Positions 1-64,000 of a DNA stretch of 64,000 bases are shown one piece after another. How positions within the stretch are numbered: the first letter of the stretch is position 1; each line of letters opens with the position of its first letter. The stretch spans positions 62,001-126,000 of the forward strand of contig NZ_NOIH01000002.1 in the NCBI RefSeq assembly GCF_002245655.1, read 5' to 3'. The stretch is from Thauera propionica (GTDB taxonomy: Bacteria > Pseudomonadota > Gammaproteobacteria > Burkholderiales > Rhodocyclaceae). The notes below the pieces were generated by a model. The model saw only the letters and a list, made by a program, of their open reading frames with translations. It ran no database searches and had not been told where the DNA came from. Both the position numbers and the translations under genes were made by a program.

Positions 1-147
1 CGGCCTGTGGTGGCGCCTGCACATGAAGAACACGCCCAAGCAGGCACCGATCAGGCGGCCGGACAGCAGCTTCAGCGCCGCAGGCAATCGGTAGGCAGGT
101 CGATCGCGCCGGCCCGGCGGACCCTCAGCACCGGCCCTCAGCTGACC
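1..147. other. Window edge, no supported gene
   Basis: This stretch follows the msbA stop codon on the minus strand. One minus-strand frame stays open to the window edge, but it has no recognisable motif and no convincing start, so no gene is called. A gene downstream of msbA could begin here or just outside the window. Confidence 0.3.
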
Positions 148-1935
148 TCAGTTGCCGTACTCCTCGCCCCCTACGGCCTGCAGCCGCGCATAAGGGCCGC
201 CGCGAACAGACAGTTCGGCGTGCGTGCCACGTTCGACGATGCGGCCGTTCTCCATCACCAGGATCTGGTCCGCCTTCTCGATCGTCGACAGCCGGTGCGC
301 GATCACGATCGTGGTCCGCCCCACCATCAGGCGCTCGATCGCCGCCTGGATCAGGCGCTCGGACTCGGTATCCAGCGCCGAGGTCGCTTCGTCGAGAATC
401 AGGATCGGTGCGTTCTTCAGCAGCGCACGCGCAATCGCCAGCCGCTGCCGCTGGCCGCCGGAGAGCATCACGCCGTTCTCGCCGATCTCGGTATCCAGCC
501 CATTCGGCAGCCGGTCGATGAACTCCTTCGCCGCGGCGGCCTCCACTGCCGCCTCGATCGCCTCGCGCGGCGCGTCGGCCAGGTCGCCGTAGGCGATGTT
601 GTTGGCAACCGTATCGTTGAACAGCGTCACCTGCTGCGACACCAGCGCCACGTGGCGGCGCAGGTTGCGCAAGGTGTAGTCACGCACGTCCACACCATCG
701 ATACATAGCTCGCCGCAGTCGTGGTCGTAGAAGCGGGTGAACAGGCTGGCCAGCGTGGACTTGCCGCTGCCCGAGCGCCCCACCAGCGCCACCATCTGCC
801 CGGGTTGTACGTCGAATGAAAGCTCGTGCAGCACCTCGCGCTCCGTTCCCGGATAGCGGAACGACAGCCCGCGCACCTCGATGCGCCCCTCGACCCGCTC
901 GCGCGCCACCGTACCGCTGTCGGCCTCCGAAGGCTCGTCGAGCTGCTCGAAGATGCTCTCCGCCCCCGCCACGCCACGCTGGATCTTGGAGCTCACCTCC
1001 GACAACTGGCGGATCGGCTTGGGCAGCATCGCCGCCGCGGTGATGTAGGCGACCAGGTCGCCCGCGCTAGCGTCGCCGCGCAGCAGCAGCACCAGGAACA
1101 GCACCACCGACATCGCCGAATAGATGACCACCTGCAGCATCGGCGTGTAGGTGGCGTTGGTCTTGCCCATGCGCAACTGCTTGCGCGTGTTGTTCTCGCT
1201 CGCCTCGCGAAAACGGCGCGACTCGTAGTCCTCCCCGCCGAAGCTGCGCACCACCCGGTAGCCCTGAATGGTCTCGGACACGACATGGGTCACGTCGCCC
1301 ATCGCACGCTGGATCTTCTTCGCCTGCTTGCGAAACTTGCGCGACGCCCGCGACACCAGCACGCTGATCACCGGCAGCACCGCCACCATCACCAGCGTCA
1401 GCTTCCAGTTCATCCAGATCAGGTAGCCGAACAGGAAGACGACACTGAGCCCTTCGCGGATCACGATCTTGATCGCATCGGTCGCCGCCGCGGTCACCAT
1501 CGTCACGTTGAAGGTGATGCGCGAGATCAGGTGCCCAGAGTTGTGGCGGTCGAAGTAATGGTTGGGCAACCGCAGCATGCTGTCGAACAAGGCCAGGCGC
1601 AGGTCATGCACCAGCCCGAGCGACACCTTGCTCATGAAGTAATTGCCCAGGTAAGACCCCACCCCCTGCCAGATCGCGATCAGCACGATCATCACCGGCA
1701 CGGCCTTGACGAGGTCAATGCCATCGAGAAACGGCACGCCGAGCTGCAGACCCTCCGTCGCCCCCCCCAGGCCATCGACGAAGTACTTCATCACCCCGGC
1801 CAGCATCGGCTGGGACGAGGCGAAGATCATGAAGCCGAGGATGCTGACCGCGAACGTGCCGACGTAGGGGCGCACGTAGCTTAGGAGGCGGAAGTAGATG
1901 CGCAGGCTGGAGGGGGGGGAAATCACTGAAGCCAT
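148..1935 (-). CDS. msbA: Lipid A export ATP-binding/permease protein MsbA
   Basis: Homodimeric ABC exporter that flips lipid A-core across the inner membrane; 595 aa, close to the 582 aa of E. coli MsbA. The N-terminal half (about residues 15-320) is a six-helix transmembrane domain. The C-terminal half is a nucleotide-binding domain with Walker A GRSGSGKST, signature LSGGQRQ, and Walker B ILILDEATSALD followed by the switch histidine in IVIAHRLST. The ATG start gives MASVISPPSS just before the first helix region. It is divergent from the wbp genes, with 344 bp between them, and its place beside an O-antigen locus and two lpxL genes fits LPS assembly. Two runs of eight G/C lie inside the gene (1761-1768 and 1912-1919); I treat them as GC-rich coding sequence. 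Confidence 0.95.
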   Translation of the reverse strand: MASVISPPSSLRIYFRLLSYVRPYVGTFAVSILGFMIFASSQPMLAGVMKYFVDGLGGATEGLQLGVPFLDGIDLVKAVPVMIVLIAIWQGVGSYLGNYFMSKVSLGLVHDLRLALFDSMLRLPNHYFDRHNSGHLISRITFNVTMVTAAATDAIKIVIREGLSVVFLFGYLIWMNWKLTLVMVAVLPVISVLVSRASRKFRKQAKKIQRAMGDVTHVVSETIQGYRVVRSFGGEDYESRRFREASENNTRKQLRMGKTNATYTPMLQVVIYSAMSVVLFLVLLLRGDASAGDLVAYITAAAMLPKPIRQLSEVSSKIQRGVAGAESIFEQLDEPSEADSGTVARERVEGRIEVRGLSFRYPGTEREVLHELSFDVQPGQMVALVGRSGSGKSTLASLFTRFYDHDCGELCIDGVDVRDYTLRNLRRHVALVSQQVTLFNDTVANNIAYGDLADAPREAIEAAVEAAAAKEFIDRLPNGLDTEIGENGVMLSGGQRQRLAIARALLKNAPILILDEATSALDTESERLIQAAIERLMVGRTTIVIAHRLSTIEKADQILVMENGRIVERGTHAELSVRGGPYARLQAVGGEEYGN

Positions 1936-2017
1936 TGGGAATAAAGCTCATTTGTACAAAAAACAGCGCGAGTTTGGCGCCGCCTCAACTACTGTTGATA
2001 AGGCAAGAAGGCATCAT

Positions 2018-2031
2018 ACGTGACGTCACGT
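2018..2031. promoter_or_regulatory. Perfect 14-bp palindrome, possible operator
   Basis: The sequence ACGTGACGTCACGT reads identically on both strands. It lies 83 bp upstream of the msbA start and about 71 bp upstream of the candidate -35 box of the wbp operon. A symmetric site in a divergent promoter region suggests a dimeric regulator, but no cognate regulator is identified. Confidence 0.4.
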
Positions 2032-2101
2032 GACACCCCCCAACCGAACTAAGCCCTTTGTTTGAGATTTTCCATTTCATACATTTATCACTTCATACTC
2101 T

Positions 2102-2130
2102 TTGTAGGGATGCAATGTTGCTGCGATAAT
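2102..2130 (+). promoter_or_regulatory. Candidate sigma-70 promoter of the wbp operon
   Basis: A TTGTAG -35 box (2102-2107) and a GATAAT -10 box (2125-2130) are separated by 17 bp. Transcription would start near 2137, leaving a leader of about 140 nt before wbpA. The -35 box is weak (3 of 6 consensus bases), the -10 box good (5 of 6). Confidence 0.4.
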
Positions 2131-2279
2131 TTCGGGTTTTCACTTCCTCATGACTGACGACCAAGGCGACGCACAGATGCGGCGCATGGTTGTCTTTTTT
2201 GACTCTTGACATTGGAATCACTTGGCGCCTCCGCGCTAAGCAAGCACGTTTCAGTAACTCACATTCAGAGATTCAAAGC

Positions 2280-3581
<1,302 letters not shown>

Positions 3582-3582
3582 C

Positions 3583-4641
3583 ATGCATTTCGCCCCCCCG
3601 ATCACCGACCGCAAGATCCGCTTCGCCCTCGTGGGTTGCGGCCGCATTGCGCAGAACCACTTTGCCGCAATAGAAAAGCACGCCGACCGCTGCGAACTCG
3701 TCGACGTCTGCGACATCAACCCCAGCGCACTTGCTGCAGCAGTCGAGAAGACCGGCGCCCGGGGCCACGCTCGCTTGGCCGATCTGCTGGAAACGACCAC
3801 CGCCGACTGCGTCATCCTTACCACCCCGAGCGGCCTGCATCCGACGCAAACCATCGAGGTGGCGGAGGCCGGCAAGCACGTGATGACCGAGAAGCCCATG
3901 GCCACCCGCTGGCAGGATGGCCTGAAGATGGTCGAAGCCTGTGACAAGGCTGGCGTACGCCTCTTTGTCGTCAAGCAGAACCGCCGCAACGCCACGCTGC
4001 AGTTGCTCAAGCGTGCCGTCGAACAGAAGCGCTTCGGCAAGATCTACAGCGTGGGGGTAAACGTCTTCTGGACCCGCCCCCAGGACTACTACGACAGCGC
4101 CAAATGGCGCGGCACCTGGGAATTCGACGGCGGTGCCTTCATGAACCAGGCCAGCCACTACATCGACCTTCTCGACTGGCTGATTGGCCCGGTCGAATCC
4201 GTCATGGCCTACACCGGTACCTTGGCGCGGGACATCGAGGTTGAAGACTCGGGCGTCGCCGCGCTACGGTGGCGCAGCGGAGCAATGGGCACGCTCAACG
4301 TCACCATGCTCACCTACCCCAAGAACCTCGAGGGCAGCATCACCATCCTCGGCGAAAAGGGCACGGTTCGCGTCGGCGGCGTGGCGGTAAACGAGATCCA
4401 GCACTGGGAGTTCGCCGAAACCCTACCCGAAGACACGGAGATCAAGCAGGCCAACTACGCCACCACCAGCGTGTATGGCTTTGGCCACCCGCTCTACTAC
4501 GACAACGTTATCAACACGCTGCGTGGCGAAGCCGAGGCTGAGACCGACGGTCGCGAAGGCCTCAAGAGCCTGGAACTCCTGATCGCGATGTACCTGTCTG
4601 CACGCGACGGCAAGCGCGTCGCCCTGCCCCTGGAATACTGA
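3583..4641 (+). CDS. wbpB: UDP-GlcNAcA 3-dehydrogenase (WbpB-type, Gfo/Idh/MocA family)
   Basis: Oxidises C3 of UDP-GlcNAcA with tightly bound NAD+ to give the 3-keto sugar used by the aminotransferase WbpE. In the characterised P. aeruginosa enzyme the NADH is recycled by 2-oxoglutarate. The 352-aa protein shows an N-terminal Rossmann fold (VGCGRIAQNHF), the family EKP motif (EKPMATRW) and a C-terminal alpha/beta Gfo/Idh/MocA domain. It lies directly between wbpA and an FAD-dependent oxidoreductase gene that standard wbp/wlb clusters do not contain. Family membership is certain; substrate assignment rests on the complete wbpABDEI context. Confidence 0.88.
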   Translation: MHFAPPITDRKIRFALVGCGRIAQNHFAAIEKHADRCELVDVCDINPSALAAAVEKTGARGHARLADLLETTTADCVILTTPSGLHPTQTIEVAEAGKHVMTEKPMATRWQDGLKMVEACDKAGVRLFVVKQNRRNATLQLLKRAVEQKRFGKIYSVGVNVFWTRPQDYYDSAKWRGTWEFDGGAFMNQASHYIDLLDWLIGPVESVMAYTGTLARDIEVEDSGVAALRWRSGAMGTLNVTMLTYPKNLEGSITILGEKGTVRVGGVAVNEIQHWEFAETLPEDTEIKQANYATTSVYGFGHPLYYDNVINTLRGEAEAETDGREGLKSLELLIAMYLSARDGKRVALPLEY

Positions 4642-4644
4642 TCC

Positions 4645-5685
4645 GTGCGTGTTGCCGTAGTCGGCGCCGGCATCGTGGGAGCGTGCACTGCATGGGCGCT
4701 CGTACGCAAAGGCGCGGAAGTGAGCCTGTTCGAGCGCAAGCACCCCATGACCGAAACCAGCCGCGCGTCGTCGAAACTGCTGCATGGCGGTCTTCGCTAC
4801 CTCGAGGGCGGCCACCTCTGTCTCGTGCGCAAATCATTACAGGCCCGTGCGGTATGGCTTCAGCAGGCACCACACCTTTGTGAACCCCTGCAGTTGCTGC
4901 TACCCGTGTACGCCGACGTCGGGCGCCCGCGTTGGATCGTCGGCATGGGCATCCGGCTCTACGATCTGCTGGCGCGGGGCAGCGGCTTTCCGAAGGGCCG
5001 ATGGCTGTCGGCGGAGGAAGTTGCAACACTCCAGCCCGGACTGCTCCGGAAAGGTTTGCAGGGCGCCTATGCCTTCTACGACGCACAGATGGATGACCAA
5101 GCCCTGGGCAACTGGGTCATCGAGCAATTCTGCGCCGCGGGCGGTACGCTGCAATGCGAGCATGAGATCGCTCAGATCGACGCCCTGAGCGGCTTCGACC
5201 GAATCGTCAATGCCGCGGGGCCATGGGCGCTCGATCTTCGCAGGACCCAGCCCGGCCCGCCGTCCTATGCACTGGACTGGGTGCGCGGCAGCCACATCGT
5301 GCTCGACCGCCCCTGCCCGGCAGCCATGTTGTTGCAGATCCCCGGCGAGAAGCGCATCTTCTTCGTGCTGCCCAGACGGAATCAGACCCTCATCGGCACA
5401 ACCGAGGTCCGCCAGCCTGGCCCCGACAACCCTGGCCCAAGCGAGAAGGAAATCGACTACCTACTCGACGCACACAACCACTACCTGACGCCGGTTGCCC
5501 TACGCAGCGACATGGTCGAAGCGTTTTCAGGCGTCCGCCCGCTGCTACGCAGTGCAGACAACCCCTCGGACGCTACCCGGGAATGGGCCTTCGAACGCGT
5601 CGGCAAGGTACTCCATATTTACGGCGGCAAATGGACAACCGCCCAACTGCAGGGCGAGGAAGCCGCAACAAGGATTCTCCAATGA
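4645..5685 (+). CDS. FAD-dependent oxidoreductase, short GlpD-like
   Basis: A 346-aa member of the DAO/GlpD flavoprotein family. It has an N-terminal FAD-binding motif ([13 protein letters not shown]), the GlpD-like segment [16 protein letters not shown] around residues 36-51, and a C-terminal FAD-contacting GGKWTT motif. Full GlpD enzymes are about 500 aa; the C-terminal helical domain is absent, so this is a shorter relative. It starts with GTG three bases after wbpB and ends in an ATGA overlap with wbpD, so it is embedded in the sugar-nucleotide operon. The substrate is unknown. A 2-hydroxy acid, such as the 2-hydroxyglutarate made when WbpB is recycled, or sn-glycerol 3-phosphate are both possible. 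Confidence 0.8.
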
Positions 5686-6272
5686 CACAACCCAACTACA
5701 CGGCACATCCTAGCGCCATCGTCGACGACGGCGCGCAGATCGGCGAAGGCTCGCGCGTCTGGCACTTCGCCCACGTCTGCGCCGGCGCCCGCATCGGCAA
5801 GGGCGTTTCGCTCGGCCAGAACGTCTTCGTCGGTAACAAGGTCGTCATCGGCGACAAATGCAAGGTCCAGAACAACGTCTCGGTCTACGACAACGTCACC
5901 CTGGAAGAAGGCGTGTTCTGCGGCCCTAGCATGGTCTTCACGAACGTTTACAATCCGCGCTCGCTCATCGAGCGCAAGAGCGAATACCGCGACACTCTGG
6001 TCAAGCGCGGCGCCACCCTGGGCGCCAACTGCACCATCGTATGCGGCACCACCATCGGCGAATTCGCCTTCGTCGGCGCCGGCGCCGTCATCAACAAGGA
6101 CGTCAAACCCTACGCCCTGATGGTCGGCGTGCCAGCCCGCCAGGTCGGCTGGATGAGCGAATACGGCGAACAGATCCCGCTGCCGGTGAAAGGCAAGGGC
6201 GAATACACCTGCCCGCACACCGGCCAACAATATCGACTCAACGACCAAATCCTGGAGCGCATCAGCAAATGA
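5682..6272 (+). CDS. wbpD: UDP-2-acetamido-3-amino-glucuronate N-acetyltransferase (WbpD-type)
   Basis: Acetyl-CoA-dependent transferase that acetylates the C3 amino group to give UDP-GlcNAc3NAcA. The 196-aa protein is a left-handed beta-helix enzyme: hexapeptide repeats run from about residue 10 to 155 (for example [35 protein letters not shown]). The start at ATG 5682 overlaps the previous stop as ATGA, indicating translational coupling. The order wbpD then wbpE fits the pathway, although chemically WbpE acts first. Confidence 0.9.
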
Positions 6273-7375
6273 GCATCCCCTTTATCGACCTCAAGGCCCA
6301 GTACCGCGCACTGCAACCGCAGATCCAGGCCCGCATCAATGCGGTCCTGGAGCACGGCCAATACATCATGGGGCCCGAGGTTCGCGAACTCGAAGAGCGC
6401 CTCGAGGCCTACACCGGTGCAAAGCATTGCATCACCGTCGCCAGCGGCACCGAGGCCCTCCTGATCAGCCTGATGGCCTTGGGTATCGGCCCCGGAGACG
6501 AAGTCATCACCACCCCGTTCACCTTCGTGGCCACCGCAGAGGTCATCGTCCTGCTTGGTGCCAAGCCGGTCTTCGTCGACATCGAACCCGACACCTGCAA
6601 CATCGATGCGAACCTGATCGAAGCCGCAATCACCCCGCGCACCAAGGCCATCATGCCGGTCAGCCTGTACGGCCAGCCGGCAGATATGGATGAGATCAAC
6701 GCCATCGCCGCGCGCCACGGCAATATCCCGGTGATCGAAGACGCCGCGCAGAGTTTTGGGGCCGAGTACAAGGGACGCAAGAGCTGCAACCTGTCCTCCA
6801 TCGGATGCACCAGCTTCTTCCCGAGCAAACCGCTGGGCTGTTATGGCGACGGCGGCGCAATCTTTACCAGCGACGACGCGATCGCACAGGCCTGCCGCGA
6901 GATCCGCGTTCACGGCCAGAGCAAGCGTTATGTGCACACCCGCGTCGGCGTCGGTGGGCGCATGGATACGCTGCAATGCGCGATCGTGCTCGCAAAGCTG
7001 GAGCGATTCGATTGGGAAATCGCACAGCGGCTCGAGATCGGTGCGCGATATAACCAGCTACTCGACGAAATCGGTTTCAAACGCGTAATCCAGCGCCCCG
7101 ACCGTACTTCTGTATACGGCCAGTTCACGGTGCTCTGCGAAGACAGGGAGGCGGTTCAGTCGTCATTCCAGAAGGCGGGCATCCCGACAGCGGTGCACTA
7201 CCCTGTTCCGCTGAACGAACAGCCGGCCTACAAGCATCTCTGCTGCCCGGATTGCACGCCTATTGCCAAAGAAACAGCAAAGAAGGTTATGAGCTTGCCG
7301 ATGAGCGCGGACTTTTCGTACGAAGATCAACGGACAGTCTGCAATCTCCTCAAGACTGGAGTTCATGATGCTTAA
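6269..7375 (+). CDS. wbpE: UDP-2-acetamido-3-keto-glucuronate aminotransferase (WbpE-type)
   Basis: PLP-dependent aminotransferase of the DegT/DnrJ/EryC1/StrS family that converts the 3-keto sugar to the 3-amino sugar using glutamate. The 368-aa protein carries the PLP-binding lysine at Lys187 in [14 protein letters not shown]. An acidic PLP-ring contact is present in [10 protein letters not shown], and the usual C-terminal substrate domain is complete. The start ATG overlaps the wbpD stop by 4 nt. Glutamate use would supply the 2-oxoglutarate that recycles WbpB. Confidence 0.9.
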
Positions 7376-8459
7376 GATCCTCACTATCGTCGGCGCCCGC
7401 CCGCAGTTCATCAAGGCGGCAGCCGTGTCGCGCGTCATTCGCAATGACCATGCAGGCACCATCGAAGAGTTCCTGGTTCATACAGGACAGCATTACGACA
7501 CAAATATGTCGCAGGTCTTCTTCGACGAGCTCGACATTCCACACCCGAAGTTCAATCTCGAGATTTCAGGCGGCACTCACGGTGTAATGACCGGGCGCAT
7601 GCTGGAAGCAATCGAGAATGTGCTGCTGTCGGAGAAACCTGATTGGGTTTTGATTTACGGCGATACCAACTCCACACTAGCCGGCGCACTGGCCGCGGCT
7701 AAGCTGCATATTCCTGTCGCCCACGTGGAGGCTGGACTGCGCTCGTTCAACATGCGGATGCCCGAAGAGATCAATCGCATCCTGGCGGACCGTGTCTCCA
7801 ACCTGCTTTTTTGTCCTACTGAAGTCGCAGTGGAAAACCTGGCACGGGAAGGCGTTACGAAGGGCGTATCACTCGTCGGTGACGTGATGTACGACGTATC
7901 CCTGTACTACCGTGATGTCGCGCGATCGCGTAGCGATGCGCTCGATCGCTTCAACCTCAAGGAAGGTGAATACGTGCTCGCAACCTGCCATCGGGCAGAG
8001 AACACGGACGATCCTACCCGGCTTCGCGAAATCGGACTCGCACTTGCAGATCTTGCAGCCAATCAAGCAGTGATCCTTCCGGTTCACCCACGAACAGCGA
8101 AGATAATGGCAGACCAAGGACTCATCGCAGCTATGCGAAACGTAAAGCTGGTCGATCCCTTGCCTTTTCTCGACATGATTCGCCTTGAACAGTCCGCGCG
8201 CGTGATTGTCACCGACTCAGGTGGCGTGCAGAAGGAGGCTTTTTTCTATGATGTCCCTTGCGTCACGATGCGTGATGAAACCGAATGGGTGGAAACCGTG
8301 GAACTGGGCTGGAATGTTCTGACAGGTGCATCACGGGAACGAATCCTGTCAGCTGCATCCTCGCCTGCTCGACCTGTAGGGAAGGGCCATCATCCATACG
8401 GACACGGAGACGCGAGTGCCATGATCGTCAGACAGCTTCTTGCAGGCGGACTCTGCTAA
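7365..8459 (+). CDS. wbpI: UDP-GlcNAc3NAcA 2-epimerase (WbpI-type)
   Basis: Non-hydrolysing UDP-GlcNAc 2-epimerase-family enzyme, predicted to convert UDP-GlcNAc3NAcA to UDP-ManNAc3NAcA, the last step of the pathway. The 364-aa protein retains the family landmarks: VGARPQFIKAA, YGDTNSTLAG, HVEAGLRSF, MPEEINR and CHRAENTD, which carry the catalytic Asp, Glu and His residues. Two ATGs (7365 and 7368) are possible; both overlap the wbpE stop. It resembles the second epimerase at 12648 in every motif, so substrate assignment depends on position in the operon. It is followed by 96 bp and a fall in GC. Confidence 0.88.
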   Translation: MMLKILTIVGARPQFIKAAAVSRVIRNDHAGTIEEFLVHTGQHYDTNMSQVFFDELDIPHPKFNLEISGGTHGVMTGRMLEAIENVLLSEKPDWVLIYGDTNSTLAGALAAAKLHIPVAHVEAGLRSFNMRMPEEINRILADRVSNLLFCPTEVAVENLAREGVTKGVSLVGDVMYDVSLYYRDVARSRSDALDRFNLKEGEYVLATCHRAENTDDPTRLREIGLALADLAANQAVILPVHPRTAKIMADQGLIAAMRNVKLVDPLPFLDMIRLEQSARVIVTDSGGVQKEAFFYDVPCVTMRDETEWVETVELGWNVLTGASRERILSAASSPARPVGKGHHPYGHGDASAMIVRQLLAGGLC

Positions 8460-8555
8460 CCGAGCTCTTGTTTTTGACGACTCTCTCAGAGGGGACAGCC
8501 CTCTTCCATTCGCGACAACCTTTGCTGCCCTGTGCCCTAGCCAGATACGATAAAT

Positions 8556-9338
8556 ATGAAAGCTGCATTTGAATTGTGGAAATACCGGCGAACACTGTTC
8601 GCAACCGCATGGAGCGACATCCGCGGGAAGTATCGCGGGACCTTCCTCGGCATGGGGTGGAGCATCTTATACCCTATCGTTTTTCTTATTCTCTACGCAG
8701 TCGTTTACCTTTTTATTTTCAAGATCCGACTTCCAAACTATACACCTTTTGAGTACATACTTCTCATATTCTCAGGGCTAATCCCTTTCCTCGGTTTTTC
8801 GGAGTCATTATCCACAGGAGTCGGCTCAGTACTTGCCAATCGGGGACTGATTCGCAACACAATGTTCCCGATTGAGCTGGTACCCGTAAAAGCCGTCCTC
8901 GCCTCCAGCGTCACTATGATAGTGGGCCTTTCCATATTGCTGCCTATCCTGTGGCTACGCGGAACGATACTCCCTAGCCAAGCCCTTATTCCTCTCCTTC
9001 TTGTTCTGCAGCTCGTCTTTACTATCGGGTTGATTTGGCTCCTTTCTGCGCTGAATGTATTTTTTCAGGACATAGGACAGATGACTGGCGTTATGATTCT
9101 TTTCCTGATGCTAGTGTCGCCGATTGCTTATACACAGGACATGATACCAGCAGCCCTTATGCCGTTGATGTATCCTAATCCGCTCTTTTACATGATCATG
9201 CTCTATCGCGACACAATCATTCTCGGTGAAATCCCATTGGACCTGCTAGGCATCTTCACCTTAATTTCCCTAACTACCTTTTTCTCCGGGTACTACGTCT
9301 TCAATCGCCTCAAGTCCCTCTTTGCTGACTATGTCTGA
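8556..9338 (+). CDS. wzm: O-antigen/polysaccharide ABC transporter permease (Wzm-type)
   Basis: A 260-aa inner-membrane permease of the ABC-2 type. About six hydrophobic helices are visible, and the cytoplasmic N-terminus carries the family motif around WSDIRGKYRGTFLGMGWSI. It exports a complete undecaprenyl-linked polysaccharide with the ATPase encoded next, which it overlaps by 8 bp. Base composition is clearly more AT-rich than the wbp genes upstream. Presence of this pair and absence of Wzx/Wzy in the window point to ABC-dependent assembly. Confidence 0.9.
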   Translation: MKAAFELWKYRRTLFATAWSDIRGKYRGTFLGMGWSILYPIVFLILYAVVYLFIFKIRLPNYTPFEYILLIFSGLIPFLGFSESLSTGVGSVLANRGLIRNTMFPIELVPVKAVLASSVTMIVGLSILLPILWLRGTILPSQALIPLLLVLQLVFTIGLIWLLSALNVFFQDIGQMTGVMILFLMLVSPIAYTQDMIPAALMPLMYPNPLFYMIMLYRDTIILGEIPLDLLGIFTLISLTTFFSGYYVFNRLKSLFADYV

Positions 9339-11127
9339 TATCGCCATTCGCGCAACTCGCGTCTCCAAGATGTACAAGATGTTCAAGTCACGCCGGGACC
9401 AGGTTATCGACCTACTCGGATTGCCTTTCTTCAAGGGACGTCATGATGAGTTCTGGGCACTGAGGGATCTCGATCTCGTGGTCCCACGCGGCGGCAAAAT
9501 CGGCATCATTGGGCACAACGGAGCAGGCAAGAGCACGCTCTTAAAGATCATTGCCGGTCAAGTCACACCAAGCTCAGGCCAGGTCGAGGTAAATGGCAGG
9601 GTTCAGGCCCTTATGGAGTTGGGAACGGGATTCCACCCAGAATTCACCGGTAGGGAGAACGTTTTCTCGGCCCTTAGCTATCAGGGCATTGTCGGTACCG
9701 CAGCGCGGAGAAGATTCGATGAGATCGTCGAATTCTCTGAACTGGAGGAATTCATCGACAACCCCGTAAAGACTTACTCGGCAGGAATGTACGCACGCCT
9801 TGCCTTTTCTGTCGCAACTGCAATAGAGCCAGAAATACTCATTATTGATGAAGTCCTCGGTGCAGGTGACGCGTACTTTGCAGGAAAATGCGTTGACCGC
9901 ATGAACGAGATAACTCGGAAAGAAGGAGCGACCATCCTCTTTGTGAGTCACGACGCCTCTTCAGTCTTGCGCCTATGCGATCGCTCAATTTGGATGAAGA
10001 AGGGCCGCTGTATCATGGACGGCCCAGCGCACGAGGTCGTAAAGGAGTATGTCGATGCAATGCGGTTCGAAACAGAACTTCGGCACCGATCCCGCGAAAT
10101 GCATCTCGGAAAGGGGACCGCTCGAGGCATCATGGCCTCAAGCGACGCATTTAAAAAATTTCTTTTTCGCTTCAAGGTTAACGGTGAGCATCCGCAACGC
10201 AGTCATCTCATACGCCGAATAACGCTCCAAAAGGGGGAATCCGCCCTATCAAGCCTAGACGTCGGCGACGCGATGGATAATGCGATTCAAGAACCCAATT
10301 ACATCATTTCCGAGAAAGATGCAACCGATTGGTCCCAACCCATCCAAGACAATGGTGGTCTTGCGCGTCTCTATTGCGACTGCCGGGGTACCGAGCAGCA
10401 CGCTCCATTCGTGCTGTCGGTCCCTGCATATCTTAGGAGCGAACTTCCGGAACTTCTATTGGTGGTAGAGGGTGATGTCGATGCGCGGGAAGAGGTTTTC
10501 GTCGAGATCTGGGATGACGCGGGTCATTACACACGTGTTGGGACACTGAATGACCAAGGCAACGGGCGATATGCTATCCCGCTATCAGACCGCGCAATCG
10601 ATGAACCGAATACGCCATCGGCTTGCAAAAGTAGTGCTGTCTCCAAAACGCAATCCCAAACGGAGGACGAATTCTCTCCAGATCGAGTACTGGCGATCAC
10701 GCAAGTAGAGTTGACCGACTCCACGGGCACATCAAAGCGCGTCTTCCCAATGGGGACAGAACTCGACGTCACGATTCACTATGAGGCATTTCGTGAGGTT
10801 AAAGATCCTGTCTTCGCGGTCACGTTCCATCGCCTCGACGGGGTGCAGATGGATCATAAGAACAGCAAGCTACTTAACTTCAACATAGGCAATGTAATGG
10901 GCACTGGCGTTGCGAAATTTTCCTTTTCGCCACTACGACTCGGCCCAGGAGACTATCTCGTTACAGTTGCAGTTTTGAAATATTTAGATATCGATAGCTG
11001 GATCGATCAACCACCCAGCTATGACCGTCACGACCGACGCTATTCATTCTCTGTTTTCTCGACTCTCCCAGGAGCAAAGAACTTAGGCGCGGTCTTCCAA
11101 GACTGCTCCTTCATCTTCACTAATTGA
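9331..11127 (+). CDS. wzt: O-antigen ABC transporter ATPase with extended C-terminal region (Wzt-type)
   Basis: The 598-aa ATPase powers the Wzm permease. The nucleotide-binding domain (1-245) has Walker A GHNGAGKST (61-69), signature YSAGMYARLAFS (149-160), Walker B EILIIDEVLGAGD (168-180) and switch His207. Residues 451-578 resemble the Wzt carbohydrate-binding domain that recognises chain ends. Between them lies an extra predicted beta-rich region (about 265-425), joined by a Ser/Gln-rich linker. Typical Wzt proteins are 400-470 aa, so the insert is unusual. Start ATG 9331 is preferred to TTG 9322. The next gene, a sulfotransferase, follows after 12 nt and may make the group this domain reads. 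Confidence 0.9.
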   Translation: MSDIAIRATRVSKMYKMFKSRRDQVIDLLGLPFFKGRHDEFWALRDLDLVVPRGGKIGIIGHNGAGKSTLLKIIAGQVTPSSGQVEVNGRVQALMELGTGFHPEFTGRENVFSALSYQGIVGTAARRRFDEIVEFSELEEFIDNPVKTYSAGMYARLAFSVATAIEPEILIIDEVLGAGDAYFAGKCVDRMNEITRKEGATILFVSHDASSVLRLCDRSIWMKKGRCIMDGPAHEVVKEYVDAMRFETELRHRSREMHLGKGTARGIMASSDAFKKFLFRFKVNGEHPQRSHLIRRITLQKGESALSSLDVGDAMDNAIQEPNYIISEKDATDWSQPIQDNGGLARLYCDCRGTEQHAPFVLSVPAYLRSELPELLLVVEGDVDAREEVFVEIWDDAGHYTRVGTLNDQGNGRYAIPLSDRAIDEPNTPSACKSSAVSKTQSQTEDEFSPDRVLAITQVELTDSTGTSKRVFPMGTELDVTIHYEAFREVKDPVFAVTFHRLDGVQMDHKNSKLLNFNIGNVMGTGVAKFSFSPLRLGPGDYLVTVAVLKYLDIDSWIDQPPSYDRHDRRYSFSVFSTLPGAKNLGAVFQDCSFIFTN

Positions 11128-11139
11128 CAAAACAGCCTC

Positions 11140-12636
11140 ATGAGCATGCAGATAGAGAGAACGGTGCTAATTGGGGGCACACCTAGCAGTGGATCGACGC
11201 TTTTGAGCGTAATGCTCGACGCTCACCCTGAGATACATTGCGGCCCCGAGATCGGGCTACTCGCAAATTCTGCCCTATACTCGGCTGATTTCAGGGCAAC
11301 AGCCCAAAATCTGTGCAAACGTCTGCAGCCACATGAGTGGCAAAAGAACGACGCGCTTGCGAATCTCGAGGCAGGGTTTTGCCCTTATGCACTCATTGAT
11401 GAATCAAACCTTGCGTCTTATGACCATAGCTTGGGTTCGGTATTGCATCTGCTCTCATATTGCGAGTCGGTGACATCCTTTCTAGAGCGCCTTTATATGA
11501 GCGCGTACTCAAGGCACGGCAAAGCCATATGGGCTGAGAAGACGCCATCTAATCTTTATGCTTTCGAGGCCTTCCTAAACCACTTCCCGGCAGGACGAGT
11601 CCTCTATGTCGTTCGCGACCCTCGCGCGGTCATTGCAAGTCTTCTCAAGCGGGGGATGAGTCTACGTCGCGCTATATCGATCTGGTTAGTTGAGGTTGCG
11701 ATATGCGAGCGACTTGCCAGTCATCCACGTGTATTGCGCGTGAAGTATGAAGAGCTGGTACAGGACACAGCGAGCACCCTCCACAGGGTAATAACATTTC
11801 TGAATGTCGCTCCAGAAATCAGCACGATGCTCCGTTACAACGAGACGTCTGATCGAATTAATAACGACACTACCCTCAAGTCCCTGGAAAGCTGGAATGC
11901 CAACCCAACACAGCCTATTACGAAGAAGGCGCTTGACGCCTGGAGAGGGGATCTTGACTCCACAACGTTGAGCATTTTGGCTCACAGTGAAGTGGTGCGC
12001 GCGCCTGATCAGATGCAGTGGGCTGAGGGCATCAGACTTTTCGACCTCGCAGCACGGCTCGGGTATGCTTTAGATCATGCGCCTGCCAGCGAGGCGGACG
12101 TATGGGAAAGGCTTATTGGCGAGCGCCTGCTTTGTATAAAGGAGCAGGTGTTCGACTCCAATGTTTTTCATGAGCGCTTTGTTGAATCGCACCCAATCCT
12201 CACGCGAAAATTGAGCGCAAACCTCTGGACGGCTGTCGTCGATGGAACAAGAGCCTCCTATGGCATTGACAGGCAGTTGCATGATGAGCTTCGGCGCGTT
12301 CGCTCAGTCTGCGACCATTGGTATCATGAGCACTCAAAAGCCAATCAAGCGTTGTCTGAAATGAGCGCCTCGAAGGATGATCTTGAGCGTCGGTTCGCAT
12401 CGATCGTCACCGAAAACGTAAGCCTCAAGGCCGAAATAGCTAAGCTTAAGTCGGTTTATACGCAGCAAAGCCCAGTAGCTGACAGCCAGAGTTCCGACAT
12501 TCTACAATTCGACGAGAAAGATTTCGCAGACGTGCGTTCTCAATTCCGCCACGAATCGACCACGATACGAGTCATCTTTAGAAGGATGCATCGTCGAATC
12601 CGAAGATTCGCGAAGCGGATTATTGATTCAATATAG
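11140..12636 (+). CDS. Sulfotransferase-family protein with C-terminal coiled coil
   Basis: A 498-aa protein whose N-terminal 300 residues look like a PAPS-dependent sulfotransferase. The 5'-phosphosulfate loop is GGTPSSGSTLL (12-22) and the 3'-phosphate segment is VVRDPRAVIASLLKRG (157-172). Residues about 380-440 have the heptad pattern of a coiled coil. The last 20 residues (477-498) form a basic amphipathic segment (RRMHRRIRRFAKR) suited to membrane contact. The acceptor is unknown; position just after wzt suggests modification of the exported polysaccharide, possibly its non-reducing end. No PAPS synthesis genes are in the window. Start could be ATG 11140 or 11146. Confidence 0.78.
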   Translation: MSMQIERTVLIGGTPSSGSTLLSVMLDAHPEIHCGPEIGLLANSALYSADFRATAQNLCKRLQPHEWQKNDALANLEAGFCPYALIDESNLASYDHSLGSVLHLLSYCESVTSFLERLYMSAYSRHGKAIWAEKTPSNLYAFEAFLNHFPAGRVLYVVRDPRAVIASLLKRGMSLRRAISIWLVEVAICERLASHPRVLRVKYEELVQDTASTLHRVITFLNVAPEISTMLRYNETSDRINNDTTLKSLESWNANPTQPITKKALDAWRGDLDSTTLSILAHSEVVRAPDQMQWAEGIRLFDLAARLGYALDHAPASEADVWERLIGERLLCIKEQVFDSNVFHERFVESHPILTRKLSANLWTAVVDGTRASYGIDRQLHDELRRVRSVCDHWYHEHSKANQALSEMSASKDDLERRFASIVTENVSLKAEIAKLKSVYTQQSPVADSQSSDILQFDEKDFADVRSQFRHESTTIRVIFRRMHRRIRRFAKRIIDSI

Positions 12637-12647
12637 AGGTATTTTCA

Positions 12648-13718
12648 ATGATTCTAATGAGAGTTGTAGGTGCGCGGCCACAGTTCATGCAGGAAATCGC
12701 TTTTCGCCACGAAGTAGATATACGAGGCTATCGCGAGATCTTAGTGCATACCGGGCAGCATTATGACGAAAAAATGAGCCAGATCTTCTTCGACGACCTA
12801 GGCATACCTAGACCCGATATCAATATTGGCGTCGGCTCTGGTAGCCATGGCCATCAGACTGGGCGCATGCTCGGGTCGCTCGACGACATTATTGAAGAGT
12901 ATCGACCCGACGTGCTCGTTGTAGACGGAGACACAAACTCAACACTAGCAGGCGCGTTAGCTGCCGCCAAGATGCACGTGCCTCTGGTACATGTAGAAGC
13001 CGGCTTACGCAGTTTTGATCGCAGAATGCCGGAAGAGGTCAATCGCGTTATTGCAGACCACCTCGCTAATCTCCTTTGCGCCCCTACACCGACCGCAGTC
13101 CGCAACCTTAGCCAAGAGGGGCTCAGCGACCATGTCGTGCTAACTGGCGACCTCATGTATGACTGCTTCATGCACTTCAGGGATCAAGCCGACAGCACAG
13201 CAATCTCCCGGTGTGGAGTAGCTGACACTGACTTTCTGCTCGCAACAGTCCATCGAGCGGAAAACACCGATAACCCTGAGCGTTTCGCAGAAATTATATC
13301 TGGACTTATGTCGCTGCCTCTCCCCGTGATCATCCCCGCTCACCCGCGGATTCGCGGTCAGCTCGAACGCATTACTAAAACGCTAATCGGACGAGATAAT
13401 CTGATCATTATTGATCCGGTTGGCTATCTCCAAATGCTTGCGCTCGAGCAACAAGCGAAATGTATTCTGACAGACTCCGGCGGAGTACAACGAGAAGCAT
13501 TCTTTGCGGGCAAGCCATCAATTATTCTCCGTGACACCACGGAATGGAGGGAGCAGATTGACAGTGGCTGGTCATATCTCTCGGGAGCGAGCGCAAGCGC
13601 TATCTCCCTTGCTTACGAATCGGTCTGTGGATGCGACATGCCGACTCAGCCCCAGATATACGGGGACGGCAAGGCGGCAGCAAAAGTCTTGACTGCCATC
13701 GAGGAGTTCCTTCGGTGA
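12648..13718 (+). CDS. UDP-HexNAc 2-epimerase family protein (WecB/WbpI-like), second copy
   Basis: A 356-aa non-hydrolysing 2-epimerase with all family motifs: VGARPQFMQE, DGDTNSTLAG, HVEAGLRSFDRRMPEE and VHRAENTD. It is a paralogue of the gene at 7365 but lies in the AT-richer part of the locus with the sulfotransferase and glycosyltransferases. It probably acts on a different sugar nucleotide, such as UDP-GlcNAc to UDP-ManNAc, or on another uronate. The following glycosyltransferase gene overlaps its stop codon. Confidence 0.85.
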   Translation: MILMRVVGARPQFMQEIAFRHEVDIRGYREILVHTGQHYDEKMSQIFFDDLGIPRPDINIGVGSGSHGHQTGRMLGSLDDIIEEYRPDVLVVDGDTNSTLAGALAAAKMHVPLVHVEAGLRSFDRRMPEEVNRVIADHLANLLCAPTPTAVRNLSQEGLSDHVVLTGDLMYDCFMHFRDQADSTAISRCGVADTDFLLATVHRAENTDNPERFAEIISGLMSLPLPVIIPAHPRIRGQLERITKTLIGRDNLIIIDPVGYLQMLALEQQAKCILTDSGGVQREAFFAGKPSIILRDTTEWREQIDSGWSYLSGASASAISLAYESVCGCDMPTQPQIYGDGKAAAKVLTAIEEFLR

Positions 13719-14740
13719 GAATCCTGCATGGCCCCCAGAATATCGGCGGCATGGCGGGGGTGCTTGCGAGGGCACAACGGCTATGTGGGATCGATGCATA
13801 CTCCTACTGCTACCCGACTGGGAACTTTCAGTACTCGGCCGATCGACTTATTCAAAGCAACGGGTCTGGCGCTCGCGCCCGAGAAATCATGGACTTTTTC
13901 CTCCACGAGGGTAGGTCTTACGACGGATTTCAGTTTTATTTCGGCTCATCTTTCGCAGGACTCAGTCTAGCTGACGTTCCCATCCTCAAGGCCTTGGGCA
14001 AAAAAGTTTACTTCTATTTTTGCGGCTGCGACGTGCGCGACAGCAAGATTACGATTCAAAAGTATAGATTTAGTGCCTGTCATCACTGCTGGCCAATGCT
14101 CTGCAGCCCTAATCGCGCCAAGGCAATTGAGGTTGCGGAACGCTATGGTGACGCCGTTTTCGTGAGCACCCCCGATCTTTTGGAGTTCGTTCCAGGCGCG
14201 GTGCTGTTGCCCCAGCCAATCGATCTCGAGATGTTCGGTCCAATTCGTGAGCAGGCTCTGCTTCGGGCCGCGACTCGATCGGCCGCGGATCCAGTCCGGG
14301 TTGTACACGCACCGTCCAGTCAAGCGATCAAGGGGACCAGATTTTTGCTTGATGCAATCGAGTCGCTCAAGAATGGAGGAGCCCATATCGAGCTCGTTCT
14401 AGTCGAAGGAAAGAGTTATGCAGAAGCGATGCGGATTTGCGCTTCGGCTGACATCGTCGTTGATCAGTTGCTTGTGGGAGCATATGGACAGTACGCCGTT
14501 GAGATGATGGCGCTCGGCAAACCAGTCGTCTGCTACATTCGCGAGGATCTTTTGAAGCATTACCCGAACGAACTCCCGATTGTCTCTGCAAACATCGAGA
14601 ACATTGCCTATGTCCTACGTGATTTGATTGATGATCGCGCAAGATGGGCTGAATTGGAGAGGCGGGGACTGGAATATGTTGAGCGCAATCACGAAAGCAC
14701 AGCTGTTGCGCGAAAGTCAATAGAGAACTATGTGAGATGA
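13715..14740 (+). CDS. Glycosyltransferase-like protein with cysteine cluster
   Basis: A 341-aa protein with an N-terminal segment VRILHGPQNIGGMAG and a C-terminal GT-B-type domain (VVHAPSSQAIKGTRF, then VVDQLLVGAYGQYAVEMMALGKPVVCY), typical of retaining glycosyltransferases that bind a nucleotide sugar. GTG 13715 is preferred because it overlaps the previous stop (GTGA) and precedes the first conserved strand. Five cysteines cluster in the middle (Cys103, 105, 122, 125, 130), which suggests a metal site or structural disulfides. Donor and acceptor are unknown. Confidence 0.7.
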   Translation: MRILHGPQNIGGMAGVLARAQRLCGIDAYSYCYPTGNFQYSADRLIQSNGSGARAREIMDFFLHEGRSYDGFQFYFGSSFAGLSLADVPILKALGKKVYFYFCGCDVRDSKITIQKYRFSACHHCWPMLCSPNRAKAIEVAERYGDAVFVSTPDLLEFVPGAVLLPQPIDLEMFGPIREQALLRAATRSAADPVRVVHAPSSQAIKGTRFLLDAIESLKNGGAHIELVLVEGKSYAEAMRICASADIVVDQLLVGAYGQYAVEMMALGKPVVCYIREDLLKHYPNELPIVSANIENIAYVLRDLIDDRARWAELERRGLEYVERNHESTAVARKSIENYVR

Positions 14741-14747
14741 GGCGCCA

Positions 14748-16178
14748 ATGAGAATTGTCATGCTCACCGACGATATACAGGTCGATCGCCGGATACTGCT
14801 TGAAGCGGAGTCGCTCCATCGCGAGGGCCACGAGATCATCCTACTCGCCGAGCATGCGGAGGGTTGTAGGGATTTCGAGCGACTAGGCAACGTCAAGGTC
14901 GAGCGGTTACGAGCTTCAGGGCCATCTCGCGAGGAGCTCGTGGTGCTGAAGGCGTTAAACTTTGTCAACAGGGGGATTGGTTTTTTTAGTTCCTTAGTAC
15001 AACGGGGACTGAGTTCTTTATCACGCCTAAGTTCCGCTTTTTTTTCTCTTATCATTCAAGCTATCCAGCGAATTGTCGGACTCTTCAGTTCCGTAGTGCA
15101 GACGGGGTTAAGTCTTTTATCACGTATAAGTTCTGTTTTTTTTTCCCTTCTCATTCGAGCAAATCAGAGAATTAGCGTCTTTTTCCTTAGAGCTATTCGC
15201 CACGCAAAGCGCCTCCCTCCGCGCGAGCAGACGATGGTTGAGCGGATAGTTTTTTACCGTGCGGATGTTATCCATGCGCACGATCTACCGCAACTTCGCG
15301 CCGGCGCTGTCGCAAAGAAGCTGCTGAAGGTACCGCTTATTTACGACGCACATGAGCTCTACCCGGAGATCGGAACCCTCACTTCGGACCAGAAGCGGGC
15401 TCTTTCTCGCCGAGAACGACGTTACGTGCGATGTGCCGATGCAGTTATTACTGTGAACAAGTACATCGCCGAGGAGATGAAGAAGCGGTACTCGATTGAC
15501 CTTCCTCACGTGATCCTCAATGCGACGAATTGGCCGACTGAACCTAGGCTGCGGGAGCATGCTGACAGGTTCCGCGAGAAGTTTCACATTCCCCTCGATC
15601 ATCGGATCGTGCTGTTCCAAGGATGGATGTCATCGCAGCGAGGGCTTCAACCAATGGTCAAGGCGATGCGCATGCTTCCCGCCGAGTTTCATCTTGTCTT
15701 CATGGGGTACGGCGAAGGGAGAGACGAGCTGATACGTATCGCACATGAAGAGGGGCTGACGTCGCGAGTTCATTTCATGGATGCTGTACCTCAGTCCGAA
15801 TTGCTCAACTGGACGAGTTCAGCTGATGTCGGCGTGATTCCTTATCAGCCGATCGATTTGAACAATTACTACTGCTCCCCAAATAAACTCTTTGAATTCA
15901 TACAAGCTGAACTGCCTATCATCGCCAACGATCTCCCGTTCTTAAGAGACGTGGTGATGGGTGAGGGCTTCGGACTCGTGCATCGTTTGGAAGAACCGTC
16001 AGACTACGCAGCGGCTGTGTCCCGCATGTTTGACGGAGACACACTTACGCGCTGTAAGGGCCAGCTGAGATCAAGAAGCTCAGAGTATTCCTGGGACAAG
16101 GAAGAGAAGATTCTGATTGAAGTGTACTCGAAGCTTTCCATAAGAGAGGACGCCTCTCCAGCGCTGCAAGCGCCTTAG
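14748..16178 (+). CDS. Glycosyltransferase family 4-like protein with internal tandem repeat
   Basis: A 476-aa glycosyltransferase related to the one at 18338 (shared starts LTDDIQVDRRILLEAESL and LTADRQIDRRILLEADSL, shared ends around CSPNKLFEFI and CTPNKLFEFI). The C-terminal half is a GT-B donor domain. The N-terminal domain contains two 33-residue repeats (78-110 and 111-143) rich in Phe, Ser and Leu, followed by a basic stretch, which add amphipathic, probably membrane-associated helices. This makes the protein longer than its 409-aa paralogue. It starts 7 nt after the previous stop. Confidence 0.8.
   Translation: MRIVMLTDDIQVDRRILLEAESLHREGHEIILLAEHAEGCRDFERLGNVKVERLRASGPSREELVVLKALNFVNRGIGFFSSLVQRGLSSLSRLSSAFFSLIIQAIQRIVGLFSSVVQTGLSLLSRISSVFFSLLIRANQRISVFFLRAIRHAKRLPPREQTMVERIVFYRADVIHAHDLPQLRAGAVAKKLLKVPLIYDAHELYPEIGTLTSDQKRALSRRERRYVRCADAVITVNKYIAEEMKKRYSIDLPHVILNATNWPTEPRLREHADRFREKFHIPLDHRIVLFQGWMSSQRGLQPMVKAMRMLPAEFHLVFMGYGEGRDELIRIAHEEGLTSRVHFMDAVPQSELLNWTSSADVGVIPYQPIDLNNYYCSPNKLFEFIQAELPIIANDLPFLRDVVMGEGFGLVHRLEEPSDYAAAVSRMFDGDTLTRCKGQLRSRSSEYSWDKEEKILIEVYSKLSIREDASPALQAP
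14979..15176 (+). repeat. 99-bp in-frame tandem duplication inside a glycosyltransferase gene
   Basis: Two copies of a 99-bp unit, 14979-15077 and 15078-15176, are recognisable at the DNA level by shared blocks such as AGTTCC and TTTATCACG at an offset of exactly 99. Each encodes 33 residues; both begin with Gly-Phe/Leu-Phe-Ser-Ser and end before the next copy. The copies have diverged, so the duplication is not recent. Confidence 0.8.
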
Positions 16179-16428
16179 TATGGCTCTTTTCCCTATCCGT
16201 TGATTAAATGCGCCTTTCTTTTAAGGGTTTTTCAAGGCGCTTTCGAAGGCGCCACTGAGCTTTAACACGAGTAGTCGGCAGTATTCTGTCGCCTAATGTG
16301 GCGAAGGGCTTGATGCACCCATCCGGGATATGAGTTTCGTGCGCTGTGTACGCACGCTGTCTTTCTACTGATAGATTCGAGTCTTTTCCAAGTAAGGATT
16401 GACTCGTTTGAGTGCGGGAGTACAAAGT
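16179..16428. other. Intergenic region with competing hairpins upstream of an amidotransferase gene
   Basis: The 250-bp gap separates two plus-strand genes. At 16210-16253 two overlapping hairpins can form but exclude each other: GCGCCTT (16210-16216) with AAGGCGC (16234-16240), and GGCGC (16236-16240) with GCGCC near 16249-16253. No U-run follows. Possibly a transcriptional break or attenuator within the cluster; no clear promoter is seen. Confidence 0.35.
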
Positions 16429-18345
16429 ATGTGTGGTTTTGTTGGACTGCTCGGCCATAATTCTGAGAGCGAGGAAGCTGGTGCAGTTTTGCGGCGCATG
16501 ATGGCCAGCATTGGACATCGGGGGCCTGACGGCGAAGGTGAGTTCAGGGAGATAAGCCCACGCATCCACCTCGGACATCGGCGCTTGGCAATCATCGATC
16601 CGGAGCACGGCAGGCAGCCGATGAGCACTGAGGATGGTGAGCTTACTATTGTGTTCAATGGCGCGATCTACAATTATTTGGAGTTGCGGCGCGAACTCCT
16701 TCGAATGGGACATCCTATCCACTCCTACTCCGATACGGAGGTATTGCTTTACGCGTATCGTCAGTGGGGCGAGCACTGCGTTGACCGCTTTCTTGGGATG
16801 TTTTCTTTCGCGATCTGGGATAGGCGAAATCGACGTTTGTTTTGCGCACGTGATCGGATCGGAATCAAACCCTTCTACTACGCATTTGACGGAAGAACGC
16901 TTGCGTTCGGCTCCGAGATCAAGGCAATCCTCGCGTCTGGCGTGGTGAAAGCGGAGGCGGACAGGCCAGGACTGCAGGACTACCTCACGTTCCAGTTCTG
17001 CTTGGGCGACAAGACGCTCTTCAAGAATATCCTCAAGCTGGAGCCGGGCCATTGCATGACGGTCCAGTTCGATGGCGATCGCCTTTCGCTGCATACGCGG
17101 CAGTACTGGGATCTCAGGTATGAGATCGACGAAGGGCACGACGAGCGCTGGTTTGTGGACCATCTCGCAGGCCTGATCGAAGACGCCACCCGTATGCATT
17201 TGCGTTCGGACGTTCCGCTGGGCGCACATCTCTCCGGCGGCCTGGACTCAAGCACCGTCGTATGTCTGGCCGCCGGTCTGTTGCAGGGTGAACGGATCAA
17301 GACCTTTACCGGGGCCTTTCCGGAAGGTCCGCAGTTCGACGAAACGGGCTATGCGAAAGAGGTATCCTCGTTTGCGGGGACAGACTACAAGGAGATCTAC
17401 ATTCAGGGCTCTGAGCTGCCCGATGTTCTCCCGAAGCTGATGTACTACATGGACGAGCCGCTGGCGGGGCCAGGAGTCATTCCGCAGTACTACGTGTCGA
17501 AGCTCGCATCGGAGCATGTGAAGGTCGTACTCGGGGGGCAGGGTGGCGACGAACTCTTCATCGGCTATACGCGCTATCTGGTTGCGTACCTCGAGAAGTG
17601 CCTTGCCGGCGCGATCTATCAGACCGCTGACCAGCATCGATACGCGGTCTCCCTGGAATCGATTGTCCCGAACCTGCCGCTTCTGCAGACCTATCGCCCA
17701 ATGCTCCAGGGGTTCTGGAGCAAGGGGCTATTCGATGCACCTGACAAGCGCTACTTCAGCTTGATCGACCGTAGCGAAGGCATGAACCACCTGTTCAGCA
17801 ACGACCTGTTCTCGAGTGGCTATTCGCCCTTCGAGTCTTTCCAGCAGATCTTCAATCGCGATGGACTGCATTCGCTCATCAATCGGATGACCTATTTCGA
17901 TCTGAAGGGCTCGTTGCCGGCTTTGCTCCACGTGGAGGATCGCACGAGCATGGCGGCATCGATCGAGTCGCGCGTCCCCTTGCTGGATCACCGTATCGTG
18001 GAGTTCATGGCGACCATTCCGCCGAATATCAAGTTCGCCGGCGGTCGCATGAAGCATCTGTTCAAGGAAGCCGTTCGTAACACGGTGCCGAAGAAGATCT
18101 TCGACCGTCAGGACAAGATGGGCTTCCCGACACCGCTCGCGCAGTGGACGAAGGGCGTAGCACGCGAGTTCGTACGGGATATCCTGCTTTCCGATCGAGT
18201 TCGGCAACGGGGTATCTATAACGTCAATGCGATCGAACGTGCAATTGACAGCGAACGCGAGTTCGGGCGCGTGGTCTGGGGGCTGCTGTGTCTCGAGCTC
18301 TGGCACCGGATCTTCATTGACGGAGACATGAAGGTCAATGCCTGA
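16429..18345 (+). CDS. Asparagine synthase (glutamine-hydrolysing)-type amidotransferase
   Basis: A 638-aa AsnB-family protein. Translation must start at ATG 16429 because the class II glutaminase needs its cysteine as residue 2 (MCGFVGLLG); a GGGAG ribosome-binding site lies about 8 nt upstream. The N-terminal glutaminase domain supplies ammonia. The synthetase domain has the ATP pyrophosphatase loop SGGLDSS at 269-275. In surface polysaccharide loci such proteins (WbpS-like) usually amidate uronic acids, which fits the uronic-acid pathway upstream. It overlaps the next glycosyltransferase gene by 8 nt. True asparagine synthesis is an alternative but less likely here. Confidence 0.85.
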   Translation: MCGFVGLLGHNSESEEAGAVLRRMMASIGHRGPDGEGEFREISPRIHLGHRRLAIIDPEHGRQPMSTEDGELTIVFNGAIYNYLELRRELLRMGHPIHSYSDTEVLLYAYRQWGEHCVDRFLGMFSFAIWDRRNRRLFCARDRIGIKPFYYAFDGRTLAFGSEIKAILASGVVKAEADRPGLQDYLTFQFCLGDKTLFKNILKLEPGHCMTVQFDGDRLSLHTRQYWDLRYEIDEGHDERWFVDHLAGLIEDATRMHLRSDVPLGAHLSGGLDSSTVVCLAAGLLQGERIKTFTGAFPEGPQFDETGYAKEVSSFAGTDYKEIYIQGSELPDVLPKLMYYMDEPLAGPGVIPQYYVSKLASEHVKVVLGGQGGDELFIGYTRYLVAYLEKCLAGAIYQTADQHRYAVSLESIVPNLPLLQTYRPMLQGFWSKGLFDAPDKRYFSLIDRSEGMNHLFSNDLFSSGYSPFESFQQIFNRDGLHSLINRMTYFDLKGSLPALLHVEDRTSMAASIESRVPLLDHRIVEFMATIPPNIKFAGGRMKHLFKEAVRNTVPKKIFDRQDKMGFPTPLAQWTKGVAREFVRDILLSDRVRQRGIYNVNAIERAIDSEREFGRVVWGLLCLELWHRIFIDGDMKVNA

Positions 18346-19567
18346 GTCGAAGCATGCAGCTAAGTCGGTAGTGATGCTAACCGCCGACCGTCAGATCGAC
18401 CGACGCATTCTGCTCGAGGCAGACAGTCTCGAGGCCGCAGGTTGGGTGGTTACGATCGTCGCGATGCCCCTCGATTCGGCACGGGATGACGGGGACCGTC
18501 GGATCGTGCGACTGTCTGCCGGCAGCGCGGCAACGCGTGAGAACCTGGTTCTACAGGCCTATCGTTGGATCAGGGGTACGATTCCGATGAATGGATTCGC
18601 CATGCGCACGCTGAAGCGTCTGACTTGGCGTTATCTGGTGGATCAGGAGGCGTTCTTTGTCCGACTCTTCGCGGCTACGGCAGCACGCTACTCGCCTGAT
18701 GTGTTTGTGGCGCATGACTTGCCAATGCTCGCCGTTGCCCGACTGCAGGCGGAACGCTGTGGGGCGAAGCTCGTCTATGACAGCCATGAACTCTACTGCG
18801 AGCAGGAGTTCTCCGAACGCGAGCGGAAGCGCTGGGCTCAAATCGAAGCAAAGCACATCCGTGCCTGTAATGCGGTGATCACGGTCAATGCGTCAATTGC
18901 AGCGGAACTTGAAAAACGGTATGGAATAGGCCGTGTGGGCGTGATCCACAACGCGGACCGTGCATCAGCGCCGCCGGAGCCCACCAAACTCTTCCATACG
19001 CGATTCAAGCTTCCAGAGTCAACGCGGATTCTGCTCCTCCAGGGAGGGTTGTCGGCGGGACGCAACCTGGAATCGCTCGTTGCAGCGATGGCCCATGTCC
19101 GCGACGATTCGATTGCACTGATCATCCTCGGCGATGGTGCGCTCTCTAAACCACTGGCGGCGAAAGTGAAGGAGCTCAAGCTAGGCGGTCGTGTTTTCTT
19201 CCACCCTGCCGTCGCACAGGAAGAACTGCCACGTTACACGGCGGCTGCAGATGCTGGCGTCATCCCCTATCAAGCTACGTGTCTTAACAATTACCTCTGT
19301 ACGCCAAACAAGCTCTTCGAGTTCATCGCCGCCGGGCTCCCGATCCTTGCCAGTGATTTGCCTGAGATAACGAAAATGGTCAAAGGGCGCGACATTGGCC
19401 TGGTTGGCGACATGAGCGCCCCTGAAACCATAGGCCGATTAATTGAAGATTTTTTTGGTGACACGACGCGCCTCTCAACGTGGAAACGAAACGTGTCTCT
19501 TGTACGGAACGATGTTTGCTGGGAAGTCGAGGGTCAGAAGCTTGTCGCTATCTACGACGAACTTTGA
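18338..19567 (+). CDS. Glycosyltransferase family 4-like protein
   Basis: A 409-aa GT-B glycosyltransferase. The N-terminal domain contains the conserved LVYDSHELYCEQEFSER segment, and the C-terminal donor domain contains LLQGGLSAGRNLESLV and the end motif NNYLCTPNKLFEFIAAG. It is a paralogue of the protein at 14748 but lacks the tandem repeats. Its ATG overlaps the amidotransferase stop codon, indicating coupled translation. The sugar donor is unknown. Confidence 0.85.
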   Translation: MPESKHAAKSVVMLTADRQIDRRILLEADSLEAAGWVVTIVAMPLDSARDDGDRRIVRLSAGSAATRENLVLQAYRWIRGTIPMNGFAMRTLKRLTWRYLVDQEAFFVRLFAATAARYSPDVFVAHDLPMLAVARLQAERCGAKLVYDSHELYCEQEFSERERKRWAQIEAKHIRACNAVITVNASIAAELEKRYGIGRVGVIHNADRASAPPEPTKLFHTRFKLPESTRILLLQGGLSAGRNLESLVAAMAHVRDDSIALIILGDGALSKPLAAKVKELKLGGRVFFHPAVAQEELPRYTAAADAGVIPYQATCLNNYLCTPNKLFEFIAAGLPILASDLPEITKMVKGRDIGLVGDMSAPETIGRLIEDFFGDTTRLSTWKRNVSLVRNDVCWEVEGQKLVAIYDEL

Positions 19568-19651
19568 TCAGTCAATCCCCAGCATGCTTTTTGGGCAACG
19601 CCCGATGGGGAGTGCAGTTGAGATGATCGGTCGAAACGCGGGGGCATTCTG

Positions 19652-21553
19652 ATGTGCGGAATTGCTGGGCTGGTATCCAGGAATGTTCGTGATCTGCGCT
19701 CGATCTTCGCGATGACGGCCGTGCAAGCTCATCGCGGCCCGGACGGGGCCGGTCACGTGTTGTTCGATGACAAAGGAAATGCAGGCCTCTGGCGCGAGCA
19801 GCCAGACCTGTCCAACGCATCCATCGGCCGCCTTGCCTTGGGGCATCGGCGTCTTTCGATCATTGATTGCACGGACAGTGGTCATCAGCCGATGAGCTAT
19901 GACGGGGGCAGATACTGGATCACATACAACGGCGAAGTCTACAATTATCGCGAACTGCGTGAGGAACTCCGAAGACGAGGTTGCACCTTTCGGTCTGAAT
20001 CGGACACGGAAGTGATCCTTGCAGCCTATTCCGTATGGGGTGCGGATTGTTTTTCGCGGTTCAACGGAATGTGGGCCTTGGCCATCTGGGATAGCGTCGA
20101 GCAATGCCTCGTTCTCTCTCGCGATCGCTTTGGCGTCAAGCCACTTCATTTCTGCACCCAGAACGGATCACTCTGGTTTTCGTCCGAAATTAAAGGCTTG
20201 CTCGCGGCCGGCACTCTACCCATCAAGACGAATGACCAAGCCATCTACGATTATCTTGTTCACGGGACCGTCAATACCTCCAATCACACGTTCTTCGATG
20301 GCATCGTTGCCTTCCCATCCGGTTGCTATGCGGTCGTTTCACCGCAGGACCTCACGGTTTCGCCCAAGGCATACTGGCAGCTAGACCTCTCTGCGCCTGC
20401 GGAAAACTTAGCTTCTTTCGAACAGGCCTGCGATACCTTTCGGGAGTTGATCACGTCAGCAGTAGCGTTGCGCATGCGTAGTGACGTTCCTGTCGGCGCG
20501 TGCCTTTCCGGGGGACTGGATTCGTCAAGCATCGTCTCGCTAATGGCGAGGATGACGAAGGGATCTCTCCATACGTTTACTGCGCGATTCCCTGAGCCCG
20601 AATTCGACGAGGGGCCATGGGCACAACGTGTCATCGATGCCGTGGGTGCCTCGGGGCACATGTCCGAGCCGACCGAAGCAGGATTGATCTCGGATTTCGC
20701 GCAACTTGTCTGGCACCAGGAAGAACCCTTCTCGTCTGCCAGCCTGTATGCCCAATGGCTGATCATGCGACAGGCTCGCGAAGCAGGGATCCCCGTACTG
20801 CTCGACGGCCAAGGGGCCGACGAGATCCTGGGCGGCTATAGAAAATTCTACGCCTTCTACGTAATGTCGCTGTTGCGGCAGGGACGTGTCATCGACGCGT
20901 CTAGGGAAGTACTCGCATTATTGCTGAAAGGTGATCGCGGATACTGGCGCTGGCATGAAGGGTCGCGTTATCTCCCGCGTGTTCTTCGCCGACACAGCTT
21001 TGATATGGAGCGTTTGCTGCGACCGACCACGCACGCCCTGAGCACGACGAGTGCGGTCTCACTAGGCGCGACGCCGGACATACGGCAGCGGCAATTGCTC
21101 GATCTCAATCGCTACAGCGTACCAAGCCTCTTGCGTTACGAGGACCGTAACTCCATGGCCTGGTCAGTCGAGAGCCGTGTCCCCTTTCTGGACTATCGCT
21201 TGGTGGAGTTTGCGATCAGGCTTCCAGTCGAGCACAAACTTCGTGCCGGGCAAACAAAGGCTGTGCTGCGGGCCGGTCTGCGCGGCATCGTGCCCGACGC
21301 AGTGCTCGATCGGCGAGACAAGATGGGATTTGTTACGCCCCAATCTCGTTGGATGAATGGTGCGCTAGGCGAGCATATCGAAGCGGTTTGTCTCGATTCC
21401 GCATCAACCCTGGACCGTTGGGTCGACTTGCGAGCCGCCTTGCACGTCTGGCGCACTGCTTCTCCATCGGGGCGGGAGATCGGTCAGTCCCTCGTCTTCC
21501 GGCTCGGTACGCTTGCGCATTGGCTGAATCGATTCAAGGTTTCTGCATCTTGA
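19652..21553 (+). CDS. Asparagine synthase-type amidotransferase, second copy
   Basis: A 633-aa AsnB-family enzyme beginning MCGIAGLV, so the nucleophilic Cys2 is present. The synthetase P-loop SGGLDSS lies at 286-292, and the conserved PFLDYRLVEFA and RRDKMGFVTP segments are intact. It is clearly diverged from the first copy at 16429, so the two probably amidate different residues or sugars. An 84-bp gap precedes it, and its stop overlaps the TTG start of the next gene. Confidence 0.85.
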   Translation: MCGIAGLVSRNVRDLRSIFAMTAVQAHRGPDGAGHVLFDDKGNAGLWREQPDLSNASIGRLALGHRRLSIIDCTDSGHQPMSYDGGRYWITYNGEVYNYRELREELRRRGCTFRSESDTEVILAAYSVWGADCFSRFNGMWALAIWDSVEQCLVLSRDRFGVKPLHFCTQNGSLWFSSEIKGLLAAGTLPIKTNDQAIYDYLVHGTVNTSNHTFFDGIVAFPSGCYAVVSPQDLTVSPKAYWQLDLSAPAENLASFEQACDTFRELITSAVALRMRSDVPVGACLSGGLDSSSIVSLMARMTKGSLHTFTARFPEPEFDEGPWAQRVIDAVGASGHMSEPTEAGLISDFAQLVWHQEEPFSSASLYAQWLIMRQAREAGIPVLLDGQGADEILGGYRKFYAFYVMSLLRQGRVIDASREVLALLLKGDRGYWRWHEGSRYLPRVLRRHSFDMERLLRPTTHALSTTSAVSLGATPDIRQRQLLDLNRYSVPSLLRYEDRNSMAWSVESRVPFLDYRLVEFAIRLPVEHKLRAGQTKAVLRAGLRGIVPDAVLDRRDKMGFVTPQSRWMNGALGEHIEAVCLDSASTLDRWVDLRAALHVWRTASPSGREIGQSLVFRLGTLAHWLNRFKVSAS

Positions 21554-22806
21554 GCGCCCCGAACATCTGGTACATCCATCCTTATGCCGGAGGCCCCGGG
21601 GTCGGTCGTTACAACCGCCCATATGAACTGTCTCGCGCCTGGCAGCATCAGAGGGCAAACCCCATGGTCATCACGGCCGGCTTTCATCATTTGATGGACT
21701 CTCCAGGTGCGCTTCGGGGTAGCCATGACATCGAAGGCGTGCCGTATGAGTTTCTCCCAACCCCCGCGTATCAGGGCAACCGTGCCGGACGAATCCTGAA
21801 CATGGCTTCGCTTGCTGCGTTGCTACCCTTTCATGCTGATCGCCTAGCACGACGATACGGTCGCCCATCGATGGTCGTGGCCTCTTCACCGCATCCGTAC
21901 GTATTCGCCACCAGTCATCGTGTCGCGCGCCGCCTGGGCGCCCGTTCGGTTTTTGAAGTACGTGATTTGTGGCCTCTTAGCCTTACGGAACTCGCAGGCG
22001 TACGGGCCAGCCATCCACTCGTGCTTGTAACGGAAAGACTGGAGCGATACGCATACACGCATGCAGACGCAGTCGTCTCACTGCTTCCTGAAACCTTGTC
22101 TCATATGGCCGAACGAGGGCTGGCTCCTGAACGTTGGCACTACATCCCCAACGGCGTCGACACTCATGCACCGCGGGTCGGAGGCTCGAGCGGCGAGGCT
22201 CTGACGCGAGCGCTAAGGTGGCGTGCCGACGGCCGACTGGTCGTCGTCTATGCGGGTGCATTGGGAGCGCCGAACCACGTCGAATCGTTGATTGAAGCAA
22301 TTGATTTGCTGCACCAACGCGGGGAACAGCGTGTCGTCGCAATTGTCGTCGGACGAGGGGAAAGAAGCTCCGCGATCGCAGCTTCAGTTGTTACGAAGGG
22401 GCTGTCGGATCGAGTCGCCATTTTTGACCAGATCCCGAAGCGAGAGATTCCCACGCTGCTGGAAGCCTGTCAGGTTGGCTACATTTCCTTACGCCCAGAG
22501 CCGCTTTTCCGTTTTGGCGTCAGCCCGAACAAGCTGTTCGACTATATGCTGGCGCGGCTGCCCGTATTGTTTGCGATCGATGCTGGAAACAATCCAGTGG
22601 CGGAGTGCGATGCAGGATTGTCCGTTTCTCCCGGAGACATCCCCGGAATTTCAGAGGCACTCGCCAGTTTTGCAGAAATGCCAATAACTGAACGTGTGGC
22701 CATGGGTGAGCGCGGGTACGAGTATGTGATCGCAAGGCACAGTTACGATGCGCTCGCTGCTCGTTACCTGGAGTTGCTCGACGTCCCCCCCAGGGAAGGC
22801 ACATGA
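21550..22806 (+). CDS. Glycosyltransferase, WbuB-like (GT4)
   Basis: A 418-aa protein with an N-terminal segment (IWYIHPYAGGPGVGRYNRPY) and central FEVRDLWPLSLTELAGV typical of WbuB-like enzymes that transfer FucNAc or related sugars. The C-terminal donor domain includes VSPNKLFDYMLARLPVLFAID. A TTG start at 21550 overlaps the previous stop (TTGA), and no ATG lies upstream of the first conserved strand. The stop overlaps the next ATG (ATGA), so this gene is coupled on both sides. Confidence 0.82.
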   Translation: MSAPNIWYIHPYAGGPGVGRYNRPYELSRAWQHQRANPMVITAGFHHLMDSPGALRGSHDIEGVPYEFLPTPAYQGNRAGRILNMASLAALLPFHADRLARRYGRPSMVVASSPHPYVFATSHRVARRLGARSVFEVRDLWPLSLTELAGVRASHPLVLVTERLERYAYTHADAVVSLLPETLSHMAERGLAPERWHYIPNGVDTHAPRVGGSSGEALTRALRWRADGRLVVVYAGALGAPNHVESLIEAIDLLHQRGEQRVVAIVVGRGERSSAIAASVVTKGLSDRVAIFDQIPKREIPTLLEACQVGYISLRPEPLFRFGVSPNKLFDYMLARLPVLFAIDAGNNPVAECDAGLSVSPGDIPGISEALASFAEMPITERVAMGERGYEYVIARHSYDALAARYLELLDVPPREGT

Positions 22807-23705
22807 AACTCATCATTGCTGGAGCTTCCGGCTACATCGGACGTTCGTTGGTGCATCTTGCCGTCGAGCACGGTCATCAAGTCCTGATGTTATTACGGCG
22901 CAGGAGCGAGACACTGGCACCGTATGGTGAGCAAGCATCTATCGACGAAGCTAAAGACCTGATCGGCAGTTCGGCTGATGCGCTCATCAATGCGGCCGGA
23001 ACAGCACATGTACGCGGAACGATCGCCGACTTCGACATCGCCAATCGGCGGCTGCCATTGGAGCTTGCTGCTTGCGTACTGCATGGACGGGTCGGTCGAA
23101 TGATTCATCTCAGTTCGTTGGGAGTCTACGGGAACTGGAGCGCCCAACCGATTACAGAGATGTCGGAGCCATCTCCGATGACACCTTATGCCGAGTCAAA
23201 GTTGAGGGCGGACCATGAGCTCGCGGCGCGATTCAGATCCGATAAAGACCGTCTGACCGTCGTGCGGCCTCCAATGGTCTACGGTGCAGGATGCCCTGGC
23301 AACTTTACGCGTCTCTGCCGTTTAGTGAGTAGTGGCATTCCTCTGCCCTTTGGTGCCGCGCATGCTCGACGATCCTTCATCTTTGTGAACAATTTGGTCG
23401 ATTTCCTCCTTCAATGCAGCGAAATGAACCGGCCTAGCGGGCTATTCGTGCTTGGCGATGGCTCCGATTACAGCACGTCAGAGTTGATCCGGGAGATTTC
23501 GCTGATTCTCGGAAACCGAGCGATCAATATTGCGGTACCAGTTCCGTGGCTTCATGTGCTCGAAAAAGCGCCCGGTGTGAGCCGGGCCATGGACAGTCTG
23601 ACCCGCCCGATGCTCGTCGATTGGACTTCCGCTCGCAACCTGATTGGTTGGACGCCGCCGGTGCGTCCCGCTGACGCGATGACGATGGCGATTTCGCCGC
23701 GATAG
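22803..23705 (+). CDS. NAD-dependent epimerase/dehydratase-family protein, probable UDP-4-keto-6-deoxy-HexNAc 4-reductase
   Basis: A 300-aa extended short-chain dehydrogenase. The dinucleotide site is GASGYIG near the N-terminus and the catalytic Tyr-Lys pair is in YAESKLRAD (around residue 130). In similar loci this enzyme type reduces the 4-keto sugar made by WbpM to UDP-FucNAc or UDP-QuiNAc, the residue then loaded onto undecaprenyl phosphate. It lies just upstream of the phosphoglycosyl transferase and WbpM genes. Function is inferred from context; a C4 epimerase role is also possible. Confidence 0.78.
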   Translation: MKLIIAGASGYIGRSLVHLAVEHGHQVLMLLRRRSETLAPYGEQASIDEAKDLIGSSADALINAAGTAHVRGTIADFDIANRRLPLELAACVLHGRVGRMIHLSSLGVYGNWSAQPITEMSEPSPMTPYAESKLRADHELAARFRSDKDRLTVVRPPMVYGAGCPGNFTRLCRLVSSGIPLPFGAAHARRSFIFVNNLVDFLLQCSEMNRPSGLFVLGDGSDYSTSELIREISLILGNRAINIAVPVPWLHVLEKAPGVSRAMDSLTRPMLVDWTSARNLIGWTPPVRPADAMTMAISPR

Positions 23706-23714
23706 GCGTTGAGC

Positions 23715-23738
23715 GTCTCTGTGTAAATGTATAGAGAC
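23715..23738. other. Inverted repeat after the SDR gene
   Basis: GTCTCT (23715-23720) and AGAGAC (23733-23738) form a 6-bp inverted repeat with a 12-nt loop in the 182-bp gap 23706-23887. No T-run follows on the plus strand, so it is a weak terminator candidate or a protein-binding site. Confidence 0.3.
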
Positions 23739-23887
23739 CGACCACGACTCAATGGTAGACGTGCATCGCAAGAGTGCTGGTATAACAAGCTTCAGGCATG
23801 AATCAACCAAATTCATACGACGTCGAGATGAGCGTCTTTCTATCCTTAAGGATTAGTCAAGTCTTACGTTAGGCTTAATTTAGTTCG

Positions 23888-24439
23888 ATGATCCGCATTC
23901 TCGATATTCTATTTTCCTCGTTGGGCCTGGCACTGGGATGGCCTCTACTGCTGCTGATCGCATGCGTTGGTAAGTTGGACACGGGCTCGCCCATGTTTCG
24001 CCAGCAACGTGTGGGGCGCTTTCAACAACCGTTCACGTTGATAAAGTTCCGCACAATGCGTCCCGGGACAGCATCGGTCGCCACGCACCTTGCAAGCGCC
24101 AGCGCCGTCACCCCCTTCGGTCGTTTCCTGCGCCGCACGAAGCTCGACGAGTTACCTCAGCTGTGGAACGTGTTGAAGGGAGAGATGAGCCTGGTCGGGC
24201 CGCGGCCGTGCCTATTCAACCAGCACGAGCTGATCGAGGAGCGTGCGCGGCGCGGCGTCTTCGATGCGCGTCCGGGCATTACCGGCCTGGCGCAGGTCAA
24301 TGATATCGACATGTCAACACCGAAGTTGCTGGCCGAGACGGATGCGCGCATGCTGCGCTCCCTGAACACGGCGGCCTATTTCCGCTACATCCTCCTGACG
24401 GTGACCGGCAAGGGGGCCGGCGACCGGATTCGTTCCTGA
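23888..24439 (+). CDS. Polyprenyl-phosphate phosphoglycosyl transferase (PglC/WcaJ-type core)
   Basis: A 183-aa bacterial sugar transferase, the minimal monotopic phosphoglycosyl transferase core. It transfers a sugar 1-phosphate to undecaprenyl phosphate and so starts repeat-unit synthesis at the inner membrane. An N-terminal re-entrant hydrophobic helix (about residues 3-28) is followed by KFRTMRPG, the catalytic Asp-Glu pair in KLDELPQLWNV, and GPRP then RPGITGLAQV. Its short length matches PglC or WreU rather than full-length WcaJ/WbaP. It sits between the SDR reductase and the dehydratase that probably provide its substrate. Confidence 0.88.
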   Translation: MIRILDILFSSLGLALGWPLLLLIACVGKLDTGSPMFRQQRVGRFQQPFTLIKFRTMRPGTASVATHLASASAVTPFGRFLRRTKLDELPQLWNVLKGEMSLVGPRPCLFNQHELIEERARRGVFDARPGITGLAQVNDIDMSTPKLLAETDARMLRSLNTAAYFRYILLTVTGKGAGDRIRS

Positions 24440-24455
24440 GACCCTCTCGTTCTTC

Positions 24456-26291
24456 ATGATCACTCGCCACGCGCGATCGACGCTCGTTTTTCTCTTCGAC
24501 CTTCTGGCCGCCATCGTCGCGTGGGTTGGAGGTTTCCTGCTGCGCTTCAACTTGGAATGGCCGGCGCATTACGAGAGCAAGCTGCTTGTGGCTGGCGCGA
24601 TGCTCTTGTTCATACATGCAATCGGATGCCGGGTCGCGGGTCTTTACCGCGGCATGTGGGTGTTCGCCAGCCTGCCCGACCTGAAGCGGGTCCTGAAAGC
24701 GGTGGCCCTCTCCGCGCTCGCGCTGACCATTCTGATCGCACTCGACCGCGGCGTCCCCGCGCTGCCGCGGTCGATGATCGTGCTTTACCCGATGCTGTTA
24801 TTGATGATCATGGGCGGCGGGCGCGCGGCCTGGCGCATGTGGAAGGAGCACCGCCTGTACGGCGATCTGGTCGCGGCAGGCAAGCCGGTGATTGTGGTCG
24901 GCGCAGGCCGGGGCGGCGCCATGCTGGTCCGGGAACTCGAGCGAAGCCCCGACTGGCGCGTCGTGGCGATGGTCGATGACAATCGCGACAAGTGGGGTCT
25001 TGAACTGAATGGTCACCCCGTTGCGGGTGGCATCCATACGCTGCCGGCCGTGCTCAAGGAGTACCGCGCTAATCACGTCATTCTCGCAATGCCGTCAGCG
25101 GCGTCGGACGCCCTGAAGCATGCGACCGATCTCGCGGTACGTGCGGGTGCGCATGTGTTCACCGTGCCGGGCATCGAGGACCTCATGAACGGCAACGTGG
25201 CGATCAACGCCATGCGTCCGGTCGACATTGAGGACTTGCTGGGCCGGGCCCCTGTGCACATCGACACCGCACACGTCCACCACATGATTATCGGCAAGAC
25301 CGTGCTGATCACCGGCGCCGGAGGCTCGATCGGCAGCGAACTCTCTAGACAACTCGCCCGCTTCGAGCCCGCACGGCTGGTGCTGGTGGAATCGAGCGAG
25401 TTTGCGCTCTACAGCATTGAGCAATGGTTTCGTGTGCATCGGCCCGAAGTCGAGATCGTGCCGCTGGCCGGCGATGTGAAGGACGCGGCGCGACTCGAGG
25501 AGATCTTCGCGACCTGGAAGCCGCAGCTCGTCTTCCACGCCGCCGCCTACAAGCACGTGCCGCTGATGGAAGTGGGCAACGCCTGGCAGGCAGTACGCAA
25601 CAACGTGCTCGGCACGCTGCTGGTGGCGGCGCACGCGCAGCGCCACGGCGCCGAGCGCTTCGTGCTGATCTCCACCGACAAGGCGGTGAACCCCACCAAC
25701 GTGATGGGCGCCACCAAACGCCTCGCCGAGATGGCCTGCGAGGCACTGCACAGTTCGGGCAAGGGCGGCACGCAGATGGAGATGGTGCGCTTCGGCAACG
25801 TGCTAGGCAGCACCGGCAGCGTGATCCCCAAGTTCGCGGAACAGATCGCCCGCGGCGGACCGGTGACGGTGACCCACCCCGAGATCAACCGCTACTTCAT
25901 GTCCATCCCCGAAGCGGCACAGTTGGTACTACAGGCCGCGGCCATGGGCCATGGCGGCGAGATTTTCGTGCTCGACATGGGCGAGCCGGTGAAGATCGTC
26001 GACCTCGCACGCAACATGATCCGGCTGTCAGGCTATGCGGAGGACGAGATCCGCATCGAGTTCACCGGGCTACGGCCGGGCGAGAAGCTGTACGAGGAGT
26101 TGCTGGCGGATGCCGAGGAGACCCGTGAGACGCCGCACCCCAAGCTGCGCATCGCGCGCTCGCGGCCGGTGGCCGAGACCTTCCTGGACGAGTTGGGCAC
26201 CTGGCTGTCGCAGACGGGGCCGGTGAGCGATGATGAGGTGCGCGAGGGTCTGAAGCGCTGGGTGCCGGAGTATGAACCCGCGAGGCATTGA
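24456..26291 (+). CDS. wbpM: UDP-HexNAc 4,6-dehydratase, membrane-bound (WbpM/CapD-type)
   Basis: A 611-aa inner-membrane protein. Four transmembrane helices occupy roughly the first 120 residues, followed by a first Rossmann-like domain (VVGAGRGGAMLVREL) and a catalytic SDR domain beginning ITGAGGSIGSE near residue 286. The dehydratase active-site segment STDKAVNPTNVMGATKR is intact. WbpM converts UDP-GlcNAc to a UDP-4-keto-6-deoxy sugar, precursor of UDP-QuiNAc or UDP-FucNAc. The gene ends the polysaccharide locus, and its base composition returns to high GC. Confidence 0.92.
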   Translation: MITRHARSTLVFLFDLLAAIVAWVGGFLLRFNLEWPAHYESKLLVAGAMLLFIHAIGCRVAGLYRGMWVFASLPDLKRVLKAVALSALALTILIALDRGVPALPRSMIVLYPMLLLMIMGGGRAAWRMWKEHRLYGDLVAAGKPVIVVGAGRGGAMLVRELERSPDWRVVAMVDDNRDKWGLELNGHPVAGGIHTLPAVLKEYRANHVILAMPSAASDALKHATDLAVRAGAHVFTVPGIEDLMNGNVAINAMRPVDIEDLLGRAPVHIDTAHVHHMIIGKTVLITGAGGSIGSELSRQLARFEPARLVLVESSEFALYSIEQWFRVHRPEVEIVPLAGDVKDAARLEEIFATWKPQLVFHAAAYKHVPLMEVGNAWQAVRNNVLGTLLVAAHAQRHGAERFVLISTDKAVNPTNVMGATKRLAEMACEALHSSGKGGTQMEMVRFGNVLGSTGSVIPKFAEQIARGGPVTVTHPEINRYFMSIPEAAQLVLQAAAMGHGGEIFVLDMGEPVKIVDLARNMIRLSGYAEDEIRIEFTGLRPGEKLYEELLADAEETRETPHPKLRIARSRPVAETFLDELGTWLSQTGPVSDDEVREGLKRWVPEYEPARH

Positions 26292-26381
26292 GACGACGCG
26301 GTCGCAAGCAGGAACAGTGCTACACCGGCCGACGTGCCCTACAATACCCTTGTTTCTCATTAGGCAACATTCGTTTCTTTT

Positions 26382-26972
26382 TTGAAAACATACGCCCCCG
26401 CCTCCGACCTGCTCTTCCCAAACCAGTACCGGCGCAAGGTGTTGGGACTGTTGCTCATGCGGCCCGACCAGCAGATTCATTTACGCGAGCTTGCAAGGAT
26501 GATCGGGGCCGCACCGGGAACACTGAAGAAGGAGCTGGATGCGCTTTGCGAAGCGGATTTGCTGCGTGCCGAGCGCACCGGCAACCAAGTGCGGTTCTGT
26601 GCAAACACCGAACATCCCGTATTCCCCGAGTTGCAGGCCTTGATCAGAAAGACGATAGGTCTTGCCGACACCCTGAGGCTGAGCTTGGCCCCGCTCGCCG
26701 ACCGGATCGACGCAGCCTTCATCTTCGGCTCCATGGCCAGCGGAACTGAAAACGCCAGTAGCGACATCGACCTCATGGTGGTCGGCAATGCCAGCTTCGC
26801 CGAAATCGTCGATGCGACCTACGAGGCACAACTCGCGCTAGGGCGCGAGATCAATCCCAAGGTGATGAGCACGCGCGAGTGGCAGACGAAGAAGGCCGAG
26901 CGCAACGCCTTCCTTCAGGACGTGCTGCACAAGCCCCGGATCATGCTGATCGGAAACGCCGATGCCCTCTGA
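26382..26972 (+). CDS. Winged-helix/nucleotidyltransferase fusion (MNT-type antitoxin candidate)
   Basis: A 196-aa protein with an N-terminal winged helix-turn-helix (about residues 10-75) and a C-terminal minimal nucleotidyltransferase domain. The latter has the family motif FGSMASGTENASSDIDLMVVG in two pieces: GS near residue 111, and the catalytic Asp pair in SDIDLMVV. MNT proteins paired with HEPN proteins act as antitoxins, in studied cases by AMPylating the toxin; the DNA-binding domain suggests autorepression. The start is TTG 26382, as no ATG precedes the helix-turn-helix. It overlaps the HEPN-like gene by 11 nt. Confidence 0.78.
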   Translation: MKTYAPASDLLFPNQYRRKVLGLLLMRPDQQIHLRELARMIGAAPGTLKKELDALCEADLLRAERTGNQVRFCANTEHPVFPELQALIRKTIGLADTLRLSLAPLADRIDAAFIFGSMASGTENASSDIDLMVVGNASFAEIVDATYEAQLALGREINPKVMSTREWQTKKAERNAFLQDVLHKPRIMLIGNADAL

Positions 26973-27405
26973 CGCTGCTCTCGAAAACCTCGCCCGCATC
27001 GGTCAGCTGGACAAGGTGCCGTTCTCGCAGGATCTGATGACCAGGATGCTGGCGACCGCACGAAGCAGACTGACTGATGCCCAACGCAACGAGAACAGCA
27101 CGGAGACCCGCTTCGACTGCGCTTACACCGCGATTCGTGCGATCGCGGACGCAGCATTGCTGGCGCACGGTTACCGGACCTCTACGAGCAAGCCCGGACA
27201 CCACCAGACGACGATTCAGTGCTTGACGCACACGCTCAGCGTGAGCGTTGGCATCGTGCGGGTACTCGATGCGCTCAGGAAACAGCGAAACCTCAGCGAC
27301 TACGATGGCGAATCGATCACCGAACAAGCCCTGACGGAGTGCATCGATCAAGCATTGCGCCTGCAGGAGCTCGCTGTGGCGAAGCTCCCTGGTGCTGGGA
27401 CGTGA
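26962..27405 (+). CDS. HEPN-like protein, putative toxin partner of the upstream MNT protein
   Basis: A 147-aa all-alpha protein with a motif RKQRNLSDYDGE near residue 105-118. This resembles the HEPN RNase motif Arg-Asn-x-x-x-His, but a Tyr-Asp replaces the usual His, as in some HEPN subfamilies. Overlap with the MNT gene indicates a coupled pair. The role as a toxin is an inference from family pairing; it could also be a nucleotide-binding accessory protein without RNase activity. Confidence 0.65.
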   Translation: MPSDAALENLARIGQLDKVPFSQDLMTRMLATARSRLTDAQRNENSTETRFDCAYTAIRAIADAALLAHGYRTSTSKPGHHQTTIQCLTHTLSVSVGIVRVLDALRKQRNLSDYDGESITEQALTECIDQALRLQELAVAKLPGAGT

Positions 27406-27453
27406 CTCGAAGGTAAAAATGATGCACTTCGACAACGTACTCTTGAGGAAGAC

Positions 27454-27472
27454 CGGGGACCGCCCCCGATTT
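27454..27472 (+). terminator. Weak intrinsic terminator after the HEPN gene
   Basis: CGGGG (27454-27458) and CCCCG (27464-27468) form a 5-bp hairpin with a 5-nt loop followed by ATTT. It lies between the two toxin-antitoxin-like pairs, just before the promoter of the second pair. The short stem and U-run make it weak. Confidence 0.35.
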
Positions 27473-27483
27473 GCCCCTACGCG

Positions 27484-27511
27484 TTGCAAAGGACCGTAAA
27501 AAGACTATATT
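27484..27511 (+). promoter_or_regulatory. Candidate sigma-70 promoter of the Phd/ParE pair
   Basis: TTGCAA (27484-27489) and TATATT (27506-27511) are separated by 16 bp. Transcription would begin near 27518, about 23 nt before the antitoxin ATG. Such promoters are usually repressed by the Phd-family antitoxin itself. Confidence 0.55.
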
Positions 27512-27540
27512 CAGTCCCATCTAGCCTCCGGATTGCAGCC

Positions 27541-27819
27541 ATGCGCTACTCAACACAGGTCAAACCCATAAGCTACCTCAAGGCCCATGCGGCCGAGGTG
27601 CTGGTTCAACTAGCCGAATGCCGGGAGCCCTTGGTGATCACCCAGAACGGTGAAGCCAAGGCGGTATTGCAGGACGTGGCAACGTTCGAGGAAACGCAAG
27701 AGACCTTGGCCCTTCTGAAGCTCTTGGCGCTGGGCAACCAGGAGGTCACGGCAGGCAAGGTCAGACCAGCGACCGAGGTCATTTCCCGCCTGCGCTCGAA
27801 GCGAGCCAGCGCGGAGTGA
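27541..27819 (+). CDS. Type II toxin-antitoxin system antitoxin, Phd/YefM family
   Basis: A 92-aa protein with the Phd/YefM N-terminal DNA-binding and dimerisation fold: ISYLKAHAAEVL, then PLVITQNGEAKAVLQDVATFEE. The C-terminal tail (about 60-92) would wrap around the toxin. The ATG at 27541 is preferred over longer in-frame starts because family members begin a few residues before the first strand. Its stop overlaps the GTG start of the toxin gene (GTGA), the usual coupling. Confidence 0.88.
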   Translation: MRYSTQVKPISYLKAHAAEVLVQLAECREPLVITQNGEAKAVLQDVATFEETQETLALLKLLALGNQEVTAGKVRPATEVISRLRSKRASAE

Positions 27820-28169
27820 GGGAGTCGTCCTCCACGTTCGAGGTCTTGCTCACCGAAGGCGCCGAGCAGGACCTCGAGTCGATCTACGACTACATCGCCC
27901 AGTTCGACTGTGCAGCGAGCGCTGACTACGTACTCGACCAGCTTGGCAGCGTCATCGAAAGCTTGGCAACGTTTCCCGAGCGCGGCAGCCATCCCAAGGA
28001 ATTGCTCGCGCTCGGCATCAAGGAATACCGGCAGACTTCGTTCAAGCCGCATTGGGTGATCTACCGCGTCATAGGCAGGCAGGTTGTCATCTACGTGATC
28101 GCCGACGGCCGGCGCGACATGCAGTCGGTGCTTGCGCGAAGACTGCTCAGGGGCGGCGAGCTGCGCTGA
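27816..28169 (+). CDS. Type II toxin-antitoxin system toxin, RelE/ParE family
   Basis: A 117-aa RelE/ParE-fold protein. Typical features are the N-terminal helix around AEQDLESIYDYIAQ, the central FPERGSHPKELLALGIKEYRQTSF segment read in two parts, and the C-terminal strands VIYRVIGRQVVIYVIADGRRD. Whether it poisons gyrase (ParE) or cleaves mRNA (RelE) cannot be told from sequence alone; the helix-rich start and conserved Arg near the end fit ParE-like proteins. Confidence 0.88.
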   Translation: MRESSSTFEVLLTEGAEQDLESIYDYIAQFDCAASADYVLDQLGSVIESLATFPERGSHPKELLALGIKEYRQTSFKPHWVIYRVIGRQVVIYVIADGRRDMQSVLARRLLRGGELR

Positions 28170-28214
28170 AGCGCTGCTGAAAAGCCATCTGCTCGAAACC
28201 AGGAATATGACCTT

Positions 28215-29096
28215 ATGACCCGCAAAGGCATCATCCTCGCCGGCGGTTCCGGCACCCGACTCCACCCGGCCACGCTGGCCATCAGCAAGCAATTGCTGCC
28301 GGTGTTCGACAAGCCGATGATCTACTACCCGCTCAGCACCCTGATGTTGGCGGGCATCCGGGACATCCTCATCATCTCCACGCCGCAGGACACACCGCGC
28401 TTCCAGCAGCTGCTCGGCGACGGCGCGCAGTGGGGCTTGTCGCTGCAGTACGCCGTACAACCCTCGCCGGACGGCCTGGCGCAGGCCTTCCTGATCGGCG
28501 AATCCTTCCTGGCGGGCGGCGACTGCGCGCTGGTGCTCGGGGACAACATCTTCTACGGCCACGACCTGCATCGCCTGCTCGACAGCGCGATGGCCCAGCG
28601 GGACGGCGCCACCGTGTTCGCGTATCACGTTCAGAACGCCGAGCGCTATGGCGTTGTCGAGTTCGATGCGCGGGACCGCGCACTGTCGATCGAGGAAAAG
28701 CCGGCTCAGCCGAAATCAAACTATGCGGTAACGGGGCTCTACTTCTACGACGGGTCGGTGGTCGATCGCGCAAAGCGCCTGCGCCCCTCGGCACGGGGCG
28801 AACTGGAGATCACCGACCTCAACCGTCTTTATCTGGACGACGGCGCGCTGCAGGTCGAGATCATGGGGCGCGGCTACGCGTGGCTGGATACCGGAACGCA
28901 TGAATCCCTGCTCGACGCGAGCCAGTTCATCGCCACGCTGGAACGCCGCCAGGGGCTCAAGGTGGCCTGCCCGGAAGAGCTCGCCTACCGCCAGGGCTGG
29001 ATCGACGCGACGCAGCTCGAACGCCTGGCCCTGCCCCTGGCCAGGAACGGCTACGGCCAATACCTGCTCCGTCTGCTGACCGAGCGGCCCTACTGA
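28215..29096 (+). CDS. rmlA: Glucose-1-phosphate thymidylyltransferase RmlA
   Basis: Makes dTDP-glucose from dTTP and glucose 1-phosphate, the first step to dTDP-L-rhamnose. The 293-aa length is standard. The nucleotide-binding motif [20 protein letters not shown] lies at the N-terminus; DNIFYG and IEEKP motifs of the family are also intact. It overlaps rmlC by one base. rmlB and rmlD are not in the window. Confidence 0.95.
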
Positions 29097-29644
29097 TGCA
29101 GGCCACACGACTCGCGATCCCGGATGTGATCCTGCTCGAACCCAGGGTATTCGGCGACGATCGCGGCTTCTTCATGGAGACTTTCAACCAGCGCGACTTC
29201 GAGGCCACCACCGGCTTGCGGCCTCACTTCGTGCAGGACAACCATTCACGCTCGCAGCGAGGCGTGCTGCGCGGCCTGCACTACCAGATCCGGCAGCCGC
29301 AGGGGAAGCTGGTACGGGTCGTGGGCGGTGAGATCTTCGATGTGGCCGTCGATCTGCGGCGGCGTTCCCCAACATTCGGCCGCTGGCTGGGCTGTGTGCT
29401 TTCTGCGGACAACAAGCGGCAAATGTGGATCCCCGAGGGCTTCGCGCACGGCTTTCTCGTGCTCAGCGAATCCGCCGACGTGCTCTACAAGGCAACGGAC
29501 TACTACGCCCCGGCGCATGAACGCTGCCTGGCGTGGAACGACCCGAGCGTCGGCATCGAGTGGCCACTGGAAGGCATCCAGCCCCTGCTGTCCGCGAAGG
29601 ATCAAGGCGGCCTTCCACTGACCGACTGCGACACGTTCGACTGA
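29096..29644 (+). CDS. rmlC: dTDP-4-dehydrorhamnose 3,5-epimerase RmlC
   Basis: Epimerises C3 and C5 of dTDP-4-keto-6-deoxyglucose. A 182-aa cupin with the conserved F-x-E-T-F-N entry motif (FFMETFNQRDF), HSRSQRGVLRGLHYQ with the catalytic histidine, and the KLVRVVGGEIFDVAVDLR strand. Its start ATG overlaps the rmlA stop (TGATG). It converges on the minus-strand gmhA-hldE gene 40 bp downstream. Confidence 0.95.
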   Translation: MQATRLAIPDVILLEPRVFGDDRGFFMETFNQRDFEATTGLRPHFVQDNHSRSQRGVLRGLHYQIRQPQGKLVRVVGGEIFDVAVDLRRRSPTFGRWLGCVLSADNKRQMWIPEGFAHGFLVLSESADVLYKATDYYAPAHERCLAWNDPSVGIEWPLEGIQPLLSAKDQGGLPLTDCDTFD

Positions 29645-29675
29645 ACTCAGCCCGGCGCCGTGGCCAGCCAGCCAA

Positions 29676-29696
29676 GAGGGGAGCTCAGCCCCCCTC
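29676..29696. terminator. Possible bidirectional terminator between rmlC and the gmhA-hldE fusion
   Basis: GAGGGG (29676-29681) and CCCCTC (29691-29696) form a 6-bp hairpin in a 40-bp convergent gap, overlapping the stop codon of the minus-strand gene. No strong U-run follows on either side. Confidence 0.3.
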
Positions 29697-30740
29697 GCGG
29701 ATCCGCTCGATCAGCCCGGTCGTCGAATGCCCTTCGACGAAGCCCAGCACCTTCACCTCACCGCCGGCACGGCGTACGCATTCGCCGCCCGCGATCTGGT
29801 CCGGCGTGTAGTCTCCGCCCTTGACCAGCAGGTCGGGGAGCACTGCGCAGATCAGGCGCTCGGGCGTGTCCTCGGCGAAGGGCACGACCCAGTCCACGCA
29901 GCCCAGCGCGACCAGCATGCGCAGGCGGTGGGGCAGCGCATTGACCGGGCGACTGTCGCCCTTGAGGCGGCGCACCGAGTCGTCGTCATTCACCGCGACG
30001 ATCAGGCGGTCGCCAAGGGCGCGAGCCTGTTCCAGGTACTCGATGTGACCGGGATGCAGGATGTCGAAGCAGCCGTTGGTCATCACGACCCGTTCGCCGG
30101 CCTGGCGCGCGGCGCGCACGGTCTCGATCGCCTGCGCCTCGCTCAGCACGCCAGCGGAGGAATCGCTGCTCGCCACCGCTTCGGCAAGGTGGGCATCGAC
30201 ATGGGCGCACCATATGTGGCCGACCATGATGTGGCATTCCTGGATGTGCGCCGTCTCGGCCACGCCGATCGTCACCGCCAGGTCCACCAGCTCGCGCAGC
30301 TTGCCGCCATCGCGCCCGAGCAGGCCGACGACCTGCACGCCACGTCTCCGCGCCGCCTCGACCGCGGCGATCACGTTGGGACTGTTGCCGCTGGTGGAGA
30401 TGCCGACCAGCACGTCGCCCGGCTGGCCGAGGGCCTCGACCTGGCGCGCGAAGACGTCGTTGAAGCCGTAGTCATTGCCGACCGCGGTGAGGATGGAGGT
30501 GTCGGTGGTCAGCGCGATGGCCGGCAGGCCGCGACGCTCGGCGACGAAACGGCCGACGAGTTCGGCGGCGATGTGCTGCGCGTCAGCCGCGCTGCCGCCA
30601 TTGCCGCACAGCAGGACCTTGTTGCCGCGGTTGATCGCGGCGCTGATGCACTGCGCGGCAGCCTCGACCGCCGGCTCGATGGCACGCAAAGCGTTGACGG
30701 CGGCGAGGTGCTTGTCGATGTACTGTGAGATGAAACTCAT
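29685..30740 (-). CDS. Fusion of phosphoheptose isomerase (GmhA) and heptose-1-phosphate adenylyltransferase (HldE C-terminal domain)
   Basis: A 351-aa two-domain enzyme for ADP-heptose synthesis. Residues 1-190 are a SIS-domain GmhA ([30 protein letters not shown]), which isomerises sedoheptulose 7-phosphate. Residues about 215-351 are a cytidylyltransferase-fold adenylyltransferase ([19 protein letters not shown]), as in the C-terminal half of HldE. The kinase half of HldE and the phosphatase GmhB are not in the window. Start at ATG 30740 is preceded by GAGAG; longer starts add unconserved sequence. In most genomes GmhA and the adenylyltransferase are separate proteins. Confidence 0.9.
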
Positions 30741-30855
30741 GGCGTCTCTCGCGTTTGGCCCGGGGGTGCGGTCGGGCCGGAGCAGTTGAATCGGGGAAGA
30801 TGCTAGCACGCCGGATTTCGACGGGTCGCTATCGGGGTCATTGACGCAGCGGGGC

Positions 30856-33609
30856 TCAATGCGCCTCATCCCAGTTGTCCCCCGCCCCCACCTCCACCAG
30901 CAGCGGCACCTTGAGATCTGCCACGCCGCCCATCAGCCTGGGCAGTTCGGCGCGGATGGTATCGAGCTCGGCCTTCGGCACCTCCAGCACCAGTTCGTCG
31001 TGCACCTGCAGCACCAGCTTCGACTTCAGCCCCGAGCCCGCCAGCCAGTCGCTCACCGCGATCATCGCCTTCTTGATCAGGTCGGCGGCCGTGCCCTGCA
31101 TCGGCGCGTTGATCGCCGCGCGCTCGGCGGCCTGGCGGCGGCCGGCCTGGCTGGCGCGGATGTCGGGCAGGTAGAGGCGGCGGCCGAACACGGTCTCGAC
31201 GAAGCCCTGCTCGCGCGCCTCGACGCGAGTGCGCTCCATGTAGTCGGCGACGCCGGGGTAGCGGGCGAAGTAGCGGTCGATCCAGCCCTGCGCCGCGGCG
31301 CGCTCGATGCCGAGGTTCTTCGCCAGGCCGTGCGCGCTCATGCCGTAGATGAGGCCGAAGTTGATCACCTTGGCGTAGCGGCGCTGCTCGCTGGTGACCT
31401 CCGCCGGCGGCACGCCGAAGACCTCGCCGGCGGTGGCACGGTGCACGTCCTCGCCGTGGGCGAAGGCTTCGAGCAGGCGGGCGTCGCCCGACAGGTGGGC
31501 CATGATGCGCAGCTCGATCTGCGAGTAGTCGGCCGATACGATGAAGTGGTCCTTCGGCGCGATGAAGGCGGCACGGATGCGGCGGCCTTCCGGCGTGCGG
31601 ATCGGAATGTTCTGCAGGTTGGGCTCGGCGCTCGAAAGCCGGCCAGTGACGGCGGTGGCCTGCGAGAAGCTGGTATGCACCCGGCCGGTCTTCGGATTGA
31701 CCATGCGTGGCAGCTTGTCGGCGTAGGTGCTCTTGAGCTTCGACAGGCTGCGGTGTTCGAGCAGCAGCTTGGGCAGCGGGTAGTCCTCGGCAAGCTTTTC
31801 CAGCACCTCCTCGTCGGTGGAGGGCTGGCCGGTTGCGGTCTTCTTGACCACCGGCAGGCCGAGCTTGCCGAACAGGATCTCGCCGAGTTGCTTGGGCGAA
31901 CCGAGGTTGAAGGGCTGGCCAGCCAGGTCATGGGCCTCGCGCTCCAGCTCGTGCAGGCGGCGGCCGAGTTCCTCGGAATGCTGGCTGAGCAGGAAGGGAT
32001 CAATCAGCACCCCGGTGCGTTCCATCTGCTGCAGCACCGACAGCACCGGCAGCTCGATGTCGCGGTACAGCGCGGCAAGCTGCGGCACCGCTTCGAGCTG
32101 CGGCCACACTTTTCGATGCAGGCGCAGCGTGACGTCGGCGTCCTCGGCAGCGTATTCGGTGGCGCGGTCGATGGCGACCTCGTCGAAGCCGATCTGCTTG
32201 GCGCCCTTGCCGCACACCTCGGTATAGGGGAGGGTCGTCAGGCCGAGGTGGCGCTTGGCGAGCGAATCCATGTCGTGCGGCTTGTCGGACTCCAGCACGT
32301 AGGACTCGAGCAGCGTGTCGTGGGCAATGCCGCGCAACGTGATGCCGTGGTTGGCGAGCACGTGGGCGTCGTACTTCAGGTTCTGGCCCAGCTTGGCGTG
32401 ATAGTCCGATTCCAGCCAGGGCTTGAGCTTGTCCAGCACCTCGGCCAAGGGCAGTTGCACCGGCGAGTCTGCCGCGCGATGCGCCAGCGGCAGGTAAGCG
32501 GCTTCGCCCGGCTCGGTCGAGAAGGACATGCCGACCAGTTGCGCGACCATCGGGTCGAGGCTGGTGGTTTCGGTGTCGAAGGCGGTGAGTTCGGCCGCGG
32601 AGATCTTCGCCAGCCAGGTGTCGAAACTTGCCCAGTCGAGAATCGTGACGTAGCCGCCGCGATGCGCCCCCGACTCGCCCGGCGGATCGTCGGCCACCTC
32701 GGCCGGCTCGGCGGCGAAGCGGCGGCTGTCGGTCGCCGCCTTCGACACCGCGACGCTCGCCGCGCCGCCGTCCAGGTCCTTCAGCCAGCCGCGAAACTCG
32801 AAGCGCTCGTACAGCGCGCGCAGCGCCGCCTTGTCGTCCTCGCGTGCCGGCAGCTCGTCCAGCGCGACCGGCAGTTCAACGTCGGTCGCCACCGTCACCA
32901 GCTTCTTGCCCAGCGGCAGGAAATCCAGGTGCTTGCGCAGGTTCTCGCCCACCTTGCCGCCGACCTTGTCGGCGTTGGCGACCAGGTTGTCGAGGGTGCC
33001 GTACTCGGTCAGCCACTTCACCGCGGTCTTGGGTCCGCACTTTTCCACGCCCGGCACGTTGTCCACCGTGTCGCCGACCAGCGCCAGATAGTCGACGATG
33101 CGCTCGGGCGGCACGCCGAACTTCGCTTCGACGCCGGCGGCATCCAGCACTTCCTCGCTCATCGTATTGACCCACCGCACGCCGGGGCGCACGAGCTGGG
33201 TGAGGTCCTTATCCCCGGTGGAGATGACGACTTCCCAGCCGCGCTCGAGCGCCTGACGGGTGAGCGTGCCGATGACGTCGTCGGCCTCCACGCCCTCCAC
33301 CGACAGCAGCGGCCAGCCCTCGGCCTGCACCGCTTCGTGCAGCGGCGCGATCTGCGCGCGCAGGTCGTCGGGCATCGGCGGGCGGTGCGACTTGTACTCG
33401 GGATACCAGTCGTCGCGGAAGGTCTTGCCCTTGGCATCGAACACGCAGGCGCGGAATTCCGCCTTGTAGTCGCTTTCCAGCCGACGTAGCATCGAAAGCA
33501 CTCCCCGGATTGCCCCTGTCGGCTCGCCCTGCGAATTGCGCAGGTCGGGCAGCGCATGGAAAGCGCGATAGAGATAACTGGAGCCATCGACGAGCAGCAG
33601 GGTCGGCAT
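30856..33609 (-). CDS. polA: DNA polymerase I
   Basis: A 917-aa PolA for Okazaki fragment processing and repair. The N-terminal 5'-3' nuclease domain starts [17 protein letters not shown] and contains the helix-hairpin-helix region [19 protein letters not shown]. The 3'-5' exonuclease domain keeps its metal ligands ([10 protein letters not shown]), so proofreading is expected. The polymerase domain has [25 protein letters not shown] and QVHDELVLE. Start at ATG 33609 has AAGGA 9 nt upstream; family members start with this segment. It is divergent from the LOG gene, 85 bp away. Confidence 0.97.
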
Positions 33610-33694
33610 CGTGGAAAATCCTTGCGGGGAAACCGCGTGGGCAAGGCCGCACTCCAACCGACGTGGGCGCCCGACGCACAATCAAGAGAACAAC

Positions 33695-34420
33695 ATGACC
33701 GCGAAAGAAAAACTCCCCCGCAGCGTGCCCGACAGCACCGCGCCGCGCTACAACGCGCGCGAGTCCTGGCGAATCTTCGGAATTATGGCAGAGTTCGTCG
33801 AGGCGACCGAACGGCTCGCCGCGATCCGCCCCGCCGTGTCGATCTTCGGCAGCGCGCGCACGCCGCCCGACCACCTGTACTACATACTCACCGAGCAGAT
33901 CGCCCGCCTGCTGTCGGATTCGGGCTTCGCCGTCATCTCCGGCGGCGGCCCGGGCATCATGGAAGCGGCCAACAAGGGCGCCTATTTCGGCAAGAGCCCG
34001 TCGGTGGGTCTCAACATCCAGCTACCGCTGGAGCAGAGCGCGAACCCCTACCAGGACATCTCGCAGACCTTCCAGCACTTCTTCGCGCGCAAGTTCATGT
34101 TCGTGAAGTTCGCCGCGGCCTATGTCGTGATGCCCGGCGGCTTCGGCACGCTCGACGAACTGCTCGAGGCGATGACGCTGGTGCAGACGAAGAAGAGCCG
34201 CCGCATCCCGATCATCCTGGTCCACCGCCCGTTCTGGCAGGGCCTGCTTGACTGGCTGCGCGACCGCCTGGTCGCCGAAGGCATGATCAGCGCCGAGGAT
34301 CTCGACCTCGTGCAGGTCATCGACAAACCCGAGGAGGTCGTCGAGGCCATCTTCAAGCACTACGAGCGCCGCGGCTTCCAGCCCCTGCCGGCCGAACACG
34401 AGATGATGCTGAACCTGTGA
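33695..34420 (+). CDS. LOG family (TIGR00730) Rossmann-fold protein
   Basis: A 241-aa lysine-decarboxylase-like fold protein of the LOG family. Characterised members hydrolyse cytokinin riboside 5'-monophosphate or related nucleotide monophosphates, releasing ribose 5-phosphate. The catalytic/substrate motif PGGFGTLDEL and the Arg-containing ARKFMFVKFA segment are both present. ATG 33695 has AAGAGA upstream. The true bacterial substrate is unknown. Confidence 0.88.
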   Translation: MTAKEKLPRSVPDSTAPRYNARESWRIFGIMAEFVEATERLAAIRPAVSIFGSARTPPDHLYYILTEQIARLLSDSGFAVISGGGPGIMEAANKGAYFGKSPSVGLNIQLPLEQSANPYQDISQTFQHFFARKFMFVKFAAAYVVMPGGFGTLDELLEAMTLVQTKKSRRIPIILVHRPFWQGLLDWLRDRLVAEGMISAEDLDLVQVIDKPEEVVEAIFKHYERRGFQPLPAEHEMMLNL

Positions 34421-34516
34421 GCGCCGCCATCGGCGTCCCTCTGACCGGCAGATCGGCACCGGCACAGCCTTGCGCGGCTTAAACCGCTAGAATTACGGCA
34501 TCTCCAGGAGAACACC

Positions 34517-34837
34517 ATGCGCCGCACCCTGATCGCCCTGCTGCTGGCCGCCACCGTCCCGGCTTTCGCCCAGCAGCCCCCCGCCCTCGAGCCCATCCCC
34601 GAGCCGCCGCCGATGCCGGCCGGCGCCGAGGCCGACGAGCCCGAGGTGACCATCGTCAAGCGTGGCGAGGACACAGTCACCGAATACCGCATCCGCGGCA
34701 AGCTCTACATGGTCAAGGTCACGCCACCGCATGGCGTGCCCTACTACCTGATCGACAAGGAAGGCAACGGCCAGATGGTGCGCCACGACGGTGCGGCCGA
34801 TCTCGCCGTGCCGATGTGGGTGATCAAGTCCTGGTGA
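34517..34837 (+). CDS. DUF2782 domain-containing exported protein
   Basis: A 106-aa small protein with an N-terminal signal peptide (hydrophobic ALLLAATVPAFA, cleavage likely after residue 18-20), a Pro-rich linker and a compact domain VTIVKRGEDTVTEYRIRGKLYMVKV. It is of the DUF2782 type, which often lies next to polA and thrB in proteobacteria. CAGGAG precedes the ATG. Its stop overlaps the GTG start of the next gene. Function unknown. Confidence 0.8.
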   Translation: MRRTLIALLLAATVPAFAQQPPALEPIPEPPPMPAGAEADEPEVTIVKRGEDTVTEYRIRGKLYMVKVTPPHGVPYYLIDKEGNGQMVRHDGAADLAVPMWVIKSW

Positions 34838-35379
34838 GCACACCGGCGCCGCCCCGCCTGCGCAGCTTCGCACCGGTCGCGCGCGCCGATGCGCGGGTGC
34901 TCGTGCTCGGCAGCATGCCGGGCGCGGCCTCGCTGGCGGCAGCCGAGTACTACGCGCACCCGCGCAATGCGTTCTGGCCGATCATGGGCGCGCTGTTCGG
35001 CGCCGGCCCTGCCCTGCCGTACGCCGAGCGCCTGCAACGCCTGAACGCGGCCGGCATCGCGCTGTGGGATGTCATTGCCGCCTGCGAGCGTGACGGCAGC
35101 CTCGACAGCGCCATCGCGCCCGACAGCGTCGAACCCAACGACTTCGCCCGCCTCTTCCGCGACTGCCCGCACATCGCCCACGTGTTCTTCAACGGCACGG
35201 CCGCCGAGACCGCCTTCCGCCGCCACGTGCGCGGTCGCATCGCCCTGCCGACCCTGCGTTTCACCCGCCTGCCCTCGACCAGCCCGGCGCATGCCGCGCG
35301 CGGCTTCGACGCCAAGCTCGCCGCCTGGCAGGTCGTGCACGAAGCTGCGCGCACGGCCGATCACGCGCTCGCGGCCTGA
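34834..35379 (+). CDS. DNA-deoxyinosine glycosylase (uracil-DNA glycosylase superfamily)
   Basis: A 181-aa member of the UDG superfamily resembling hypoxanthine-DNA glycosylases. The first motif VLGSMPGAASLAAAEYYAHPRNAFW and the helix FFNGTAAETAFRRHV are visible; the last motif includes LPSTSPAHA. It excises deaminated bases in base-excision repair, close to polA. GTG 34834 overlaps the previous stop (GTGA); an earlier GTG at 34816 is possible but would add unconserved residues. Confidence 0.82.
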   Translation: MSTPAPPRLRSFAPVARADARVLVLGSMPGAASLAAAEYYAHPRNAFWPIMGALFGAGPALPYAERLQRLNAAGIALWDVIAACERDGSLDSAIAPDSVEPNDFARLFRDCPHIAHVFFNGTAAETAFRRHVRGRIALPTLRFTRLPSTSPAHAARGFDAKLAAWQVVHEAARTADHALAA

Positions 35380-35410
35380 ACCCTTCCAGCGTTTCGCTCC
35401 CGGAGCCCGC

Positions 35411-36364
35411 ATGTCCGTCTTCACCCCCGTTCCCGAACCCATTCTCGCCGACTGGCTGAAGGACTACGCCGTCGGCCGGCTGGTGGAACTCAAGGGCATC
35501 TCCGCCGGCGTCCAGAACAGCAACTTCTTCGTCACCACCACGCTCGGCCGCTACGTGCTGACGCTGTTCGAAGGCATGCCGCGCGCCGAACTGCCCTACT
35601 ACCTGCACCTGATGGCCCACCTCGCGCGCCACGGCCTGCCGGTGCCCGGCCCCATCGCCAACCGCCACAACGAATACCTCGGCACCCTGCAGGAGCGTCC
35701 CGCCGCGCTGGTCGTGCGCCTGTCGGGCGCCTCCGAGATGAACCCCGGCGCGGCGCACTGCGAAAAGGTCGGCGCCATGCTCGCCGGCCTGCACCTGGCC
35801 GGCCAGTCTTACGGCCGTCGCCAGGAGAACCCGCGCGGCACCGGCTGGCGCAGCGCCACGGCCGCCCTCGTGCGCCCCTTCCTGCCCGCCGACGAACAGG
35901 CCCTGCTCGACGCCGAGCTCGCCTTCCAGGCCAGCGTGGACATCGAATCGCTGCCCGCCGGCGCCATCCACGCCGACCTCTTCCGCGACAACGTGCTGTG
36001 GGACAACGACGACGGCACGCCGCGCATCGGCGGCGTCATCGACTTCTACTTTGCCGGCTACGACGCCCTGCTGTTTGACGTCGCCGTCACCGTCAACGAC
36101 TGGTGCGCCCAGCCCGACGCAGCGCTCGATCCGCAGCGCACCGCCGCCCTGCTCGAGGCCTATCACGCTGAACGCCCCTTCACCGACGCCGAACGCGCAG
36201 CCTGGCCCGCCATGCTGCGCGCCGCCGCGCTGCGTTTCTGGCTGTCACGCGCGGCCGACTTCCACCAGCCGCGCACCGGTGAGATGGTGTTGGTGAAGAA
36301 CCCCAACGAGTACCGCGACATCCTGCGCCTGCGCGCCGCCGGTGTGCCGCCCCTGCCGCTATGA
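35411..36364 (+). CDS. thrB: Homoserine kinase ThrB (aminoglycoside phosphotransferase fold)
   Basis: Phosphorylates L-homoserine in threonine synthesis. The 317-aa protein belongs to the APH-like class of homoserine kinases common in beta- and gammaproteobacteria, not the GHMP class of E. coli. The catalytic loop HADLFRDN lies at 187-194 and the metal-binding IDFYFAGYD follows. It starts at ATG 35411 and overlaps the next gene by ATGA. Confidence 0.92.
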   Translation: MSVFTPVPEPILADWLKDYAVGRLVELKGISAGVQNSNFFVTTTLGRYVLTLFEGMPRAELPYYLHLMAHLARHGLPVPGPIANRHNEYLGTLQERPAALVVRLSGASEMNPGAAHCEKVGAMLAGLHLAGQSYGRRQENPRGTGWRSATAALVRPFLPADEQALLDAELAFQASVDIESLPAGAIHADLFRDNVLWDNDDGTPRIGGVIDFYFAGYDALLFDVAVTVNDWCAQPDAALDPQRTAALLEAYHAERPFTDAERAAWPAMLRAAALRFWLSRAADFHQPRTGEMVLVKNPNEYRDILRLRAAGVPPLPL

Positions 36365-37173
36365 ATTCGCACCGACACCACCCGCCCCCGCCCGCCCCCG
36401 GCGACGTCGTGCCGGGCCACGCCCTGCAGTGGCTCGCCGACGGCTGGCGTCTGTTCATCAAGGCACCCGGCGTGTGGGCCATCCAGGCCCTGATCCTGTT
36501 CGTGATCCTCACCGCGCTGACGTTCCTGCCCTTCCTCGGCTGGGCCGCGGCACCGATCGCACTGCCCGTGCTGGTCGGCGGCATGCTCGCCGGCGCGCAG
36601 GCGCTCGACCGCGGCCAGACACTGCGCGTCGACCACCTGTTCGAGGGCATCCGCCGTCATGCCGGCAACCTGCTGCTGGTCGGCGTATTCCACCTGCTCG
36701 GCGCACTCCTGGCGGCGCTGATCGCCGCGGCCATCGGCGGCAGCGCCGTGCTCACCGGCATGATCGTCGGCGCGGTGCCCGGCGCGGGCGTTGCCGCGGG
36801 GGGCATGATGCTCGGCGTGCTCGTGTTCACCGTGTTGTGGGCGCTGCTGATGATGGCGCTGTGGTTCGCCCCGGCGCTGGTCATGCTGCACGACGTCGCC
36901 CCGCTTGACGCCATGAAGCTGTCGGCGCGCGCCTGCCTGCACAACCTGCTCGCCTTCCTCGTGCTCGCCACCCTGCTCTACGTGCTGGTTTGGGTGGCGA
37001 TGATCCCCGCCGGACTCGGCATGCTGGTGCTGATCCCGGTGATCGCCGGTGCGCTGTATGCGGCCTGGCGCGAAACCTTCGCGCCCGCGCTGCTCGCACT
37101 GCCGTCGCCGGACGCAGTCACCGCCGACGAACCCGCCACGCCGCCCCCCGGCGACGTGCCGCCCCAGAACTGA
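36361..37173 (+). CDS. BPSS1780 family membrane protein
   Basis: A 270-aa polytopic inner-membrane protein with about six hydrophobic helices and a conserved N-terminal motif (GHALQWLADGWRLFIKAPGVW). It belongs with the BPSS1780 family of unknown function. The next gene is a diverged paralogue (GWAWLREGLQLWRRNPALLT), so this is a tandem duplication. It is coupled to thrB by an ATGA overlap. Confidence 0.8.
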   Translation: MNSHRHHPPPPAPGDVVPGHALQWLADGWRLFIKAPGVWAIQALILFVILTALTFLPFLGWAAAPIALPVLVGGMLAGAQALDRGQTLRVDHLFEGIRRHAGNLLLVGVFHLLGALLAALIAAAIGGSAVLTGMIVGAVPGAGVAAGGMMLGVLVFTVLWALLMMALWFAPALVMLHDVAPLDAMKLSARACLHNLLAFLVLATLLYVLVWVAMIPAGLGMLVLIPVIAGALYAAWRETFAPALLALPSPDAVTADEPATPPPGDVPPQN

Positions 37174-37183
37174 AGACCCCCTC

Positions 37184-37987
37184 ATGCAAGCGAACCAACT
37201 CCCCTCCCAGCGCGGCTGGGCCTGGCTGCGCGAAGGCCTGCAGCTGTGGCGCCGCAACCCGGCGCTGCTCACCTTCGCCGCCTTCGGCTACCTGCTCGCC
37301 CTGGTCGTGATCAGCGTCGTGCCCTTCATCGGCCAGCTCGCTTCCTCGCTGGTCATGCCGGCGCTGTCGGTCGGCGTGCTGAACGCCTGCCGCGCCATCG
37401 ACGCCGGCCGCAAGGTCGGCCCCGACGTGCTGTTCTCGGGCTTTCGCACCAACCTGCAGGCGCTCGTCACCATCGGCGGCATCTACCTCATCGGCACCCT
37501 CGTCGTGCTCTTCCTGGTCGGGCTGGTGGACGACGGCACGCTGAGCGAAGCGCTGCGCAGCGGCGAGGTGGACGAGCAGGCCGCGGCCGACTCCAACCTC
37601 GGCTTCTCGCTGCTGGTGGCACTGCTGCTGTCGACCCCGCTGATGATGGCCTACTGGTTCGCGCCGATGCTGGCCGCATGGTGGAAGGTGCCGGCACCCA
37701 AGGCGATGTTCTTCAGCTTCTACGCCTGCCTGCGCAACTGGCGCCCCTTCCTGGCCTACGCGGTGGGGCTGCTGCTGTTCGGCGCCTTCGTCCCCGGCCT
37801 CATCATCGGCATCCTCGGCCTGGTGTCGCCGACGCTCGCCACGCTGGCGTCCTTCCCGGTACCGCTGATCCTGATCCCGGTACTGTTCGCCAGCTTCTTC
37901 GCCAATGCCCGCGACGTGTTCGGCCTGCCCGAGGGCAACGCCGCGCACGTGCTGAACCCGCCCGACAACGATGGCCCCGCCGACTGA
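37184..37987 (+). CDS. BPSS1780 family membrane protein, tandem paralogue
   Basis: A 267-aa membrane protein of the same family as its upstream neighbour, with hydrophobic segments at about 28-50, 95-125, 140-165, 180-205 and 215-255. The two genes are 10 nt apart. It overlaps nadD by 17 nt. Function unknown. Confidence 0.8.
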   Translation: MQANQLPSQRGWAWLREGLQLWRRNPALLTFAAFGYLLALVVISVVPFIGQLASSLVMPALSVGVLNACRAIDAGRKVGPDVLFSGFRTNLQALVTIGGIYLIGTLVVLFLVGLVDDGTLSEALRSGEVDEQAAADSNLGFSLLVALLLSTPLMMAYWFAPMLAAWWKVPAPKAMFFSFYACLRNWRPFLAYAVGLLLFGAFVPGLIIGILGLVSPTLATLASFPVPLILIPVLFASFFANARDVFGLPEGNAAHVLNPPDNDGPAD

Positions 37988-38657
37988 ACAGCCGGACGGC
38001 AACGGCCCGCTCGGCCTGCTCGGCGGCACCTTCGACCCGATCCACCTCGGCCATCTGCGCCTGGCCGAAGAGGCGCGCGAAGCCCTCGGACTGGCGCGCG
38101 TCCGCCTGATCCCCGCCGGCCAGCCGCCCCACCGCAGCGAACCCGGCAGCACCGCCGACGACCGACTGGCGATGGCGCGGCTCGCCGCGACAGGCAACCC
38201 CGGGCTCGAGATCGACGATGGCGAGGTCCGCGCCGAACGCAAGAGCTACACCATGCTCACACTCGAGCGCCTGCGCACCGAACTCGGCCCGCAGCGCCCG
38301 CTGGTCCTGATTCTCGGCGCCGACGCCTTCGAAGGCCTGCCGACCTGGCACCGCTGGCAGGAGATCTTCGGTCTGGCGCACATCGCCGTTGCCAACCGTC
38401 CGGGCTATTCGCCGCACGCCCGCCGCTGGCCCGCCACGCTGTCGCCGGAACTGGCCGCCGCGTGTCAGGACCGCCACACGGCGGATCCGGCCGACCTGCG
38501 GCACACCCCGGCTGGCCACGTCATGCCGTTCGACATGACGCCGCTGGCCATTTCCGCCTCGCTGATCCGCGACCTCATCGGCAACGGCCACAGCGCGCGC
38601 TATTTGCTGCCCGATTCCGTTCTCGACTATATTGGGTCGCATGGGCTTTACCGCTGA
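37971..38657 (+). CDS. nadD: Nicotinate-nucleotide adenylyltransferase
   Basis: Adenylylates nicotinate mononucleotide in NAD synthesis. The 228-aa protein has the nucleotidyltransferase motif GGTFDPIHLGHLRLAEEA near residue 18 and the second motif ISASLIRDLI near the C-terminus. It heads the conserved nadD-rsfS-rlmH order. Confidence 0.95.
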   Translation: MAPPTEQPDGNGPLGLLGGTFDPIHLGHLRLAEEAREALGLARVRLIPAGQPPHRSEPGSTADDRLAMARLAATGNPGLEIDDGEVRAERKSYTMLTLERLRTELGPQRPLVLILGADAFEGLPTWHRWQEIFGLAHIAVANRPGYSPHARRWPATLSPELAAACQDRHTADPADLRHTPAGHVMPFDMTPLAISASLIRDLIGNGHSARYLLPDSVLDYIGSHGLYR

Positions 38658-38740
38658 GGCGGTCACGAGCCCTTTTGTTTTTTGCTGTCCTCCCTGTTTC
38701 TGTCGTCCCTTACCCAACCAACCGGACCTGCCCCCACTTG

Positions 38741-39103
38741 ATGGATACCCCCGCCCTGCAGCAGATCGTCGTTTCCGCCCTCGAAGACATCAAGGCGCGC
38801 GACATCGAAGTCATCGACACCTCGCGTCACACCCCGCTGTTCGACCGCATCATCGTCGCCAGTGCCGAATCGAACCGTCAGACCCGCGCCCTCGCGCGCA
38901 ACGTGCACGACAAGGTGCGCGAAGCCGGCGCAGACGTCATCAGCATCGAAGGCGAGGACACCGGCGAATGGGTGCTGGTCGACCTCGGCAGCATCGTCGT
39001 CCACATCATGCAGCCCGCGGTGCGCAGCTATTACCGCCTGGAAGAGCTGTGGAACACCGCCCCCGCCTCGCGCAAGCCGGCCCACGCAGCCGCAGGCGAG
39101 TGA
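38741..39103 (+). CDS. rsfS: Ribosome silencing factor RsfS
   Basis: A 120-aa protein that binds ribosomal protein uL14 and blocks subunit joining in stationary phase. The family pattern is intact: [20 protein letters not shown], then [15 protein letters not shown] and the end [10 protein letters not shown]. It lies between nadD and rlmH as in most bacteria. The 83-bp gap before it is T-rich but holds no clear signal. Confidence 0.94.
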
Positions 39104-39104
39104 G

Positions 39105-39575
39105 TTGAAGCTCTTCGTCGTCGCCGTCGGCCACCGCATGCCGGCCTGGGTCGAGGCCGGCTTCGACGAATTCGCGCGCCGCATGCCGCGCGAACTACCG
39201 CTGCAGTTGGTGGAGGTGAAGGCCGAGCCGCGCACCAGCGGCAAGACGGTGGATGCGATGATGACCGCCGAAGCCGCGCGCATCGAGGCAGCCCTGCCAC
39301 CGCGCTGCCGCCGCGTCATCCTCGACGAGCGCGGCGCCGACCTCACCACCGTGGCGCTGTCGCGCAAGCTCGAAACCTGGCAGGGCGAGGGCCAGGACGT
39401 GGCGCTGATCGTCGGCGGCCCCGACGGCCTGTCGCCCGCCTTCAAGGCCACGGCGCACGAGGCGATCCGCCTTTCCAGTCTGACCCTGCCGCACGCCCTG
39501 GTGCGCCCGCTGCTGGCCGAAGCGCTCTATCGCGCGTGGACGGTACTGCGCAATCACCCCTATCATCGCGAATAA
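39105..39575 (+). CDS. rlmH: 23S rRNA pseudouridine-1915 N3-methyltransferase RlmH
   Basis: SPOUT-class methyltransferase that modifies Psi1915 of 23S rRNA using SAM. The 156-aa length is exactly that of the family. The C-terminal trefoil knot motif [18 protein letters not shown] and the end [15 protein letters not shown] are intact. The start is TTG 39105, because the conserved [14 protein letters not shown] begins at once and no ATG is available. Confidence 0.94.
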
Positions 39576-39599
39576 ATATTCTTTGCTGCCAACGCACCG

Positions 39600-40211
39600 A
39601 TGAGCCCGCGCATCTACCTTGCCTCCACGAGCCCGCGCAGACGAGAGCTGCTTCGCCAGATCGGCGTGCAGTTCGACGTCCTGACCTTTCGCAGCGGCGA
39701 ACGCGGCGAAGACGCCGACGTTGATGAAACCCCGCTCGCCGGCGAAGCCGTCGAGCACTACGTCGAGCGCCTCGCATTGGCCAAGGCCGAGGCGGGCGTG
39801 CGCCGCATCCAGTGGCGCAAGATGGTGCGCCGCCCGGTGCTGGCCGCGGACACCACGCTCGATCTCGATGGCGAAATCATCGGCAAGCCGGTGGATGCCG
39901 CCGACGCCCAGGCCATCCTACGCCGGCTCTCGGGCCGCAGCCATCGCGTGCTGACCGCGCTCGCCGTCAGCGACGGCGAGCGCACCCGCAGCAGCATTTC
40001 GATCAGCACGGTTAAGTTCCGCGAACTTTTGGACAGCGAGATCCGCCTCTACGTCGCCAGCGGCGAGTCGATGGACAAGGCGGGCGCCTACGGCATCCAG
40101 GGCAAGGCGGCGATCTTCATCGAGGAGATCCAGGGCAGTTGCTCCGGCATCGTCGGACTGCCGCTGTTCGAAACCGCGCAATTGCTGAAGGGCTTCGGCT
40201 ATTCTCTGTAG
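39600..40211 (+). CDS. maf: Maf family nucleoside triphosphate pyrophosphatase
   Basis: A 203-aa house-cleaning pyrophosphatase (dTTP/UTP class likely) with the N-terminal motif LASTSPRRRELLRQIG, the acidic catalytic segment AADTTLDLDGEIIGKP and the C-terminal DKAGAYGIQGKAA. It precedes rng as in many betaproteobacteria. Confidence 0.92.
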   Translation: MSPRIYLASTSPRRRELLRQIGVQFDVLTFRSGERGEDADVDETPLAGEAVEHYVERLALAKAEAGVRRIQWRKMVRRPVLAADTTLDLDGEIIGKPVDAADAQAILRRLSGRSHRVLTALAVSDGERTRSSISISTVKFRELLDSEIRLYVASGESMDKAGAYGIQGKAAIFIEEIQGSCSGIVGLPLFETAQLLKGFGYSL

Positions 40212-40228
40212 CCTGCGCGCGATGAGCC

Positions 40229-40274
40229 ATGCGCAAGGGCGGCCAGCGTCGAGAGACGGGCCGCCCTTGCGCAT
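40229..40274. terminator. Long perfect hairpin between maf and rng
   Basis: A 16-bp perfect stem pairs 40229-40244 with 40259-40274. Inside it a further 4-bp stem (CGTC/GACG) is capped by a GAGA tetraloop. TTTCCC follows. It may end maf transcription, although the U-run is poor. It lies 22 nt before the rng start and could instead be a leader element of the RNase G mRNA. Confidence 0.6.
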
Positions 40275-40295
40275 TTCCCATTGACGCAGGCTTTC

Positions 40296-41750
40296 ATGAG
40301 CACCGAGTTCCTCATCAACTTCACCCCGCAGGAGACGCGGGTCGCGATCATCGAACAAGGCGTGGTGCAGGAGCTCCACGTCGAACGCACCGCCAGCCGC
40401 GGCATTGTCGGCAACGTATATCTGGGCAAGGTGGTCCGCGTGCTGCCCGGCATGCAGTCCGCCTTCATCGACATCGGCCTCGAACGCACCGCCTTCCTGC
40501 ATGTGGCCGACATCTGGAGCGACCGCCAGAATGGCGAGCCGGCCCGGCCGATCGAGAGGATCCTGGCCGAGGGCCAGAGCCTGATGGTACAGGTGCTGAA
40601 GGACCCGATCGGCACCAAGGGCGCGCGCCTGTCGACGCAGATCAGCCTCGCCGGCCGGCTGCTGGTCTATCTGCCACAGGAAAAGCACATCGGTATCTCG
40701 CAGCGCATCGAGGACGAGGCCGAGCGCGAAGCCCTGCGCGGCCGCCTGACCGCGCTGGTGCCCGAGGACGAGCCCGGCGGCTTCATCGTGCGCACGATGG
40801 CCGAATCCGCCTCGGACGAGGAACTCGCCGCCGACATCGCCTACCTGCGCAAGCTGTGGCGCGAGGTGCAGAACAGCACAACCGGCCTGCTGCCGCCCAA
40901 GCTGCTGCACGAGGACCTCAGCCTTGGCCAGCGCGCGTTGCGCGATCTCGCCAACGAGGAAACCGCCCGCATCCGCGTCGACTCGCGGGAGAACTACCAG
41001 AAGCTCACCGCCTTCGCGCAGGAATACACGCCCAAGGTACTGCCGCTGCTCGAGCACTACAGCGGCGAGCGCCCGCTGTTCGAGCTCTACAACGTCGAGG
41101 AGGAGATCCAGAAGGCGCTGGCGCGGCGCGTGGACCTCAAGTCCGGCGGCTATCTCATCATCGACCAGACCGAGGCGATGACCACCGTCGACGTGAACAC
41201 CGGCGGCTTCGTCGGTGCGCGCAACTTCGACGACACCATCTTCAAGACCAACCTCGAAGCCACCCAGACCATCGCCCGCCAACTGCGGCTGCGCAACCTG
41301 GGCGGCATCATCATCATCGACTTCATCGACATGGAGAACGCCGAGCACCGCGAGATGGTGCTCGACGAGTTTCGCAAGGCCTTGTCGCGCGACCACACCA
41401 AGATGAGCATCAACGGCTTTACCGCGCTCGGTCTGGTGGAGATGACGAGGAAGCGCACCCGCGAATCGCTCGCTCACCTGCTGTGCGAACCCTGTCCCAC
41501 CTGCGGCGGGCGTGGGGAAGTGAAGACGGCACGCACCGTGGCCTACGAGATCCTGCGCGAACTGCTGCGCGAGGCGCGCCAGTTCAACGCCCGCGAGTTC
41601 CGCGTGCTCGCCGCGCCGGACGTGATCGACCTCTTCCTCGACGAGGAAAGCCAATCGCTCGCCATGCTGTCGGACTTCATCGACAAGAAGATCTCGCTGC
41701 ACGCCGAGGCCAGCTACACCCAGGAACAGTACGACATCGTGTTGCTGTGA
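40296..41750 (+). CDS. rng: Ribonuclease G
   Basis: A 484-aa endoribonuclease of the RNase E/G family that matures the 16S rRNA 5' end and degrades mRNA. It has an S1 domain (GNVYLGKVVRVLPGMQSAFIDIG, about residues 34-120), the catalytic metal-binding segments DVNTGGFVGARN and IIIIDFIDMEN, and the Zn-link CEPCPTCGGRG. No long C-terminal scaffold is present, which separates it from RNase E. ATG 40296 is favoured over an upstream TTG. Confidence 0.95.
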   Translation: MSTEFLINFTPQETRVAIIEQGVVQELHVERTASRGIVGNVYLGKVVRVLPGMQSAFIDIGLERTAFLHVADIWSDRQNGEPARPIERILAEGQSLMVQVLKDPIGTKGARLSTQISLAGRLLVYLPQEKHIGISQRIEDEAEREALRGRLTALVPEDEPGGFIVRTMAESASDEELAADIAYLRKLWREVQNSTTGLLPPKLLHEDLSLGQRALRDLANEETARIRVDSRENYQKLTAFAQEYTPKVLPLLEHYSGERPLFELYNVEEEIQKALARRVDLKSGGYLIIDQTEAMTTVDVNTGGFVGARNFDDTIFKTNLEATQTIARQLRLRNLGGIIIIDFIDMENAEHREMVLDEFRKALSRDHTKMSINGFTALGLVEMTRKRTRESLAHLLCEPCPTCGGRGEVKTARTVAYEILRELLREARQFNAREFRVLAAPDVIDLFLDEESQSLAMLSDFIDKKISLHAEASYTQEQYDIVLL

Positions 41751-42700
41751 GCCCCCGTCCTGCCCCGAACCCGGCCGAGCCGCAGCCCGACAGGTTCGGC
41801 AGCCCGCTCGGCCGATACTTCGCCGCCACCCGCCCTGCCTTCCTGTCGGTGACGCTGGTCGCCTGCCTGATCGGGCTCGCCTCGGCATGGCGCAGCGGCA
41901 TCGCACCCGACGCGGCCACCGCGATCGTGACGGTGCTGTTCGCGCTCGTCGCGCACGCGGCGGGCAACGTCATCAACGACTATCACGATGCCGTGAGCGG
42001 GGCCGACGACGCCAACACCGGGCGCCTGTTCCCATTTACGGGCGGCAGCCGCTTCATCCAGAACGGTGTGCTCGGCCTGCGCCAGACCGGCGTGTTCGGC
42101 TACGGCCTGCTGGCCACGGTGGTGCCCGCCGGCCTGTGGCTGAGCTGGCAGGCCGGACCAGGCCTGGTGCTGATCGGGCTGGCGGGCCTCGTACTCGGGT
42201 GGGCGTATTCGGCACCACCGCTCAAACTCGTCAGCCGCGGCCTGGGCGAACTGGCGATCGCCGCATGCTGGCTGCTGGTGGTGGTGGGCACCGACTACGT
42301 CCAGCGCGGCGCCTTCGATGCGCTGCCCTTCGTCGCCGGCCTGTCGTACGCGCTGCTGGTGGCCAACCTGCTGTTCATCAACCAGTTCCCCGACCACGCC
42401 GGCGACGCGGCGGCCGGCAAGCGCACGCTGGTCGTGCTGCTCGGCCCACAGGTGGCCAAGTGGGGTTACCTGCTGATCGCGATCCTCGCCTACGGCTGGC
42501 TCGTGGCGATGGTCGGCAACGACACCCTGCCGCAGAAGACGGCCGCGGCGGCGATGACGCTGGTGCTGTCCTTTTCCGCCGGACGCGACCTGCTGGAATA
42601 CGCCTCGGAGCCGGCTGAACTCGTGCCTGCGATCAGGCGAACCATCCTCGCGGCCAACCTCCACGGCCTGATCCTCGCCGCTGCGCTGGCGTTCGGCTGA
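41747..42700 (+). CDS. UbiA-type prenyltransferase
   Basis: A 317-aa membrane prenyltransferase with about eight or nine hydrophobic helices. The first Asp-rich motif is NVINDYHDAVSGADDANTG and the second is QFPDHAGDAAAGKRTL, both pointing to metal-diphosphate binding. The closest named family is MenA-like (1,4-dihydroxy-2-naphthoate prenyltransferase), but no other men genes are nearby, so the acceptor is unknown. GTG 41747 overlaps the rng stop. Confidence 0.8.
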   Translation: MSPRPAPNPAEPQPDRFGSPLGRYFAATRPAFLSVTLVACLIGLASAWRSGIAPDAATAIVTVLFALVAHAAGNVINDYHDAVSGADDANTGRLFPFTGGSRFIQNGVLGLRQTGVFGYGLLATVVPAGLWLSWQAGPGLVLIGLAGLVLGWAYSAPPLKLVSRGLGELAIAACWLLVVVGTDYVQRGAFDALPFVAGLSYALLVANLLFINQFPDHAGDAAAGKRTLVVLLGPQVAKWGYLLIAILAYGWLVAMVGNDTLPQKTAAAAMTLVLSFSAGRDLLEYASEPAELVPAIRRTILAANLHGLILAAALAFG

Positions 42701-42738
42701 GCTGCACGGACGCCGTGAACGGTTGCCGGAAGCCTCCG

Positions 42739-43377
42739 CTATCTGCCTGAAGCGTCTTTTTCCTTCTCCGCCGTAGATTGCCCGTCCGTGAGGCCCGGCA
42801 AACCCTCGCCACGGAGTTGCTTGATCGTGCGTGACACAGTCTCGATGGTCAGGCCCGTGATTTCCGCAATGTCCCGGAGGCGGGGCAATACCTGACCGGC
42901 CAGGGTACGTCTGCCAACGACACCAAAACTCATGATCGAAAGCAGACGCGCAACGCGATCGGCTGCGCGCCCCGTACGCAGGGCGAGAATGTCGGCAAAA
43001 CGCTGCTCCGCCCGCGCGAGTGCTTTCAGCAGACCCTCATGCCCGGGACGCTCGCCGTACTCGTTCCACGGGATGAGCGTGCAGTCGGAAAGCGCTCGCG
43101 CCGTGAACGTATAGCGCCCGAACAACAGCGTCTCCGCGCCGATGATGTCCCCGACTACGGCGAGGCTGGCAAGGGCGTCGTTGCCGTCCCCATCCTGCCC
43201 GCGGTCAAGACGGACCGTGCCGGCGACAACCCGCCACGCGCCCCCTTTCTCGCCCGCCTGATAGATGGAATAACCGCGCGGAAAATGCCTGGGCGTGTTC
43301 ACGACCAGATCGGAAAGATCCCCAGTCATCCCAAACCCGTCCGATCCGCTGAACTCCACCATCCTGCGCTGCTCCAT
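42739..43377 (-). CDS. Crp/Fnr family transcriptional regulator
   Basis: A 212-aa regulator with an N-terminal cyclic-nucleotide-binding-type beta barrel and a C-terminal winged helix. The recognition helix reads LTIETVSRTIKQL: the Glu-x-x-Ser-Arg pattern matches FNR, which reads TTGAT half-sites. Only one cysteine is present and the N-terminal FNR cluster cysteines are absent, so it is more like Dnr/FixK-type proteins. An FNR-like box lies about 104 bp upstream of the start, suggesting autoregulation or control by another FNR protein. Start ATG 43377 is uncertain; starts 15 or more nt downstream are possible. Confidence 0.85.
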   Translation of the reverse strand: MEQRRMVEFSGSDGFGMTGDLSDLVVNTPRHFPRGYSIYQAGEKGGAWRVVAGTVRLDRGQDGDGNDALASLAVVGDIIGAETLLFGRYTFTARALSDCTLIPWNEYGERPGHEGLLKALARAEQRFADILALRTGRAADRVARLLSIMSFGVVGRRTLAGQVLPRLRDIAEITGLTIETVSRTIKQLRGEGLPGLTDGQSTAEKEKDASGR

Positions 43378-43480
43378 GCCACGGCGAGGCCGACGCAGCC
43401 TCGCGAAGGACGAGATTGTCCGTGTACGGCGCGCCAAGGCAAGGCCGTTCCCCCGAATGCAATCGCGATCCTTCTGAAAT

Positions 43481-43494
43481 TTGATCCATGTCAA
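43481..43494 (-). promoter_or_regulatory. FNR/Dnr-like binding site
   Basis: TTGATCCATGTCAA matches the FNR consensus TTGAT-N4-ATCAA with one mismatch. It is upstream of the Crp/Fnr regulator gene on the minus strand and downstream of livF, so it most likely acts on the regulator gene. No strong -10 box was recognised below it. Confidence 0.6.
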
Positions 43495-43552
43495 AAAACA
43501 TGGTCGAGACGGTTCTTGCGAACGACACCATGCCGCCCGCTCCGCCCGGGCA

Positions 43553-44269
43553 TCAGACGCCCAGATAGCGATGCCAGACCTCGCGCTGCGCATCCAGCTC
43601 GGCCGAACTGCCCTGCCAGGCGATGCGCCCGCGCTCCAGGATCAGGTTGCGGTCGGCCAGCGGTAGCAGCTTCTCGACGTACTTGTCGACCACCAGCGTG
43701 GTCTGGCCCTGCGCCTTCAGCAGCGCGAGGCAGCGCCAGATCTCGTCGCGGATCACCGGCGCAAGGCCTTCGGTGGCTTCGTCCAGGATCAGCAGGCGCG
43801 GGTTGGTCGAAAGTGCCCGCGCGATCGCCAGCATCTGCTGCTCGCCACCGGAAAGCTGGTTGCCCATGTGGTCGGCGCGCTCGGCCAGGCGCGGGAACAG
43901 GCCGTACAGGCGCTCCAGCGTCCAGGGCTCGGCCACGCCGTTGCGGCGGTCGGCGAAGGCGACGAGGTGCTCGCGCACGGTCAGGTTGGGGAAGCACTGC
44001 CGGCCCTCGGGCACGATCGCCACACCCAGGCGGGCGATGTGGTCGGCGCGCGCGGCCTGTATCGGCCGGCCGTCGAACAGGATCTCGCCGCGTTGCGGGC
44101 GCAGGCCGCCGACGATCGTCCTGATGGTCGTGCTCTTGCCCATGCCGTTACGCCCGAGCAGGGCCATGACCTCGCCCGGGCGTATCTCGAAGTCGAGTCC
44201 GAACAGCACCTGGCTGGCGCCGTAACCCGCCTCCAGGCCGCGGCAGCTGAGCAAGGGAATAGCGCTCAT
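43553..44269 (-). CDS. livF: Branched-chain amino acid-type ABC transporter ATPase LivF
   Basis: A 238-aa ATPase with Walker A GRNGMGKSTT, signature LSGGEQQMLAIARAL and Walker B LLILDEATEGLAP, the last being typical of LivF. It is the last gene of the minus-strand livKHMGF operon and overlaps livG by 4 nt. Confidence 0.93.
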   Translation of the reverse strand: MSAIPLLSCRGLEAGYGASQVLFGLDFEIRPGEVMALLGRNGMGKSTTIRTIVGGLRPQRGEILFDGRPIQAARADHIARLGVAIVPEGRQCFPNLTVREHLVAFADRRNGVAEPWTLERLYGLFPRLAERADHMGNQLSGGEQQMLAIARALSTNPRLLILDEATEGLAPVIRDEIWRCLALLKAQGQTTLVVDKYVEKLLPLADRNLILERGRIAWQGSSAELDAQREVWHRYLGV

Positions 44270-45015
44270 GCGTGCCCCTCGGTGCCCAGATAGACCGACT
44301 GCACCTCGGGATGCCCCTTCACGTGCGCCGCGTCGCCGGAGGTCAGCACGCGGCCGTACACCAGCACCGAGATGCGGTCGGCAAGCTGGAACACCGCATC
44401 CATGTCGTGCTCGATCAGCAGGATCGCCGCGTCGCGCCGCAGGCGGTCGATCAGTGCCACCATCTGCAGCGAATCCTCCGGCCCCATGCCCGCCATCGGC
44501 TCATCGAGCAGCAGCAGCTTGGGCCGCGCCGCCAGCGCCAGCGCGACGTCGAGCCTCTTCTGCATGCCGTGCGGCAGCGTGCCGGCCGGACGGTCGAGCA
44601 CCTCGGCCAGGCCGACCTTGTCCGCCAGCGTCAGGGCACCGTCCATCAGCACGGTCTCGGCCTCGCGCCGCCGCAGGCAGCGGAAGCTGGAACCGGCCTG
44701 GGCCTGCACCGCCAGCAGCAGGTTGTCGCGCACGGAATCGTTGCGGAACACGCTGGTGATCTGAAAGCAGCGCGCCAGGCCGTGGCGCACGCGTTGGTGC
44801 GGGGCCAGTGCGGTGAGATCGACACCATCGAGCACGATGCGCCCGGCGTCGGCCGGTATCAGGCCGCTGATGAGATTGACGAGCGTGGACTTGCCGGCGC
44901 CATTGGGTCCGATCAGCGCGTGGATCTCGCCCGGCGCCACCGTCAGGTCGACATGGTCGGTGGCGAGCAGGCCGCCAAAGCGCTTGACCAGGCCTTCGGC
45001 CACGAACAGGCTCAT
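44266..45015 (-). CDS. livG: Branched-chain amino acid-type ABC transporter ATPase LivG
   Basis: A 249-aa ATPase with Walker A GPNGAGKST, Walker B LLLLDEPMAGMGPED and an atypical signature LPHGMQKRLDVALAL in place of the usual SGGQQQ. Start ATG 45015 overlaps the livM stop (ATGA) and precedes the first conserved strand directly. It pairs with LivF to energise the LivHM permease. Confidence 0.92.
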   Translation of the reverse strand: MSLFVAEGLVKRFGGLLATDHVDLTVAPGEIHALIGPNGAGKSTLVNLISGLIPADAGRIVLDGVDLTALAPHQRVRHGLARCFQITSVFRNDSVRDNLLLAVQAQAGSSFRCLRRREAETVLMDGALTLADKVGLAEVLDRPAGTLPHGMQKRLDVALALAARPKLLLLDEPMAGMGPEDSLQMVALIDRLRRDAAILLIEHDMDAVFQLADRISVLVYGRVLTSGDAAHVKGHPEVQSVYLGTEGHA

Positions 45016-46013
45016 GCCGCGCCCCCCTGGCGGTCGCCACGGCGCTCGAGCAGCGCGGCCAGCCCCTGCGGCGCATGGAACACGACCAACAGCAGCAGCA
45101 CGCCCAGCGGCCAGTGCCAGTAGTCGGTGTGCATCTTCAGCGCTTCCTCCAGCGTCAGCCACAGCGCCACGCCCAGCGGCGCGCCCCAGCGCCGACCAAG
45201 ACCACCGAGGATCACCATCACCAGCAGCAGCGCGGACTGCGTCCAGTGCATCATGCCCGGGCTGACGAAGGTGTTGTGGCTGGCGAGCAGGCCGCCGGCC
45301 AGCCCCGCAACCGCGCCGGCGGCGACGAAGCCGGCGAGCTTGAGGCGGAAGACCGGGTAGCCGAGCGCGACCATGCGGGTCTCGTTGTCGCGGATGCCGC
45401 GCAGCGCATGGCCATAGCGCGAATGCGCGACCCGACTGAAGAGTGCGAACACCCCGGCCGCGATCGCCAGCACCACCCAGTAGAAGACGTCCGGATGCGC
45501 GCCGTCGAGCCAAGGGCCCATCGCCAACGGCGTGTATAGCCCGTAGCCATCGTCGCCGCCGTAGGTGCGCAGCGATACCGCCAGGTAGTACAGCATCTGC
45601 GCGAAGGCGAGCGTAATCATGATGAAGTACACCCCGCGCGTGCGCAGCGACACCGCGCCGATCAGCGCCGCCGCCAAGCCACCGAACACCAGCGCGCCAC
45701 CCCATGCCAGCCAGGCTGACGAGACGCCCGCCTCGACCAGCGCCACCACCGTGTAGGCGCCAACGCCGATGAAGCCGGCATGCCCCAACGCCGCCATGCC
45801 GCCGTAGCCGAGGATGAAGTTGAGGCTGGTCGCGGCGATGGCGACGATCAGCACGCGGCGCACGAAACCGACGTAGTACTCCAGCCCCAGCGTCGGCGCC
45901 AGCAAGGGAAAAACGGCCAGCAGCGCGAGCACCAGCCAGGGCAGGCGGCGCACCGCACCGGGAAAGCGGGTGGCGAAGGCAGGTTGCGCCACGGCGGAAA
46001 CAGGATTCGTCAC
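45012..46013 (-). CDS. livM: Branched-chain amino acid-type ABC transporter permease LivM
   Basis: A 333-aa permease with about nine or ten helices and the family EAA-like loop. Typical LivM segments include NFILGYGGMAALGHAGFIGVGAY in two parts and LRGIRDNETRMVALGY. GTG 46013 follows the livH stop by 8 nt; an upstream in-frame reading would run through livH and is not real. Confidence 0.9.
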   Translation of the reverse strand: MTNPVSAVAQPAFATRFPGAVRRLPWLVLALLAVFPLLAPTLGLEYYVGFVRRVLIVAIAATSLNFILGYGGMAALGHAGFIGVGAYTVVALVEAGVSSAWLAWGGALVFGGLAAALIGAVSLRTRGVYFIMITLAFAQMLYYLAVSLRTYGGDDGYGLYTPLAMGPWLDGAHPDVFYWVVLAIAAGVFALFSRVAHSRYGHALRGIRDNETRMVALGYPVFRLKLAGFVAAGAVAGLAGGLLASHNTFVSPGMMHWTQSALLLVMVILGGLGRRWGAPLGVALWLTLEEALKMHTDYWHWPLGVLLLLVVFHAPQGLAALLERRGDRQGGAA

Positions 46014-46021
46014 GACGGTCT

Positions 46022-46942
46022 TCAGGCGCGGGCGGGGAACAGGCCCGCGGGTTTGAGCGTGAGCACGGCCGCCATCAGCACGTACATCGCGATGCCGGCC
46101 AGCGCCGGCCCGAGATCGGCCGCCACCGAAGGCGGCAGTACCGCGCGCAGCGCCGGCGGCAGGAAGGCGCGGCCGGCGGTGTCGACCAGCCCGACCAGCA
46201 GCGCGGCAACGAAGGCGCCGCGCACCGAGCCGATGCCGCCGATGACGATGACCACCAGCGCCGGGATGAGGATGGCCTCGCCCATGCCGACCTGCACCGA
46301 GCTGATCGGCGCCATCAGCGCCCCGGCCAGCGCCGCGAGCCCGGCACCGAGCGCGAACACGAAAGAAAACACCGCCCCCACGCGCACGCCCATGAACTCC
46401 GCCATCTGCCGGTTCGAGGCCCCGGCGCGCACCAGCATGCCGACACGGGTGTTGTTCACCAGCAGGTAGAGCCCGAGCGCCACCAGCAGGCCTGCACCGA
46501 TCAAGAGCAGGCGGTAGGCCGGATATGGCAGGCCCTCGAACAGCTGCACCGGACCGGCGAGCGCGGCCGGCGTCGAGGCCATCAGCGGCGCCACGCCCCA
46601 GATCGCCTTTACCGCATCGTCGGCGATCAGGATGATGCCGAAGGTAGCCAGCACCTGCACCAGATGGTCGCGTCGATAGAGGTGGCGCACCACCAGCAGC
46701 TCGAGCAGGGCCGCGACCGCCACGGTGACGAGGACCGCCGCCAGCACCGCGCCGGCGAACGAGCCGCTCGCCTCGTGCACGCGCGCGGCGACGTAGGCGC
46801 CGGCCATGTAGAGCGAGCCGTGGGCGAGGTTCATCGTGTCCATGATGCCGAACACCAGCGTCAGGCCGGCGGCGATCAGGAACAGCATCAGGCCGTAGCC
46901 GAGGCCGTTGAGCAGTTGCTCGAAGACGAAAATGGCATCCAT
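46022..46942 (-). CDS. livH: Branched-chain amino acid-type ABC transporter permease LivH
   Basis: A 306-aa permease beginning MDAIFVFEQLLNGLGYGL, with the typical motifs LVFGIMDTMNLAHGSLYM and VVIVIGGIGSVRGAFVAALL. About eight hydrophobic helices are seen. ATG 46942 is chosen because the family starts here. It lies about 93 bp downstream of livK. Confidence 0.92.
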   Translation of the reverse strand: MDAIFVFEQLLNGLGYGLMLFLIAAGLTLVFGIMDTMNLAHGSLYMAGAYVAARVHEASGSFAGAVLAAVLVTVAVAALLELLVVRHLYRRDHLVQVLATFGIILIADDAVKAIWGVAPLMASTPAALAGPVQLFEGLPYPAYRLLLIGAGLLVALGLYLLVNNTRVGMLVRAGASNRQMAEFMGVRVGAVFSFVFALGAGLAALAGALMAPISSVQVGMGEAILIPALVVIVIGGIGSVRGAFVAALLVGLVDTAGRAFLPPALRAVLPPSVAADLGPALAGIAMYVLMAAVLTLKPAGLFPARA

Positions 46943-47035
46943 CGGGGAGATCCGGAGGCGATGCGGCAAGGCGCGCGGCATCGCGCGGCGGGACGGACAC
47001 AGGCACGGGAACGCCTGCGCCCGTCGCGCGCGGTC

Positions 47036-48196
47036 TTACATCTTGCAGGCGCCGACGTAGGCGTCCTGGTGCTGCTCGAGCGTGGTGCCCACCAGCTTGT
47101 TGGTGATGCGGCCGTCGGCGTCCTTGCCGACTTCGCGCAGGTAGTAGTTCTGCACCGGGAAGTTGTTGACGCCGTACTTGAACTCGCCGCGCACCGACGA
47201 GAAGCTCGGGCTCTTCAGCGCCTTCAGCACCGCCTCGCGGTCGGCAACCTTGCCGCCGACGTCACGCACCGCGGCATCCATCGCCATCAGGGTGTCGTAG
47301 GCCATCGCCGCATACACCGAGGGGTAGCGGCCGTCGTACTTCTTGCGGAAAGCGGACACGAACTCGGCGTTGGCCGGATTCTGCAGATCGTGGGTCCAGT
47401 GCGCGGTGTTGAGCACGCCGATCATCGGCTCGCCCACGGCCTGGATCACGTCCTCGTCGGCCGAGAAGCCGGGGGCGATCAGCGGGATGTCCTTCAGGCC
47501 GCCGCCGACGAACTGCTTGACGAAGTTGATGCCCATCGCGCCCGGCAGGAAGAAGAACACCGCATCCGGCTTGGCGGCGCGGATCTGCGCGATCTCGGCG
47601 GCGTAGTCGATCTGGCCGAGTTTGGTGTAGATCTCGTCCTTCACCGCGCCCTTGTACAGGCGCTTGAAGCCGTTGAGGTGGTCCTTGCCCGCCGGGTAGT
47701 TCGGCGCGATCAGCACCACGTTCTTGTAGCCCTTCTCGTTGGCGACCTTGCCGGCCGCCTCGTCGTAGGTGTCGTTCTGATACTGGGCGAAGAAGTACGG
47801 GCTGCACTTTTCGCCGGCGTAGGCGCTCGGGCCGGGGTTGGCCGACAGGTAGGGCACCTTGGCGGCGAACAGCGCCGGCCCCACGGCGAGCGCGGCGTTG
47901 GAACCGATCGGGCCGGTGAAGAAGTCGATCTTGTCGCGCTGCAGGTAGCGGGCGACGAGCTGGTTCGCCTGCTCCGGGTTGCCGCCGAAGTCGGTGCGCA
48001 GGAACTCGGCCGGCTGGCCGCCGAGCTTGCCGCCCAGCTTCTCGATCGCCAGCTCGAAGCCGTCGCGCGCCTCGGCACCGAGCGCCGCGAACGGGCCGGA
48101 AATGTCGAGCGCGATGCCGACCTTGATGTCGGCAGCGTGGGCGGCGGCAGCGCCGCACAGCGCCAGGGCGACGGCCAGGTTCTTCATCTGCAGCAT
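47036..48196 (-). CDS. livK: ABC transporter periplasmic substrate-binding protein LivK-type
   Basis: A 386-aa periplasmic binding protein with a signal peptide (hydrophobic LAVALALCGAAAAHAA) and a type I two-lobe fold: DIKVGIALDISGPFAALG, then GPIGSNAALAVGPALFAAKVPY. Start ATG 48196 has GAGGAGA 6 nt upstream. The NYPAGKDHLNGFKRLYKG segment resembles binding proteins linked to aromatic acids, so the ligand need not be a branched-chain amino acid. It is the first gene of the operon. Confidence 0.88.
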   Translation of the reverse strand: MLQMKNLAVALALCGAAAAHAADIKVGIALDISGPFAALGAEARDGFELAIEKLGGKLGGQPAEFLRTDFGGNPEQANQLVARYLQRDKIDFFTGPIGSNAALAVGPALFAAKVPYLSANPGPSAYAGEKCSPYFFAQYQNDTYDEAAGKVANEKGYKNVVLIAPNYPAGKDHLNGFKRLYKGAVKDEIYTKLGQIDYAAEIAQIRAAKPDAVFFFLPGAMGINFVKQFVGGGLKDIPLIAPGFSADEDVIQAVGEPMIGVLNTAHWTHDLQNPANAEFVSAFRKKYDGRYPSVYAAMAYDTLMAMDAAVRDVGGKVADREAVLKALKSPSFSSVRGEFKYGVNNFPVQNYYLREVGKDADGRITNKLVGTTLEQHQDAYVGACKM

Positions 48197-48497
48197 TGAG
48201 TGTCTCCTCGGTTTGTATCGACAGGGGTACGGAAACGGCGCGGCATCGCAGGGATCGCCCACGATCGGTGCAATCGCGCGAATTTGCCCGATTCTAGCCT
48301 GAGCTCGATGCTCATCAGCAGGAAAATCCCCTGCACGGCGCAGGACGCAAGCTCAGGAGAGCGTGCCCTGCCAACGGTGTGGGCCCACGGCACGCCCCAC
48401 CTGTATGAAATTTCACCTCGCAATGCAGGCAGCGACCGACGGCACTGGTAGACTTGCGCATCCTCATAGTGACAGCCCGCAGCCCAGGACCGCGATC
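48197..48497. other. Divergent intergenic region between livK and ruvA
   Basis: The 301-bp region separates two divergent operons and should hold both promoters. No -10/-35 pair stands out and no convincing small gene is seen. ruvC, which often precedes ruvA, is absent. Confidence 0.4.
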
Positions 48498-49097
48498 ATG
48501 ATCGGACGCATTACCGGCACCTTGTTGGAAAAGAATCCGCCGCAGATCCTCGTCGACGTGCACGGTGTCGGCTACGAGATCGACGTGCCGATGAGCACCT
48601 TCTACAACCTGCCCGCCACAGGCGCCCAGATCAGCCTGCATACCCATCACGTGGTGCGCGAGGACGGACATTTCCTCTTCGGCTTCGCCACCGACGAGGA
48701 GCGCGCCGCCTTCCGCCAGCTGCTCAAGGTGTCCGGCGTCGGCGCGCGCATGGCGCTGGCGGTGCTATCGGGGCTGTCGGTCAATGATCTCGCGCAGGCC
48801 GTGGCGCTGCAGGAAGCCGGGCGGCTGGTGAAGATCCCGGGCATCGGCAAGAAGACCGCCGAGCGCCTGCTGCTGGAGCTGCGCGACAAGCTGGGCAAGG
48901 CACTGCCGAACATGGCCGGCGCCCGGCTCGTCGCCGCGCCGGGCGCCGCGCCCGATGCGAAAAGCGACATCCTCAACGCGCTGCTGGCGCTGGGCTACAA
49001 CGAACGCGAGGCGCTGGGCGCGATGAAGGGTCTGGACGAGGCGGTCGGCGTGTCCGATGGCATCCGCCAGGCGCTGAAGCTGCTGTCGAAGGGCTAA
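48498..49097 (+). CDS. ruvA: Holliday junction branch migration protein RuvA
   Basis: A 199-aa tetrameric Holliday-junction binding protein. Domain I is the OB fold ([20 protein letters not shown]), domain II carries the two helix-hairpin-helix motifs ([35 protein letters not shown]), and domain III at the C-terminus (about 150-199) contacts RuvB. ruvB follows after 9 nt. Confidence 0.96.
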
Positions 49098-49106
49098 ACT
49101 GCCGCC

Positions 49107-50162
49107 ATGATCGAGACCGACTCGCTGCGCGCCGGAAGCCCCGAGCGCCTCATCTCCGCCCAGCCCGCCGACCGCCAGGAAGACGCGATCGAGCGCGCGC
49201 TGCGGCCCAAGCGCCTCGCCGAATACGTCGGCCAGGCCAAGATCCGCGAACAGCTGGAGATCTTCATTCAGGCCGCGCGCAACCGCAGCGAGGCGCTCGA
49301 CCACGTGCTGCTGTTCGGCCCGCCCGGGCTGGGCAAGACCACACTGGCCCACATCGTCGCCGCCGAGATGGGCGTGAACCTGCGCCAGACCTCCGGCCCG
49401 GTGCTCGAGCGCGCCGGCGACCTCGCCGCGCTGCTGACCAACCTCGAGCCGCACGACGTGCTGTTCATCGACGAGATCCACCGCCTGTCGCCGGTCGTCG
49501 AGGAAATCCTCTATCCGGCACTCGAAGACTTCCAGATCGACATCATGATCGGCGAGGGCCCCGCGGCACGCTCGGTCAAGCTCGACCTGCCGCCCTTCAC
49601 CCTGGTCGGCGCCACGACCCGTGCCGGCATGCTGACCAACCCGCTGCGCGACCGCTTCGGCATCGTGTCGCGGCTGGAGTTCTACACGCCGGAAGAACTC
49701 GGCTTCATCGTCGGCCGTTCGGCGCGCCTGCTCAACGTCGAGATCGACGACAGCGGTGCGCTCGAGATCGCCCGACGCGCGCGCGGCACGCCGCGCATTG
49801 CCAACCGCCTGCTGCGGCGGGTACGCGACTACGCCGAAGTCAAGGCCGGCGGCCACATCACCGCCGCAGTGGCCGATGCCGCGCTGCGCATGCTGGATGT
49901 GGACAACCTCGGACTCGATCTGATGGACCGCAAGCTGCTGTCGGCCATGCTGGAGAAATTCGGCGGTGGCCCGGTCGGCCTGGACAACCTCGCCGCGGCG
50001 ATCGGTGAATCCACCGACACCATCGAGGACGTCATCGAGCCCTACCTGATCCAGCAGGGCTACCTGCAGCGCACGCCGCGCGGGCGCATGGCCACGCACT
50101 CGATCTGGCAGCACTTCGGGATTGCGCCGCCACGCAGCGGCGGCGACCTGTTCAACGCCTGA
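49107..50162 (+). CDS. ruvB: Holliday junction branch migration ATPase RuvB
   Basis: A 351-aa AAA+ motor with Walker [13 protein letters not shown], Walker [17 protein letters not shown], sensor [18 protein letters not shown] and a C-terminal winged helix ending near [12 protein letters not shown]. Works with RuvA to drive branch migration. Confidence 0.97.
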
Positions 50163-50183
50163 CACGCAAGCCGTAAACTGGCG

Positions 50184-50540
50184 ATGCGCTCGGTTCAGGT
50201 CGTGATGTTCATGCTGTGCGTGCTCGGCGGGCTGTACCTGCTGACGCAGGCGCCGGCCTTCTTCCTGCCCAGTCGCGGAGATCCCGCCATCGGCCTGCAG
50301 TTCGACGCTGTGGCTGCTCGACTGCTGGGTGCCGGGCTGCTCGCACTGGCGGCCCTTGGCAGCCTGTATCTGCGCACGATGTACTATTCGGCGGGCCAAC
50401 GCCGCCTGCCCGGCCCGGGTGAGCAGCGTCGCTACTTCGGCCTGCTGCTGCTGGCACTGGCCCTGCTGCTGGCAGCCTTGCTCAGCGCCGAGATCGGCCC
50501 GAACCCAGACTACCGGCCACGGGTACAACAGACCAACTGA
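50184..50540 (+). CDS. Small hypothetical membrane protein
   Basis: A 118-aa protein with three predicted transmembrane helices (about residues 5-28, 45-66 and 84-105). It follows ruvB by 21 nt and probably shares its mRNA. No family was recognised. It converges with the winged-helix regulator gene. Confidence 0.6.
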   Translation: MRSVQVVMFMLCVLGGLYLLTQAPAFFLPSRGDPAIGLQFDAVAARLLGAGLLALAALGSLYLRTMYYSAGQRRLPGPGEQRRYFGLLLLALALLLAALLSAEIGPNPDYRPRVQQTN

Positions 50541-50558
50541 AGCCGCAGTCGTGCAGCC

Positions 50559-51101
50559 TCACTCTTCGAGCAGCTTGCGCGCGCGATCCGCAATTTCGAT
50601 GACTTCCGACAATTCGCGCGAGGTCAGCACCTTGCCGAAATGATCGAAAGCCGTTTCGGTGACGAACAGATGCCCATTGCCGCGCCGCTCGATCCAGCCA
50701 AGTTCGACCAGGCGCACGATCTTGCGCCGCACCGTCTCACGCGGCAGCCCGGTTGCGGCGGCGATCGAATAGGCGTTGCAGGGGCGCAGCGTACACGTGC
50801 GCCAGGCATCGGGGCTGCCAGGCAGGCTTTCCTCGGGACGCCCGTTGCGGCCGCCGTTGCCGTTCGCCGACGCGTGTTCGAACGCGCCAGTGTTGTGCAT
50901 CGCGATCTCACCGAGCAGGATCGGCAGCAGGATGTCGCGATCGAACTCCTCGAACCAGCGCCGCAGGTTGCGGATCTCGTGGCGCATGAGCAGCAGCGCC
51001 ACGGTGCGGATGGCAGCATGCGTCGAGTCGGGGGACTGCTGTTCAGTCTCGACCATTCCCTCGCTGGTCGAGCTCGCCTTGGGGGGGGCTGTGTTTGACA
51101 T
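50559..51101 (-). CDS. Winged-helix transcriptional regulator of unknown family
   Basis: A 180-aa protein. The C-terminal region contains a winged helix-turn-helix (AYSIAAATGLPRETVRRKIVRLVELGWIERR, residues about 112-142), and the N-terminal half is helical (AIRTVALLLMRHEIRNLRRWFEEFDRDILLPILL). ATG 51101 follows CGGGA; a longer start adds an unlikely extension. A run of eight C lies at codons 5-7. It is alone between ruvB and xerC, with an AT-rich upstream region (about 51149-51175). Targets are unknown. Confidence 0.7.
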   Translation of the reverse strand: MSNTAPPKASSTSEGMVETEQQSPDSTHAAIRTVALLLMRHEIRNLRRWFEEFDRDILLPILLGEIAMHNTGAFEHASANGNGGRNGRPEESLPGSPDAWRTCTLRPCNAYSIAAATGLPRETVRRKIVRLVELGWIERRGNGHLFVTETAFDHFGKVLTSRELSEVIEIADRARKLLEE

Positions 51102-51220
51102 GTTTTCCCGAGCGGAGCCGTGCTCCTGTGATGGGCAGGCCGCGTGAGCTTGGAATATTAGATATTTATCAACTGCTCCAAGACTAAAAGCATAACGCAA
51201 GCCCTCAATAAGCTTCCGTT

Positions 51221-51241
51221 AAAAAATGCCCAATTTGGGCA
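51221..51241 (-). terminator. Intrinsic terminator of the dapF-DUF484-xerC operon
   Basis: A 6-bp stem TGCCCA/TGGGCA with a 3-nt loop (51227-51241) is followed on the minus strand by six U residues (51226-51221). It lies 20 nt after the xerC stop. The A-rich flank on the other side means it could also work on the plus strand. Confidence 0.8.
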
Positions 51242-51260
51242 AAAACGCGGGAATTGCGAA

Positions 51261-52196
51261 TCACTTGCGCGCGCGCGGGTGCGCCTTGTCGTAAACGCTC
51301 GCCAGATGCTGGAAATCGAGGTGGGTATAGACCTGGGTGCTGCGAATGCTCGCGTGCCCGAGCAACTCCTGCACGGCACGCAGATCCCCGCTTGATTGCA
51401 GCAGATGACTGGCGAAACTGTGGCGCAGCATGTGGGGATGAACATGCACGCCAAGGCCGAGCGCACGGGCGCGATGCGCCAGCCGGCTGCGGATGCCGGC
51501 TGGCGACAGCCGCTGCCCGGTACGACTCAGGAACAGTGCCTTCTCTCCTGCGGCGGCAAGCGGCCCGCGCACCGTGAGCCATTGGCGCAGCGCCTCGAGC
51601 GCCTTCCCGCCCACCGGAACGCTGCGGCTGCGCTGACGCTTGCCGGTGACGGTGACCATGGCCTCTTTCAGGTCGAGACCGCCGTCGACGTCGAGTGCGG
51701 CCAGCTCGGCCAGGCGCAGGCCCGAGGAATAGAACAGCTCGAACATTGCCACGTCGCGCAGCTCCAGCGGCCCCTCGGCCTCGGGATCGAGCAGGGCCTG
51801 GGCCTGATCGGGCGACAGCGCGCGCGGCAGCGTGGTGGCCGATTTCGGTGCACGGATGCCCTCGACGGGATTCGCCTTCAGGCCATGATGACGGGCGAAC
51901 CAGCGATACAGGCCGCGCCAGGCCGACAGGTTGCGGGCAATCGAACGCCCCGACAGTCCTTCGCCGTGCAGACGGGCGACGAAACGGCGAATGTCGTGCA
52001 CCGCCAGCGTCGGCAGCGGCCGTCCTTCGGCCAGACGAAGCAGGTTGCCAAGATCGCGCCGATAGGCCGCCAGCGTCAGCGGCGATGCGCGTCGTTGACT
52101 GGCCAGCCAGCCCAGCCAGGCCTCGGCCTCATCCGGCAGGGGCAGCCCTGCGGCTGCCTGTGTTGCTGGGGACGAGCCCGTGGGCAGCGCGCTCAT
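51261..52196 (-). CDS. xerC: Site-specific tyrosine recombinase XerC
   Basis: A 311-aa recombinase that resolves chromosome dimers at dif with XerD. The SAM-like N-terminal domain (about 20-110) binds DNA. The catalytic set is complete: Arg in SSGLRLAELAAL, Lys in TGKRQRSRSV, His-x-x-Arg in HMLRHSFASH, then His in LLGHASIRST and the Tyr nucleophile in QVYTHLDF. It follows DUF484 and dapF in the order known from E. coli. Confidence 0.94.
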   Translation of the reverse strand: MSALPTGSSPATQAAAGLPLPDEAEAWLGWLASQRRASPLTLAAYRRDLGNLLRLAEGRPLPTLAVHDIRRFVARLHGEGLSGRSIARNLSAWRGLYRWFARHHGLKANPVEGIRAPKSATTLPRALSPDQAQALLDPEAEGPLELRDVAMFELFYSSGLRLAELAALDVDGGLDLKEAMVTVTGKRQRSRSVPVGGKALEALRQWLTVRGPLAAAGEKALFLSRTGQRLSPAGIRSRLAHRARALGLGVHVHPHMLRHSFASHLLQSSGDLRAVQELLGHASIRSTQVYTHLDFQHLASVYDKAHPRARK

Positions 52197-52230
52197 GCGA
52201 TGTCAGCGAAGGGCTGGCGCCGTGCCGGCA

Positions 52231-52866
52231 TCAGGGCTGCGGCTTCAGGGCCGCCGCGGCAAGCTCGCCGATGCGGCCGAGGTAGAGCGTGCCCATCTCG
52301 GCGTAGAAGCGCTCGGGCTCGGCGCCACCGAGTGCCAGCAGGCCGAATACGGCACCGGCCGCGCGCAAGGGGATCAGCGCGACGGAGCGGACGTGAGGCG
52401 CGGATTCGCCGAAGCAGGCCAGCAGCTCCATGCTCTCGGGCGCCCCGCAGTAGGGATGGCGCATCGCCTCGATCTGGCGCTGCACCGAATCGGGGAAGCG
52501 GCAGGGCACGTCGCCGGCTCCCCACAGTTCGAGCGCGACATAGGGCACGGCAAAATCCTCGCGCAGGCTCTCCGCCAGAAGCTGCCCCGCCAGCCCGGGC
52601 TCGCGCGCCTCCAGCAACTGCACCGCCAGGCGGTGCACCTTGGCACTGATGTCGTCGTTCTCCTCGCCGAAGCGGATCAGCTCGACCAGCTTCAGCTCGA
52701 GCTGGCGAATCTTGTCGCGCAGTGCGTACAACTGGCGTTCGGCAAGGGAAATCGCCTGGCCGCCATGCTGCGGATGCGGCACCGTGAGCTGGGTGAACAG
52801 CTCGCCGTGCTCGGCGAGGAAATCGGGGTTGTCGCGCAAGTAGCGGGCGACGTCTTCGGCGTTCAT
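52231..52866 (-). CDS. DUF484 family protein
   Basis: A 211-aa protein with an N-terminal family motif MNAEDVARYLRDNPDFLAEH, a coiled-coil segment (about 45-80, SLAERQLYALRDKIRQLELKL in two parts) and a C-terminal GAF-like domain. In E. coli the homologue lies between dapF and xerC, as here. Function unknown. ATG 52866 matches the family start. Confidence 0.88.
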   Translation of the reverse strand: MNAEDVARYLRDNPDFLAEHGELFTQLTVPHPQHGGQAISLAERQLYALRDKIRQLELKLVELIRFGEENDDISAKVHRLAVQLLEAREPGLAGQLLAESLREDFAVPYVALELWGAGDVPCRFPDSVQRQIEAMRHPYCGAPESMELLACFGESAPHVRSVALIPLRAAGAVFGLLALGGAEPERFYAEMGTLYLGRIGELAAAALKPQP

Positions 52867-52953
52867 CGGCAATACTCCCGTCGGGCGACGCATGCGCCCG
52901 GCATCATACATCGCACAGCGGCCGGCGGCCGCTGCGCAGCGAATTCCATGGAT

Positions 52954-53787
52954 TCAGTCGAGCGACATCTCGCCCTCGAACACCGTGACAGCAGGCCCGG
53001 TCATCAGCACCGGCGTACCCGGACCACCCCAGGCGATCTCGAGTTCGCCGCCGCGGGTCTCTACCCGCACCGGCGACACCACCAGATTGCGCACGATGCC
53101 CGTGACCACGGCGGCGCAGGCGCCGGTGCCGCAGGCAAGCGTCTCGCCCGCGCCGCGCTCGAACACGCGCAGTCGCACCCGGTTCGCGTCGACGACCTGC
53201 AGGAAGCCGGCATTGACCCGTGCCGGGAAACGCGGGTGGCACTCGATCAGTGCGCCCTGCTCGGCCACCGGAGCGGCGTCGACGTCGGCCACCACCTGCA
53301 CCGCGTGCGGGTTGCCCATCGACACCGCGGTGATCGCCACCGTGGCCTCGCCCACCTGCAGCGGTTGCACGAAGGCATCGGAGTCGGACACGAAGGGCAC
53401 CTTCGCCGGCGTCAGCTCGGGCACGCCCATGTCGACCGTGACGAGCCCGTCCTCGCGCAGGCACGGCGCGATCACGCCGGACTTTGTCTCGACGCGTATC
53501 TCGCGCTTGTCAGTCAGGCCCTTGTCGTGCACGAAGCGCACAAAGCAGCGCGCGCCGTTGCCGCACTGCTCGACCTCACCGCCATCGGCATTGAAGATGC
53601 GGTAACGGAAGTCGACGCCGGGCTGGGTCGCCGGTTCGACGACCAGCAGCTGGTCGCAGCCGACACCGAAGTGGCGGTCGGCGATGGCCTTGACGCGCGC
53701 CGGCGTGAGATCGACCTGGGTGCGCGTGGCATCGATGACGACGAAGTCGTTGCCGAGGCCATGCATCTTGGTGAAGCGCAGTTTCAT
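52954..53787 (-). CDS. dapF: Diaminopimelate epimerase
   Basis: Interconverts LL- and meso-diaminopimelate for lysine and peptidoglycan. The 277-aa protein has the family start [16 protein letters not shown]-like ([13 protein letters not shown]). Both catalytic cysteines are present: in [13 protein letters not shown] and in [17 protein letters not shown] lies upstream of ATG 53787. Confidence 0.96.
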
Positions 53788-53889
53788 CGCAGCTCTTTCA
53801 GGAGTAGGCGGTTGCAGGGCAGACAGGGTCTGCAGGCGGCGATTGTCCTCCACTGCGCCGACCAGCGTCCACCGGACCGGCACGCCCTC

Positions 53890-54762
53890 TCAGTAAAAGC
53901 GCGGCTCGCCCTTGGGCCGCGTCTTGAAGCGGCGGTGCACCCAGTAGTACTGCTCGGGCATGGTGCGCACTACGCCTTCAAGCCAGCGGTTCATGCGCAA
54001 GGTATCTGCCTCGACGTCGTCGGATGGATAGTCCGCCCACGGCTCGCCCAGTTCCAGCACGTAGCCTGCGCCGCCGGGCAGCACGCGCGCGATGCTGGGC
54101 ACCACTGCCGCACCGGCCAGGCGCGCGAGGCGCGGCAGGCCGGTGATGGTGGCGGCCGGTACGCCGAAGAAGGGCACGAAGATCGATTCGCGGCGGCCGT
54201 AATCGAGGTCGGGCAGGTAGTAGAGCGGGCGGCCGGCTTTCATCGCCTTCACCGTGGATCGCACACCATCGCTGCGCGACAGCAGCAGCTGGTCGTTGAA
54301 GCGGCTGCGGCCGTGGTGCAGCCAGCGGTCGAAGACCTTGTTCTTCTGCCGGGCATAGACGCTCACGAAGTCGCCTTCCATCGACAGCCGGGTGCCAGCC
54401 ATGTCGAGGCCGACGAAGTGCGGTGTGAGCAGGATCACCGGCCGTCCCGCAGCCTTCAGCGCGTTCAGGCGCTCGAGGCCCTCGATGCGCACCAGTTTGC
54501 GCAGGCGCTCCGGGCTCGCCCACCAGGCCAGGCCGCGCTCCAGCATGCTGCGCCCGGTCACGGCGAAGTGCCGCCGCGCCAGCGCCCGGCGCTCGGCCTC
54601 GGACAGTTCGGGAAAACACAGCCGCAGGTTGGTCAACGCCACCTTGCGCCGCGGCACCACGAAGACATATAGCAGCAGCCCGAAGGCTTGGCCGATGCGC
54701 GACAGCACCGACAGGGGCAGCCAGTGGAGCAGCCAGAAGGCTGCGATGGCGAGGCGGCTCAT
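53890..54762 (-). CDS. LpxL/HtrB-family lipid A acyltransferase
   Basis: A 290-aa inner-membrane acyltransferase that adds a secondary acyl chain to lipid A. It has one N-terminal hydrophobic helix (about 5-35) and the catalytic H-x4-D motif in TPHFVGLD. The conserved SRSDGVRSTVKAMKAGRPLYYLPDLDYG stretch and a C-terminal QYYWVHRRFKTRP are also present. Its start overlaps the stop of a second acyltransferase gene (ATGA). Which position each enzyme acylates cannot be told from sequence. Confidence 0.9.
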   Translation of the reverse strand: MSRLAIAAFWLLHWLPLSVLSRIGQAFGLLLYVFVVPRRKVALTNLRLCFPELSEAERRALARRHFAVTGRSMLERGLAWWASPERLRKLVRIEGLERLNALKAAGRPVILLTPHFVGLDMAGTRLSMEGDFVSVYARQKNKVFDRWLHHGRSRFNDQLLLSRSDGVRSTVKAMKAGRPLYYLPDLDYGRRESIFVPFFGVPAATITGLPRLARLAGAAVVPSIARVLPGGAGYVLELGEPWADYPSDDVEADTLRMNRWLEGVVRTMPEQYYWVHRRFKTRPKGEPRFY

Positions 54763-55634
54763 TGCCCGGCCTCCCCGCTGTCGGCCGCGGCGGCACGCTC
54801 GCCGCGCGGCTGCTTGTAACGGTTGTAGCCCCACAGGTATTGCTGCGGGCATTGCAGGATGATGCGCTCGACCTCGCGATTGATGATGGCGACGTCGGCC
54901 TCGAGTTCGCCGGTCAGCGCCTCGGTCGGCGCCTGCAGACGGAAGACGTAGCCTTCGCCGCGCGGCAGACGCTCGGCCCAGGTGTAGATCACGCGCACGC
55001 CCTTCACCGCCGCCAGGCGCGCCGCCAGCGTCATTGTCCACGCCGGCTTGCCGAAGAAAGGCACCCACATGCCTTCGCCTTCGCCGGGCACCTGGTCGGG
55101 CAGCATGCCCACCGCCTCCTGGCTGCGCAGGGTCTTGACCAGCTTGCGCACGCCCGACAGGTCGGCCGGCGCGGTGCGCATCTGGCCACGCGCGCGGCCC
55201 GCTTCCATCAGCGGCTGCAGCTCAGGCTTGCGTGGTGGCCGGTAGAGCACCGTGATCGGAATCTTCGCCGCGATGCACTGCGCGGTGATCTCGAAGCAAC
55301 CCAGATGCGGCGTGATGAACAGGATGCCCGCCCCATCGGCGCGCGCCTGTTCGACGAGCTCCCAGCCTTCGGTGCGCACGGCAGCCGCCACGACCTCCTC
55401 GGCCGGACGCAGCCAGATCCAGGGCAGCTCCAGCGCCTGGCGCCCGGCTTCGGCGATGGCGGCACGCAGCACGCCTTCATCCTCACGACCCAGCGCATTG
55501 AACAGGTTCTCGCGCAGGCGGCGCGCATACGAGGGCGAGGCGCGATACACGAGCCAGCCCGCCCAGCTGCCGAGGCGATGCAGGCAGGACAGGGGCAGGC
55601 GGGAGAGAAGACGGAACGAAAGGTCGACCAGCAC
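54759..55634 (-). CDS. LpxL/HtrB-family lipid A acyltransferase, second copy
   Basis: A 291-aa acyltransferase with the H-x4-E form of the catalytic motif (TPHLGCFE), then YRPPRKPELQPLMEAGRARG in two parts and the C-terminal PQQYLWGYNRYKQPRG. Start GTG 55634 gives VLVDLSFRLLSRLPL, the usual family N-terminus; an alternative GTG at 55721 would add 29 residues that look unconserved. It is the first gene of the minus-strand pair and divergent from metK. Confidence 0.86.
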   Translation of the reverse strand: MLVDLSFRLLSRLPLSCLHRLGSWAGWLVYRASPSYARRLRENLFNALGREDEGVLRAAIAEAGRQALELPWIWLRPAEEVVAAAVRTEGWELVEQARADGAGILFITPHLGCFEITAQCIAAKIPITVLYRPPRKPELQPLMEAGRARGQMRTAPADLSGVRKLVKTLRSQEAVGMLPDQVPGEGEGMWVPFFGKPAWTMTLAARLAAVKGVRVIYTWAERLPRGEGYVFRLQAPTEALTGELEADVAIINREVERIILQCPQQYLWGYNRYKQPRGERAAAADSGEAGQ

Positions 55635-55742
55635 GTCAGAGTCGGGCGAGAGGAAATCCAGAAGGGAACGGGGCCGCCGCAGCCGGACGACCAGGATCGG
55701 GTGCCCGGCGCAATACCTCACACCGGGCGCAGGGGTGAATGC

Positions 55743-55771
55743 TTACACAGCCGACGATCCGGGTCTATAAT
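55743..55771 (+). promoter_or_regulatory. Sigma-70 promoter of metK
   Basis: TTACAC (55743-55748) and a perfect TATAAT (55766-55771) with a 17-bp spacer. Transcription would begin near 55778, giving a leader of about 160 nt. Confidence 0.7.
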
Positions 55772-55777
55772 CCGTGC

Positions 55778-55937
55778 GACCGCCGAGTTAAATCGACAAC
55801 TTGCAGGGCGGTGACGCGGCAACGATGCCCGCGCGACAAATACTGCTAAAGCGTCGGCTGCTCGACGAAATCCCCGGAGCTGGCCGCAGACGCAAGGCCA
55901 TAACGACGGGGATTTTTGTTTTTCAAGGAGCAGCAGC
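55778..55937 (+). promoter_or_regulatory. Structured metK leader with terminator-like hairpin
   Basis: The leader can form ACCGCC (55779-55784) with GGCGGT (55807-55812), or GGGC (55806-55809) with GCCC (55827-55830); these exclude each other. CGTCG (55852-55856) pairs with CGACG (55863-55867). A 9-bp stem AAATCCCCG (55868-55876) with CGGGGATTT (55907-55915) encloses a TGGCC/GGCCA hairpin and runs into a T-rich stretch (55913-55923), just before the AAGGAG ribosome-binding site. This looks like an attenuator or riboswitch expression platform. It does not match the SAM-I, SAM-II or SAH consensus as I know them. Confidence 0.55.
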
Positions 55938-57101
55938 ATGGCAGAGTTTCTCTTCACCTCCGAATCGGTCTCCGAAGGCCATCCGGACAAGGTCGCGGAC
56001 CAGGTCTCCGACGGCGTGCTCGACGCCATCCTGGCCGAGGACCCCAAGGCGCGCGTCGCCTGCGAGACGCTGGTATCCACCGGCCTCGTCGTGATCTCGG
56101 GCGAGATCACGACCACCGCCCACCCCAACTACCGCGAGATCGCGCAGGACGTCATCCGCCGCATCGGCTACGACAACTCCGACATCGGCTTCGACTACAA
56201 GAGCTGCGCGGTGCTGGCGGCGATCAACCGCCAGTCGCCCGACATCGCCCAGGGCGTCGATGCCGCCAACGACGACCCGCTCGACCAGGGTGCCGGCGAC
56301 CAGGGCCTGATGTTCGGCTACGCCACCAACGAGACCGACAGCCTGATGCCGCTGCCGATCTACTACGCGCACCGCATCATGCAACGCCAGGCCGAAGTGC
56401 GTAAGGATGGCCGCCTGCCGTGGCTGCGCCCGGACGCCAAGAGCCAGCTCACGGTGAAGTACGTCGACGGCAAGCCGGTGGCGATCGACACCGTGGTCGT
56501 TTCCACCCAGCACGACCCGGACGTGACCCAGGAGCAGATCCGCGAGGCGGTCATCGAGCTGATCATCAAGCCGGTGCTGCCCAAGGAGTTGATGCAAGGC
56601 GATGTGCGCTACCTGGTCAACCCCACCGGCCGCTTCGTGGTCGGCGGCCCGCACGGCGACTGCGGCCTGACCGGGCGCAAGATCATCGTCGACACCTACG
56701 GCGGCGCGGCCCACCACGGCGGTGGCGCGTTCTCGGGCAAGGACCCGTCCAAGGTCGACCGTTCGGCCGCCTACGCCGGGCGCTACGTGGCCAAGAACAT
56801 CGTCGCCGCCGGCCTGGCGGACAAGTGCGAGGTGCAGGTGGCCTACGCCATCGGTGTGGCACGCCCGGTGTCACTGATGGTCAACACCTTCGGCACCGGC
56901 AAGATCGCCGACGAGAAGATCGTCGCACTGGTCTGCAAGCACTTCGACCTGCGTCCGAAGGCGATCATCCAGACGCTGGACCTGCTGCGTCCGATCTACT
57001 CCAAGACCGCCGCCTACGGCCACTTCGGCCGCGACGAGCCGGAGTTCAGCTGGGAACAGACCGACAAGGCCGCCGCGCTGCGCGCCGACGCCGGGCTGTA
57101 A
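55938..57101 (+). CDS. metK: S-adenosylmethionine synthetase
   Basis: Makes SAM from methionine and ATP. The 387-aa protein has [18 protein letters not shown], the [15 protein letters not shown] motif and the P-loop-like [25 protein letters not shown] lies 7 nt before ATG 55938. It sits behind the structured leader and ends in a strong terminator. Confidence 0.97.
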
Positions 57102-57114
57102 GCTGCCCCACCCT

Positions 57115-57152
57115 GGCGCCCCCCGCCGGCAACGGCGGGGGGCGCCTTGCTT
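57115..57152 (+). terminator. Intrinsic terminator of metK
   Basis: A 14-bp perfect stem (57115-57128 with 57133-57146) is capped by a GCAA tetraloop and followed by TTGCTT. It lies 13 nt after the metK stop. The stem is very stable though the U-run is interrupted. Confidence 0.8.
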
Positions 57153-57225
57153 GAAGGCTGCCGCGGCGGCGAACGCCCGGCCTCCTATACTGTCTTTCGT
57201 TATCCCCAACACATCCGATCCGCCC

Positions 57226-58305
57226 ATGCTCCAGCAAGTCCTGATGTTTGTCCTCGGTCTCACCGTCCTCGTCATCGGCGCCGACGTGCTGGTGCGCGGT
57301 GCCTCGCGCCTCGCCGTGTCCTTCGGCGTGTCGCCGCTGGTGGTCGGCCTGACCGTCGTCGCATTCGGCACGAGTGCGCCGGAAATGGCGGTATCGGTCG
57401 GCTCGGCGCTCAACGGCAACCCCGACCTCGCGATCGGCAACGTCGTCGGCAGCAACATCGCCAACATCCTGCTGATCCTGGGCATCTCGGCGCTGATCAC
57501 CCCCTTGCTGGTCGATGAGCAGATCATCCGCCAGGAGATCCCGATCATGATCGGCGCCTCGGCGCTTCTGGTGGTGATGGCGCTCGACGGCAGCATCGGC
57601 CGCATCGAGGCCGCAGCGCTGTTCGGCCTGGTGGTCGCCTACACGGTGTTCCTGATCGTGCAGTCGCGCCGCGCCTCGAAGAACGTGCAGGACGAGTTCG
57701 AGACCGAGATCCCGACCTCCAACTGGGACCGCCACTGGGCGGTGCAGGTGGCGCTGATCGTGGTCGGTCTGGTCATGCTGGTGCAGGGCGCCGGCTGGCT
57801 GGTCGACGCTGCCGTCGCCTTCGCCCGCGCCTTCGGCGTCAGCGACCTGGTGATCGGCCTGACCGTGGTCGCCGTCGGCACCTCGATGCCCGAGATCGCC
57901 ACCTCGATCGTCGCCGCGATCCGTGGCCAGCGCGACATCGCCGTCGGCAACGTCGTGGGCAGCAACGTGTTCAACATCCTCGCGGTGCTCGGCGTCACCG
58001 GGCTGGTGTCGAGCGGCGGCCTGCCGGTGTCGGATGCCGCGCGCAACTTCGACCTTTGGGTGATGCTGGCCGTCGCCTTCGCCTGCCTGCCGATCATGAT
58101 TTCGGGCCGCGAGATTGCGCGCTGGGAAGGCGGTGTTTTCATCGCCTACTACGCCATCTACACCGCCTGGCTGGTGCTGCAGGCACAGCAGCACAGCAGC
58201 CTGCCGGCGTTCTCGGGGGTGATGCTCAGCTATGTGCTGCCGATCACCGTGATCACGCTGGTCGTCTCCATGGTGCGGCAGCCCGGCAAGAGCGCCAGCC
58301 ACTAA
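57226..58305 (+). CDS. Calcium/sodium antiporter (CaCA family, YrbG-like)
   Basis: A 359-aa inner-membrane exchanger with about ten helices in two inverted repeats. Each repeat carries the ion-binding alpha motif: FGTSAPEMAVS with GNVVGSNIAN, and VGTSMPEIATS with GNVVGSNVFN. The large central loop (around 160-180) holds the charged QSRRASKNVQDEFETE segment. ATG 57226 starts just before helix 1. Exchanged ions are inferred from family. Confidence 0.9.
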   Translation: MLQQVLMFVLGLTVLVIGADVLVRGASRLAVSFGVSPLVVGLTVVAFGTSAPEMAVSVGSALNGNPDLAIGNVVGSNIANILLILGISALITPLLVDEQIIRQEIPIMIGASALLVVMALDGSIGRIEAAALFGLVVAYTVFLIVQSRRASKNVQDEFETEIPTSNWDRHWAVQVALIVVGLVMLVQGAGWLVDAAVAFARAFGVSDLVIGLTVVAVGTSMPEIATSIVAAIRGQRDIAVGNVVGSNVFNILAVLGVTGLVSSGGLPVSDAARNFDLWVMLAVAFACLPIMISGREIARWEGGVFIAYYAIYTAWLVLQAQQHSSLPAFSGVMLSYVLPITVITLVVSMVRQPGKSASH

Positions 58306-58328
58306 ACCCGGCCGGCGGCGCCGGCTGA

Positions 58329-59963
58329 TCAGGCAGACACGCGGAAGCGGCGCACCGCCTGTTCGAGGGCGTCGGCGAGCTGGCTCAGCTCCCCGGCGCG
58401 CTGCAGCGAATCGCGCGTCGCGCCGTGGCTTTCCTCGCTCATGCGGGCAATGCGCTCGACGCTCTGGGCGATGTCGGTACTGGCCTGACGCTGCTCGCCG
58501 AGCGCGACGCTGATCGAACCGACCACCTCGCGCACCTCGACCGCGCCGCCCTCGAGCGCGGCCACGGCAACACGCGCACGCTCCGCATTCTCGGCTCCGC
58601 GCTCGGCCAGCTGACGGCCGTCCTCCATCGTCCCCACGGCCTGGCGGGCATTGGCCTGCACGCGCTCGATCATGGCGTTGATCTCGTGCGTCGACTGGCG
58701 GGTGCGCTCGGCCAGCTTGCGCACCTCGTCGGCGACGACGGCGAAGCCGCGCCCCTGTTCGCCCGCGCGCGCGGCTTCGATCGCCGCATTGAGCGCCAGC
58801 AGGTTGGTCTGCTCGGCGATCTCCTGGATGACCTGCGCGATGTTCGAGATGCTCTCCGCACTGACCCCCAGATCCGTCACCACGGCGGCCGACGCGGTCA
58901 TGCGCTGCGCCACCAGGCCGATCGTCTCGACCGCCTGGTTGATCACCGCGACGCTGTCGCGCACCTGTGCCTCCGAGTTGCCGCTGAGCCGGTCAGCGTC
59001 GTTCGCATGCTCGGCCACCACCGAGATGCTGGTGCTCAGCTCCTCGATCGAGGCCGCGATGGCCTGCGCGGCATCCGTCTGCGCCAGCGAGGCGGCGGCC
59101 ACCTTCTCCTCGTTGCTGCGCAGCGTGTCCGCCGCGGCGACGAGTCGCGCGGCATCGGCACGGATGCCACGGATGATGGTCTCCAGCCCACCCTGCATGT
59201 CCTGCATGGCCGCAAGCAGGCTGCGGCGGTCGCCACCGCGGATGACGACGCGCTGCTGCAGGTCGCCGTCGGCGATGCGGTGCGCCACCTCCGCCGCATA
59301 GGCGGGCTCGCCACCCAGGCGGCACAGCACATTGCGCGTCACCAGCACCGAGGCCACCACGCACACCAGCAGCGCAAAGGCCCCCAGCCCCAGCACGACG
59401 AGGCGGCTGCGCTTCAAGGCCTCGGCCGAATCCGAACGCATGCCGGTGGTCAGCTTCTCGAGATGCTCGATCTGCTTCATCAGTTCGCCACGGATCTCGC
59501 GCCAGGCCGGCGTCTCGCCACGCACCAGCACCTCGCGCGCGGCCTGCAGGTCATTGGCCCGCACGTTCGCGATCACCTGCGCCTGCAGCGGCGCCCAGCG
59601 CTGCACGATCTCCTGCATGCGTGCGGCCGCCGCGGCGCCACCTTCGAGGACGTGCCCGCGCGCGACGATCTGCGCGAGCATCCCGTCGAACTGCTTCTTG
59701 GCCTGGTCGAAGTTCTCGTAGGCCTTCGGGTTGGCCGGATCGAGCAGGATGTTGCGCAGCGCCTGGCCCATCTGCAGGCCCTGCGCATAGGTGCGTGTCA
59801 CGTCGCGCTCGACGGCGAGTTCGGTGTCGATGAAGCCCGACAGGCGCTCGCCGCCAAGCTGCATCTGCCAGAGCGCGCCGCCCAGCGCAAGCAGGAAGAG
59901 ACCGCAGGTCGAGGCGGCCAGCAATACGAGTTGCGATCGTACGGAAAGGGTCTTGGATGCCAT
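58329..59963 (-). CDS. Methyl-accepting chemotaxis protein
   Basis: A 544-aa chemoreceptor. Transmembrane helix 1 is at about 11-33; a four-helix-bundle-type periplasmic sensor follows (about 35-190); helix 2 is at about 190-212; HAMP at about 213-270; then the methylation and signalling domain with the hairpin tip [22 protein letters not shown]. No C-terminal CheR-binding pentapeptide is present. A sigma-28 promoter lies about 80 bp upstream. The ligand is unknown. Confidence 0.93.
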
Positions 59964-60040
59964 CTTCGTTCTCGTGCGTGCAGTAAGGGAGTTCGACCCG
60001 GTACCGGAGTCCGGGCATAAATAAGAATATTTTCATAAGC

Positions 60041-60067
60041 ATATCGGCAGCATGACGGAAGCCTTTA
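60041..60067 (-). promoter_or_regulatory. Sigma-28 (FliA) promoter of the chemoreceptor gene
   Basis: On the minus strand TAAAGGCT (60067-60060), an 11-nt spacer and GCCGATAT (60048-60041) match the flagellar consensus TAAAGTTT-N11-GCCGATAA at 6 of 8 and 7 of 8 positions with the exact spacing. It lies 78 bp upstream of the chemoreceptor start. Confidence 0.75.
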
Positions 60068-60162
60068 GGCACGATGTCACGCCCGGGACGCAGATAGCGC
60101 ATTGACCACCACTGCGCCTGCATCCGCCACCTGCATCACGATCCACGCCGGTCGCCATCAGC

Positions 60163-60168
60163 TATAAT
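60163..60168 (+). promoter_or_regulatory. -10 box of the ahcY operon
   Basis: A perfect TATAAT at 60163-60168 would start transcription near 60175, just at the 5' edge of the SAH riboswitch. No good -35 box is seen at 16-18 bp upstream. Confidence 0.6.
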
Positions 60169-60177
60169 CCAACGACT

Positions 60178-60269
60178 CCGAGGAGCGCTGCGAGGCGCCG
60201 GGCCGTCCGGCCCAGGCCCCCAGGCTCGGACCCCGCCCCATGGCGGGTTGCAGTTCAACGGCGCTCACC
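60178..60269 (+). promoter_or_regulatory. SAH riboswitch upstream of ahcY
   Basis: The element matches the known S-adenosylhomocysteine aptamer: CCGAGGAGCGCTGCGA at the 5' side, CCAGGCTCGG in the middle and AACGGCGCTCACC at the 3' side. GAGCGC (60183-60188) pairs with GCGCTC (60261-60266), and CCGAG (60178-60182) pairs with CTCGG (60225-60229); the crossing order gives the characteristic pseudoknot. A variable GC-rich hairpin (around 60232-60246) lies between. It is an ON switch in studied cases: SAH binding raises ahcY expression. The coding start is about 106 nt downstream. Confidence 0.92.
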
Positions 60270-60375
60270 CTGCTAATCGTCTTCAACCCTGCCGGGTTCG
60301 GGATGTCGGGTGAGCCCCTCGCAGCCAGTTCGCGCTGCCCTCCCCCTCCCGCCCGGCCATAGCATGGAGCTCCAC

Positions 60376-61791
<1,416 letters not shown>

Positions 61792-61812
61792 GCGACGCCG
61801 GAGGCCGTCCCG

Positions 61813-62670
61813 ATGAGCATGAACTCCTTCCATGCCCGCCAGGGACGGCCGCGCCATGCGGCCGAGCACAAACAGCCGGTCGATCGCCACGGCCTGCTGC
61901 GGGTCGACCAGCTGCTGGTGGCGCAGGGGTTGGCGCCGTCGCGCACCGCGGCGCGCGCGCTGATCGAGGCCGGACGGGTGAGCCACGAGGGCCAGACGGT
62001 CACCAAGCCCGCGCACGAGCTGCCGCCGGATGCCCGGCTCGACGTGGTTCCGGACGACAGCGACCGCTTCGTCTCCCGCGGCGCGCTCAAGCTCGAAGGC
62101 GCGCTCGCGCGCAGCGGCCTGGATGTGCGCGGCGCAGCCTGCCTCGACATCGGCCAGTCCACCGGCGGCTTCACCGACTGCCTGCTGCAGGCCGGCGCGA
62201 CGAAGGTGGTCGGGGTCGAGGTCGGCCACGACCAGCTCCATCCGCGCCTGCGCAAGGATCACCGCTGCGTCACGCTCGAAGGCCTCAACGCCCGCCAGCT
62301 CACCGCAGCGGATCTCGGCACGCACTGCCCGCCGCACGGGTTCGACCTGCTGGTGTGCGACGCCAGCTTCATCTCGCTCGCCCTGCTGCTGCCGCAATGG
62401 GCTGCGCTGCTGTCAGCCAACGGCCATGTGCTGGCGCTGGTCAAGCCGCAGTTCGAAGTCGGCCCGCAAGGCCTGGGCAAGGGCGGCATCGTGCGCGACG
62501 CCTCGCTGTACGCCGAGGTCGAAACCCGCCTGCGCGAAGCGGCCCACGCCGCCGGGCTGATCATCCTCGACTGGTTCGACTCGCCGATCACCGGCGGCGA
62601 CGGCAACCGCGAGTTCTTCTTCCACGCCATCCGCACACCGGATGGCGACACCGATCCGGACACACCATGA
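61813..62670 (+). CDS. tlyA: TlyA family rRNA 2'-O-methyltransferase
   Basis: A 285-aa protein with an N-terminal S4 RNA-binding domain (LRVDQLLVAQGLAPSRTAAR, residues about 29-90) and a FtsJ-like SAM-dependent methyltransferase domain (CLDIGQSTGGFTDCLLQAG; LVKPQFEVGP). TlyA proteins methylate 16S and 23S rRNA ribose. It lies between ahcY and metF, overlapping metF by ATGA, so it appears to be under SAH control. It was formerly annotated as hemolysin A. Confidence 0.88.
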   Translation: MSMNSFHARQGRPRHAAEHKQPVDRHGLLRVDQLLVAQGLAPSRTAARALIEAGRVSHEGQTVTKPAHELPPDARLDVVPDDSDRFVSRGALKLEGALARSGLDVRGAACLDIGQSTGGFTDCLLQAGATKVVGVEVGHDQLHPRLRKDHRCVTLEGLNARQLTAADLGTHCPPHGFDLLVCDASFISLALLLPQWAALLSANGHVLALVKPQFEVGPQGLGKGGIVRDASLYAEVETRLREAAHAAGLIILDWFDSPITGGDGNREFFFHAIRTPDGDTDPDTP

Positions 62671-63500
62671 GCATCGACATCTCGATCGAGTTCTTCCCCC
62701 CCAACACCGCGGAAGGCGCCGAGAAGCTGCGCGCCACACGCGACAAGCTGGCAGCGCTGAAGCCCGCCTTCTTCTCGGTGACCTACGGCGCCGGCGGCTC
62801 CACCCGCGAGCGCACCTTCGCCACCGTCAAGGAGATCGCCGCCGCCGGCTACGAGGCCGCACCGCACCTGTCGTGCATCGGCTCCACCCGCGACAGCATC
62901 CGCGAGATCCTGCAGGAATACGCCGACGCCGGCATCCGCCGCATCGTCGCGCTGCGCGGCGATCTGCCCTCGGGCGCCGGCGCCGCAGGCGAGTTCCGCT
63001 ATGCCAACGAGCTGGTCGAGTTCATCCGCGCCGAGACCGGCGATCGCTTCCTCATCGAGGTTGCCGCCTACCCGGAATGGCACCCCCAGGCCCGCAGCCC
63101 TAAGGACGACCTGCTCGCCTTCAAGCGCAAGGCCGAGGCCGGCGCCAACTCCGCGATCACGCAGTACTTCTACAACCTCGACGCCTACCTGTACTTCGTC
63201 GATGCGGTGCGAAAGCTGGGCGTCGACATCCCGATCGTGCCCGGCATCATGCCGATCGGCAGCTTCAGCAAGCTGGCACGCTTCTCCGACGCCTGCGGTG
63301 CCGAGATCCCGCGCTGGATGCGCAAGACCTTCGAGAGCTACGGCGACGATGCGGATGCGATCCGCGCCTTCGGCCTCGACGTCGTCACCCGCCTGTGCGA
63401 GAAGCTGATCGCCGAGGGCGCGCCCGGACTGCACTTCTACAGCATGAACATGGCTGGCCCCACGACCGAGATCTGCCGCCGACTCGGACTGCATAACTGA
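62667..63500 (+). CDS. metF: 5,10-methylenetetrahydrofolate reductase
   Basis: Flavoenzyme that reduces methylene-THF to methyl-THF, the methyl donor for methionine synthesis. The 277-aa TIM-barrel protein has SIEFFPPNTAEG at the start, SVTYGAGGSTRERT, RGDLPSGAG and FIPGI-like PIVPGIMPI. It completes the operon that recycles SAH to methionine. Confidence 0.95.
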   Translation: MSIDISIEFFPPNTAEGAEKLRATRDKLAALKPAFFSVTYGAGGSTRERTFATVKEIAAAGYEAAPHLSCIGSTRDSIREILQEYADAGIRRIVALRGDLPSGAGAAGEFRYANELVEFIRAETGDRFLIEVAAYPEWHPQARSPKDDLLAFKRKAEAGANSAITQYFYNLDAYLYFVDAVRKLGVDIPIVPGIMPIGSFSKLARFSDACGAEIPRWMRKTFESYGDDADAIRAFGLDVVTRLCEKLIAEGAPGLHFYSMNMAGPTTEICRRLGLHN

Positions 63501-63506
63501 AGCCGC

Positions 63507-63536
63507 TCACGGTCGCAGTTCAGCCTGCGGCCGTGA
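63507..63536 (+). terminator. Hairpin after metF
   Basis: A 12-bp stem with one G-T pair (63507-63518 with 63525-63536) and a 6-nt loop lies 6 nt after the metF stop. No U-run follows, so termination would be inefficient or Rho-assisted. Confidence 0.45.
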
Positions 63537-63651
63537 CCAATCGCACTCGGGCAGGCGGTCTTGCGGCATATGATACGGGGTGAATTTTCGCATCCGCACG
63601 GGCACCCGATGCCCCCGGACCCGGCCCGACATCCCGCAGACCCGTCCGCTC

Positions 63652-64000
63652 ATGACGCGACACGCTTCCGCTAACGCCCAGCCGCCCTGCGCACGCCCTG
63701 CCCGCGAGGCGCGCCATCGTGCAGTCACCTGCGCCCTGCTGATTGCCGGTCTGATCGGCACGACGGCCGCATCGGCCGCCGGTGAACTCACCGGCATGAG
63801 CCTCGAGGACCTGATGGCGGTCAACGTCGTCGGCGCCTCACGCTACGCGCAGACACAGCGGGAAGTCGCCGCAGCGGTCAGCGTCATCACCCGCGACGAG
63901 ATCAAGGCCTTCGGCTGGCGCACCATCGACGAGGCGCTCGCCAGCCTGCCCGGCATCTTCACGACCTACGACCGCCAGTATTCCTTTCTCGGCGTGCGGG
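63652..64000 (+). CDS. TonB-dependent receptor, N-terminal part (runs off the window)
   Basis: The first 116 residues of a TonB-dependent outer-membrane receptor. A long basic N-terminus precedes a signal peptide (hydrophobic TCALLIAGLIGTTAASAA, about 26-43). The plug domain then begins: LEDLMAVNVVGASRYAQTQREVAAAVSVITRDEI, read in two parts, and GWRTIDEALASLPGIF. ATG 63652 is chosen; ATG 63640 region alternatives cannot be excluded. The gene has no stop before the window end, so substrate cannot be judged. Confidence 0.8.
   Translation, partial: MTRHASANAQPPCARPAREARHRAVTCALLIAGLIGTTAASAAGELTGMSLEDLMAVNVVGASRYAQTQREVAAAVSVITRDEIKAFGWRTIDEALASLPGIFTTYDRQYSFLGVR

Follow-up and report, generated by a model that had tools for sequence, protein, structure and literature searches.

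A putative sulfotransferase-type chain terminator beside an ABC-type polysaccharide exporter in Thauera propionica

Directly behind the wzt gene of an ABC-type polysaccharide exporter, within a 64,000-nucleotide stretch of the Thauera propionica genome (hereafter the window), we found a gene for a 498-residue sulfotransferase homolog that probably represents a WbdD-like polymerase-terminator mechanism in sulfate-type form. The full model towards which we lean, with some reserve, is that the protein would terminate the chains of a surface polysaccharide exported by the ABC transporter, probably an O antigen. In the cytoplasm its sulfotransferase-type head would modify, most likely by sulfation, the lipid-linked chain at its non-reducing end, and a coiled coil together with a basic C-terminal helix would keep this head away from the membrane-bound polymerase, so that only chains of sufficient length would be capped. 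The carbohydrate-binding module (CBM) of the adjoining Wzt would then recognise the capped end and admit the chain to export. Sulfate as the transferred group, the end position, the ruler function and the recognition by Wzt are all features that we infer. Coordinates are collected in Table 1.

Table 1. Features of the exporter region and of the putative terminator, in window coordinates.
Feature	Position	Strand	Basis or remark
Divergent cassette (wzm, wzt, sulfotransferase, wecB2, GT1, GT2, start of asnB)	8430..16569	+	DNA identity, GC
wzm, ABC-2 type permease of the exporter	8556..9338	+	PF01061 1.5e-10
Extended wzt (601 aa) with ATPase, middle region of ~200 aa and CBM at the C-terminus	9322..11127	+	PF00005 1.7e-21, PF14524
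Wzt_C carbohydrate-binding module, residues 458-579	10693..11058	+	PF14524 3.1e-17
Putative sulfotransferase-type chain terminator	11140..12636	+	498 aa, ATG start
Sulfotransferase domain, residues 9-223	11164..11808	+	PF13469 (Sulfotransfer_3) E 1.8e-23
5'-phosphosulfate loop GGTPSSGST, residues 12-20; Ser16 at the usual Arg/Lys site	11173..11199	+	
3'-phosphate motif VVRDPRAVIAS, residues 157-167; Arg159 and Ser167 retained	11608..11640	+	Invariant alignment columns
Long helix, coiled-coil candidate, residues 376-443	12265..12468	+	AlphaFold2; heptad score at 405-442
C-terminal helix 454-497, its end forming a basic amphipathic tail (about 477-498)	12499..12630	+	AlphaFold2; hydrophobic moment
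Second WecB-type UDP-sugar 2-epimerase (wecB2)	12648..13718	+	TIGR00236 1.1e-82; 55% identity in L200
GT1, probable glycosyltransferase	13631..14740	+	GT-family matches under curated cut-offs; 52% in L200
GT2, GT4-like glycosyltransferase	14748..16178	+	PF13439 1.2e-15, PF13692 1.5e-13; 37.5% in L200

Fold, catalytic residues and C-terminal helices

The match of the protein to PF13469 scores 84.4 bits, above the curated cut-off of 27, and its best solved relatives by sequence are tyrosylprotein sulfotransferases (E 1.9e-12). The fold points the same way: with an AlphaFold2 model built from a 30-sequence alignment (mean pLDDT 77.2), the top 13 Foldseek matches were all tyrosylprotein sulfotransferases (E 7.2e-11 to 3.9e-9, probability 1.00, target TM-score 0.55-0.69). 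In ten-residue blocks the pLDDT of residues 1-310 is 84-98, but 54-68 at 61-90 and 241-260, and residues 330-376 are poorly predicted. A model from the single sequence was poor (mean pLDDT 41.7) and was left out of use. Both the sulfotransferase identity and the placement of the gene, 12 nt past the wzt stop (11127), agree with the initial annotation. Searches of Pfam and NCBIfam at E 0.01 returned no methyltransferase or kinase match for the protein.

PAPS motifs had been proposed at residues 12-22 and 157-172, and both regions are present, the first without the usual Arg or Lys. Glu37, Lys134, Arg159 and Ser167 align with catalytic or PAP-binding residues of TPST-type enzymes, Glu37 presumably being, by alignment to TPST, the general base. 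All four are retained in three of three orthologs (the window protein and two metagenomic relatives, L200 and L201, described below) and are invariant in the 30-sequence alignment. The same three orthologs carry Ser in the PAPS loop, at the site of the Lys or Arg that is said, in an excerpt of PMC11625862, to stabilise the transition state. Among 50 sampled loci (drawn from 79, with 29 dropped, mostly as near-duplicates by name) the loop residue is Arg in 47, Ser in 2, both of them the orthologs, and unreadable in 1. A separate tally of 57 readable rows, in which some genes are counted twice through overlapping loci and beside which 17 more rows were unreadable, gave Arg 47, Lys 5, Gly 2, His 1, Tyr 1 and the single Ser of the window. 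Decay of the loop in one genome is ruled out by the Ser in all three orthologs, which makes it a fixed trait of a small subfamily. Could the protein nonetheless be a sulfotransferase fold that no longer transfers sulfate, as a pseudoenzyme or with another donor, and that serves as a scaffold or ruler or adds another group? The shared Ser would suit such a role, since 52 of the 57 readable rows have Arg or Lys there. We consider this quite unlikely, given the four intact residues; a conserved subfamily whose remainder is intact is unlike decay. We therefore speak of a sulfotransferase homolog with presumed activity and not of a proven sulfotransferase, because the loop lacks its Arg or Lys, and we take the enzyme to be active, with sulfate as the putative donor group. 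An APS kinase is encoded in the source genome, so the organism can probably make PAPS.

The initial annotation had also described a heptad-like stretch at about 380-440 and a basic amphipathic C-terminus at 477-498, and had named structure prediction of the full protein as a check. The model contains the long helix at 376-443 (pLDDT 64-80 across 381-440), within a few residues of the stretch described, and our heptad score, a heuristic of our own, has its maximum inside it at 405-442. This maximum was matched by 13 of 2000 shuffles of residues 290-498. An equally high score occurs in 40 of 1006 mechanically called ORFs from 118 surveyed loci, so that the score by itself is moderate evidence; we hold the short predicted coil of the window protein with moderate confidence. 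The C-terminal helix is predicted at a pLDDT of about 56-73. In the tail, the final 30 residues have a net charge of +8 and a hydrophobic moment of 0.99, and the window protein alone among the 1006 ORFs reaches at least 0.93. The L200 ortholog has no such basic amphipathic tail (charge +1, moment 0.55). Two methyltransferases that occupy the same position in same-genus genomes (L027 and L028, see below) have tails that are basic but less amphipathic (moments 0.62 and 0.44). Homology of the sulfotransferase C-terminus to the coils of these methyltransferases was considered and is unsupported, as a tblastn search with residues 301-498 alone gave no match in L027, L028, L200 or L201.

Gene cluster, orthologs and the same slot in the genus

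The gene lies in a polysaccharide cluster. Upstream of wzm are wbpA/B-type, FAD oxidoreductase, wbpD-, wbpE- and wbpI-type genes, the wbp names being assigned from the domain types. The genes downstream of GT2 encode two AsnB-like proteins, the first an amidotransferase, each followed by a glycosyltransferase, then an epimerase, a bacterial sugar transferase and a Polysacc_synt_2 enzyme. The C-terminal part of the window Wzt shows weak matches (0.0024 and 0.0029) to two solved ABC-transporter chains, 144 and 151 aa long. None of the 19 window proteins scanned with Pfam, a set that omits the wbpI-type gene (7365-8459) and the genes past 26972, matched a methyltransferase or kinase, which leaves the sulfotransferase as the only candidate cap enzyme found among them.

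Several other features of the region were recorded. The cluster holds two WecB-type epimerases (7365-8459 and 12648-13718), a pair also seen in L200. GT2 has an internal hydrophobic stretch of ~80 residues, apparently duplicated (FSSLVQRGLSSLSRLSSAFFSLI / FSSVVQTGLSLLSRISSVFFSLL), before its first Pfam match at 141. At 26382-28169, within the cluster, a nucleotidyltransferase-domain gene (PF18765) is followed by small genes that by eye resemble HEPN and RelBE-type toxin-antitoxin pairs. The DNA some 4-7 kb upstream of the window holds a Sulfotransfer_1 gene (PF00685 1.5e-27; L029:9986-10813) and a 311-aa ORF (L029:12179-13114) that resembles ORFs adjoining similar sulfotransferase genes in L016 and L017.

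The subfamily looks rare, with three loci known here. A contig scan with the window protein alone as query found no genomes. A ten-sequence alignment was too diverse to yield a pattern, and a three-sequence alignment, used instead, gave 79 loci with two outliers: L200, from a MAG of an uncultured gammaproteobacterium (2e-81, residues 9-442), and L201, from a MAG with the label Armatimonadetes (5e-77, residues 1-348). The best of the remaining matches was at 7e-22. A 1e-20 search of 398 genomes of the phylum matched the window's own genome only, a search of 29 same-genus genomes at 1e-3 gave no other match to the subfamily, and plasmid records gave two weak partial matches. The L200 sulfotransferase is 35% identical over residues 9-442, coil region included; it has a scored coil at 392-442 and a weaker heptad signal on to its end at 517. 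Its genes run wecB, wzm, wzt (a 636-aa ORF with Wzt_C), sulfotransferase, wecB and two glycosyltransferases, with AsnB further on, so that the order from wzm through the two glycosyltransferases is collinear with that of the window.

The Wzt proteins of these loci allow the ATPase and the CBM to be compared separately. The window ATPase is 54.6, 54.9 and 54.4% identical to those of L200, L027 and L028 (58.3, 54.3 and 53.8% with alternative trimming). The CBM is 56.9% identical to that of L200 and 31.7 and 31.4% identical to those of L027 and L028. Among 2791 pairs with 50-60% ATPase identity, drawn from 117 Wzt proteins, window and L200 have the top CBM alignment score, and two pairs reach a CBM identity of at least 55%. 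L200 also has wecB2 and the glycosyltransferases, and the CBM likeness may hence track the glycan and not the cap. In L201 no coil was scored for the sulfotransferase, and the contig has a single Wzt-like gene, ~4 kb upstream, which is without a Wzt_C match. The three cases, with the shared glycosyltransferases and epimerase as a confounder in L200, would be in keeping with joint gain or loss of coil and binding module.

A search with the C-terminal part of the window Wzt matched 3 of 297 family genomes, its own and two of the same genus. In these two, the gene after wzt (L027, 9512-11200; L028, 9526-11421) encodes a SAM methyltransferase (PF08241/PF13649) with a coiled coil and a basic tail. 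DNA identity between the window and L027 is 87% from 2246 to 8429 and 95.7% from 16570 to 19070, and it breaks off at 8429 and 16570; between these, the sole DNA alignment is a 67% patch in the wzt ATPase. Protein identities to L027 and L028 follow the same borders: 96 and 85% for wbpI and 93 and 88% for asnB on the flanks, 44 and 44% for wzm and 55 and 54% for the Wzt ATPase in the cassette, where the sulfotransferase had no match in the protein comparison with either locus. GC is 0.516 in 8430-16569, 0.607 in 2246-8429 and 0.578 in 16570-19070. Exporter, slot gene and glycosyltransferases thus differ as one block, for which an exchange would be the simplest account. At L089, another Wzt_C locus of the genus, no gene of either the sulfotransferase or the methyltransferase type was called after Wzt. 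L027 (12565-16860) and L028 (3857-8128) encode a protein of ~1430 aa between the cassette glycosyltransferase and asnB; the L027 copy, the one scanned, has glucuronyl C5-epimerase and transglutaminase-like domains.

The WbdD-like role that the initial annotation had suggested gains from this comparison: the slot holds a methyltransferase with coil and tail in the two related genomes, the Wzt CBM varies with the slot enzyme, and the 19 scanned proteins contain no methyltransferase or kinase. The tail is not kept in L200, the closest ortholog with a coil. The same evidence bears on whether the enzyme might modify something else, such as a protein tyrosine, a lipid carrier or a core sugar, and be merely housed in the cluster. 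In favour of this, tyrosylprotein sulfotransferases are its closest solved relatives, and there are further genes of the sulfotransferase type 4-7 kb upstream of the window. Yet the 12-nt distance from wzt, the collinear wzm-wzt-wecB-GT order in L200 and a block difference that takes in the exporter make this very improbable in our view.

Genes after Wzt_C-bearing wzt across the family

Wzt_C was detected in 99 of 249 family genomes, at 118 places. The survey was mechanical: ORFs ran from the first start codon to the stop, coils were called by our heuristic, and a domain-matching ORF near the Wzt stop (within -2500 to +400 nt) was preferred as slot gene. The gene after Wzt was a methyltransferase with coil in 24 loci and without coil in 17, a sulfotransferase with coil in 3 and without coil in 8; the rest were other genes (51), other genes with coil (8), no ORF (5) or no full Wzt (2). 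A coil was scored in 27 of 52 slot methyltransferase or sulfotransferase genes, compared with 72 of 1006 ORFs at these loci, slot genes included. Ten of the 11 sulfotransferase-type slot genes are at or above a curated Pfam cut-off, L132 barely so (27.1 against 27), and L122 is below.

The coil-bearing sulfotransferase genes of L122 and L051 were rejected as members of the subfamily, having a different loop, GMHRSGTS (in L051, in the second domain). L122 is moreover under every Pfam sulfotransferase cut-off and thus only weakly a sulfotransferase. Both genes follow Wzt and have a coil, but with a loop of another type they are parallels only. In L051 (11442-13550) the Wzt itself has a Wzt_C module, under the curated cut-off in one scan and at it in another, and behind it, in the same protein, a GT2 glycosyltransferase domain; the protein encoded next has a coil and a basic tail besides its two sulfotransferase domains. 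L132 (6398-8944) has, directly after Wzt, a single ORF with a methyltransferase domain and a marginal sulfotransferase domain, and L169 (4414-7267) has three successive sulfotransferase-like genes after Wzt, the third below the Pfam cut-offs.

An ordinary polysaccharide sulfotransferase might also be found in such a position. It would sulfate internal residues, in some or every repeat, before export, and its coil would just oligomerise the enzyme or tether it to the synthase. In Cobetia marina a sulfated capsule goes with a cluster that has an ABC transporter, PAPS and sulfotransferase genes, according to an excerpt of PMC11766843. Additionally, 8 of the 11 slot sulfotransferase-type genes have no scored coil, and adjacency to Wzt alone thus needs no ruler. 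Against this, the slot holds a methyltransferase-coiled-coil protein in two same-genus genomes, with a Wzt module that differs along with it, and no Wzt_C match occurs in the Wzt-like neighbour of the coil-less ortholog L201. We regard an ordinary sulfotransferase as rather unlikely for the window, though likelier than the pseudoenzyme or a different target.

If the chain-terminator reading is true, a new end-cap chemistry would be added to the polymerase-terminator mechanism, and a capping enzyme and its reader, the Wzt module, would have been swapped as one cassette between near-identical flanks. The genus would also offer a natural pair, methyl-type and sulfate-type at one locus, for studying how ABC exporters recognise finished chains. 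A bolder idea, which we hold tentatively and with more doubt than belief, is that sulfate, or another group added by a sulfotransferase fold, is a recurrent and independently evolved O-antigen end cap, with heads swapped together with the matching Wzt module and with one variant, that of the window, working without the Arg or Lys usual in the PAPS loop. Repeat-unit chemistry can easily overlook a single sulfate per chain, and known clusters in which a sulfotransferase after wzt has no explanation so far, ORF19 of Aeromonas salmonicida for example, may therefore be capped in this way too.

Comparison with known systems

The 2019 Glycobiology census of terminators by Mann, Kimber and Whitfield reportedly mentions, in its abstract, new chemistries that were predicted. 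A sulfate-type terminator may be a novelty, or may already have been predicted there. Our searches of a CC-licensed library, to which that census does not belong, listed no paper tying a sulfotransferase to chain termination, and the excerpted text of PMC11231755 has no word starting with 'sulf'.

In E. coli O9a and Klebsiella, as excerpts of PMC3482155 and PMC11231755 describe, the terminator caps the chain end, a coil spaces it from the membrane-near polymerase, and the Wzt module reads the cap. According to the same excerpts, WbdD (E. coli O9a/O8) has an N-terminal catalytic part, a helical coiled coil and a membrane-proximal C-terminus, and is encoded with Wzm and a CBM-bearing Wzt. The window protein shares this layout, with a predicted coil and a C-terminus that would be near the membrane. 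WbdD is, however, a kinase-methyltransferase or methyltransferase, whereas the window protein is a sulfotransferase homolog with a shorter coil and with putative polymerase recruitment and chain-end chemistry. By its predicted domains, with neither a methyltransferase nor a kinase, it is outside the WbdD family proper.

TPST1/2 have the fold and motifs of the window protein, which differs in having Ser for the PAPS-loop Arg, in being bacterial and in its coil and tail; a protein acceptor is not expected. A. salmonicida offers a parallel in position: in the excerpted description of its wbsalmo cluster, of the ABC-type O-antigen kind, ORF19 (216 aa, with a sulfotransferase domain) comes directly after Wzt (ORF18) and is not among the mutants listed. 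Unlike the window protein, and as far as that description goes, since the two are likened by description and not by sequence, it is small and stand-alone, and a WbbB homologue comes after it.

Within the genus, the methyltransferase-coil proteins of L027 and L028 share with the window protein the position after wzt, a similar coil score and a basic tail. They differ in being SAM methyltransferases beside Wzt proteins whose CBM is only 31-32% identical, and their part as terminators is likewise a putative one. Finally, the Kdo-type terminators of K. pneumoniae O4/O12 (GT137, WbbB), as presented in excerpts of PMC11231755, follow the same coil-ruler plan with another chemistry, that of a glycosyltransferase.
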